A DNA stretch of 38,171 nucleotides from Syntrophobacterales bacterium. GTDB taxonomy: Bacteria; Desulfobacterota; Desulfobaccia; Desulfobaccales; 0-14-0-80-60-11. The notes under the pieces are model-generated. The model ran no database searches, was not told the origin of the DNA, and saw only the letters and a list, made by a program, of their open reading frames with translations. The stretch spans positions 1-38,171 of the forward strand of contig JAGVAH010000096.1 in assembly GCA_020060385.1 (NCBI GenBank), given 5' to 3'. The position numbers and the translations under genes were made by a program. Positions 1 through 38,171 of the stretch are shown in pieces (positions within the stretch are counted from its first letter, which is position 1; every line of letters starts with the position of its first letter).

Positions 1-3
1 TGG

Positions 4-90
4 TTGCCAAAAGTTTTTTCCACCCCCCCTCACCCTAACCCTCTCCCCCCGCTGGGGGGAGAGGGGATAAGAGGAAAGAACTTTTGGCAA
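4..90. repeat. 87-bp MITE-like palindromic element, copy 1
   Basis: The element begins TTGCCAAAAGTTTTTTCC and ends with the inverted complement of TTGCCAAAAGTTCTTTCC, giving 18-bp terminal inverted repeats with one mismatch. Inside sits an 11-bp hairpin (CCTCTCCCCCC, loop GCT, complement) flanked by a C-rich stretch. A nearly identical copy in the opposite orientation lies at 38085-38171, and both are followed on one side by ATGCTATAA. It has no coding capacity. It could be a non-autonomous mobile element or a REP-like intergenic palindrome. Confidence 0.85.
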
Positions 91-152
91 ATGCTATAAG
101 TAAGTGGTGGGCCATGCCCACCCTACACCAACCTTGAATCTTGTACTTATCA

Positions 153-1136
153 TCACACCAGCCATTCCTTGAACCGCGCCTTGGGCGCGGTGGTGAGACG
201 GATGAGGCTGGTCTCCCCCCCGGCCTGGACCGCTACCTCCACCGGGGTTTCTGGACGCGCGTCGCTGTAAGCCCCGGCCAGGCCCGCGGCCACCTCTAGA
301 TCGGCAGCCAGGCCCCCCCCGGGGACCAGGACCAGGGGACCGGGATAGCCCCTGACCTTGAGAACCCGGTCTCCGGGCTCCAGCAGTTTCTCCAGGGCCT
401 CATTATCCCGCTGGGTGCGCCCCACCACGGCCTTGGCCCCCCCGGGCAGGCGAAAATGCCGGCCCCATTTCAAAAGTTCCAGGTCCCGGCGGGACACCTC
501 TCCCTGATGGTGCAGAGTCTCCTTGAGCCGGGCGGCATAACCGGGATCGGTGAGGAGGCACCCTCCTGCCGGCGCGGGATAATTAATAATCCCGTGCTCC
601 GCGGCCAGGGCGATCTGGGGTTTGCGGCTGCGGCCGTTCAAGGCCAGCAGTCTTTCCCGGTCCACCCAGCCCAGGAGTTCCGGGCGGGTGGGGGCCAGCA
701 ATTTGGCGCTCAGGGGGCGCAGAAGCAATTCAGGGACGCCTGATTCCCGGGCGATGAGGTTTAAAGACCCCCGGTTCTGGCTCATGGGCCGCTGCCCCAG
801 GACTTCGCCGGTAAAGAGAAAATCGAAGCCTTCCGGCTCCAGCATGGCCGCGGCTTCCCGGAGCATCAGCAGGTGGCAGTCGATGCAGGGGTTATGGCCC
901 CGTCCGAAACCATGGGGCGGGGCATAGATCAGGGGAAAGAATTTGTCGGTAAGATCCAGGATTAGCAGGGGGAGCTGCAGGCGGGCCGCGGACTCCAGGG
1001 CCCGGTCCGGCCCGAAGAAGGGGGTGACGAAAAAAATGCCGGTAACGTCCAGACCCTGGGCCCGGAGGACCGTGGCCGCCAACATGCTGTCGAGACCCCC
1101 GGAAAAGAGGCCCAGGCCGCGAATACGTTTGCTCAT
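153..1136 (-). CDS. PP-loop (MnmA/ThiI-like) thiolase-type ATPase with C-terminal NFACT-R-like domain
   Basis: Predicted 327-aa cytoplasmic protein of the PP-loop ATP pyrophosphatase superfamily, probably acting in tRNA or other sulfur transfer. The PP-loop SGGLDS is at residues 12-17. Cys84 and Cys87 (PCIDC) and Cys193 (GGCLLTDP) occupy places where MnmA-type tRNA 2-thiouridylases have functional cysteines. The last ~100 residues (GGAKAVVGRTQRDNEAL, then a GD and a PGPLVLV segment) resemble the NFACT-R/DUF814 RNA-binding fold. It lacks the length of canonical MnmA, so it is better called an MnmA/ThiI-like thiouridylase-family protein than MnmA itself. The ATG at 1136 places the PP-loop at the expected distance from the N-terminus. 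It is transcribed divergently from the patatin gene 144 bp away. The substrate is unknown. Confidence 0.8.
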   Translation of the reverse strand: MSKRIRGLGLFSGGLDSMLAATVLRAQGLDVTGIFFVTPFFGPDRALESAARLQLPLLILDLTDKFFPLIYAPPHGFGRGHNPCIDCHLLMLREAAAMLEPEGFDFLFTGEVLGQRPMSQNRGSLNLIARESGVPELLLRPLSAKLLAPTRPELLGWVDRERLLALNGRSRKPQIALAAEHGIINYPAPAGGCLLTDPGYAARLKETLHHQGEVSRRDLELLKWGRHFRLPGGAKAVVGRTQRDNEALEKLLEPGDRVLKVRGYPGPLVLVPGGGLAADLEVAAGLAGAYSDARPETPVEVAVQAGGETSLIRLTTAPKARFKEWLV

Positions 1137-1280
1137 AATTTTCGGGAAGTGCTCCTGGAACCGATTCTCAGTGGGAAATGTGCCTGGTTAGATTATAATG
1201 AATTATCGGGCTTAGCGGTATGAAGTTTTTCCCGTATGAAACATCCTGTAACTAAATTTGTCTAGAGGTTCGGGGAAATT

Positions 1281-2072
1281 ATGAAAAGGGTGGGGCTGGC
1301 GCTGGGGGGCGGCGGCGCCAAAGGGCTCAGCTACATCGCCTTTCTCCAGGCCCTGGATGATCTGGGAGTGCGGCCGGCAGTCATCGCCGGCACCAGTATC
1401 GGGGCCATTATCGGCGGCTTTTATGCCGCGGGGGTCTCCGGCCAGGAACTGGAGCAACTGGTCAGGGACCTGGGCTTCAAGGACCTCTATAAAATGGTCC
1501 TGGATTTCTCCATCCTCAGCAATTCCGCGATTTACAAGGGCAAGGGCGTGGAGGAGTTTCTCTCCCGGGAGATCCCGGCCCAGACCTTTGCAGAGGTGGA
1601 GATCCCCTTAAAAGTGGTGGCCACGGATTTCTGGAACCGCCAGGAAGTGGTTTTCACCAGCGGCAGCCTGATTACCGCCATCCGGGCGTCCATGGCCATG
1701 CCCGCGCTCTTCGAACCGGTGCAGTTGGACGGCAAGGTCCTCATCGACGGGGGCGCGGTGAATCCCCTGCCTTATGACCTCCTCCGCCAGGAGTGTGATC
1801 TGACCATCGCCATCGATGCCTCCGGGGAGAAGACCTATGCCCCGGATAGCCCGGTGCCCAATATGGTGGAAAGCATCCTCTCCACTTTCCAGATTATGCA
1901 GGCCTCCATTGTGGCCGCCAAGAAGAGGCTTTCCCCCCCCGATATCTATGTCAAACCCGCGTTGACCAATATCCGGGTCCTGGACTTTTACCGCTATAAA
2001 GAGATCCTGGCGGGGGTCAAAGAGGAGGTGCAGGAATTCAAGGAAACCTTAAGGAACCTCTTAGGGGCCTGA
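1281..2072 (+). CDS. patatin-like phospholipase (RssA/NTE type)
   Basis: A 263-aa patatin-family serine hydrolase, expected to cleave fatty acyl esters of phospholipids with a Ser-Asp dyad. The oxyanion motif GGGGAKG is near residues 9-15, the nucleophile motif GTSIG has Ser39, and the catalytic Asp156 is in DGGAVNPLP. No signal peptide is evident, so it is probably cytoplasmic or membrane-associated, and the length is typical of short bacterial patatins such as RssA. The ATG follows GGGGAAA at good spacing. A TATAAT at 1194-1199 could be a -10 box but has no clear -35. The natural lipid substrate cannot be told from sequence. Confidence 0.9.
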   Translation: MKRVGLALGGGGAKGLSYIAFLQALDDLGVRPAVIAGTSIGAIIGGFYAAGVSGQELEQLVRDLGFKDLYKMVLDFSILSNSAIYKGKGVEEFLSREIPAQTFAEVEIPLKVVATDFWNRQEVVFTSGSLITAIRASMAMPALFEPVQLDGKVLIDGGAVNPLPYDLLRQECDLTIAIDASGEKTYAPDSPVPNMVESILSTFQIMQASIVAAKKRLSPPDIYVKPALTNIRVLDFYRYKEILAGVKEEVQEFKETLRNLLGA

Positions 2073-2112
2073 GATTGACAGCCACCGGCCCCGATGCTAA
2101 AAATGAAGGCGC

Positions 2113-2199
2113 GGAGGGATGGCCGAGTGGCTTAAGGCGGCGGTCTTGAAAACCGCAGACCGATGAGGTCCGGGAGTTCGAATCTCTCTCCCTCCGCCA
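2113..2199 (+). tRNA. tRNA-Ser(UGA)
   Basis: A complete class II tRNA with encoded CCA. The acceptor stem GGAGGGA (2113-2119) pairs with TCCCTCC, followed by discriminator G and CCA ending at 2199. The anticodon stem GCGGT/ACCGC encloses loop CTTGAAA, with anticodon TGA at 2147-2149. A long variable arm is present and the T-loop reads GTTCGAATC. The D-arm start GGCCGAGTGG is typical of serine tRNAs. Confidence 0.97.
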
Positions 2200-2345
2200 A
2201 GCATGTTCAAGTAATTAGAGGGTTTTCTGTAAAGGAAAGCCTTTTTTATGTCCTGCTGTCGGCCCTTAAGTACTTGCAGAGCCGGGCCGGAGGGTTTAAA
2301 CTACTGCCGCGGGGGGAGTTGCAGCCAAGGCTCCTGCCGCCTTGC

Positions 2346-2437
2346 GGAGAGATGACCGAGAGGCCGAAGGTGCTCGCCTGCTAAGCGAGTGTGGGGGGAA
2401 ACTTCCACCGAGGGTTCGAATCCCTCTCTCTCCGCCA
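2346..2437 (+). tRNA. tRNA-Ser(GCU)
   Basis: A complete class II tRNA with encoded CCA. The acceptor stem GGAGAGA pairs with TCTCTCC, followed by discriminator G and CCA ending at 2437. The anticodon stem CTCGC/GCGAG encloses loop CTGCTAA, with anticodon GCT at 2380-2382. The long variable arm (GTGTGGGGGGAAACTTCCAC) is characteristic of tRNA-Ser. It lies 146 bp after tRNA-Ser(UGA) and may share its transcript. Confidence 0.97.
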
Positions 2438-2500
2438 GTCTTTGGTAATCAAGGCAGCAGGGCCGGCCGTCCCGGGCTGGCCATCAGAAAGGAGCAGGGT

Positions 2501-2704
2501 TTGAGTGTGGGGGGAGTGGAACTGGGACAGATTATCGCCCTGATGGGCATGGTGGTCCTCCTGTTGACCGGCCTGCGCCGCCAACGGGCCCGGAAATTGA
2601 AGAAAGCGTCCACCCCCAGTTTTTTCCGGGAGCAGCGCTGGATGTACGCCGCGGCCTACGGTCTCATCCTGGTGGGGCTCATGCTCATGTGGACCAAAAA
2701 ATAA
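2501..2704 (+). CDS. small two-helix membrane protein, unknown function
   Basis: A predicted 67-aa hydrophobic protein. The reading frame stays open back into the tRNA gene, so the start must lie downstream of it. TTG at 2501 is preceded by AAAGGAG (2488-2494) at a 6-base spacing, which makes it the best start. Two hydrophobic segments (about residues 8-23 and 47-64) flank a basic loop with RRQRARKLKK and FFREQRW. The positive loop suggests a helical hairpin with the loop in the cytoplasm. I do not recognise the family. It may be read through from the tRNA genes. Confidence 0.6.
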   Translation: MSVGGVELGQIIALMGMVVLLLTGLRRQRARKLKKASTPSFFREQRWMYAAAYGLILVGLMLMWTKK

Positions 2705-2881
2705 ACGGCCCGGGCTTCCGTAGAAACCCAGGCCTTCTTGGAGGGGTCATGAAACTTATGATAGTTATCGGCACCTCCGGGAAAAGCATTAATACTTTTC
2801 GTAAGCTGTCAAATTTATTATTTATCCCCCTCCGGCACCACTTCCTCCTCTTCGCTCCAGGTGGTTAGGCCACCCTCCCCA

Positions 2882-3349
2882 TTATCTGGAATCCAGCACC
2901 CGGCGGATAGCCCGACCCAATTCCCCGGCGGTGACGGGTTTCAGCAAATAATCTTTGATTCCCAATAACTTGGCTTTTTCCGCGGACACCGCCTTATTGA
3001 TGGCCGTATAGAGGATAATGGGCACTTCCGGCTGCAAGCGGCTCAATTCCTGGGCCAGCTCGATGCCGTTCATTTGCGGCATAATAAAATCAGTGATCAC
3101 CAGGTCGAATTTCCCGGGCTGCCGCCGCACCATTTCCAAGGCTTCCCGGCTGGAGGTGTGGCTGGTGACCCGATAGCCCAGGCTCTCCAAGACTTCTCGC
3201 CCGTTTTGGACCATCCTCTGCTCATCATCAACAAAAAGAATGTGCTCCCTGAATTTGCGGGAAAGAACAGCCTTGGCCTTCTTGCCGGTAACCCGCAAAT
3301 GCCCTTTGGCTTTGGCATTGGGGATCCTTAAGGATCGCTCCGTACTCAC
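2882..3349 (-). CDS. stand-alone response-regulator receiver protein (CheY-like)
   Basis: A 155-aa single receiver domain without an output domain. The acidic pair is Asp41-Asp42, the predicted phospho-acceptor is Asp87 (VITDFIMP), and Thr115 and Lys137 (LLKPV) complete the active site. A basic ~34-residue N-terminal extension (RKFREH, GKKAKAV) precedes the domain and is unusual for a plain CheY. The start is GTG at 3349, with GGAGAG about six bases upstream. No kinase is adjacent, so the partner is unknown. It probably acts as a phospho-relay or protein-binding switch. Confidence 0.85.
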   Translation of the reverse strand: MSTERSLRIPNAKAKGHLRVTGKKAKAVLSRKFREHILFVDDEQRMVQNGREVLESLGYRVTSHTSSREALEMVRRQPGKFDLVITDFIMPQMNGIELAQELSRLQPEVPIILYTAINKAVSAEKAKLLGIKDYLLKPVTAGELGRAIRRVLDSR

Positions 3350-4002
3350 GTCAGCTCTCCTTCGGTTTTTACCGTCCTTGGATGTTAAGGCGCCGCCGTT
3401 AGCCCTGCCATGGTCCCTGGAAGGGCTCGGTCCGCTGATTTTGCGCAGGGGATGGAAATAAATGGCGGGGTTTCATTCTGCAGTGGCATATTAATTTTGG
3501 CTAGCGTCCAGGTCAAAGGGAGTGAAGCCAGATTGAGATTACTCCCCCCGCCCCCAGGCATCTGGCCGATGTCCCTCAGGATTAGTATTGGCTTTGGTTT
3601 TCAGACAAAAGCAATAATTTAATGATTACAAGTTTATAACTTTAAATGATTAGAGTTTGGGAAGTTTTGGGAGTTTTTCGGGTCTGCTGCCAATCTCCCG
3701 TTTCCTGGCATTTCCGCTGAATTTCATAGGGGGAGAAGAAAAGAGAGGACAAAAAAAGCTATCCTCCCAAATCTAATAGAAATTTCTTTGATAAAAATAT
3801 AAAAAAATTTTCCTGGGGCCAAACCAGGGGTCTTCCCTGGGGGAAAAAAGCAGGCAGGTGGAGAACTTAAGGGAGCAGGACCATTCCCGGGAGATTATGC
3901 CGCCTGAGAGACCTCAAGTGACGTCTCTTTGGACTGGACATTTGGGCTGAAAGTTTTAATCTATGGTGAAAAAAATGGGAGAATCCCTGGGGCCGCTTTT
4001 TT
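3350..4002. other. 653-bp non-coding gap between divergent genes
   Basis: The gap separates the receiver protein (-) from the TolC-type operon (+). The part from about 3600 to 3840 is clearly AT-richer than the surroundings and would suit promoters. Small imperfect hairpins occur, for example GAGGA/TCCTC near 3746-3765 and CCTGG/CCAGG near 3812-3828. I found no convincing gene, RNA family or -35/-10 pair. Confidence 0.5.
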
Positions 4003-5367
4003 ATGCGCTATTTAGCCACCATTTGCCTGGTAGTATGTTTCTGCTGGGGGACGGGTGTGGCGTCGGTTGCGTCTTCGCCCCTGACCCTGGGGGAAGCCAT
4101 GCTCCTGGCCCTGAAGCACAACCCGGGGCTGAAGGCCGCGGGCATGTCGGTGGAAACCGCGGAAGCCGACCTGGCCAAGGCCCGGGCCCGGTTTCTGCCC
4201 CAGGTCAACTTTACCGAAGGCTATACCTTTTCCGACAATCCCACCCAGGTGTTCATGAGCAAGTTGAACCAGCGGGTCTTTACCCAGCAGGATTTCCTCC
4301 TGAAAAATCTCAATAACCCCAACCCCTACGGCAATTTCCGGGCCGGGTTGACCATGTTCCAGCCCCTGTTTCAGGCGGGGGAGGCCTATCTGGGTTACCA
4401 GCAGGCCAGCCTGGGCCGGGAGATGGCCGGGGCCTACGTCCTCAGCGTCCGCCAGCAGGTGCTCTTCCAGGTGACCCAGGCCTATTTCGGCTTGCAACTG
4501 GCCCGGGAGAACCTGAGGGTGCGGCGCCAGGCCCGGGAGACCGCGGCCCAGCATTTGCAGATCGCCCAGGCCCGCTTCCGGGACGGCTCGGTGATCAAGG
4601 CCGACGTCCTCTCCGCGCAGGTGCACCTGGCCCGCCTCACCCAGGAAGAGATGACCGCGGCCAGCCAGGTGCAGATTGCTCAGAGCGCCCTGGGCACGGT
4701 GCTGGGCCGGCCCGGGGAGGGCAACCGGGATCTGGCCCCGGCCCCCAAGGAACCCGCGCCCCTGCCCCCCCAACTCCTCGATCTGCAACAGACGGCCCAG
4801 GAAAAGCGGCCGGACCTCAAAAGGCTGGAATTGGCGGCCCGGGTGGCCCAACATGAATACCAGAAGGCCCGCCTCAATTATCTGCCCCGGTTGCAGGTGG
4901 TGGCGGAATACGATGTGGACCAGCGCCGCCTCTTCGGCAGCAACGCCGACAGTTACACGGTGATGGCGCTGCTCAACTTCAACCTCTTCAATGGCCTGGC
5001 GGACCTGGCCCGGGTCAGGGAGACCCGGGCCAAAGAGAGCCAGGCCCGGGAGTTCAAGCGGGAGCTGGAGGACCGGGTGCGGCACCAGGTGACGGAGTCC
5101 ATCCTGAACCTGAAGACCGCGCATGAACGCCTGAAAGTGGCGCAAGCCGCGGTGACCCAGGCCCGGGAGAGCCTGCGCCTCATCCGCCTGCGCTACCAGG
5201 AGGGCCTCACCATCCTGGTGGACCTCCTCACCGCGGAAGACGCCTTGAAAAACGCGGAATTGGGGCAGGTAACGGCCCTGTTCGACACCTACCTGGCCCA
5301 GGCCGGGCTGGATCTGGCTTTGGGGACGCTATCAGGCCCGGTGGCGGAGGCGAAGCCCTTGAGATAG
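4003..5367 (+). CDS. TolC-type outer membrane efflux protein
   Basis: A 454-aa outer membrane factor that would form the exit duct of a tripartite efflux pump. An N-terminal signal peptide (MRYLATICLVVCFCWGTGVAS) is followed by two outer-membrane-efflux repeats. Each starts with a characteristic helix (LTLGEAMLLALKHNPGLKAA; later AQEKRPDLKRLELAA) and is rich in Ala/Gln/Arg heptads typical of the periplasmic alpha-barrel. RYQEGLTILVDLLTAEDAL near the C-terminus is a family hallmark. The ATG at 4003 is chosen because it starts the signal peptide, although the Shine-Dalgarno is weak. It is the first gene of a three-gene RND operon. Confidence 0.92.
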   Translation: MRYLATICLVVCFCWGTGVASVASSPLTLGEAMLLALKHNPGLKAAGMSVETAEADLAKARARFLPQVNFTEGYTFSDNPTQVFMSKLNQRVFTQQDFLLKNLNNPNPYGNFRAGLTMFQPLFQAGEAYLGYQQASLGREMAGAYVLSVRQQVLFQVTQAYFGLQLARENLRVRRQARETAAQHLQIAQARFRDGSVIKADVLSAQVHLARLTQEEMTAASQVQIAQSALGTVLGRPGEGNRDLAPAPKEPAPLPPQLLDLQQTAQEKRPDLKRLELAARVAQHEYQKARLNYLPRLQVVAEYDVDQRRLFGSNADSYTVMALLNFNLFNGLADLARVRETRAKESQAREFKRELEDRVRHQVTESILNLKTAHERLKVAQAAVTQARESLRLIRLRYQEGLTILVDLLTAEDALKNAELGQVTALFDTYLAQAGLDLALGTLSGPVAEAKPLR

Positions 5368-5418
5368 AAATGTGGCGGGGGGTTTTGGGTTCGCCAACGG
5401 GACTATAAGGCTATTTTT

Positions 5419-5498
5419 CCCCCCTTTTCTAAAGGGGGGTCAGGGGGGATTTTATAACTACCTGAAAATCCCCCTAAATCCCCCTTTTTCCAAGGGGG
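5419..5498. repeat. palindromic intergenic repeat (CCCCCTTTT...AAAGGGGG type)
   Basis: Two arms, 5419-5453 and 5465-5498, are inverted copies (CCCCCCTTTTCTAAAGGGGG against CCCCCTTTTTCCAAGGGGG, then GGGGGGATTTT against AAAATCCCCC) around an 11-base centre. Each arm also contains a small palindrome. It sits between the TolC-type and fusion-protein genes of one operon and could fold in the transcript. The rest of the 213-bp gap shows nothing else. Confidence 0.85.
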
Positions 5499-5580
5499 AC
5501 TTTATACCCTGGTCATTGGGAAGGTTTTTTTCCATTAACCTGGATTTTGTCAAAAAGGACCAGGCGGATAGGCAACCCTC

Positions 5581-6594
5581 ATGACGTCGAAAAAGAAACT
5601 ATACGGATTGGCGGTCTTGGTGCTCGGGGCCCTGGTGTTCATGCTCTGGCTGGCCGGGCTGCTCCATTTCGGCAAGATTGCGCCGGGCACGGTGGCCCTG
5701 AAGGCCCCGCCCCTCCAGGGCCGGGTGCTGGCGGTCCAGGAGCGGGCCATCCCCCAGGAGTTGGAGGTCTTGGGCTCGGTGATCTCCAAGAGCCTGACCC
5801 AGGTCTCCTCCCAGGTCCCCGGGCGGGTGGCAAAAATTTGGGTGGAGGCCGGCTCCCGGGTGAAGGCCGGCGAGCCCCTGGTGAGCCTGGCCGCGGGGGA
5901 ATACCAGGCCCGGCTGAGCCAGGCCCAGGCGCAGCTGCAACAGGCCGGGGCCGACTTCAAACGTTACCAGTCCTTGCTTAAAGAAGGGGCGGTCAGCCCC
6001 CAGGAGTTCGGGGCCGTGGAGGCCCGCTATAAAACGGCTCGGGCCCAGGTGGCGGAAGCCGCCACCGTGAGCGGCTATACCCTGGTGAAGGCCCCGGGGG
6101 CCGGAGTGGTGGCGGAGCGCAAGACCGCGGTGGGGGATGTGGTGCAGCCGGGCCAGCCTTTGGTGATTCTTTATGACCCCGGCAAACTCCAGATCGAAGG
6201 GGAGGTCAACGATAATTACCGGCAGCAGATCAAGTTGGGGGAAATGGTCCGGGTCAGCGTGCCCGCGCTGCAACTGCAGACAGACCTGCCTCTCACAGAA
6301 ATCTTCCCCATCAGCGCCGCCGGCAGCCGCACCTTCAAGGTGCGCACCGCTACGATCCAGAACCAGGAGCTGGTGCCGGGCATGTTCGCCCGCCTGCAAC
6401 TGCGCCTGGCCCCGGCCCGGGGGATTCTCATCCCCAAGTCCGCGGTCCGCCAGGTGGGGCAGCTAAGCATGGTGGAGGCGGTGGTGGATAACCGCCCCGC
6501 CCGGCGCCAAGTAAAGCTGGGCCGGCAGCTGGGGGAGCAGGTGGAGGTGCTGGCGGGGTTGCAGTCCGGCGATAAGATACTGTTGTCTGAATAG
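5581..6594 (+). CDS. RND efflux periplasmic adaptor (membrane fusion protein)
   Basis: A 337-aa HlyD/AcrA-family adaptor that bridges the inner-membrane RND pump and the TolC-type duct. An N-terminal hydrophobic helix (about residues 8-27) anchors it. A lipoyl-like half (VISKSLTQVSSQVPGRVAKIWVEAG in part) precedes an alpha-hairpin (residues ~100-160). The second lipoyl half (YTLVKAPGAGVVAERKTAVGD) and the beta-barrel (GEMVRVSVPALQLQ) follow. The C-terminal membrane-proximal part contains LGRQLGEQVEVLAGLQSGDKILL. It is slightly short for the family but looks complete. It lies between the TolC and RND genes, in the same direction. Confidence 0.9.
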   Translation: MTSKKKLYGLAVLVLGALVFMLWLAGLLHFGKIAPGTVALKAPPLQGRVLAVQERAIPQELEVLGSVISKSLTQVSSQVPGRVAKIWVEAGSRVKAGEPLVSLAAGEYQARLSQAQAQLQQAGADFKRYQSLLKEGAVSPQEFGAVEARYKTARAQVAEAATVSGYTLVKAPGAGVVAERKTAVGDVVQPGQPLVILYDPGKLQIEGEVNDNYRQQIKLGEMVRVSVPALQLQTDLPLTEIFPISAAGSRTFKVRTATIQNQELVPGMFARLQLRLAPARGILIPKSAVRQVGQLSMVEAVVDNRPARRQVKLGRQLGEQVEVLAGLQSGDKILLSE

Positions 6595-6616
6595 AGGAAG
6601 TTATCTGATTAAAATA

Positions 6617-6833
6617 GTTCAAGGTTCAAGGTTCAAAGTTATTACGGGTTGCGGCCAAAGGGCTAGTAGTAAGCTGTCATTCTGAACGGAGCGCAGTGGA
6701 GTGAATCTCGTCTTTTGGCATTTCCCTGCTGCATTCAGTTCATTGGGCGACTCGGGACCCCAGCAAATCAGCGTGCCTGGCTATCCCTGAAACCGTTTCC
6801 TTAACTTTGAACTTTAAACCTTGAACTTTGAAC
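6617..6833. repeat. 217-bp unit bounded by inverted GTTCAA-repeat arms
   Basis: The left arm 6617-6640 is tandem GTTCAAG-type units ending in AAAGTT. The right arm 6803-6833 carries the same units inverted (AACTTTGAAC, ACCTTGAACTTTGAAC). Between them lies a TCATTCTGAACGGAGCG segment related to the repeat at 34239-34329. It fills most of the gap between the fusion-protein and RND pump genes. It looks like an inserted non-coding repeat unit. Confidence 0.7.
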
Positions 6834-6883
6834 TCAGATTTTTTCAAAGCAATATTCTATACCTAGCCTGACCGGTTAATTCC

Positions 6884-9800
6884 ATGGCTCAACCCTCCAA
6901 CGACCTCCATCTCGGCCTGACCGCCCGCCTGGTCAAGCTCTTTCTGCTGTCCAAGCTGCCCACCATCATCATCCTGGTCTGCCTGCTGGCCGGGGCCGCA
7001 GCCCTCCTCTACACCCCCCGGGAAGAAGACCCCCAGATCAAAGTGCCCATGGTGGACATCCTCATCCGCTTCCCCGGCGCCTCGCCGGAAGAAGTGGAAA
7101 ACCTGGTGGTCATCAACCTGGAGAAAAAGCTCTGGGAGATGGAGGGCTTAGAAGACCTCTATGCCCGGGCCGACTCCGGCTTCGCGGTGGTCACCGCCAA
7201 GTTCAAGGTGGGGGAGAACCTGGAGACCAGCCTCTTCAAGGTCTATAACCAGGTCTGGTCCAACATCGACCAAGTGCCCTCAGGCGTCGCGGGCTGGGTG
7301 GTCAAGCCCATGAACATCAACGACGTGCCCATCGTCACCCTCACCCTCTACAGCGAGAGCGCCAATGACTACGAACTCAGGCGGGTGGCGGACGAGCTCC
7401 TGCACCGCCTGCAAAACATCCCGGATACGGCCCGCTCCTACGTGGTGGCGGGGCGGAAGCGCCAGGTGCGGGTGGTGGTGGACCCGGTGCGCCTGGCGGG
7501 CCACGGCCTGGACCTGGCCGCGGTGGCCCAGGCCATACAGGTAAGCAACGTCAATGTGCCCGCGGGCCGCTTCTCCCGCCAGGATAAGGAATACCTGGTG
7601 GAGGCCGGGCCCTTTCTCAAGTCCGCGGGCGAAGTGGCCGACCTCCTGGTGGGCCTGCACCAGGGCAAACCGGTGTATCTGAGGGACGTGGCCCAAATCA
7701 TCGACGGCCCGGAAGAGCCGGTGGAGCTGAGCCGCATCGCCTTCGGGCCCGCGGCGGAGCTGGAGACCGGCCAGTCCCAGGGGGAATTTTATCCTGCGGT
7801 GACCATGGCCTTTGCCAAGCGCACCGGCACCAACGCGGTGACCGTGGCCGCGGGGCTGCTGGAAAAGGTCAAGGAGCTGCAACAGGAGATCATCCCTCCG
7901 AACATCAAGATCAAGGTCACCCGGGACTACGGCCAGACGGCCAATGAGAAGGTGAACGAACTCATCCGGGAGCTCCTCATCGCGGTCTTGTCCATCACCG
8001 TGCTGCTGACCCTGTTTTTGGGGTGGCGGGAGGCCCTCATCGTCGCCCTGGCGGTGCCCCTGACCCTGGCCATCACCTTGATGGGCAACATGATGTTCGG
8101 GTACACCATCAACCGGGTGACGCTCTTCGCCCTCATCCTCTCCCTGGGCCTGCTGGTGGACGACCCCATCATCGACGTGGAGAACATCCACCGCCACTTC
8201 CAGCTGCGCCAGCACCCGCCCCTGGAAGCCACCCTGGTGGCGGTGGACGAGGTGCGGAGCCCCACCATCCTGGCCACCTTCACGGTGATCATCAGTTTTT
8301 TGCCCATGTTCTTCGTCACCGGCATGATGGGCCCCTACATGCGGCCCATGCCCCTGAACGTGCCCCTGGCCATGCTCATGAGCCTGGCCATCGCCTTCAC
8401 CGTCACCCCCTGGGCCACTTACCACTTGCTAAAAAAGGAGTATGGCCGGGAGGAGAAAGAATTCGTCCTGGAGGAGACCTGGGTTTACCGGGTCTATACC
8501 CGCATCATGACCCCCCTCCTGGAGAGCCGCCGCAAGAGCCATCTGTTCCTCCTGACGGTGGCGGGACTCTTTTTAATCTCCGTGCTCTTGCCGGTTATCG
8601 GGCTGGTGCCCCTGAAAATGCTGCCCTTTGACAACAAGAACGATTTTCTGGTGGTCGCGGACCTGCCCCACGACACTCCCCTGGAAGGCACCCAGGTGGC
8701 CCTCCTGGATTTCGGGGCCTATCTCTCCAGGGTGGCGGAAGTGGACAACGTGGTGACCTACGGGGGGGTGAACGCGCCCATCGACTTTAACGGCCTGGTG
8801 CGCCATTACTACCTGCTCCAGGGCCCCTGGGTGGGGCAGATCCGGGTCAACCTGGCGGAAAAGGAACGGCGGGCCGCGGCCTCCCATGCCATCTGCCTCC
8901 GGGTGAGGCCGGCCCTGGAGGAGATCGCCCGGCGGCACCGGGTGCGGCTGAAGATCGTGGAAGTGCCCCCGGGGCCCCCGGACCTGCAAACCCTGGTGGG
9001 GGAAGTCTACGGCCCCCCCGGAGCGGGGTACGCCAGCATCATCCGGGAAGCGGAACGGGTGAAGAAGTTTTTCCTGAAGACCAAGGGGGTGGTGGACGTG
9101 GACACCTCCTTGAATACGGACCAGCCCCGCTGGCGCTTCCTGGTGGACCGGCAGAAGGCGGCCCTGAGCGGCCTGGGCGAGGCCCAGATTGCCAAGGGAG
9201 TGGCCATGGCCGCAGCCGGGGAGGTGGTGGGCCGGGTGCACGCGGACCCGGAACGGGAGCCCCTGCCCATCTTCCTGCGCTGGCCCCAGGCCCTGCGCTC
9301 CTCCACCCTGAGCCTGGGGCAACTCTATTTCAAAACACCCACCGGCCAGATGGCGCCCCTCCAGGAACTGGGCCATTTTGAGGAAGATTTGGCCCCCCAG
9401 CCCATCATGCGGAAAAACCTGGAGAGACTGGTCTTGGTCACCGGGGGGACCGCGGGCCTCTCCCCGGTGAACGCCATCCTGGACCTCATGGGGGATACCA
9501 AGCGGGAGCCGCCGCCTCCAGGCTTCCGGGTGAATTATGGGGGGGAGGGGGAGTGGAAGGTGACGGTGGAGGTCTTCCGGGACCTGGGGATGGCGTTCGC
9601 GGGGGCGCTCATCGGCATTTACATCCTCCTGGTGCTCCAGACCGCGTCCTTCACCATGCCCCTGGTGATCATGGTGGCCATCCCCCTGACCATGATCGGG
9701 GTGATGCCCGGCTTCGCCCTGCTGAATCTCCTTTTCACCCGGCCGGTGTCGGGCTTCGCCAACCCCATCTATTTCACGGCTACGGCCATGATCGGCATGA

Positions 9801-10114
9801 TCGCCCTGGCGGGCATCGTGGTGCGCAACTCCATCATCCTCATCGACTTCATCCACCACCATCTGGAGCGGGGCTATACTCTGGAAGACGCGGTGCTCCG
9901 GTCCGGCGCGGTGCGTTTCCGGCCCATCCTCCTCACCGCGCTGGCGGCCATGTTCGGCTCCTGGGTCATCACCCTGGACCCCATCTTCTCGGGCCTGGCC
10001 TGGTCCTTCATCTTCGGCCTCTTCGCCTCCACCCTCTTCTCCCTGGTGGTGGTGCCGGTGATCTTTTACCTCCAGGCCAACCGGCCGGAGGGCCGGTCCC
10101 AAGCCGCCGGCTAG
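6884..10114 (+). CDS. RND efflux pump, HAE-1-like (AcrB superfamily)
   Basis: A 1076-aa inner-membrane proton-driven efflux pump with the standard RND layout: TM1 (IIILVCLLAGAAALLY), a large periplasmic loop, TM2-6, TM7, a second loop and TM8-12. Asp426-Asp427 in LGLLVDDPIIDVENIHRHF correspond to the proton-relay Asp pair of HAE-1 pumps. The N-terminal REEDPQIKVPMVDI segment is common in this subgroup. It lacks the VDAAIVVVEQ metal-pump signature seen in the CusA-like pump of this window, so organic substrates are more likely than metal. It is the third gene of the operon starting at 4003. The substrate is not predictable. Confidence 0.93.
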   Translation: MAQPSNDLHLGLTARLVKLFLLSKLPTIIILVCLLAGAAALLYTPREEDPQIKVPMVDILIRFPGASPEEVENLVVINLEKKLWEMEGLEDLYARADSGFAVVTAKFKVGENLETSLFKVYNQVWSNIDQVPSGVAGWVVKPMNINDVPIVTLTLYSESANDYELRRVADELLHRLQNIPDTARSYVVAGRKRQVRVVVDPVRLAGHGLDLAAVAQAIQVSNVNVPAGRFSRQDKEYLVEAGPFLKSAGEVADLLVGLHQGKPVYLRDVAQIIDGPEEPVELSRIAFGPAAELETGQSQGEFYPAVTMAFAKRTGTNAVTVAAGLLEKVKELQQEIIPPNIKIKVTRDYGQTANEKVNELIRELLIAVLSITVLLTLFLGWREALIVALAVPLTLAITLMGNMMFGYTINRVTLFALILSLGLLVDDPIIDVENIHRHFQLRQHPPLEATLVAVDEVRSPTILATFTVIISFLPMFFVTGMMGPYMRPMPLNVPLAMLMSLAIAFTVTPWATYHLLKKEYGREEKEFVLEETWVYRVYTRIMTPLLESRRKSHLFLLTVAGLFLISVLLPVIGLVPLKMLPFDNKNDFLVVADLPHDTPLEGTQVALLDFGAYLSRVAEVDNVVTYGGVNAPIDFNGLVRHYYLLQGPWVGQIRVNLAEKERRAAASHAICLRVRPALEEIARRHRVRLKIVEVPPGPPDLQTLVGEVYGPPGAGYASIIREAERVKKFFLKTKGVVDVDTSLNTDQPRWRFLVDRQKAALSGLGEAQIAKGVAMAAAGEVVGRVHADPEREPLPIFLRWPQALRSSTLSLGQLYFKTPTGQMAPLQELGHFEEDLAPQPIMRKNLERLVLVTGGTAGLSPVNAILDLMGDTKREPPPPGFRVNYGGEGEWKVTVEVFRDLGMAFAGALIGIYILLVLQTASFTMPLVIMVAIPLTMIGVMPGFALLNLLFTRPVSGFANPIYFTATAMIGMIALAGIVVRNSIILIDFIHHHLERGYTLEDAVLRSGAVRFRPILLTALAAMFGSWVITLDPIFSGLAWSFIFGLFASTLFSLVVVPVIFYLQANRPEGRSQAAG

Positions 10115-10213
10115 CAAAAGTAGAGACGGCTCCCTGGATACCAGGAGGCAGCAAACCTGCGTGTTCCCCTGGAGGTGGAAGAGGATGTTCCCCCTTGGGA
10201 CCCGGCTTGGCCC

Positions 10214-10242
10214 TTTAATTTTGATGGCAACCGCGCTATACT
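10214..10242 (+). promoter_or_regulatory. candidate sigma-70 promoter before dsrE-like gene
   Basis: TATACT at 10237-10242 is a good -10 box. TTTAAT lies 17 bases upstream at 10214-10219 and is a weak -35. The gene starts 44 bases downstream. Confidence 0.3.
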
Positions 10243-10285
10243 CTCCCCCATTGATCAATCCAGGACAGTTTTTCAGGAGGAATAT

Positions 10286-10642
10286 ATGAGTAAATTCTTA
10301 TTCGTGTTAACCCGGGGCCCGGAGGATCCCACCCGGGCGGTGAGGTGTTTTCAATTTGCGAAGATTGCCAGGGAAAAGGGGCACGAAGTGACGGTCTTCC
10401 TGGTGGATGACGCCGCTTATTTCACCAACCTGTCCCTGGCGGAGCGGGTTAAGGCCCCCACCGGCGACGAACTCATCACTTACTGGAAGTTCCTGGTGGA
10501 TAATGGCGCCAGCATCCTGGTGTGCAAACCCTGCGCCGCCACCAGGATGGTGGGAGAAGACGACCTGCCCCCCGGGGCGAAGATCGGCACCGGGGTTACC
10601 TTAATAGACCTTGCCGACCAGTCCAAGGTCTTTACCTTTTAA
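10286..10642 (+). CDS. DsrE/DsrF-family small protein
   Basis: A 118-aa cytoplasmic protein of the DsrE/TusD/YchN-like fold. It starts with a beta-strand (KFLFVLTRGPEDPTRAVRCFQFA), then GHEVTVFLVDDAAYF and a C-terminal strand (IGTGVTLIDLAD). A CKPC motif lies in VCKPCAATRMVGEDDL. In this superfamily a cysteine near this place can carry persulfide sulfur, so a sulfur-transfer or redox role is possible but unproven. The open frame extends upstream, but the ATG at 10286 has an ideal GGAGG. It follows the RND pump by 171 bp and may have its own promoter. Confidence 0.85.
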   Translation: MSKFLFVLTRGPEDPTRAVRCFQFAKIAREKGHEVTVFLVDDAAYFTNLSLAERVKAPTGDELITYWKFLVDNGASILVCKPCAATRMVGEDDLPPGAKIGTGVTLIDLADQSKVFTF

Positions 10643-10716
10643 AACCGTGCTCTCTCCGGCAAAACCGCAACTATCAGCATGGTCTATTTTTATCTTTAGC
10701 CTGGAGGCTGGAAGAA

Positions 10717-11208
10717 ATGATGACCGGCAAGATTAAGGGATGGACCTGGCTGGTGGCGGGGCTGTTGCTGCTCGGTTTATCCTTCCCGGCTTGCGGCCCC
10801 GGGAAGACGGCCGAGGACTATATCACCCAGGGAAAGGCGCTCTTAAAGGCCGGAAAACCTGACCAGGCCATCGCCGCCTTCACGGCCGCCATTGAGCTTA
10901 ATCCCCAATCGGCTACAGCCTTTAATAATCGGGGCGTTGCCTACTGCCAGCAGGGGGAGCTCCCTAAAGCCGTCGCCGACTTCAGCCAGGCCATCAAGAT
11001 AGACCCCAATTTCGGCAAGGCCTATAACAACCGCGCGGTGACCTTATGGTACCAAGGGAAAAGGGACCAGGCCGAAAAGGATATTAACCAGGCCGAAAGT
11101 TTGGGAATCAAGATCGACAGAAAGGCTCTGGAGGCCCTGTCCTCTCCGCCCCAAGGGATAAAAGGCCCCGGTAAGGGGCCACTGCCTGGGAACAAAACGC
11201 GGCAGTGA
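10717..11208 (+). CDS. TPR-repeat putative lipoprotein
   Basis: A 163-aa protein with an N-terminal export segment ending at FPAC (Cys26), an acceptable though not ideal lipobox. Three tetratricopeptide repeats follow: AEDYITQGKALLKAGKPDQA, then SATAFNNRGVAYCQQGELPKA and GKAYNNRAVTLWYQGKRDQA. The tail is Pro/Gly-rich. TPRs mediate protein contacts; a specific partner cannot be named. GGAGG at 10703-10707 supports the start. A related gene of similar length faces it at 12016 and shares the AYNNRA and SLGI features. Confidence 0.8.
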   Translation: MMTGKIKGWTWLVAGLLLLGLSFPACGPGKTAEDYITQGKALLKAGKPDQAIAAFTAAIELNPQSATAFNNRGVAYCQQGELPKAVADFSQAIKIDPNFGKAYNNRAVTLWYQGKRDQAEKDINQAESLGIKIDRKALEALSSPPQGIKGPGKGPLPGNKTRQ

Positions 11209-11515
11209 AACCTACCGGTCCGAAGATCCTGAAGCACCAAGGGAGTGAGGCACGGCTGGCAGGGCCCCATGGGGCGCTGCCGGGTCCCACCTTTCTGGGG
11301 GGCGAGGAAAATCATAAGCGCGTCTCCGGAAGCTTGGATGCGGATTCCCTGAAGCGGCCCGGGAAACATTCCCCTACCGCGTCCAAGTCCGGCCCCAATA
11401 ATATCATGTCGCCACCAATCGATAATTTTCTTGTAGGGCGGATCCTGGTGTCCGCCCCTACAATTCGGCGCCTTTAGGGAAGTCGCGGCCTAACTTCCTG
11501 GGGAGATGGGGGCTA
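11209..11515. other. 307-bp gap between convergent TPR genes, with hairpin repeat
   Basis: The main feature is a hairpin at 11431-11463: TTGTAGGGCGGA, an 8-base loop, then TCCGCCCCTACAA. It is related to the 61-bp palindrome at 18230-18290. A weaker palindrome (GGCAG...CTGCC) lies near 11259-11282. Neither is followed by a run of T. No gene is visible. Confidence 0.6.
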
Positions 11516-12016
11516 TTATTTCTGCTTGGGGGCTTTGGAGGGGTGTGGGGCCGGCTTATGAAATATTGGTTCAGGGATAGGGGGGTATGAATCGAGGTAT
11601 TTTAAGAACTCCGGATTAACCGCAATGCCAAGACTTTTAGCCTTATGAAGATCTTCGCGAGCTTTGTTAATTTCCCCTAAATACGCATAAACGATGGCCC
11701 GATTGTTGTAAGGCTTGCCATCTTTAGGGTCCAGTTTAATGGCCTGATTAAAATCTGCTATAGCGAGGTAAAACTCTTTTTTCCAAAGATACGCAACCCC
11801 GCGATTGTTATAAGCTTCCCCAAATTTAGGGTTGATCTCGATAGCTTTACTATAATTAGAAATTGCGCCATCGGCATTTTTAGCTGCGGACTCTTTTTTC
11901 CCTTTCTCATAAAAATCTTTATACTTCCCCTCAGCACCATAACAATTAACAACAGATAAATAAATAACTAAAGAAATGGCTGCATAAATTAGCTTGCCAA
12001 TTTTAATTGTGCCCAT
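11516..12016 (-). CDS. exported TPR-repeat protein, AT-richer than neighbours
   Basis: A 166-aa protein with a signal-like N-terminus (about residues 8-28, with a Cys in VVNCYGAEG) and three TPR units (YKDFYEKGKKESAAKNADGA, then EAYNNRGVAYLWKKEFYLA and KPYNNRAIVYAYLGEINKA). The C-terminus is Pro/Lys-rich. It is evidently a divergent relative of the TPR lipoprotein at 10717 and lies convergent to it. Its DNA is visibly more AT-rich and uses A/T-ending codons, unlike nearly every other gene here, which suggests separate acquisition. GGGAG lies upstream of the ATG. Confidence 0.8.
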   Translation of the reverse strand: MGTIKIGKLIYAAISLVIYLSVVNCYGAEGKYKDFYEKGKKESAAKNADGAISNYSKAIEINPKFGEAYNNRGVAYLWKKEFYLAIADFNQAIKLDPKDGKPYNNRAIVYAYLGEINKAREDLHKAKSLGIAVNPEFLKYLDSYPPIPEPIFHKPAPHPSKAPKQK

Positions 12017-12495
12017 TGATTAACTCCCTTGTAATAAAACTACAATTAAGATGTCATATTGCTAACATTTTTATACTTGGCGTTTTATATGATACATCGA
12101 TTTATCTGCATTTGTTCCAACGCCATGTTTAGAACCAATGTCGTAGCCCCCAACTGCCGGAACTCTTGAGAGTTACCTACTCTTCTAATTTAATAGATTA
12201 GCATAATGCGGGGCCGAAAATCAATTTTTTCACTGAGTTCCCCCCCCAACCAGAAAATTTCTCTGATCTGGCGCACCATCGACAACATACTTAATTTAGA
12301 TGATGGGGGGGATGGAATTAACTCCAGCAGGCCCCAGAGGTAGTTGGGGGGCCAGGGAGGAAGATCCCCGCCAAGCGTCCGGGCTCGGGTGGTGGCAGCG
12401 CCGCCTGCTTCTACGGCAAGTTTGGCCGGCGGCTGCAGGGGCGGTTTGGGGAGCACATTCCGATAAAAGCAAATCCCAGACATACAACTGGGGGG
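12017..12495. other. non-coding gap upstream of cus-like operon
   Basis: This is divergent spacing between the AT-rich TPR gene (-) and the cusB-like gene (+). The first ~160 bp are AT-rich and would hold the TPR promoter; the remainder is GC-rich. Open frames in both directions give low-complexity translations with no domain resemblance, so I call no gene here. Confidence 0.5.
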
Positions 12496-12522
12496 TTGAC
12501 TAGACTTACTCTGGGACATAAT
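12496..12522 (+). promoter_or_regulatory. candidate sigma-70 promoter of cusBA-like operon
   Basis: TTGACT (12496-12501) matches the -35 box in five of six bases. CATAAT (12517-12522) matches the -10 box in five of six, with a 15-base spacer. A short spacer of this kind would be sub-optimal without an activator. The start codon lies about 60 bases downstream. Confidence 0.4.
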
Positions 12523-12583
12523 TTTAAAAATACGTTTGGTCGCAGGCAATTCTTGGGGGTCAAAGGCTGAATCGGGGAAAATT

Positions 12584-14848
12584 ATGGAAGAACCGAACCT
12601 CAGTACGGAGGATAGGCAACTGCACACAGTTTTAAGGAAATATTGGCATGTACCCATCTTGGTCTTGATCGTGGTGGTATTATTCCTGGCGGGAGCCTGG
12701 TACGGGCAAAGAAAGGTCGATTCCCAAACGTCTGCCGGGGGCCGACGCATCTTGTATTATGTGGATCCCATGAATCCGGCCCACACGTCTCCTGAGCCGG
12801 GGTTGGCCCCCTGCGGCATGAAAATGGAGCCGGTCTACGCCGATGAGGGAGGTCAGGCTGCCGCCGCGTCCCTGCCTTCCGGGTCCGTCAAGATCAGTCC
12901 GGAAAAGCAGCAGATTATCGGGGTGCGTTTAGCCCCGGTGGCCAAGTCCCCCTGGAACTATACCCTCAGAACCGTGGGCAAGGTGGCCGCGGATGAGACC
13001 CGCACCTACCGGATTAATGCCTTCAGTGACGGTTTTATCATGAGGGTATTTGATAACTCCACCGGCAGTCTGGTCCGGAGGGATGAACCCCTGGCCACGT
13101 ATTACAGCAAGGATTTGTTCACGGCCTTACAGACCTACTATTATGCGGTCTATGCCATTGAGAACCTGCCGGAGGGCCAGCAACTGCCTGCGTCCCAGAA
13201 ACACTTCCTGGAAGCTCAGAAACGCGCGGCTGAATTAAACCTGATGAACCTGGGCCTGAGTATCCGGCAGATGAAAGACCTGGTCCGGAGCAAGGAAATC
13301 ACCCAAGAGATTTTCATCAACGCCCCGGTTACCAGTTTTGTCCTGGTGCGCAACGTCAGCCCGGGCCAAAAAATCGTTAATGGTGAGGAACTATACCGGC
13401 TGGCGGACTTGAGCCGGGTCTGGATCCAAGCGGATTTATTTAAGGATGAAGCAAAGTATGTCCGGCCAGGGGAAAAGGTAAAGGTAAACCTGGCCGGCCA
13501 AGACCAGAAGTATACGGCCACGGTGACCGAAATCCTCCCCGAATTCGACCCTGCGACCCTCACCGTCAAGGTGCGCCTGGAGATGGACAATCCGGGATTT
13601 GTCCTTCGGCCCGGGATGTTTGTGGACGTGGAGTTTCCCATCAAGATGCCGCCCACGGTCAACATCCCGGTGGACGCCATCTTGGATTCAGGGCTCAAGA
13701 AGACCGTGTTCGTGGACCGGGGCCAAGGTTTTTTCGAGCCCCGCCGGGTTAAGACCGGGTGGCGCCTGGGGGAACGGGCGGAAATCATCGAGGGTCTCGC
13801 GCCCGGCGAGCGCATCGTGGTTTCCGGCAATTTCCTCATCGACTCCGAAAGCCGCATGAAGCTGGCGGCCGCGGGGATGTTCGGGGAGGTCACCAAGGAT
13901 CCCGTCTGCGGTCTGAAGGTGGATGCCAGCAAGGCCAAAGCTGCCGGCCTCCAGGGCACTTATAAGAACCAGACCTATTATTTCTGTTGCGAGGAATGCA
14001 AAGAGCATTTTGACAAAAATCCCGGGCGCTATGCCGCCAAGCCAGGGGGGAGTGAGAAGACGGCCAGCGGTGCGGCCCCTGCCCGGAAACAGGAGGCCCA
14101 AGCCGTTAAGGCCAAGGACCCGGTATGCGGCCACGAAGTGGACCAGGCCCAGGCGCAGGCCGCAGGTCTGACCAGCGCTTATCAGGAAAAAACCTATTAT
14201 TTTTGCAGCTATAGCTGCAATAAGCAGTTCGACAAAGATCCGGAGCATTACCTGCACCAGGGGGCTCAGGCAGGGAGCGGCGGTGCCTCCTCGCCGGTCG
14301 TGGCCCAAACCGCCAAGGACCCGGTATGCGGCCTGCCGGTGGCCACGGGACCGGCGAAACAGGCGGGCAGGACCAGCGAATACCAGGACAAGCTCTATTA
14401 CTTCGACACCGCCGGCTGCAAGGCAAGGTTTGACAAAGACCCCCAATACTATTTATCTGGAAGTAAAGAGGCCACCTTACCTTACCTGCTCCCTGAAACC
14501 CCGACGTCTCCTGATTTATTGCTGCGGTTGAGGCGGGAATCAATTCGGGCCATACCTCCGGGGAAAGGCCAGTCCCTGGTGGAGGGCGCACCCCAGGGAA
14601 CCCAGGTGAAGCCGGCCCCGCCGCAAACTCCGCCGATGCAGCATCCTCCTGGGCAAACAATGCCGCCACCGCCTCAGGCGCCGCCAACTCCGCATTTGCA
14701 GCCGCCTGCGCCCTCATCTCCACCGGCGTTCCAGGCGCCGCCAGCGGCGCCGGCGCCCCAGCCCCAGGCGTCGCCATCCTCGCCCCAGGCCCAAACGTCA
14801 CCGCCATCGCCCTCCCCCTCTGGTGCTGGGGGTCACCGGCATGATTAA
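12584..14848 (+). CDS. CusB-like metal efflux adaptor with HMBD and three YHS modules
   Basis: A 754-aa periplasmic adaptor for the adjacent CusA-type pump. A membrane anchor (residues ~22-44) is followed by a heavy-metal-binding domain (ILYYVDPMNPAH ... APCGMKMEPVY, ~55-90) and then the CusB-like fusion-protein core (~100-430). Three YHS modules follow, each beginning DPVCG, near residues 437-485, 511-556 and 578-625. The first two keep two Cys in the second motif (YYFCCEEC, YYFCSYSC); the third reads YYFDTAGC and has lost one. A Pro/Gln/Ala-rich tail ends in HRHD. The family usually ends near residue 430, so the C-terminal half is an accretion. It overlaps cusA by 8 bp. Start: the ATG after GGGGAAAA. 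Confidence 0.93.
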   Translation: MEEPNLSTEDRQLHTVLRKYWHVPILVLIVVVLFLAGAWYGQRKVDSQTSAGGRRILYYVDPMNPAHTSPEPGLAPCGMKMEPVYADEGGQAAAASLPSGSVKISPEKQQIIGVRLAPVAKSPWNYTLRTVGKVAADETRTYRINAFSDGFIMRVFDNSTGSLVRRDEPLATYYSKDLFTALQTYYYAVYAIENLPEGQQLPASQKHFLEAQKRAAELNLMNLGLSIRQMKDLVRSKEITQEIFINAPVTSFVLVRNVSPGQKIVNGEELYRLADLSRVWIQADLFKDEAKYVRPGEKVKVNLAGQDQKYTATVTEILPEFDPATLTVKVRLEMDNPGFVLRPGMFVDVEFPIKMPPTVNIPVDAILDSGLKKTVFVDRGQGFFEPRRVKTGWRLGERAEIIEGLAPGERIVVSGNFLIDSESRMKLAAAGMFGEVTKDPVCGLKVDASKAKAAGLQGTYKNQTYYFCCEECKEHFDKNPGRYAAKPGGSEKTASGAAPARKQEAQAVKAKDPVCGHEVDQAQAQAAGLTSAYQEKTYYFCSYSCNKQFDKDPEHYLHQGAQAGSGGASSPVVAQTAKDPVCGLPVATGPAKQAGRTSEYQDKLYYFDTAGCKARFDKDPQYYLSGSKEATLPYLLPETPTSPDLLLRLRRESIRAIPPGKGQSLVEGAPQGTQVKPAPPQTPPMQHPPGQTMPPPPQAPPTPHLQPPAPSSPPAFQAPPAAPAPQPQASPSSPQAQTSPPSPSPSGAGGHRHD

Positions 14849-17800
14849 CCGCATCATCGATTTTTCGGTGCACAACAAGGTCATCGTCTTCATCATCGTG
14901 GCTGCGGCCTGCATGATGGGATGGTGGTCCATGCGCCATTTGCCCCTGGACGCGGTGCCGGACCTCACCGACACCCAGGTGATCATCTACTCCCGGTGGG
15001 ACCGCAGCCCGGACATCATCGAAGACCAGGTGACCTATCCCATCGTCACCGCCATGCTGGGCGCGCCCCAGGTCAAAGCCGTGCGCGGTTTTTCGGATTT
15101 CGGCTATTCTTACGTTTACGTGATTTTCGAAGACGGCACCGATATTTACTGGGCCCGATCCCGGGTCTTGGAATATTTGTCCGGGGTGTTGCCCGTATTG
15201 CCTCCGGGCGTCAGGACGGAATTGGGTCCCGACGCCACCGGCCTGGGTTGGATCTTTCAGTATGCCCTGGTGGACACCACCGGCAAGCACAGCCTGGAGG
15301 AGTTGCGCTCCTTGCAGGATTGGTATCTCCGCTATTACCTGAAAGGCGTCCCCGGGGTGGCGGAGGTGGCGCCGGTGGGCGGTTTCGTCCAGCAGTACCA
15401 GGTGAATGTGGACCCCAACCGGCTGCAGTCTTACAACCTGTCCATCAGCAAGGTGGCCAAGGCGGTGCAGGGCGGCAATAAAGAAGTGGGGGGCCGTCTC
15501 CTGGAATTCGGGGGCACCGAGTACATGGTGCGGGGCCGGGGTTACGCCAAGTCGCTGCAAGATTTTGAAAATATCGTTCTGGCCGCCAGTGAGGACGGCT
15601 CGCCCATCCGCGTCAAGGATATCGGCCAGGTGGTCAAAGGGCCGGATTACCGGCGGGGGGTCACCGACCTGGACGGCACCGGGGAGGTGGTCTCCGGGAT
15701 CGTGGTCATGCGCCAGGGGCAAAACGCCCTGGACGTCATTGACCGGGTCAAGGCCAAGATCAAGGAGATCGACCCCGGGCTGCCTAAAGGGGTCAAGATT
15801 GTCCCCATTTATGACCGCTCCGACTTGATCCAGCGGGCCATCGGCAATATGAAGTCCACCCTGGTGGAGGTGCTGATCACCGTTTCGGCGGTGATCCTCA
15901 TCTTTCTCTGGCACTTCCCCAGCGCCATCATCCCGGTGATCACCATCCCGGTGGCGGTGCTCATTTCTTTCATTCCCTTCCGGATGATGGGGGTCACGGC
16001 CAACATCATGTCCCTGGGGGGGATCATCATCGCGGTGGGGGCCTTGGTGGACGCGGCCATCGTGGTGGTGGAGCAGGTCCACAAGAAGCTGGAGAAGTGG
16101 CAGCAGACGGGCAGGCTCCAGGACTATCAGGAGATCGTGGTGGGCGCGGTCAAGGAGGTGGCGGGGCCCAGTTTTTTTGCCCTGCTGGTGATCGCGGTGG
16201 CCTTCCTCCCCGTTCTCAGCCTGGAGTCGGTGGAAGGCCGGATGTTCAAGCCCTTGGCCTACACCAAGAACCTGTCCATGCTGGTGGCCGCGGTCTTGGC
16301 CATTACCCTGGACCCGGCCCTGCGGCTGCTCTTCACCCACATGCAGAATTTCAATTTCCGGCCCCCCTGGTTGTGCCGGCTGACCAACGCCATGCTGGTG
16401 GGCACCATCCATAGCGAGGAGAAGCACCCCATCAGCCGGCGCTTGATCCGCTTTTATGAACCCTTGGTCACCTGGTCTCTCAAGCGCAAATGGTGGGTGA
16501 TCGGCGGGGCCGTGGCCCTGATGCTCCTGACCATCCCCGCGTATACGCACCTGGGGTCGGAATTCATGCCGCCCTTGGAGGAGGGGTCCATCCTCTACAT
16601 GCCCTCCACCATGCCGGGAATCTCCATCGGCGAAGCCCAAAAAGTGCTCCAGGTCACGGATCGCATCATCAAACAGTTTCCGGAAGTGGACCGGGTCCTG
16701 GGCAAGGCCGGCCGGGCAGAAACCTCCACGGACCCGGCCCCGGTGTCCATGCTGGAGACGGTGATCACCCTGAAGCCCAAATCCCAGTGGCGCCCGGGGA
16801 TGACCCAGGAAAAGCTCATCGCCGAGATGAATCAGGCCCTGACCCTGCCGGGGCTGGCCAACGCCTGGACCATGCCCATCAAGGGGCGCATCGAGATGCT
16901 GAGCACGGGCTTAAGGACCCCCGTGGGCATCAAGATCTCCGGGGACAATCTCCAAAAGATCGAAGAAATCGGGGCCCGCATCGAATCCCTGCTGCCCAAG
17001 GTCAAGGGGACCCGCAGCGTCTTTGCTGAGCGCACCGGCACCGGCTATTTTCTCGATTTCGATTGGCACCGGGAGCAACTGGCCCGCTATGGCCTGAGCA
17101 TCGATGAGGTCCAGGACGTGGTGCAGAACGCCATTGGCGGGGAAAACGTCACCACCACCGTGGAAGGGCGGGAACGCTACCCGGTGAATGTGCGCTACCA
17201 GCGGGACTTCCGCTCCGATTTCAGCGCCCTGGAGCGTATTCTGGTGCCGGCCTCCGGGGGCAAGCGGCAAATCCCCCTGGGGCAGCTGGCCACCATCAAG
17301 GTGGTGAGCGGGCCGGCCATGATCCGGGATGAGGACGGCCTCTTAACGGGCTATGTTTACGTGGATATCGCCGGCCGGGATGCCAACGGCTATGTGGAGG
17401 AAGCGGCCCGCCTCCTCACAGACAAGCTGCAACTGCCGCCGGGCTACGCCATCTCCTGGAGCGGCCAGTACGAAGCCGCGCAGCGGGTGAAGCAGCGCTT
17501 GCTCCTGGTGGTGCCCCTGACCCTCTTTCTCATCTTCCTGCTCCTTTATATGAATACCCGGTCCATCCCCAAGACCATGCTCATCATTCTGGCGGTGCCC
17601 TTTTCCGCGGTGGGGGCCGTCTGGTTTTTGTATCTGCTGGGCTACAACCTGAGCATCGCGGTCTGGGTGGGTTTGATCGCGCTCTTGGGAGTGGACGCGG
17701 AAACGGGCATCTTCATGCTCCTCTACCTGGACCTGGCTTACGAGCAGGCGAAAAAGGAAGGGCGGCTGAAGACGCTGCCCCAATTGCACGACGCCATCGT

Positions 17801-18026
17801 CGAGGGCGCGGCCAAACGGATCCGGCCCAAGTTCATGACCGCGGCCACCCTGCTCTTTGGGCTCATACCCATCATGTGGTCCACCGGGGCCGGGGCCGAT
17901 GTCATGAAACGCATCGCTGCGCCCATGATCGGTGGCATCTTCACCTCTTTTCTCCTGGAATTGCTGGTCTACCCCGCCATCTACGAGATCTGGAAATGGC
18001 ACTTCGAGGTGAAAAAGGAGGCTTAA
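14841..18026 (+). CDS. cusA: CusA-type heavy-metal RND efflux pump
   Basis: A ~1061-aa inner-membrane pump of the HME-RND family (Cu(I)/Ag(I)-type). The signature GALVDAAIVVVEQVHKKLE matches CusA/CzcA. Met587 (ILYMPST), Met637 (PVSMLET) and Met686 (RIEMLSTG) have exactly the 50/49 spacing of the E. coli CusA relay residues Met573, Met623 and Met672, so monovalent copper or silver is favoured over Zn/Co. Twelve TM segments and two periplasmic loops are present, and DAETGIFMLLYLD lies in the C-terminal TM region. The ATG at 14841 overlaps the cusB-like stop as ATGATTAA, which implies translational coupling. An in-frame upstream ATG at 14823 is less likely. No outer-membrane partner is adjacent; the TolC-type gene at 4003 may serve. 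Confidence 0.95.
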   Translation: MINRIIDFSVHNKVIVFIIVAAACMMGWWSMRHLPLDAVPDLTDTQVIIYSRWDRSPDIIEDQVTYPIVTAMLGAPQVKAVRGFSDFGYSYVYVIFEDGTDIYWARSRVLEYLSGVLPVLPPGVRTELGPDATGLGWIFQYALVDTTGKHSLEELRSLQDWYLRYYLKGVPGVAEVAPVGGFVQQYQVNVDPNRLQSYNLSISKVAKAVQGGNKEVGGRLLEFGGTEYMVRGRGYAKSLQDFENIVLAASEDGSPIRVKDIGQVVKGPDYRRGVTDLDGTGEVVSGIVVMRQGQNALDVIDRVKAKIKEIDPGLPKGVKIVPIYDRSDLIQRAIGNMKSTLVEVLITVSAVILIFLWHFPSAIIPVITIPVAVLISFIPFRMMGVTANIMSLGGIIIAVGALVDAAIVVVEQVHKKLEKWQQTGRLQDYQEIVVGAVKEVAGPSFFALLVIAVAFLPVLSLESVEGRMFKPLAYTKNLSMLVAAVLAITLDPALRLLFTHMQNFNFRPPWLCRLTNAMLVGTIHSEEKHPISRRLIRFYEPLVTWSLKRKWWVIGGAVALMLLTIPAYTHLGSEFMPPLEEGSILYMPSTMPGISIGEAQKVLQVTDRIIKQFPEVDRVLGKAGRAETSTDPAPVSMLETVITLKPKSQWRPGMTQEKLIAEMNQALTLPGLANAWTMPIKGRIEMLSTGLRTPVGIKISGDNLQKIEEIGARIESLLPKVKGTRSVFAERTGTGYFLDFDWHREQLARYGLSIDEVQDVVQNAIGGENVTTTVEGRERYPVNVRYQRDFRSDFSALERILVPASGGKRQIPLGQLATIKVVSGPAMIRDEDGLLTGYVYVDIAGRDANGYVEEAARLLTDKLQLPPGYAISWSGQYEAAQRVKQRLLLVVPLTLFLIFLLLYMNTRSIPKTMLIILAVPFSAVGAVWFLYLLGYNLSIAVWVGLIALLGVDAETGIFMLLYLDLAYEQAKKEGRLKTLPQLHDAIVEGAAKRIRPKFMTAATLLFGLIPIMWSTGAGADVMKRIAAPMIGGIFTSFLLELLVYPAIYEIWKWHFEVKKEA

Positions 18027-18154
18027 GACCAGGGCCAAGGTTTTCCGGGAGTCATTTTCAAACAGTCATGCCTAAGCCGCTGGCCCGCTCATACACCATG
18101 AAAAGCGCGTAGGGCGGGCGGGCGGGATCGCCCGCCTCGGTAAACGCACGCGCC

Positions 18155-18176
18155 GCACAGGCTGGAAAGCCTGTGC
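18155..18176. repeat. perfect 9-bp hairpin downstream of cusA
   Basis: GCACAGGCT, loop GGAA, AGCCTGTGC. It follows a GC-rich GGGCGGGCGGGATCGCCCGCC palindrome at about 18112-18137. There is no trailing T run, so it is not a canonical terminator. It may stabilise the 3' end of the cusA transcript. Confidence 0.6.
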
Positions 18177-18229
18177 CATCAATTCTGAGGACTTTTCAAA
18201 TACCATTTTGCAATCAAAAGACATTGAAC

Positions 18230-18290
18230 TGTAGGGGCGAATCTTGTGTTCGCCCTGTGCGGGCGGGCGAACACAAGATTCGCCCCTACA
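18230..18290. repeat. 61-bp perfect palindrome (TGTAGGGGCGAA... family)
   Basis: Two perfect 26-bp arms surround a 9-base loop (TGTGCGGGC). The arms begin TGTAGGGGCGAATCTTGTGT and continue with TCGCCC. It lies between convergent genes (cusA and the NosL operon) and could block read-through in both directions. A shorter relative is at 11431-11463. The rest of the 294-bp gap shows no other feature. Confidence 0.9.
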
Positions 18291-18320
18291 AGAAAATTGC
18301 CGTTAGATTGCGACGTGGTA

Positions 18321-19313
18321 TTACATTTTGAGATTGGAGAAGATGATCTGGTAGGTGGCGATAGCGGTGAATAGCAGATAGGAGATGATGGAAGTCAGGG
18401 CGAGACGCCTCTGCATGGACGGCAAGGTCTCTTTCAGGCTGGGAATCTGCCTAAAAGGCATCAGCACCCCCACCCCCATGCCGGCCACCCCCCCCACCAA
18501 CAGCAGCAGATAGAGGCAATAGCCGATATAGCCGTATTCCTTCTGGAGGATGCAAAAAGGGCAATGATGGGTGGGCAGCTCATAAAAATAGATGGAAATA
18601 AAGGAGATGAAGGCGGCGATGGCTATCAGGAAGGTCAGGAGAATCGCGGCCGAGAACCCGTAGCCCATGCGGTCGCGGCGATAGAACGCCATCCCCAAGG
18701 CCAGGGTCCCCAGCATGGCGGCATAAAAGACGACCTCCATGGAGGCCCGGGGGAGGGAGACAATCTCTGCAGCCACGCCCGCGGTATCCCCACTAAACAC
18801 CGAACCGCAGCAGGAGGTAATGACTTCCGGCCTCAGCCCCAGGAAATACTTGGCCTGCATAATGGTCTCGGCCAGAATCAACGGCGCCAGGACCAGCAGC
18901 AGCAGGTATTTGACTTTGATGAGGGGATAATCGTACCCTTGGTTATCCGCAAAATTGATGATGAGCCAAAGTCCTGCCAGGAGGAAGGTAATTATTTTAA
19001 GCACTACCAGAGGGAAGCCCCACTGGTTGACGTTCAGGGACCCCACCGCGCACATGGCCCCGGTAAAAAAGGGGTGGAGGGCGTCCGCGGTGTAAATGAA
19101 CAAGAAGAGGGAAAAAAGTTGGAAAACCAGGACATAACCGAGAATCGTGGAGATGAGGTAGGTTTTTCTCTCCAGCCGCAGCTGGGTTTCGCTGCCGCTC
19201 TTGATATCCCAATACCTCAAAATCAGCGCGCCGGTGAAAGAGGCATAGAGCACCATGCCGCTGATCAGGAGGGAACTGAGAAAGAGGGCCAGGATTCCCG
19301 GTTTGAAAAACAC
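18321..19313 (-). CDS. eight-TM membrane protein with DsbB/VKOR-like CPFC motif
   Basis: A 330-aa polytopic inner-membrane protein with about eight hydrophobic helices (roughly residues 8-30, 53-75, 103-120, 134-150, 192-210, 221-243, 262-286, 303-325). A HHCPFCILQKEYGYIGY segment (Cys251, Cys254) sits just before a helix, like the redox CxxC of DsbB or VKOR proteins. Further cysteines are Cys88 and the pair Cys168-Cys169. A thiol-redox role supporting copper binding is an inference; I do not recognise a named family. Its GTG start directly abuts the ATPase stop codon, so it is the last gene of the NosL operon. Confidence 0.75.
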   Translation of the reverse strand: MFFKPGILALFLSSLLISGMVLYASFTGALILRYWDIKSGSETQLRLERKTYLISTILGYVLVFQLFSLFLFIYTADALHPFFTGAMCAVGSLNVNQWGFPLVVLKIITFLLAGLWLIINFADNQGYDYPLIKVKYLLLLVLAPLILAETIMQAKYFLGLRPEVITSCCGSVFSGDTAGVAAEIVSLPRASMEVVFYAAMLGTLALGMAFYRRDRMGYGFSAAILLTFLIAIAAFISFISIYFYELPTHHCPFCILQKEYGYIGYCLYLLLLVGGVAGMGVGVLMPFRQIPSLKETLPSMQRRLALTSIISYLLFTAIATYQIIFSNLKM

Positions 19314-19997
19314 TCAGATGACTCCGGCATCGATGATGCGGCCGTCCCGCATCTTCACCACCCGGTCCACGATCTCTGACTCGTGGACCATGGGGTCGTG
19401 GCTGGCAATGAGGATGGTTTTCCCCTGGCCTTTAAAATCGCCCATGATGTCCAGAAACTCCCGGGATAGGCCGGTATCCAGGTGGGCGGTGGGTTCGTCG
19501 GCGATAATCACCCCGGGATCGTTCACCAGGGCCCGGGCGATGGCGGTGCGCTGGGCTTCCCCCCCGGAGAGCCATTCCACCTTGGCGGCCCCCTTGGAGG
19601 TCAGGTTTAAGAGGTCCAGCAGTTTAAGGGCCCGCTTTTTCAGACCCCCCAACGGCTCGCCCAGGGGATAGGCCGGCAGCATGACGTTTTCCAGGACGCT
19701 GATGCCCCGGATAAGATTGAATTGCTGAAAGATAAAGCCAAAGGTGGAGCGCCGGATTTGGGTGAGAAAGCGCTCCGGCAGGCTGGTAATCTCCCGGTCC
19801 TGAAGCATAATGCGCCCGGCCGTGGGCCTGGCCATGCAGCCCAGGAGGCTCAAGACCGTGGTCTTGCCCGAGCCGCTGGGCCCGGTGAGCACCGTCACCT
19901 GGTGGGGGGCGATGTTCAGGCTCAGGTCGTGAATGGCCACATATTCATTGGGCAGACCCGCGTTAAAAACCTTTCTGATGTGCTGCAGTTGGATCAT
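19314..19997 (-). CDS. ABC transporter ATPase (LolD/MacB-like)
   Basis: A 227-aa ATP-binding subunit. Walker A GPSGSGKTT is at residues 39-47, followed by the Q-loop (FIFQQFNLI), the signature LSGGEAQRTAIARAL, Walker B VIIADEPT and the switch His in IASHD. The closest well-known groups are LolD, MacB and FtsE-type ATPases that partner FtsX-like permeases, which fits the next gene upstream. The ATG at 19997 has a GAGG-type ribosome site; a TTG one codon earlier is possible. It probably powers a mechanotransmission-type or lipoprotein/copper-chaperone-related step rather than solute import. Confidence 0.9.
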   Translation of the reverse strand: MIQLQHIRKVFNAGLPNEYVAIHDLSLNIAPHQVTVLTGPSGSGKTTVLSLLGCMARPTAGRIMLQDREITSLPERFLTQIRRSTFGFIFQQFNLIRGISVLENVMLPAYPLGEPLGGLKKRALKLLDLLNLTSKGAAKVEWLSGGEAQRTAIARALVNDPGVIIADEPTAHLDTGLSREFLDIMGDFKGQGKTILIASHDPMVHESEIVDRVVKMRDGRIIDAGVI

Positions 19998-20004
19998 CAA
20001 AACC

Positions 20005-21141
20005 TCAGGTGCGCATCACCGCATCCGGATCGATGGTGGCCGCCCGCCAAGAAGGGATAATGGTGGCCACGGTATAGGGAATCACCGTAAAAAAGAAAAG
20101 AATGGCGATCTGATAGCCACTGATAAAGGGGGTCAGGCGGAACTCCGGATAGAGAACGGCCCAGCCTTTGAGCACCGGCTCGAACAGGGTGGCTGAGGCG
20201 TAGAAGATATGGCCATAGGCCAGGATGATGCCCAGGAAGAAGGAGGACAGGGAGACCACCAGGCCTTCCCAAAATTTCATCTCCAGGACATCCGCGGTTT
20301 CCCAGCCGATGGCCTTGAGGATGCCGATCTCCCGCTTCTCTTCGGCGCTCAAGCCCGCGGCCTTGTCCCAGGCGAAGATCAGAAAGGCCAGGACCGCGCC
20401 GGCCAGGATGGCGATCATGATCCCCCCCCGCCAATCGAAGACTGCATCATAAGTCCTCAAGATCTCCTCCCGGGTAATGGCCCGGGTATCGGGGAGGGCG
20501 TCCACGATTTTGGCGGCAATGGTGGGAATCTCTTTTCGGTTGGCCACCTGCACTGTCAAATCCGTGGCCCGGTCCGGGGGGACGCCGAAAACGCGGGTGA
20601 ATCCCGGGACGGAAATCAAGATCAGGTCAGAGGACAGTAATTCCGAGTCGGGGCTGAGAACCCCCTTAATAAAAAAAGTGGCGGGCTTGCCGTCATAGGT
20701 GCGGAAGACGATGCTGCTGCCGCGAAAGAGCCGGCGCACCCGGGAAATGCCGGCCCCCACTATGATCTCCTGGTCTTTCAAAGGCAGATCCTCCGGCACC
20801 ATCAGGGTATAATTGGCCTGGGCCCCGGGATCATAATAATAGCCCCAGAACCGCGCCTTGACTGCCTTGACTCCTCGGATCTTGCCGATTTGGGCCCCAT
20901 GGGACACGGGGATGAGATCGTGTCTGCCGGCCACCATTTTCTGGACGATGATTTCCGGGGACCCCCTCAAGACCAGGGCCGCTTCGTTTTTCAGGGCCTG
21001 GGTAAAGAACATGACCGATCCCAGGACAAAGACCACCAGGGTATAGACCAGCACCAGGGCCAGGTTCTTGCCTTTGCGCCGCCACAGGGAGGAAAGGGTA
21101 AAGTCCAGGATATACCGCTGCTTGTCGATGGCTTTAATCAT
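20005..21141 (-). CDS. FtsX-like ABC permease
   Basis: A 378-aa permease of the MacB/FtsX superfamily. TM1 (about residues 27-50) precedes a periplasmic domain (~55-235). Three C-terminal helices follow (IMIAILAGAVLAFLIF, then VVSLSSFFLGIILAYGHIF and a final IAILFFFTVIPYTVATII). The conserved cytoplasmic stretch EEKREIGILKAIGWETADVLEMKFWEG in part is the family hallmark for ATPase contact. It ends 7 bp before the ATPase gene and begins with an 8-bp ATGATTAA overlap on the preceding small gene. Together they form an ABC unit dedicated to the NosL operon. Confidence 0.9.
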   Translation of the reverse strand: MIKAIDKQRYILDFTLSSLWRRKGKNLALVLVYTLVVFVLGSVMFFTQALKNEAALVLRGSPEIIVQKMVAGRHDLIPVSHGAQIGKIRGVKAVKARFWGYYYDPGAQANYTLMVPEDLPLKDQEIIVGAGISRVRRLFRGSSIVFRTYDGKPATFFIKGVLSPDSELLSSDLILISVPGFTRVFGVPPDRATDLTVQVANRKEIPTIAAKIVDALPDTRAITREEILRTYDAVFDWRGGIMIAILAGAVLAFLIFAWDKAAGLSAEEKREIGILKAIGWETADVLEMKFWEGLVVSLSSFFLGIILAYGHIFYASATLFEPVLKGWAVLYPEFRLTPFISGYQIAILFFFTVIPYTVATIIPSWRAATIDPDAVMRT

Positions 21142-21433
21142 GGAGTTTCTGCAAGGTTGCCGGAGGACCGATAATGGAGCCGCTGGGGAAATGGTCCAGG
21201 GCCAGGGGATGACTTTGGAGCGCGGTGTGCCAGTCAGCCTGGGAGGGATGCCGGGTATATCGGGCTTCCGTGGACAGGCAGAGGTCGGTGAGCCCCAGGT
21301 TCTTGACCACTTGGGCCTTTTGCCGGAGCAAGGCCAAATCCCCCTGGGTCACGTATCCCGCCTGCATGAGGATGGACATCAGCAGTAACAGGCACAACCC
21401 CAAAAAGAACAAGAATCCGTCCGATTTACGCAA
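21134..21433 (-). CDS. small membrane-anchored protein of NosL operon; start uncertain
   Basis: At least 99 aa. A hydrophobic helix (FLFFLGLCLLLLMSILMQ) is followed by a soluble segment with STEARYTRHPSQADWHTALQ and LALDHFPSGSI, which looks like a conserved His-rich motif. I do not know its function; the cluster suggests copper or redox handling. TTG at 21433 is the first conventional start, but the frame is open for 29 more codons upstream and reads like protein (IHPWGWLHQTGQAAISRLF...HERDKA). That stretch has no ATG, GTG or TTG. An ATT at 21518-21520 overlapping the NosL stop is the possible true start. Confidence 0.75.
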   Translation of the reverse strand: MRKSDGFLFFLGLCLLLLMSILMQAGYVTQGDLALLRQKAQVVKNLGLTDLCLSTEARYTRHPSQADWHTALQSHPLALDHFPSGSIIGPPATLQKLHD

Positions 21434-21515
21434 GGCCTTATCCCGCTCATGGCCAAATAACCGGCTGATGGCCGCCTGACCGGTTTGGTGGAGCCACCCC
21501 CAGGGGTGGATCTGA

Positions 21516-22001
21516 TTAATCCAGGGTCTTAATGATATCCGGGGTTATGTGGTTAAAAGGCAAAATCTCCTTGCCCTTATGGTCGATTTTAAAGTCTTTG
21601 GCCGCAGCCGCGTCCTGAAAAGGGATCAGCTCTCTGCCCATGGGTCCGTAAATATCGCTGCCGATGACATAATGGGCCTGGAGGCCGTCAACCAGCTGCA
21701 TACTATAATAATCCGTCACCAGAATGAGGGCGATATCCTTCTGGTTCTTCCCAGGATTATATTTAGGCAGGTTAAAGTAATATTTCATCAGGTCCTTAAC
21801 CCCGTCGAAAAAGGCGTGGGTGCCGTCTTTAAAGACGATCTGGGCCACAAAATCCGGATATTTGGCCACAAACATGCCGCAAACCGGACATTTATCCGCC
21901 GGAGTGATCTTGGGGGGCTTGATCTCCTCTGCGCCCCAGAGAAGACCAGTTATGCCTAACAACAGGAAACCAAAGAAAATAAAGAACTTGAAAAATTTCA
22001 T
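21516..22001 (-). CDS. nosL: NosL-family copper-binding protein (first of two)
   Basis: A 161-aa exported protein with a signal-like hydrophobic N-terminus (residues 2-23). The NosL motif KCPVCGMFVAKYPDFVAQI has Cys38, Cys41 and Met43. NosL is a Cu(I)-binding accessory protein for nitrous oxide reductase, but no nosZ is visible here, so the client may be another cuproprotein. The conserved body includes FFDGVKDLMKYY and TDYYSMQLVDGLQAHYVIGS. The ATG at 22001 has GGGAG five bases upstream; a GTG two codons earlier is possible. It is the second gene of the operon. No lipobox is obvious, unlike many NosL. Confidence 0.9.
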   Translation of the reverse strand: MKFFKFFIFFGFLLLGITGLLWGAEEIKPPKITPADKCPVCGMFVAKYPDFVAQIVFKDGTHAFFDGVKDLMKYYFNLPKYNPGKNQKDIALILVTDYYSMQLVDGLQAHYVIGSDIYGPMGRELIPFQDAAAAKDFKIDHKGKEILPFNHITPDIIKTLD

Positions 22002-22098
22002 CAGCACTCCCTGCGTCGCCCGCTCCTTTTACAGAGAAGGGGCCAGTGGGAAATTCCCAGGGAAATTAAGGTCTCCCACTGGCCCGTTGCCTATCTGC

Positions 22099-22638
22099 CT
22101 ACTTCTTTTCCCCAGGCTGCATTGGCTGCATCTGGTGCATCTGCTTCATTTTGGCCCGTTTGGCCCGGATCATCTTCGTATCGTTATACATATCTTCGTA
22201 AGTGGCCTTTATGGCGTCTTCAAAGTTGGCGAGTTTGCCGCCGTTTTCCTTAATAAAGGCCAAGGCGTCCTTCTTGTCGGCAAAGGCCCATTTGGCCGTT
22301 TTCGTCATCACCCCCGGCTTTTTCCCGCCGATGACCCAGTAGGCCTTTTCCGCATCGATCAAATTTTTCTTATTGTAATCCGCCACCATTAGGGTTGTGG
22401 GCTGCTTATCGAGGGTGACAGCCAGATCGATGGCCGTGCAGTGGAGGCTGCAGGAACCAAAGCTGGAACCATCGCTATACTTTGTCAGCATCCGGCTGTG
22501 GGCAAATTTTTCCCGGTCCATGCCACAGTATTTACAGTTCTTATGGGCTTGAATATCTGGTAGGGTTTCGGCGTAAACTGTCACTCCGGTTAGTAAAAAT
22601 AACGCTGCCAGCATCCCGCATAAAATCTTTCTTTTCAT
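22099..22638 (-). CDS. NosL-family protein with second Cys pair and Met/His-rich tail
   Basis: A 179-aa exported protein whose signal peptide ends near VYA-ET (residue ~23). The NosL motif NCKYCGMDREKFAHSRM has Cys35 and Cys38. A second pair, Cys63 and Cys67 (SCSLHC), and a C-terminal KQMHQMQPMQ stretch offer additional potential copper ligands. The YWVIGGKKPGVMTKTAKWAF segment is the typical NosL core. AGGAGG precedes the ATG at ideal spacing. It is the promoter-proximal gene of the six-gene operon. Sequence similarity to the second NosL is limited, so the two probably have distinct tasks. Confidence 0.9.
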   Translation of the reverse strand: MKRKILCGMLAALFLLTGVTVYAETLPDIQAHKNCKYCGMDREKFAHSRMLTKYSDGSSFGSCSLHCTAIDLAVTLDKQPTTLMVADYNKKNLIDAEKAYWVIGGKKPGVMTKTAKWAFADKKDALAFIKENGGKLANFEDAIKATYEDMYNDTKMIRAKRAKMKQMHQMQPMQPGEKK

Positions 22639-22711
22639 TGCTTCCTCCTGAAATCGTGGATTTTTTCCCCACCACCGGCTCCCCCCAGAGTTTGAACCAG
22701 CTTTGCCGTTG

Positions 22712-22759
22712 ATTTACCCCGGTGAACTGGATAATGACCATGGTTTCACCGGGATAAAT
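22712..22759. promoter_or_regulatory. 15-bp inverted repeat upstream of NosL operon, possible operator
   Basis: ATTTACCCCGGTGAA (22712-22726) and TTCACCGGGATAAAT (22745-22759) are inverted copies differing at one base, separated by 18 bases. The repeat lies 74-121 bp upstream of the first NosL start. It could be a dimeric regulator site or a hairpin in the leader transcript. No second copy was seen elsewhere in the window. Confidence 0.55.
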
Positions 22760-23380
22760 TAAGCCTGGTGAGATTTTCGCTGCCGCTTTTCGGGCCGAAT
22801 TTTTAAAAACATAGGTTCTTTATGTGAAAAATCAAGATGGAAAAAGCGGTTCTTTGGAAAGAAGGGGCTATGAACCTGAGGGACCAGCTCGAGAAAATTA
22901 GGTATTTTAACCTATTTTAATATAGGTATTTTTGCCGATAGTTTTTTCGGCTTTTTGCTCTATTATATGCCCATATTCATATTTCTATATGGATAAAATA
23001 CTGTGCATATCATTGTTTTTTAATAAGCCCAGATGGGCCCAAAATGATAAAATTTTTTATGGGTCTTATCGAGCCATGGGCCAGAACGCTTACCCCCGGT
23101 TTAAGGTGGGGAGACCGGCTTGGCTCCAGAAGGCTCCTTGGGCGCCGGGTCCATTGACAGCCGATGGGTTCTCATCACCAGGCCCTGAGACCAGGGCCGG
23201 GGTTAGAGGTCGCGGCCCAACGGTAGAACCTAAAAGGGCAGAAGGGTCTGTTTCTTCCCCGGCGATGGAGCAGTGCTCGGCGGGGGAAGTAGAGAGACGA
23301 TCCGCCGCTAGGTTGGCTGAGTGTCAATCAAGGTGGAGAGCAGATTGTCAAACATAGGGCTTAAAAGGAGAAGGCTGCAA
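22760..23380. other. AT-rich divergent control region and leader
   Basis: This region separates the NosL operon (-) from the coiled-coil/oxidase genes (+). From ~22790 to ~23060 it is strikingly AT-rich. It contains direct repeats TAGGTATTTT at 22899-22908 and 22923-22932 (24-base period) and GGTTCTTT at 22814-22821 and 22848-22855. A small hairpin GCCGA/TCGGC followed by five T lies at 22934-22956. The segment 23080-23370 is GC-rich, with no convincing gene and no riboswitch I recognise. Confidence 0.55.
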
Positions 23381-23821
23381 ATGAAATGGCTTGGAATAAT
23401 GTTCATGGCCGCGCTGCTGGCAATGGCTCCGGGTTACGGGAGCGCGCAGCAGTCAAAGGATAAGTCGCCGGCTACCCAGCCCCAGAGCCAGCAAGTCAAG
23501 GGCGAAGGGGTGGGGGCGGCAAGAATTTACACCCCAGCGGAAAGACAGTCCTATGAAAAACAGACGGCCCAGGAATTGGAGGCAATCCAGCAACAAATTG
23601 CGGACTTGAGAGTTAAAGCCACCACCGGGTCGCCGCAAATGAAACGCCTGCTTATCCAGACCGCGAATAGCCTGCAGTTGCAGAAGACCGCGGCCAGATA
23701 TCAATTAACCGCCTTGGAAAAAGCCTCTGAAAAGGACTGGGCCCAGCAAAAAGTCGAGCTGGATAAGGCCTTGGCGGATTTGAGAAAGGCATGCGAAACA
23801 AATACAACATCCCGCAAATAA
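23381..23821 (+). CDS. periplasmic coiled-coil protein, unknown function
   Basis: A 146-aa protein with a clear signal peptide (MKWLGIMFMAALLAMAPGYG, cleavage near SA-QQ). A Gln/Ser/Lys-rich linker precedes a long helical, coiled-coil-prone segment (residues ~55-140: SYEKQTAQELEAIQQQIADL and later LEKASEKDWAQQKVELDKAL). GGAG precedes the ATG. It lies 163 bp upstream of the multicopper oxidase gene and may be co-transcribed with it. I do not recognise the family. A structural or chaperone-like role in the periplasm is possible. Confidence 0.75.
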   Translation: MKWLGIMFMAALLAMAPGYGSAQQSKDKSPATQPQSQQVKGEGVGAARIYTPAERQSYEKQTAQELEAIQQQIADLRVKATTGSPQMKRLLIQTANSLQLQKTAARYQLTALEKASEKDWAQQKVELDKALADLRKACETNTTSRK

Positions 23822-23984
23822 TGCCGGGCCATTCCGGAAAGTGCCGGATTTAACTGGACTTGATTGTCAGGGGAAAGGGGCGTGGCGAGGCGCCGCCAGT
23901 TTAGATTAGCCTCGGTAAGGCATTAACTTGCGGTGTCGGCCACAAAACACGGTTTATTTATCCGCACATCGAGGAGGGGAACAA

Positions 23985-26918
23985 ATGAGAAAGTTGAGAT
24001 GCATATTGCTAATGGGGTTGGCATGCATGGTGGCGGTCCTGCCAGGGGGGGGCAACCTGGCCTTTGGCAATACCGGGCCTGCTGGGGTGACTTTTTACGC
24101 CAATAGCCCTTCCGGCATCAGCCCACTCGGCAGCAACACCGGCACGGCGCTAAGGAAATTCGTCGACTCCCTGCCGGGTTTATCCGCAGATGGCGGCGTC
24201 ACCGGCGCCAACAACTTGGGACAGTATATTCCCCTAGCCGTCAAGGATACAACCACGTACCCGGGGAGCGATTATTACAAGATCGGCGTAGTCGATTATA
24301 CGAAAAAGGTGCATACGGATCTGCCCAAAGCCACCAAATTCCGGGGATATGTTGACCTCGCCACCGGTGGGACGCCTGTGCCCCAATATTTGGGACCCGT
24401 GATTGTGGCCGAAAGGGACCGGCCGGTGCGGATCTTGATGACCAATCAACTGGCCCCGACCCCTGGGGGCAAGCTCATGCTCCCGGTGGACATCACCCTC
24501 ATGGGGGCTGGGACGGGGCCCCTGGGCGCGCCTGCCGGTTATTACACCGAGAACCGCATCTCCACCCATCTCCATGGCGCATTTACGCCCTGGATCAGTG
24601 ATGGAACGCCACACCAATGGTATACCCCCAACGGAGAAACGAGCGCCTACCTTAAGGGGGCGAGTTTCCATAACGTACCCGACATGCCGGACCCGGGGGC
24701 AGGTAAGCAGACCATTTATTATACCAACCAGCAGAGCGGCCGCTTGATGTTTTACCACGACCACGCGGTGGCCATCACCCGCCTCAACGTTTATGCCGGC
24801 ATGGCTGCGGGTTACCTGATCCACGACCCGGTGGAGGACGATTTGATTGACGGCACCAATAATACGGGCGTCAATCCGGGTCTCCAAAAAATCATTCCTG
24901 ACAACGGCGGCGGGGTTTACAAATGGGGTATTCCTTTAGTTATTCAGGACAAAGGCTTTGTACCCCAAGACGTGCTCACCGTCCAGGATACCAAGTGGAA
25001 TTCAGCCTGGGGGACTTACGGCGACCTCTGGTACCCCCACATCTATGAGACGAACCAGAGCCTGACCGATCCCTCCGGGATGAACCCTTACGGCCGTTGG
25101 GACTTTGGCCCCTGGGTGCAGCCCAACATCTTGGCGCCCTTCGAGGAGGCACCCAAGTTGATGGCTGCTTTACCGCTGCCGGGGACGGACGTGAATCATC
25201 CCGAGAATTACCTCACCAGCACCGTGCCCGAAGCCTTCATGGACATCATGATGGTCAACGGCACCGTTTACCCCTACCTGAACGTGGAACCCAAGGCCTA
25301 CCGGTTCCGGATCCTCAATGCCTGTAACGACCGTTTTCTCAACCTGCAGTTGTACATGGACGCCTCGGGCGGCGGCTCCGGCGCCACGGCCACTGCAGTA
25401 CTTAATCCAGCCGGATATCTTCAGGTGATAAATGTTACAAACGGCGGCGCCCGTTATAGTCAGGCTCCCGGGGTCAACATCACCGGCGGCGGCGGTTTCG
25501 GCGCTATGGCTACCGCGGTAGTTTCAGGCGGACGGGTTATCGGCGTCTATCTTACCAACCCCGGCAGCGGTTATACCTCCCCTCCCACCGTCACCATTGG
25601 CGCCACCACGGAAGTCAGCATGGTGCAGGCGGTCCCCAATGGGAGCTACCCTCCCACTTGGCCCAAGGACGGCAGGGATGGCGGCGTGCCGGATCCCTTC
25701 AGCGCAGGACCCAAGTTCATCCAGATCGGCAACGAAGGGGGCATCCTGCCCGGGGTGACGGTGCGGGACAACCAGCCGATTAACTATGACTATGACCGGG
25801 GCAGCGCCACCTTTGGCAACGTCTTGAACAATGAGGGAATAGACCCCGCAGTTAAAGGCGTTACGGTCTTTCTGGGACCCGCGGAGCGGGCCGATGTCAT
25901 CGTGGACTTTTCCAGCGTGGCGCCGGGCACCAACGTCATTCTCTATAACGACGCGCCCGGGCCCGTGCCGGGCTTCCAACCCCGCTACGACTACTACACG
26001 GGCAACCCGGACCTGACCAGTACGGGCGGCGCCCCTCAGACCCAGGTGGGGGTTGGTCCCAACACCAGGACCGTCATGCAATTCCGGGTCAACGGAACTC
26101 CCGCCGCCACCTATAATCTGGCCGCGTTGGAAGCGGCCTTGCCCAACGCTTACGTGCTGTCCCAGCCCCCGCCCATCGTTCCGCAAACCTATTATCCGGG
26201 GGCCTATCATTCCAACGTCGACTATCATGCGAAAATCAATGACACTTCCCTGACCTATATCCCGGTCGGGAAAACTGCAGCAACGGTCCTGCAGGCGGGA
26301 CAGAAGGCCATAACCGAAATTTTTGAGCAATATGGCCGGTTGCAGGCCCGCCTGGGCTATGAGATCTTCGATCCCACCGCGAATCCGGCCAGATCCAATG
26401 GCGTCGGTTTCGCTTACATCGATCCGCCTGCAGAGAAATTTTTTAGAGGCGAGGTCCAGCTGTGGAAGATTACCCATAACGGTGTGGACACCCATCCCAT
26501 CCACATCCACCTTAACAATGCCCAGATCATCAACCGGGTTGGCTGGGACGGGGTGATCAAACCTCCCGAGCCCTACGAGAGGGGCTGGAAGGAAACCATC
26601 CGCATGAACCCGTTGGAATCCATCTTTATCGCCCAGAAGGCCGATTTGCCCACTCTTCCCTTCAGGGTTCCACGCAGCCGCCGGCCTCTTAACCCCGCGC
26701 GGGCACTGGGTGACACGGAAGGATTTACCAACATCAACCCCTTGACCGGACAACCCCTTGCCCCAACTCCTACGGTTAACATCATGGCTGACTTCGGCCA
26801 TGAGTACGTGTGGCACTGTCACATCCTGGCGCATGAAGAGAACGACATGATGCGGGCCCTGGTGGTGAGGGGGGTGTTTGATGTTGGATCTTTGGATTTG
26901 CTTCTGCTGAATAATTGA
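23985..26918 (+). CDS. exported multicopper oxidase, CotA/bilirubin-oxidase type, with inserted Gly-rich domain
   Basis: A 977-aa exported oxidase; an ideal GAGGAGGGG ribosome site supports the ATG at 23985, which begins a Sec-type signal peptide. All four copper motifs are present: HLHG (His195, His197), HDH (His258, His260), HPIHIH (His837, His840, His842) and HCHILAHEENDMM (His944, Cys945, His946, His950, axial Met955). YHDHAVAITRLNVYAGMAAGYLI is typical of the CotA/bilirubin-oxidase subgroup. It is far longer than the usual ~500-600 aa. Residues ~460-545 form a Gly-rich repeat module (GSGATATAV, VTNGGARYSQAP, NPGSGYTSPP) inserted between cupredoxin parts. Plausible substrates are Cu(I), Mn(II) or phenolics; the cus/nosL context favours copper handling. 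Confidence 0.93.
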   Translation: MRKLRCILLMGLACMVAVLPGGGNLAFGNTGPAGVTFYANSPSGISPLGSNTGTALRKFVDSLPGLSADGGVTGANNLGQYIPLAVKDTTTYPGSDYYKIGVVDYTKKVHTDLPKATKFRGYVDLATGGTPVPQYLGPVIVAERDRPVRILMTNQLAPTPGGKLMLPVDITLMGAGTGPLGAPAGYYTENRISTHLHGAFTPWISDGTPHQWYTPNGETSAYLKGASFHNVPDMPDPGAGKQTIYYTNQQSGRLMFYHDHAVAITRLNVYAGMAAGYLIHDPVEDDLIDGTNNTGVNPGLQKIIPDNGGGVYKWGIPLVIQDKGFVPQDVLTVQDTKWNSAWGTYGDLWYPHIYETNQSLTDPSGMNPYGRWDFGPWVQPNILAPFEEAPKLMAALPLPGTDVNHPENYLTSTVPEAFMDIMMVNGTVYPYLNVEPKAYRFRILNACNDRFLNLQLYMDASGGGSGATATAVLNPAGYLQVINVTNGGARYSQAPGVNITGGGGFGAMATAVVSGGRVIGVYLTNPGSGYTSPPTVTIGATTEVSMVQAVPNGSYPPTWPKDGRDGGVPDPFSAGPKFIQIGNEGGILPGVTVRDNQPINYDYDRGSATFGNVLNNEGIDPAVKGVTVFLGPAERADVIVDFSSVAPGTNVILYNDAPGPVPGFQPRYDYYTGNPDLTSTGGAPQTQVGVGPNTRTVMQFRVNGTPAATYNLAALEAALPNAYVLSQPPPIVPQTYYPGAYHSNVDYHAKINDTSLTYIPVGKTAATVLQAGQKAITEIFEQYGRLQARLGYEIFDPTANPARSNGVGFAYIDPPAEKFFRGEVQLWKITHNGVDTHPIHIHLNNAQIINRVGWDGVIKPPEPYERGWKETIRMNPLESIFIAQKADLPTLPFRVPRSRRPLNPARALGDTEGFTNINPLTGQPLAPTPTVNIMADFGHEYVWHCHILAHEENDMMRALVVRGVFDVGSLDLLLLNN

Positions 26919-27010
26919 TGGCGGGAGCAAAAATAGATGTTCAGGGGCTGAAACCCGGGAAGTTCTTCTGGGTATCGACCCGGTGATCGAGCTCCAATAG
27001 GTGCAACCAT

Positions 27011-27046
27011 CAGAGATCCTGGCCCAGCCAGGATCTCTGCTTTTTT
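27011..27046 (+). terminator. Rho-independent terminator after multicopper oxidase
   Basis: A perfect 12-bp stem CAGAGATCCTGG / CCAGGATCTCTG with loop CCCAG is followed by C and six T. It lies 93 bp after the oxidase stop codon. It also separates the oxidase from the convergent channel operon. Confidence 0.93.
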
Positions 27047-27180
27047 AGGGGCTGAAGCGCTGCTGACCGCTATCCTCCAGGCGCTTAGGGACCTTGTCGC
27101 ATTATATCCCTGCGGCTAACGTTCCTTTAGGATCTGTGCCTCCGGCCCCGAGGGTTTCCCAGAATCATGGCCGCGGCGCA

Positions 27181-27714
27181 TTACTCCCTGGCCCCGGGGT
27201 CTTGCCGGCGCTGTCTGCGGAGATGGAAGCAAAGCCAGGCCGACTCCGGGGCAATGAGGGCCAGCCGGAAGAACCGGGGACGGCAGAATTCCGGGTGGCG
27301 GCCAAATATGGTCAACATTGCCCGGGCCAATCGCAGTCTGGCCCCCAACTCGCCGTGGCTCCTGCAGATTTTCTCCATGCCGGCGACATAGCGGGACAAT
27401 TCCACCTCCAGGGGTGGCGGCACCCGGCTGCATAAGCCCCGGCCCTTAAGGGCCAACCTTCTGGCCAGGCGGTCTTTAACCATCAGGAGCCCGGGGTCCA
27501 GGGGTTGTTCCAGCAGCCGCCTGGCTGCCCGCAATATTCCCTGATCGTCTGCAGCTTGCAGCTGCTGCGCCTGCTGGCGGAACTCCTGGCAGTCGCGGTG
27601 CAGCCTTTCCCGGGCCGCGGCCAGCCTGCCCTCCTGGGCCTGCCAGCGGCGGTAGGCTGCCCTCATGGTGTTTTGATGCCAAATATACCGGGCAATTTGG
27701 GAATAAATGCTCAT
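27181..27714 (-). CDS. unknown Arg-rich helical protein, third gene of MotAB/ZorAB-like operon
   Basis: A 177-aa protein with no signal peptide or membrane helix, strongly basic and largely helical (RRWQAQEGRLAAARERLHRD and AGMEKICRSHGELGARLRLA). Its ATG overlaps the stop of the OmpA-like gene (ATGA), so it is translationally coupled to the channel proteins. I do not recognise a family. Its position suggests a cytoplasmic partner or effector of the channel complex, but nothing in the sequence identifies an enzymatic site. Confidence 0.7.
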   Translation of the reverse strand: MSIYSQIARYIWHQNTMRAAYRRWQAQEGRLAAARERLHRDCQEFRQQAQQLQAADDQGILRAARRLLEQPLDPGLLMVKDRLARRLALKGRGLCSRVPPPLEVELSRYVAGMEKICRSHGELGARLRLARAMLTIFGRHPEFCRPRFFRLALIAPESAWLCFHLRRQRRQDPGARE

Positions 27715-28622
27715 GGTCCCGGCTTGGCGGCCCGTTCCTCCATGAGCGCGGCCACGTCTATCTTCAAAACCAGGCTGACCCGGCGATACTGCCGGTAGAT
27801 CTCCTCAGGATTCTCTCCCGGGGCCAGAAAGCGTTCCTGGCCCTTGACCCCCAGGCCCGTCACCCGCAAGTAACGGCCCAGGCCGGGTGCGGCCTTCTCC
27901 AACAGGGCGGCCACCGTGGCGGCCCGCAAGGCGGACAATTCGCTGTTGTTGCGGGGAGGCGCGGCGTTCTGCAACTCCCGGGGGTCCGCGGTGCCGTTGA
28001 TGGTAATGAAGAATTTCTTTTTTTGCCGCAGCTCATAAAGGATCGGCGCCAACACCTCCAGGCGCTGTTTATCAAAGGGGGACAATTCATATTTCATGGT
28101 GGCGAAAGTTACCCGGGGTTGGCCCTGAATTTCGATCTCCTTCTCGTTTTTATGGGGGATGACCAGCATTTTCTTTTTGGCGAGTTTCCCCTGTAATAAC
28201 TTAAGCAGTTCCTCCCAATCCTTTAAGCCGATGTCCTTGAGCGCGGCTTTTTCCTGGGTTAATTGCGCCACCTGGCCGTTGAGGTCCAGATTGTGGGCCC
28301 GCAAGAGTCCGGCCTGGGCCTCGAGATTCTTCTTGCTCTCCTCCAACTGGGAAATCTTGCCGGTAAGATCCTGGTTGACCAGGCCCTGCTGGCGCAGTTT
28401 TGCCGCCAGACCCCGGTTAATCTCCTGCAGGCGCTGATTATTGGCGGACATGGAGGCTATTTGGGCCCCCAGGTCCTGGGTCTTCTTCTCCAGGTTCTCC
28501 ACCTTCTGCGGCCAGTTGGCGGCAAACCAGAGGAGGAGCAGGAAGGCCAGGGTAAAGCCGAAGATGTCCACCAGCCCCGGCCAGGCCGGGTTTTCCGCAT
28601 CTTCCCGTCGACGCCAGGCCAT
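27711..28622 (-). CDS. MotB/ZorB-like protein: one TM, coiled coil, OmpA-like domain
   Basis: A 303-aa inner-membrane protein. An N-terminal helix (GLVDIFGFTLAFLLLLWFAA) keeps Asp19 where MotB and ZorB have their proton-binding Asp. A periplasmic coiled coil follows (~35-125), then a C-terminal OmpA/MotB-type peptidoglycan-binding domain (~155-300) with VTFATMKYELSPFDKQRLEVL, FITINGTADP, NNSELSALRAATVAALL and the VSLVLKID strand. Such proteins form the plug and anchor of proton-driven stator motors. GGAGGG precedes the ATG. It lies 14 bp after the MotA/TolQ-like gene, its probable partner. Confidence 0.85.
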   Translation of the reverse strand: MAWRRREDAENPAWPGLVDIFGFTLAFLLLLWFAANWPQKVENLEKKTQDLGAQIASMSANNQRLQEINRGLAAKLRQQGLVNQDLTGKISQLEESKKNLEAQAGLLRAHNLDLNGQVAQLTQEKAALKDIGLKDWEELLKLLQGKLAKKKMLVIPHKNEKEIEIQGQPRVTFATMKYELSPFDKQRLEVLAPILYELRQKKKFFITINGTADPRELQNAAPPRNNSELSALRAATVAALLEKAAPGLGRYLRVTGLGVKGQERFLAPGENPEEIYRQYRRVSLVLKIDVAALMEERAAKPGP

Positions 28623-28636
28623 AGAGTCTTCCCTCC

Positions 28637-29611
28637 TTAACCGAAATAACGGCGGAAAAAGCCGGATTTTTTGGCACTGCGCCCATCCCTGGCCTGGGAT
28701 TCCTTCCGGGTTTTCCCGGGCAGGCCCCCTTCCAGCAAATCCTCGTCCATCTTTTCGCCCGGGGCGGGCCGCAGTTCGAAATAGCCCTGTTCCAGGCGCT
28801 GGCTCAAAAGCTCAATCTTGGCCTCCTGGGCGCGCAGGAGTGGCACCAATGCCTGGTCCTCTTCCTGGCGGTGGAGCAGGGCCTCGCCCACCACTGCCCG
28901 GATGGCTTCCCCCAATTCCCGCATTTCCTGGAGCAGGTCGTTGATTCTTCCTTGATAACGCTCATAAATCTCATCGCCCCATTCCTTGAACCTTTCCCCC
29001 ACCTTTTCCAGGGCCGCCAGCAGCTGGGGGTCCGCGCCCCCCAGCTGGTCGGCCCGCAAACGCCCCAAAACCCTGGAGGCCAGCAAAAGAAGCTGGTCGC
29101 CCTTGTGCCGGTACCAGGAGTAGCTGAGAAAGATGGCCACGGCCAGGCCGATGGCAAAGGCGTTGATGGGATAGATGTTTTTAATGAGGTCTGCCTTAAA
29201 TTGGCTGAGGCTGTCCATCCTTTGGAGGGCCAGGGCCAGCATGGTGACGGTGCCCAGCAGGCCGATGAGGACCGCCAGGTAGCTCAGGGACCGCAAGGTG
29301 AGGATGGGACTCTCCACTTCGGCCGCCAGGTAGTCCAGGGCCGGCGGCACCGCCCCGGCCCGGGCCGTCCCCTTGGCGGAGGACAATACGGAATTGAGGA
29401 CATACCGGGTGGGATGCGGGTAAAAGCGCACCTCTTCTTTGCTGAGCTCATTGATATTGCGTTCCAATTCCCGCCAATGCTCGAATTGGCGCATTATCAC
29501 GAGGATCCGGCGGCGCACCAGGAAAAAGGGAATAAAGACGAAAAGGAACAAGAGGGAAACAAAGCCTGCCTGCCAGAGGTTGCTTTGGGCCCAGACCCAA
29601 ACGGTATTCAT
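28637..29611 (-). CDS. MotA/TolQ/ExbB-family proton channel protein
   Basis: A 324-aa inner-membrane protein with three helices (about residues 11-32, 107-129, 147-167). TM2 has IGLLGTVTMLALAL and TM3 has NAFAIGLAVAIFLSYSWY, both typical of MotA/TolQ/ExbB channels. A long cytoplasmic tail (~170-324) is helical and coiled-coil-prone, as in ZorA. It is the first gene of a three-gene operon, with AAGGGGG seven bases before the ATG. It should form a pentameric ring around the MotB-like partner and use the proton gradient. Which cargo it drives is unknown: neither TolR/TonB nor zorC/D/E genes are present nearby. Confidence 0.85.
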   Translation of the reverse strand: MNTVWVWAQSNLWQAGFVSLLFLFVFIPFFLVRRRILVIMRQFEHWRELERNINELSKEEVRFYPHPTRYVLNSVLSSAKGTARAGAVPPALDYLAAEVESPILTLRSLSYLAVLIGLLGTVTMLALALQRMDSLSQFKADLIKNIYPINAFAIGLAVAIFLSYSWYRHKGDQLLLLASRVLGRLRADQLGGADPQLLAALEKVGERFKEWGDEIYERYQGRINDLLQEMRELGEAIRAVVGEALLHRQEEDQALVPLLRAQEAKIELLSQRLEQGYFELRPAPGEKMDEDLLEGGLPGKTRKESQARDGRSAKKSGFFRRYFG

Positions 29612-29967
29612 AGAAAACCCCCTTAAGAGTGCCAGACTGCCATAATTATCTGCATGTCGACTTGACCAGAAAGCCCCTGAGATCTTAGAGCAGGCCGGCA
29701 GGAGAAGGGTTAAACGCGCCTTAATTTTTTATGGGGCAGAGGAGTGCCAGGGACATGGACCAGCCTGGTTCGTTTACCCTTGATGGTGAGGATGCTCCTT
29801 AATTTTAAAACCCCGGGGGGAAGAATGTCAATGGCCCTCCTCCCTGCCATTATCCGGCGGGCTGGGAAATCGCGGCTATAATGATTGAAGTCTCGGGTAC
29901 ATTCCCTATATGATCAGAGAGGAACCCAGGCACTGATTCTTGGTTAAGGGAGAAAAATCACCGACTC
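29612..29967. other. 356-bp divergent gap, channel operon / sugar ABC operon
   Basis: It must contain promoters for both directions. TATAAT at 29877-29882 is a possible -10 box for the sugar operon, but no good -35 lies 16-18 bases before it. No gene, operator repeat or RNA family is recognisable. Confidence 0.4.
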
Positions 29968-31257
29968 ATGGGGCTGTTTGGGGTGCGCATCATTCTCTGC
30001 TGTTGGCTGGCCCTGGTCTTGTCGGCCTGCGAGGCCGCGCCGCCGGCAGGAGTCATCTCCCTGGTCATGGCCGGGGGCTCGGGTCCGGAAGAAGCCTTCG
30101 CCAGGGAGCAGCTTACGGAATTCCACCGCCTCCACCCCCACCTCCGGGTCGCTTACCAGTCCACCCCCTCATCCGCCAGCGACCGGCACACCCTTTATGT
30201 GACCTGGCTGTCGTCCCACTCTCCGGAGATCGACGTCCTTAATCTGGATGTCATCTGGGTGCCGGAGTTCGCGGCCGCGGGCTGGCTTCTGCCGCTGGAT
30301 GCCAGGGTAACAGGTGCAGGGCTCCCCCTGGATGAATTCCTGCCCGCGGGACTGGCCTGCAGCCGCTATCAAGGCAGGCTCCATGCCCTCCCCTGGTTTG
30401 CCGACGCCGGTCTGTTGTACTACCGGCAAGACCTGTACGGAGCCGCAGGGTTGGACCCGCCCCGGACTTTTGCCGACCTTCTCAAGGTGCGGGGCCTGAA
30501 AAAACGGTTTGGCCGGCCCTACGGCTTTCTATTCCCGGGACAGACCTACGAAGGGCTGGTCTGCGTGGTCCTGGAATGCATGTGGAGCAATGGCGGCGGC
30601 ATTTTTGACGCGGCCGGACGCCTGACCCTGGACCAGCCCCGGAACCGGGAAGTTTTGCAAGCCCTGGTCAACCTGATTTATCAGGAAGAAGTCTCCCCCC
30701 TGGCCGTGGCCACCTTCCAGGAGGAGGACTGCCGCCATGCCTTTGAGCAGGGTTATGCCGTGCTGATGCGCAACTGGCCGTATGCCTATCCCCTGCTCAA
30801 CCAGGCCGGTTCCCGGGTGGCGGGGAAGTTCGGCGTTCTCCCCCTGGTGCATGGCCCGGAGGGGAGATCTGTCTCCTGTTTCGGGGGCGGCTGCCTGGGG
30901 ATCAACGCCTTTTCCCGGCGCCCGGACGCGGCCTGGGAACTGGTGCGCTTTCTCCTGACCCGGAAAAATTTGAAGCAGAGGGCCCAGAAGCTGGGGATGC
31001 TGCCGCCCCTGAGGAGCCTCTATGACGATCCGGACCTGGCGGCCCAATTTCCTTACCTAAAAAGCTTGAAAGAGGTTTTTATCCAGGCCCGGCCCCGGCC
31101 CATTACCCCCCTGTACAGCTTCATCAGCCACATCCTGCAGGTGCATTTTTCCCGGGCCCTGACCCGCCAGGAGACCCCCCGGGAGGCCCTGGAGCGGGGT
31201 CAGGCCGAGATCGCCGGGGTGCTCCGGCGTTTCGGCCAAGAAGGAGCAGCAAAGTGA
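29968..31257 (+). CDS. sugar ABC transporter substrate-binding lipoprotein (CUT1)
   Basis: A 429-aa extracytoplasmic solute-binding protein of the MalE/UgpB type. A lipoprotein signal ends at LSAC (Cys21). The fold markers SLVMAGGSGPEEAFAREQL, EIDVLNLDVIWVPEFAAAGWL and LPWFADAGLLYYRQDLY are typical of CUT1 binding proteins. It captures a sugar or glycerol-phosphate-like ligand for the two permeases that follow. The ATG at 29968 begins the signal, but the GGGAG is some 15 bases upstream, so a GTG at 29983 is an alternative. It overlaps the next gene (GTGA). The ligand cannot be named. Confidence 0.88.
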   Translation: MGLFGVRIILCCWLALVLSACEAAPPAGVISLVMAGGSGPEEAFAREQLTEFHRLHPHLRVAYQSTPSSASDRHTLYVTWLSSHSPEIDVLNLDVIWVPEFAAAGWLLPLDARVTGAGLPLDEFLPAGLACSRYQGRLHALPWFADAGLLYYRQDLYGAAGLDPPRTFADLLKVRGLKKRFGRPYGFLFPGQTYEGLVCVVLECMWSNGGGIFDAAGRLTLDQPRNREVLQALVNLIYQEEVSPLAVATFQEEDCRHAFEQGYAVLMRNWPYAYPLLNQAGSRVAGKFGVLPLVHGPEGRSVSCFGGGCLGINAFSRRPDAAWELVRFLLTRKNLKQRAQKLGMLPPLRSLYDDPDLAAQFPYLKSLKEVFIQARPRPITPLYSFISHILQVHFSRALTRQETPREALERGQAEIAGVLRRFGQEGAAK

Positions 31258-32162
31258 AATCTGGCCAGCTGCCGTTCCGGGAGGCCCGTTGGGGCTATCT
31301 GTTAGCGGCCCCGGCCCTGCTGGTCATCGCCCTGGTGGCCCTCTATCCCCTGGGCTGCACCCTGTGGCTTTCTTTTCAGCAAAAGATCATCAAGCTCCCC
31401 TGGCTGCATACGGGCTGGGTTGGTCTGGCCAATTACCGGGAACTTTTTACGGATACCCGTTTCTGGCAGGCCCTGGCCCACACGGTGATGTTCACCGTGG
31501 TCTCCGTAGGCCTGGAGCTGGTCCTGGGGCTGCTGGCCGCCCTGGCCATCCACCGGGCCCGGATTCTCACCGGTCTCACCCGGGCCGCGGTTCTTCTTCC
31601 TTGGGCCATCCCCACGGTGGTGGCCGCGGTGATGTGGCTCTTTCTGGTCAACCCGGCCTTCGGCCTGATCCCCATGGGCCTGAGATTCCTGGGGCTCCCC
31701 GAGACCTGCCAGGTGCTTCTGGCGCACCCGGCCAGCGCCTGGGCGGTGATCATCGCCACCGACGTCTGGAAAAACACACCCTTCATGACCCTGATGCTGC
31801 TGGCGGGGCTCCAGGTGATTCCCGTGGACCTGTACGAGGCCGCGGCCCTGGACGGGGCTTCCCGGTGGCAGGCCTGCCGGCGGATCACCCTGCCCCTCCT
31901 CGTCCCCGCCATCCTGGTGGCCTTGATCTTCCGCACCGCCCAGGCCTTCATGGTCTTCGGCCATATCTACGCCCTCACCGGCGGGGGGCCCGGCACCGCC
32001 ACCGAGACCCTGGCTTTCCTCAATTACCAGGCCATCCTCAATGATATGCGCTTCGGGTACGGCTCCGCGCTCTCGGTGGTCATCTTCCTGGGGTCCCTGG
32101 CCTTTGCCCTGTTCTATCTGTCCGCCATGGGCCTGCAGGTGAAAGGGGAGGAGCGGTCATGA
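31254..32162 (+). CDS. sugar ABC permease, MalF/UgpA type
   Basis: A 302-aa inner-membrane permease with about six helices. TM1 is at ~15-37, and the cytoplasmic EAA loop is EAAALDGASRWQACRRITLP, which docks the ATPase. The N-terminal YLLAAPALLVIALVALYPLG pattern is typical of CUT1 'F' subunits. The start is GTG at 31254, overlapping the binding-protein stop. The next permease overlaps by four bases (ATGA), so all parts are translationally coupled. Confidence 0.92.
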   Translation: MKSGQLPFREARWGYLLAAPALLVIALVALYPLGCTLWLSFQQKIIKLPWLHTGWVGLANYRELFTDTRFWQALAHTVMFTVVSVGLELVLGLLAALAIHRARILTGLTRAAVLLPWAIPTVVAAVMWLFLVNPAFGLIPMGLRFLGLPETCQVLLAHPASAWAVIIATDVWKNTPFMTLMLLAGLQVIPVDLYEAAALDGASRWQACRRITLPLLVPAILVALIFRTAQAFMVFGHIYALTGGGPGTATETLAFLNYQAILNDMRFGYGSALSVVIFLGSLAFALFYLSAMGLQVKGEERS

Positions 32163-32980
32163 AGCGCTCCGGGGTCTCCGTCCATCTGGCCACCGTGCTC
32201 TTTATTCTCCTGTCCTTTTTCCCCTTTTTCTGGACGCTCCTGTCATCCTTAAAACCCGCATCCCAATTGTTCCAAATCAATCCGCCCTTCTGGCCCCAGC
32301 CCTGCACCTGGGAGAACTACCGGGCCATCTTTCTGGAACGCCGCTTTTATCTGAACATCCTCAATTCCGTGGTGGTGGCCGGGGCCGCCACCGGCGTCTG
32401 CGTGGCCCTGGGCTCGCTGGCGGCCTATGGCCTGGCCCGCCTCCGGTTCAGGGGGAAAAGCATCATCCTGGGCTTTATTCTGGTGGTGAGCCTCTTTCCG
32501 CCGGTGGCCATCGTCAGCCCCTTGTTTCTCCTGTTTGAGAAGACCCGGCTCATCAACACCTACCTGGCCCTGATCCTCCCGTACCTCACCTTTGCCCTGC
32601 CCTTGACCATCTGGCTCCTCACCGTCTTCTTCCGCCAGATTCCTTGGGAACTGGAGGAGGCCGCGCGCCTGGACGGCGCCGGGCCGCTCAGGGCCTTCTG
32701 GGAAGTCACCCTGCCCCTGGCCGCTCCCGGCATCTTCACCACCGCCATCCTTACCTTCATTTATTGCTGGAACGAGTTCCTCTTTGCCCTGGCTTTCACC
32801 ACCAACGACGCCTCCCGCACCATCCCGGTGGCCATTGTCATGTTCTCCGGCTATCACACCGTGCCCTGGGGCCAGATCCTGGCGGCGGTGACGGTGGTGA
32901 CCGTGCCGGTGGCGGCCCTGGTCCTGGTCCTGCAGCGGCGCATCATCTCCGGCCTCACCGCCGGAGCCATCAAAGGATAA
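32159..32980 (+). CDS. sugar ABC permease, MalG/UgpE type
   Basis: A 273-aa inner-membrane permease with six predicted helices. TM1 is LATVLFILLSFFPFFWTLLSS near residues 10-30. The EAA loop is EAARLDGAGPLRAFWEVTLP, and LKPASQLFQINPPFWP after TM1 is characteristic of CUT1 'G' subunits. It pairs with the 31254 permease to form the translocation pore. The ATPase gene follows after five bases. No unusual features. Confidence 0.92.
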   Translation: MKRSGVSVHLATVLFILLSFFPFFWTLLSSLKPASQLFQINPPFWPQPCTWENYRAIFLERRFYLNILNSVVVAGAATGVCVALGSLAAYGLARLRFRGKSIILGFILVVSLFPPVAIVSPLFLLFEKTRLINTYLALILPYLTFALPLTIWLLTVFFRQIPWELEEAARLDGAGPLRAFWEVTLPLAAPGIFTTAILTFIYCWNEFLFALAFTTNDASRTIPVAIVMFSGYHTVPWGQILAAVTVVTVPVAALVLVLQRRIISGLTAGAIKG

Positions 32981-32985
32981 GAGCC

Positions 32986-34113
32986 ATGGCCGGGATCGTC
33001 ATCAGCGGGCTCCACAAGACCTACCCCAACGGCGCGGCGGCCCTGCAGGACTTCCATTTGGCGGTGGCCGACGGGGAGTTCCTGGTGCTGGTGGGGCCTT
33101 CGGGCTGCGGCAAATCCACGGTGTTGCGCTGCGTCGCCGGGCTGGAGCGGCCCACCTTAGGCACCATCAGCGTGGGCGGCCGGGTGGTCAATGACCTGCC
33201 CCCCCAGGAGCGGGACCTGGCCATGGTCTTCCAGACTTACGCCCTTTATCCCCATATGACCGTCTTTGACAACCTGGCCTTCGGCCTGAAGATGCGCCGC
33301 CGCCCCCAGGAAGAGATAGGCAAGGCGGTGGCCGCGGTGGCGGAGAAGTTGGGCCTAAAGGCGCATCTCCACAAAAAGCCCCGGGAGCTTTCCGGCGGCG
33401 AACGCCAGCGGGTGGCCCTGGGCCGGGCCATCGTCCGTCAACCCCAGGCCTTTTTGATGGATGAGCCCCTCTCCAATCTGGACGCGGCCCTGCGGGTCAA
33501 GATGCGCACGGAACTGCTCAAACTGCAGCGGGAGCTGAAGACCACCGTCCTTTATGTGACCCATGACCAGACGGAAGCCCTGACCATGGGGGACCGGGTG
33601 GCGGTGCTGCACTCCGGGCGGCTCCAGCAGGTGGCCCCGCCCCGGGAGATTTATGACCACCCGGCCAACCGCTTGGTGGCCGGGTTCATCGGCTCTCCGG
33701 CCATGAACTTCATCACCGCGCGCATCACCGGGAAGGGGGACGGCCTGGTTCTGCATTTGGGGGGCCAGACCCTGCCCCTCCCGGGGGATTACCTGGAAAG
33801 ACGGCCGGGATTAAAGAATTATCAGCAAAAGAACCTCATCGCCGGTCTGCGGCCGGAGCATTTCCTGCCCCTCACCGGGGCCCGGAGAGGGATGTTGGGA
33901 CGACTGAAGATCAGGGTGGAGGTGCTGGAGACTCTGGGTCCGGTGAACTACGCGCATTTCTCCCTGCCAGATCCCCTGGCCGGCCGGGAGGCCGCAGCCT
34001 GGGTGGCCGCGTTGGACCCCACGGTGCCGGCGGCCCCCGGCCAGGACCTGGAAGTGGCCATCGAGCCCCGCCATATTCATTTCTTTGACCCGGAGACCGG
34101 GAAAGCCCTGTAA
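32986..34113 (+). CDS. sugar ABC transporter ATPase, MalK/UgpC type
   Basis: A 375-aa ATPase. Walker A GPSGCGKST is at residues 37-45, followed by the Q-loop VFQTYALYPHMTV, the signature LSGGERQRVALGRAI, Walker B AFLMDEPLSNLDA and the switch His in YVTHDQTEA. A C-terminal TOBE/regulatory domain (~240-375) includes FIGSPAMNFI and AGLRPEHF, typical of MalK/UgpC/MsmK. It would energise the sugar importer encoded just upstream. The open frame extends far upstream through the permease gene, but the ATG at 32986 with AAAGGA is the correct start. It ends the operon. Confidence 0.94.
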   Translation: MAGIVISGLHKTYPNGAAALQDFHLAVADGEFLVLVGPSGCGKSTVLRCVAGLERPTLGTISVGGRVVNDLPPQERDLAMVFQTYALYPHMTVFDNLAFGLKMRRRPQEEIGKAVAAVAEKLGLKAHLHKKPRELSGGERQRVALGRAIVRQPQAFLMDEPLSNLDAALRVKMRTELLKLQRELKTTVLYVTHDQTEALTMGDRVAVLHSGRLQQVAPPREIYDHPANRLVAGFIGSPAMNFITARITGKGDGLVLHLGGQTLPLPGDYLERRPGLKNYQQKNLIAGLRPEHFLPLTGARRGMLGRLKIRVEVLETLGPVNYAHFSLPDPLAGREAAAWVAALDPTVPAAPGQDLEVAIEPRHIHFFDPETGKAL

Positions 34114-34130
34114 CCCAAAATTTCCCCGGA

Positions 34131-34154
34131 GGGGCGGACCCAGGCGTCCGCCCC
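34131..34154. repeat. GC-rich hairpin after malK-like gene
   Basis: GGGGCGGAC, loop CCAGGC, GTCCGCCCC. It is 17 bp after the ATPase stop codon and may protect or end the transcript, though no T run follows. It resembles the GGGGCGGA-type palindromes at 11431 and 18230. Confidence 0.6.
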
Positions 34155-34238
34155 AATGCGGGCGCAGACGCGAGTGGGCCCTGACAATTCCACTTTTTTT
34201 TAATGCGGCTTGAGACCTCTGGGAAAGTCCTTATAATT

Positions 34239-34329
34239 TGTCATTCTGAGGGAGCGGAGTGACCGAAGAATCTCGCAGCAATAGTAAATACGAGATTCTT
34301 CACTGCGCTTTGCTCTGTTCAGAATGACA
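34239..34329. repeat. 91-bp inverted repeat of the TCATTCTGA...GAATCTCG family
   Basis: The outer arms TGTCATTCTGA (34239-34249) and TCAGAATGACA (34319-34329) and the inner arms AAGAATCTCG (34266-34275) and CGAGATTCTT (34291-34300) are perfectly complementary. A partial relative lies near 6678-6711. Such repeats are dispersed in some bacterial genomes. The remainder of the 470-bp gap (34114-34583) shows no gene. Confidence 0.85.
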
Positions 34330-34583
34330 GAAAAAGGGACTTCCGCAGATTTCTCGACTCGGTATCAGGATCGCCGGGAGAGAGGGTAGAGGGGGTATCT
34401 GCCAGGGTTCCTGATTCATCAGGAATCTTGCCTTTGCCCAGGCAGGTCCAGGCTGCCCTGCCCGCTTTCCTAGGGTCCCGGTAAAAAAATCTGGGGCTGG
34501 AGCTTGCCAAAGGCAATTTAGAAGTTATTTTTTGCAGGGGAGACCCCTTAGATGATATTGCCCAAGCTCACCGAGAACTGATC

Positions 34584-35393
34584 ATGGCCCATACCGTCAT
34601 GGAATTGCTCAAGGCGCTGCCCCGCACCAACTGCGGGGATTGCGGGCAGCCCACCTGCCTGGCCTTTGCCACCCGGGTGATCAAGGAAGGGGAGGATCTG
34701 GCCCTCTGCCCCCATCTGCCCCCGGCCGCGCAGGATCTGGCCGAAGCCATCAGCCGCCAGCAGGAGAAGGGGGAAGGCCGCCGCCGGGAATCCCTGGCCA
34801 TTTCCCTGGAGGTGATGCACGCCAAGATCGCGCCCCTCAATTTCCGGGACCTGGCCCCGGGATTGGGCGCGGTCTATGGGGAAGAAGAGGGGCGGCCCTA
34901 CCTCCAGTTTTCCTTTTTCGGCCAGGAGCTCCTGGTCTTCCCCGACGAGGTGCGTTACCCCCCCGGCGCGGAGGAGAATCCCTGGGACGCCATCTTGCTC
35001 TACAATTATATCGCCTCCTGCGGGAAGGCTTTGCCCACGGGGACCTGGATCACTTACCAGAGCCTGCCCAATTCCGTGTCCAAGGCCAAGACCCTGGCCC
35101 GCCTGGAAAAGGAACTGGCCGCCCATTTTGCCGGCAACCCTGGCCAACTGCGGCGCCGGGCCGCAGCCTTAAGCGCGGAGCCGGCCCAGGCTGCGGAAAA
35201 CGCGGATTTTCAGGGGGTCTTTTGGCCTTTGCCCCGGGTGCCGGTGCTCCTGCTTTTTTGGGATGCGGAGCCGGAGGAAGGCTTCCAGGCCCTGGCCCAC
35301 GTCCTCTTCGACTCCACCGTGGGCGAGTTCCTGGACCTGGAGTCCCTCCTCTTTCTGGTGGAGCAGCTGCTGGACCGCCTCATGGAGAAGTGA
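34584..35393 (+). CDS. 4Fe-4S domain protein with DUF3786-like region
   Basis: A 269-aa cytoplasmic protein. Its N-terminal cluster motif (LPRTNCGDCGQPTCLAFA) has Cys17, Cys20 and Cys25 with Cys42, the spacing of the Fe-S domain found in the large corrinoid/iron-sulfur subunit of CO dehydrogenase/acetyl-CoA synthase. The rest (~75-260), with GRPYLQFSFFGQELLVFPDE, YNYIASCGKALPTGTWITYQ and PVLLLFWDAEPEEGFQA, resembles DUF3786, common in anaerobes. No corrinoid-pathway genes are adjacent, so the role is unknown; electron transfer or a metal/cofactor protein are options. The ribosome site of the ATG is weak, and the frame is open for several codons upstream. Confidence 0.8.
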   Translation: MAHTVMELLKALPRTNCGDCGQPTCLAFATRVIKEGEDLALCPHLPPAAQDLAEAISRQQEKGEGRRRESLAISLEVMHAKIAPLNFRDLAPGLGAVYGEEEGRPYLQFSFFGQELLVFPDEVRYPPGAEENPWDAILLYNYIASCGKALPTGTWITYQSLPNSVSKAKTLARLEKELAAHFAGNPGQLRRRAAALSAEPAQAAENADFQGVFWPLPRVPVLLLFWDAEPEEGFQALAHVLFDSTVGEFLDLESLLFLVEQLLDRLMEK

Positions 35394-35697
35394 GGGCGCA
35401 ACTATGCCCTCCAACTCCGCAGTTTCTTCTTGACGCCGATGAATCCTATTTTGTGAATATTTTTTCCCCTCTCTTTTGCTCCCGGGAATGCATAATTGTG
35501 ACCCTGGTGATTATTTTCCAATCCCTGCGGTCAAGCCGCTGGTCCAACCTCTGGGACCAGATTAATCTAAGCGGGCAGACCTCTCGTAATCTCGGAGGAA
35601 TTAGGCCCATTTAAGAAAAATTTGATAATATAATTAAAGAGCAATAGTCATATAGTTGCTGAGGCGGCAGGCAAGATCCTTCAAGGAAGCTCAGCTG
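35394..35697. other. 304-bp gap before two-component system
   Basis: The right half is AT-rich. TATAAT at 35629-35634 is a possible -10 box, but no good -35 lies at the right distance. No gene or repeat is recognised. Confidence 0.4.
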
Positions 35698-36369
35698 ATG
35701 CGCATTCTCGTGGTGGAAGACGAGCAAAAAGTGGCCGGCTTTATCAAGAAGGGGCTGGAGGAAGAGGGGTACGCCGTTGATGTGGCCTTTGATGGGAGGG
35801 AAGGCCTGGTGCGGGCCCTGGATGGGGTCTATGACCTGATCATCCTGGATCTCAACCTGCCGCAGATGGACGGCCTGCAAGTCCTCCGGGAGTATCGCCG
35901 GAAGCAGGGGCAAACCCCGGTGCTGCTCCTCACCGTGCGGGCCGCCATCGAGGATAAGGTCCTGGGCCTGGATACCGGCGCGGACGACTACCTGACCAAG
36001 CCCTTTTCCTTTCAGGAACTCCTGGCCAGGCTCAGGGCCCTTCTGCGCCGCCGGGCGGAGACCGGATCGCCGCTGCTTAAGGTGGCGGACCTCACCCTGG
36101 ATCCGGCGCGGCGGCTGGTCTTCAGGGGCCCTGAGAAAATAGACCTGTCCGCCAAGGAGTTCGCCCTCCTGGACTACTTCATGCGCCACCCCGGGCGGGT
36201 GCTCACCAGGACCATGATCGGGGAGCATGTCTGGGATTATGATTTCGATCCCATGAGCAATATCGTCGACGTTTACGTCAACTACCTGCGCAAAAAGATC
36301 GACGCCGGCCGGGAGCCGAAATTGCTCCAGACGGTGAGGGGCGCGGGTTACGTCCTGCAAGGGGACTAG
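35698..36369 (+). CDS. OmpR-family response regulator (CusR/QseB-like)
   Basis: A 223-aa transcription regulator. The receiver domain (1-115) has the acidic pair in VVEDEQ, phospho-acceptor Asp51 (LIILDLNLPQMDG) and Lys101 (LTKPF). A winged-helix DNA-binding domain follows (~125-223), with the recognition region SNIVDVYVNYLRKKIDAG. It is followed 3 bp later by its sensor kinase. The kinase type and nearby cus/nosL genes suggest metal-responsive control, though no target site is visible. The ATG at 35698 begins the conserved MRILVVEDE; GGAAG is upstream. The frame extends 14 codons further without a better start. Confidence 0.93.
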   Translation: MRILVVEDEQKVAGFIKKGLEEEGYAVDVAFDGREGLVRALDGVYDLIILDLNLPQMDGLQVLREYRRKQGQTPVLLLTVRAAIEDKVLGLDTGADDYLTKPFSFQELLARLRALLRRRAETGSPLLKVADLTLDPARRLVFRGPEKIDLSAKEFALLDYFMRHPGRVLTRTMIGEHVWDYDFDPMSNIVDVYVNYLRKKIDAGREPKLLQTVRGAGYVLQGD

Positions 36370-36372
36370 GCC

Positions 36373-37803
36373 ATGGGCATCAGGTCCATCGGGGCGCGGC
36401 TCACTTGCTGGTACACCGGCATTCTCTGCGTCACCCTCCTGGTCCTGGGGGGGGCAGCCTACGGTCTGTTGACCTACAGCCTCTCCCACGACCTGGACGC
36501 GGCCTTGGAGGGGGTGGCCAAGGTGTCGGCGGAGCAGGCCCGGACTGAGGGCGGCCCCTTCCTGCCCCGGGGCGTGGATGAGCTCTTCCGCCACTTCTTC
36601 GGCTTCTCGCCCTTAAATCCTTCCCTGGAGTTGTTTGACACCCGGGGCCGGCGCAATTTGACCCGGCCCGGCTCCCCGGCCACCCGGCTCCCCTTGAGCC
36701 CCCACACTCTGGAGCAGGCCCTGCGGGGGGCGTCCACCTTTGAGACTATAGAGGGCGCCGGCCCCTATCCCTTCCGGGTCCTGACCATGCCGGTCATTAA
36801 GGCCGGACGGGTGATCAATCTGGTGCAGGTGGGCATCTCCCTGGAAAGTATGTACCAGACCCGGCGTCACTTTCTCCTGATCATGGGCGCGCTTCTGCCC
36901 TTCGGGTTGCTGTTGGCGGCCGTGGGCGGCTGGGTCCTGGCCCGGCGGGCCCTGAAACCCGTGGACGAGATGACTCGGGCGGCCCGGCGCCTCAGCGGGG
37001 AGAATCTGGCGGACCGGATCCGGGAGACGGGCACCGGGGATGAACTGGACCGGCTGGCCCAGACCCTGAACGACATGCTGGGCCGGCTGGATGACTTCCT
37101 GGGCCAGATGCGCCAGTTCAGCGCGGATGCGGCCCATGAACTGCAAACCCCCCTCACCATCTTGAAGGGGGAAATGGAAGTGGCCCTGCGCTCCCCCCGC
37201 AGTCCGGAGGAGTATAAAAAAGTTCTCCTGAGCAGCCTGGAGGAGATCGATAGGATCAGTTCCCTGGTGGCGGGCCTGCTGTTGTTGGCCCGGGCGGACC
37301 GGGGGGTATTGCGGCTGGACTTGCAGCCCCTGGAGTTGCACGAACTCCTGAAAGAGGTGGCCGCGCAGATGCATTTGTTGGCGGAGAACCACGGGGTCAG
37401 CCTTGATTATGGGCCAGTGGAGCCTGCCGTCATTCAGGGGGACCGGGAGCACTTCCAGAGGCTCCTGTTGAACCTGATCGACAACGCCATCAAGTACACC
37501 CCCTCGGGGGGCCGGGTCACCCTTTCCCTGCGCAGTGACGGCCAACTCGTCCATTTGTCAGTCGCGGACACCGGCATGGGTTTGAGCCCGGAGGAACAAA
37601 AGCAGATCTTCCACCGTTTTTACCGGGCGGCCGGGGCCAGGACCCAGAGCGGCGGCGGGGCCGGTCTGGGGTTGAGCATCGCCCAATCCATCGCCCAAGC
37701 CCATGGAGGCCGCATCGAAGTAGCCAGCACCCCGGGCCAGGGCAGCACCTTTACAGTGTCCCTACCCGTAGAGAGCACCGCCGACATTCCTTCCGCTTCC
37801 TAG
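36373..37803 (+). CDS. sensor histidine kinase, heavy-metal-sensor type
   Basis: A 476-aa membrane kinase. TM1 (~12-34) and TM2 (~172-192, LLAAVGGWVLARRALKPVDEM) bracket a ~135-residue periplasmic sensor region, followed by HAMP, HisKA with His255 (FSADAAHELQTPLTILKGE), and HATPase_c with N-box LLNLIDNAIKYTP, G1 VADTGMGLSPEE and G2 GGAGLGLSI. The layout and the periplasmic stretch (EQALRGASTFETIEG) match CusS-type heavy-metal sensors. Predicted to phosphorylate the regulator encoded 3 bp upstream. The metal specificity is not determined by what I can see. Confidence 0.92.
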   Translation: MGIRSIGARLTCWYTGILCVTLLVLGGAAYGLLTYSLSHDLDAALEGVAKVSAEQARTEGGPFLPRGVDELFRHFFGFSPLNPSLELFDTRGRRNLTRPGSPATRLPLSPHTLEQALRGASTFETIEGAGPYPFRVLTMPVIKAGRVINLVQVGISLESMYQTRRHFLLIMGALLPFGLLLAAVGGWVLARRALKPVDEMTRAARRLSGENLADRIRETGTGDELDRLAQTLNDMLGRLDDFLGQMRQFSADAAHELQTPLTILKGEMEVALRSPRSPEEYKKVLLSSLEEIDRISSLVAGLLLLARADRGVLRLDLQPLELHELLKEVAAQMHLLAENHGVSLDYGPVEPAVIQGDREHFQRLLLNLIDNAIKYTPSGGRVTLSLRSDGQLVHLSVADTGMGLSPEEQKQIFHRFYRAAGARTQSGGGAGLGLSIAQSIAQAHGGRIEVASTPGQGSTFTVSLPVESTADIPSAS

Positions 37804-37916
37804 CCCCCATCCCAGCCTTTTAATGTCTGATAAGATATTTGTTTAAGAGGGAGAAAATGTTTTGCTTAAAGAGTCAGTTGGCGAGTTGATCATCTTCCGG
37901 AATTTTCAATTTTTTT

Positions 37917-37941
37917 CCTCTCCCCCCATTGGGGGGAGAGG
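37917..37941. repeat. hairpin repeat, partial relative of end element
   Basis: CCTCTCCCCCC, loop ATT, GGGGGGAGAGG, then GGTAGGGTGAGGGGGG as in the core of the 87-bp end element. The TTGCCAAAAGTT arms are missing. Apart from the repeats listed here, the 368 bases after the kinase show nothing. Confidence 0.8.
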
Positions 37942-37988
37942 GTAGGGTGAGGGGGGTGGTTAGCCGCAGACGCCACCCCTCACCCCAT

Positions 37989-38020
37989 CCCTCTCCCCTC
38001 ACAGGGGAGAGGGGGTTTTT
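37989..38020 (+). terminator. hairpin with T run after sensor kinase, repeat-derived
   Basis: CCCTCTCCCC, loop TCACA, GGGGAGAGGG, then GG and five T. The stem is 10 bp, so it could terminate the two-component transcript. It also resembles the core of the end element, in the opposite orientation to the hairpin at 37917. Confidence 0.5.
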
Positions 38021-38084
38021 GCTGCCACCGGCTTCAGCCTGCACTGGCTCCTGATAAAAAGCGGCGGCTGCATTTTTATAGCAT

Positions 38085-38171
38085 TTGCCAAAAGTTCTTT
38101 CCTCTTATCCCCTCTCCCCCCAGCGGGGGGAGAGGGTTAGGGTGAGGGGGGGCGGAAAAAACTTTTGGCAA
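38085..38171. repeat. 87-bp MITE-like palindromic element, copy 2 (inverted)
   Basis: It reads TTGCCAAAAGTTCTTTCC to TTGGCAA in inverted orientation relative to copy 1 (4-90), with only a few base differences. The preceding TTATAGCAT is the complement of the ATGCTATAA next to copy 1. The element ends exactly at the window end. Confidence 0.9.

What the first reader, a model, noticed from the sequence alone, without database searches (positions are those of the whole stretch)
23381..26918. Coiled-coil periplasmic protein paired with an over-long multicopper oxidase
The oxidase has all copper motifs but is 977 aa. Residues ~460-545 are a Gly-rich repeat module (GSGATATAV, NGGARYSQAP, NPGSGYTSPP) found otherwise in surface or adhesive proteins. 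The upstream 146-aa coiled-coil protein has no known relative that I recognise and may be its partner. The insert could tether the enzyme to a surface or mineral.
Basis: partly seen in the sequence, partly recalled or inferred. Interest (0 to 1): 0.55.

Follow-up and report, generated by a model that had tools for sequence, protein, structure and literature searches.

The report
Phage virion module in copper oxidase
A bacterial copper-containing oxidase, related to secreted enzymes implicated in metal redox reactions, carries in one loop a small, undescribed protein domain that is common in the tails and necks of viruses of bacteria; some relatives carry the same domain at other sites and most lack it, which suggests a swappable surface part rather than part of the catalyst.

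Summary
The oxidase (23985-26918, 977 aa) is real, has all four copper motifs, and belongs to a secreted multicopper-oxidase family some of whose members sit in ompB/mofA-type gene clusters. Its Gly-rich insert is 79 aa (residues 462-540; 25368-25604), two repeats, 45% identical. No Pfam or NCBIfam family matches it (0 of 37 copies) and no clear PDB match was found. It is common in phage virion proteins (375 phage records; PHROG E 3e-16; predicted viral fold TM 0.89). It is absent from 34 of 46 family members examined; carriers hold it at four different sites. In 297 genomes of the window's phylum and 198 of another, all 21 module matches at E<=1e-6 lie in this oxidase family; in a third phylum it is mostly in other proteins. 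Its dN/dS is 2.4-3.9 times that of the core. Most likely it is a looped-out decoration or attachment module: insertion shown, binding inferred. The upstream 146-aa protein is sll1863-family, linked to the oxidase in one clade only. Around lies a copper island (CusBA, two NosL, ABC transporter).

The parts
23985..26918 (+). OmpB/MofA-related secreted multicopper oxidase, 977 aa (P0001, numbered P1)
25368..25604 (+). phage-virion-type two-repeat beta module, P1 462-540 (79 aa), inserted in the domain-2 hairpin
25605..25706 (+). family-specific rest of the hairpin loop (TTEVSMVQAVP...GGVPDPFSA), present without the module in relatives
24567..24578 (+). copper motif HLHG (P1 195-198)
24756..24767 (+). 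copper motif HDHA (P1 258-261)
26493..26510 (+). copper motif HPIHIH (P1 837-842)
26814..26852 (+). copper motif HCHILAHEENDMM (P1 944-956)
23381..23821 (+). 146-aa sll1863-family protein (P0002) with a signal-peptide-like start, 163 nt upstream of the oxidase
12536..14848 (+). CusB-type adaptor with extra YHS/TRASH metal domains
14823..18026 (+). CusA/CzcA-type heavy-metal RND efflux pump
18321..19313 (-). 330-aa protein, no family match, kept with the ABC genes in relative L059
19314..20000 (-). ABC transporter ATPase
20005..21141 (-). FtsX-like permease
21516..22007 (-). NosL protein 1
22099..22638 (-). NosL protein 2
27011..27039 (+). possible intrinsic terminator (13-bp stem, T run) 92 nt after the oxidase stop
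   Evidence: consensus scan only; 4 found, 5.8 expected in shuffles, but this stem is by far the longest

Best explanation
The gene encodes a secreted multicopper oxidase of the OmpB/MofA-related family in a copper-handling gene island. In a domain-2 hairpin it carries one copy of an undescribed beta-rich module, the same module that phages build into tail tubes, necks and baseplates. It works as a looped-out surface part: it takes no part in the copper chemistry but makes weak contacts with something outside the enzyme (cell-surface or matrix polymer, mineral, or like modules) and so keeps the enzyme near its substrate. Shown: the insertion and its bounds, its absence from most relatives, its recurrence at four sites, similarity in sequence and predicted fold to phage modules, fast evolution. 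Inferred: that the loop is exposed, that it binds, and what it binds. P0002 may be a helper; contact is unproved.
For: Phage kinship: PHROG 2.8e-16, 375 phage records, 133 bits against 13.6 for the best of 60 shuffles, 46 predicted viral structures at E<=1e-3, best TMq 0.89. Insertion: 12 of 46 family proteins carry it; four sites with clear junctions; fewest label changes on the tree 11. In phage PseuP_224 it likewise interrupts the tail tube protein. Window's phylum: 10 of 10 matches in this oxidase family (7 of 297 genomes); another phylum 11 of 11 (5 of 198 genomes). dN/dS 0.65-0.76 against 0.20-0.27 in the core. Some relatives bear FnIII (L075) or FG-GAP (L059) modules. OmpB is described as outer-membrane-associated, needed for reduction of Fe(III) oxides, with an FnIII domain possibly used to attach to them (PMC5566968, section 13). 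Copper island.
Against: No binding or activity data. The full-length AF2 model is poor (mean pLDDT 37), so exposure of the loop rests on alignment to CotA and on relatives. P0001 has no FnIII match, and no MofB, MofC or SCO1 family was found in the window genes scanned. The genome shows no COX1 match, so what an O2-using enzyme does there is open. dN/dS of 0.65-0.76 leaves room for weak or no selection. In a third phylum the module is mostly in other proteins, so it is not an oxidase speciality everywhere. OmpB and MofA sequences were not compared directly.
Confidence: 0.55

Rival explanations
1. The module stabilises or oligomerises the secreted enzyme, or gates its substrate channel, rather than binding an outside surface.
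For: It sits in a hairpin of the cupredoxin body; tandem copies occur (L057, L243); phage homologues are in oligomeric virion parts.
Against: 34 of 46 family proteins lack it and it occurs at four sites, two of which (N-terminal stretch, domain-2/3 linker) lie outside the cupredoxin domains by alignment (inferred); it evolves faster than the core.
Confidence: 0.22
2. The module is a tolerated insertion in permissive loops with little or no selected function, spread by recombination of a repetitive sequence.
For: dN/dS 0.65-0.76 and lower GC3 than the rest of the gene (0.61 against 0.73); variable copy number and site.
Against: In two phyla all matches at E<=1e-6 fall in this one oxidase family (21 of 21), which random spread would hardly give; all four members of the window's clade keep it.
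Confidence: 0.13
3. The module has a phage-related role: the oxidase mimics or blocks a virion part (decoy), or the gene was once carried by a phage.
For: The window's module scores higher against phage copies (69.1 bits) than against other oxidases outside its clade (54.1) or other cell proteins (53.8) (the phage set was picked by similarity to it).
Against: No PADLOC family matches P0001 or P0002; none of the window genes scanned with Pfam is a phage family; the modules of other oxidases show no constant preference for phage copies.
Confidence: 0.05
4. P0002 is a dedicated partner of the oxidase (chaperone or anchor), perhaps in the place of the MofB-type isomerase found beside some relatives.
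For: Upstream, same strand, in G000, G016 and G013 and across contig ends in G003; these four form one clade that also shares the module; FKBP isomerases sit near the oxidase in L059, L060, L064 and L065.
Against: One clade only; sister L058 and the 11 other module-bearing loci scanned show no P0002 match at E<=1e-8 nearby (L242-L246 not scanned); P0002 homologues occur in 13 further genomes, whose 13 best loci show no oxidase match within the about 1.5-kb flanks.
Confidence: 0.3

Closest known systems
OmpB of Geobacter sulfurreducens / MofA of Leptothrix discophora (secreted multicopper oxidases)
   Same: Relatives of the oxidase (L066, L171, L174) sit beside SCO1/SenC and a protein with periplasmic-binding similarity and one haem motif, and others beside an FKBP isomerase, as PMC5566968 (section 13) describes for ompB/mofA clusters; long; L075 has FnIII repeats over the Pfam cut-off.
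   Different: P0001 has no FnIII match, carries a phage-type module in a domain-2 hairpin, and sits in a CusBA/NosL island. OmpB and MofA sequences were not compared directly.
CotA laccase (Bacillus spore coat)
   Same: Best solved relative, E 7e-37; same copper motifs.
   Different: 513 aa; two residues (CotA 268-269) stand where P1 has 118, 79 of them the module.
Virion structural proteins of T4-like cyanophages (neck, baseplate wedge; phrog_701, phrog_708, phrog_460) and the tail tube of Pseudomonas phage PseuP_224
   Same: Same module in sequence and predicted fold; in the tail tube it also interrupts the host domain.
   Different: There it is part of a virion, here of an enzyme.
Ig-like and FnIII decoration domains of phage and secreted bacterial proteins (recalled, from no call)
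   Same: Small beta modules added to exposed sites of unrelated scaffolds, thought to aid weak adhesion.
   Different: Different sequence family: no Pfam match for any of 37 module copies.
Sll1863 (Synechocystis general stress protein)
   Same: P0002 matches NCBIfam NF052504 over its cut-off; Sll1863 is strongly salt-induced and of unknown function (PMC8670252, passages).
   Different: P0002 has a signal-peptide-like start and lies beside an oxidase; no shared function is shown.

Membership tests
multicopper oxidase (three-domain, CotA-like) | four copper-binding motifs and cupredoxin similarity | tested here: met
   Cu-oxidase_2 over its cut-off, Cu-oxidase_3 below; CotA E 7e-37; motifs
OmpB/MofA-type secreted MCO | homology over the core to oxidases that lie in ompB/mofA-type clusters | tested here: met
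   L066 in the alignment; L066, L167, L168, L171, L174; their neighbours SCO1/SenC and/or the haem-motif periplasmic-binding protein (some of these Pfam matches are below the curated cut-off)
OmpB/MofA-type secreted MCO | direct sequence similarity to OmpB (GSU1394) or MofA | not tested
OmpB/MofA-type secreted MCO | mofB (isomerase), mofC (cytochrome) or SCO1 gene beside the oxidase | tested here: not met
   none among the window genes scanned; not held as defining, since the G. sulfurreducens cluster itself lacks mofB
OmpB/MofA-type secreted MCO | fibronectin type III domain (reported for OmpB) | tested here: not met
   no fn3 match in P0001 up to E 1; so it is filed as a relative, not as an OmpB
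OmpB/MofA-type secreted MCO | EXXE motifs (reported for OmpB) | tested here: inconclusive
   two in P0001, 0-3 in relatives; so short a motif arises by chance
phage-virion-type beta module | profile match to phage copies | tested here: met
phage-virion-type beta module | same predicted fold as viral proteins | tested here: met
   Foldseek against BFVD, 46 hits at E<=1e-3
any named Pfam or NCBIfam domain (module) | match at E<=0.01 | tested here: not met
   0 of 37 copies in each library
any solved fold (module) | clear structural match in PDB | tested here: inconclusive
   Foldseek best E 1.1, VIA best Z 3.6
sll1863 family (P0002) | score over the NCBIfam cut-off | tested here: met
   40.7 against 35 bits, residues 54-140

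The most novel reading that the evidence does not exclude
An undescribed beta-rich decoration domain is shared between tailed-phage virions and extracellular multicopper oxidases of the kind implicated in metal redox reactions. Oxidases in several phyla captured it repeatedly, at four distinct sites and in up to about four tandem copies, and use it as phages may, as a general low-affinity attachment part, so that enzymes acting on poorly soluble metals are held on cell surfaces or minerals by a virion-type adhesin.
Probability: 0.35. Interest if true: 0.75.

Novelty: new variant of a known kind. Interest (0 to 1): 0.6.

Why it matters
How secreted OmpB/MofA-type oxidases keep in touch with insoluble minerals or the cell surface is open. 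Here is a compact, autonomously folding (predicted), removable 79-aa module, matched by no Pfam or NCBIfam family and by no clear solved structure, that natural relatives carry at different sites or lack. That makes attachment testable by comparing natural variants. It also ties a widespread phage virion domain to a defined enzyme, which may help to find what the virion copies do.

Tried and rejected
Structure of the whole oxidase: AF2 with 7 rows gave mean pLDDT 37, used only for the hint that the module was the best-predicted stretch. PDB match of the module: none clear; VIA rows (T-cell receptor chains, R2-type pyocin tail fibre 6ct8, xylan-binding domain 1e5b, phage tailspike 4ru5) have Z 2.3-3.6 and are not claimed. 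NosZ in the genome: the search was silent in the controls too, so no statement. Promoter scan: 4 found, 2.9 expected, nothing claimed. Plasmids: no match to the module. Own genome: no second copy of the module at E<=1e-3 (next best E 0.29). Literature: the motif GGSGYT in the held papers 0; cyanophage with glycine-rich repeats 0; baseplate wedge initiator with repeats 0; virion structural protein with tandem or glycine-rich repeats 0; oxidase with virion or domain insertion 7 and oxidase with fibronectin, glycine-rich, phage 9 papers, seen as listings only, none of which by title or abstract start treats this module. The library lacks most subscription papers. Low-complexity chance similarity: rejected by shuffles. 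Assembly chimera: unlikely, as the same arrangement is in G003 (named record L074), G016 and G013. In my first tree L223 was labelled as without module; it has one and replace that tree. An early idea that the module is exclusive to oxidases everywhere was rejected.

Counting limits: the genome scans for the module used E<=1e-6, so weaker copies in other proteins are not excluded. One search found 45 of 288 genomes; I looked at the 29 new loci it returned (1 oxidase, L223), and its match list was cut; G407 itself (L199) is a further oxidase case. The 46 proteins come from the 43 loci I had fetched (L054-L077 without L074, and L163-L182), chosen by oxidase similarity; the queries (P0001, A2) contained the module, so a slight bias towards carriers is possible, and not every hit was fetched. 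For one search I dropped 6 distant oxidases and added 8 proteins that module scans had found (L199-L201, L242-L246), so its 20 of 48 is biased. 'Secreted-looking' for the proteins is by eye.
Full report
What is there. ORF 23985-26918 (+) encodes a 977-aa protein with the copper motifs HLHG, HDHA, HPIHIH and HCHILAHEENDMM and a signal-peptide-like start. Pfam Cu-oxidase_2 scores over its cut-off (40.6 against 20.4), Cu-oxidase_3 below (13.2 against 21); NCBIfam models PhsA and CueO match far below their cut-offs; the closest solved relative is CotA laccase, E 7e-37. ORF 23381-23821 (146 aa) lies 163 nt upstream on the same strand. A 13-bp terminator-like stem follows the oxidase at 27011-27039 (consensus only).

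Family. In 148 relatives' genomes 22 have a match to the oxidase at E<=1e-3, many of them weak; with an alignment profile 32 of 395 genomes of the phylum do at E<=1e-60. Named records of Lentisphaerae, Actinomycetota and Euryarchaeota MAGs (L075-L077) encode relatives of 47-53% identity in the best segment. L074, of the same genus as the window's genome, is titled Syntrophales (the order is in Thermodesulfobacteriota). In L066, L171 and L174 the oxidase lies near a SCO1/SenC gene and a protein with periplasmic-binding similarity and one CxxCH motif; L167 and L168 have the latter (the periplasmic-binding match is over its cut-off in L174 and L167 only). FKBP isomerases lie near it in L059, L060, L064 and L065 (Pfam), and by BLAST grouping alone in L063 and L066. 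That resembles the ompB/mofABC clusters described in PMC5566968 (section 13 read). No such neighbour was found among the window genes scanned.

Neighbourhood. Upstream lie CusB with YHS/TRASH domains, CusA, a 330-aa protein, an ABC ATPase, an FtsX-type permease and two NosL genes. L059 keeps the 330-aa gene, ABC, FtsX, two NosL and CusB near its oxidase; L065 keeps CusA, CusB and two NosL; L056 has CusB, CusA, P0002 and the oxidase in line; L055 has CusB, CusA and P0002; L199 has a CusA-like pump upstream. Most of the other oxidase loci scanned show none of these. So the window's oxidase belongs to a copper-handling island that is kept in some relatives. The genome shows no COX1 match (PF00115; the control rings in 8 of 14 genomes).

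The insert. CotA residues 267 and 270 align to P1 456 and 575. In one search the stretch between P1 454 and 575 is 120 aa in P0001 and 5-78 aa in the family proteins without module, except L059 (271, FG-GAP). The difference to L058 (41) is the 79-aa module, P1 462-540, between QLYMDAS and TTEVSMV. Its halves are 45% identical over 38 aa. The rest of the loop (TEVxMVxAVP...GGVPDP) is common in the family.

What the module is. tblastn finds 375 of 50,697 phage records (311 with 80% or more of the query in one place), mostly Synechococcus phages and cyanophages; the 40 rows shown are annotated as virion structural, neck, baseplate or tail tube proteins, or not at all. PHROGs: phrog_701 2.8e-16, phrog_708 1.8e-15, phrog_460 9e-12. 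None in plasmids. Against proteins of the 80 viral loci it scores 133 bits; 60 shuffles at most 13.6, reversed 7.0. AF2 with 37 module rows gives pLDDT 86.3, pTM 0.72 and six strands. Foldseek finds 46 viral models at E<=1e-3, best 1.3e-8 with TMq 0.89, and no PDB match better than E 1.1. None of 37 copies matches a Pfam or NCBIfam family at E<=0.01; the PDB profile search has best E 0.44. In phage PseuP_224 the tail tube protein matches phrog_158 over residues 2-240 for only 147 profile positions, with the module at about 103-189: an insertion there too.

Where it occurs. Of 46 oxidase-family proteins picked by oxidase similarity, 12 carry it. After dropping 6 distant ones and adding 8 found by module scans, 20 of 48 carry it, at four sites: N-terminal, P1 37-79 (7 proteins); domain-1 loop, 167 (1, truncated L199); domain-2 hairpin, 453-461, with L174 placed further along the same loop at 550 (7); domain-2/3 linker, 743-754 (5). 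On a quick tree the fewest label changes are 11: N-terminal 4, hairpin 4, linker 3, domain-1 1 (starred branches force 4, 3 and 3 for the first three); gains and losses are not told apart. In 297 genomes of the window's phylum all 10 matches at E<=1e-6 (7 genomes) lie in these oxidases; in 198 genomes of the phylum of the Actinomycetota-named MAG, 11 of 11 (5 genomes, one of them the MAG through which I came). In 288 genomes of the phylum of the Lentisphaerae-named MAG 45 have it, and of 29 loci looked at 1 is an oxidase and 28 are other proteins, many very large and secreted-looking by eye. So it is a general module in one phylum and, at this threshold, an oxidase speciality in two others.

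Rates. Between P1 and L054 the module has dN/dS 0.76 and 59% identity, the core 0.20 and 86%; between P1 and L056 0.65 and 66%, against 0.27 and 80% (Nei-Gojobori, 80 module codons). This fits a surface appendage under weak constraint, and does not exclude little constraint. L059 carries FG-GAP repeats (Pfam 8.5e-20) in the same hairpin loop further along, and L075 FnIII repeats (7 stretches) at the C-terminus; the FnIII match of L061 is below the cut-off. L060 and others have tails without such a match.

P0002. It matches NF052504 (sll1863 family) above the cut-off. Sll1863 is a strongly salt-induced protein of unknown function (PMC8670252, passages). Homologues of 40-69% identity lie next to the oxidase in G016 and G013 and at contig ends in G003; 13 further genomes of 148 have weaker homologues (E<=1e-3), and their 13 loci show no oxidase within the flanks held. 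The four linked oxidases form one fully supported clade, so the linkage counts as one event.

How it most likely works. Shown: a copper oxidase with a removable module of the kind used in phage virions. Inferred: it is exposed, decorates the enzyme and makes weak contacts outside it, as has been proposed for FnIII in OmpB (PMC5566968). Not known: what it binds, the substrate of the oxidase, whether P0002 touches it, and the direction of transfer between phages and cells. The window's module scores best against phage copies (69.1 bits, against 54.1 for oxidases outside its clade and 53.8 for other cell proteins), but that phage set was picked by similarity to it, and of the eight oxidase modules tried only some prefer phage copies.

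Noticed in passing
window 4003-10114 +: A second RND-type efflux set (outer-membrane efflux protein, HlyD-type adaptor, AcrB-type pump) before the CusBA genes.
   Followed up: no
window 12536-14848 +: The CusB-type adaptor carries three YHS stretches and TRASH-like matches after the barrel, a possible metal-binding tail.
   Followed up: no
L199:3997-5430 +: Truncated oxidase ORF of a Lentisphaerae-named genome with about four module units in a domain-1 loop, downstream of a CusA-like pump; it leaves the family sequence soon after VPDM.
   Followed up: partly
L059:7032-10427 +: Oxidase with FG-GAP repeats in the same hairpin loop where the window's oxidase has the phage-type module.
   Followed up: partly
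L202-L230: The module occurs in many other, often very large proteins of the phylum of the Lentisphaerae-named genome (open frames up to about 17,000 aa among the matches).
   Followed up: partly
L247:2707-3432 +: Tail tube protein of Pseudomonas phage PseuP_224 interrupted by the module.
   Followed up: yes
whole genome G000: No COX1 match although the genome encodes at least two multicopper oxidases; cytochrome bd was not looked for.
   Followed up: no
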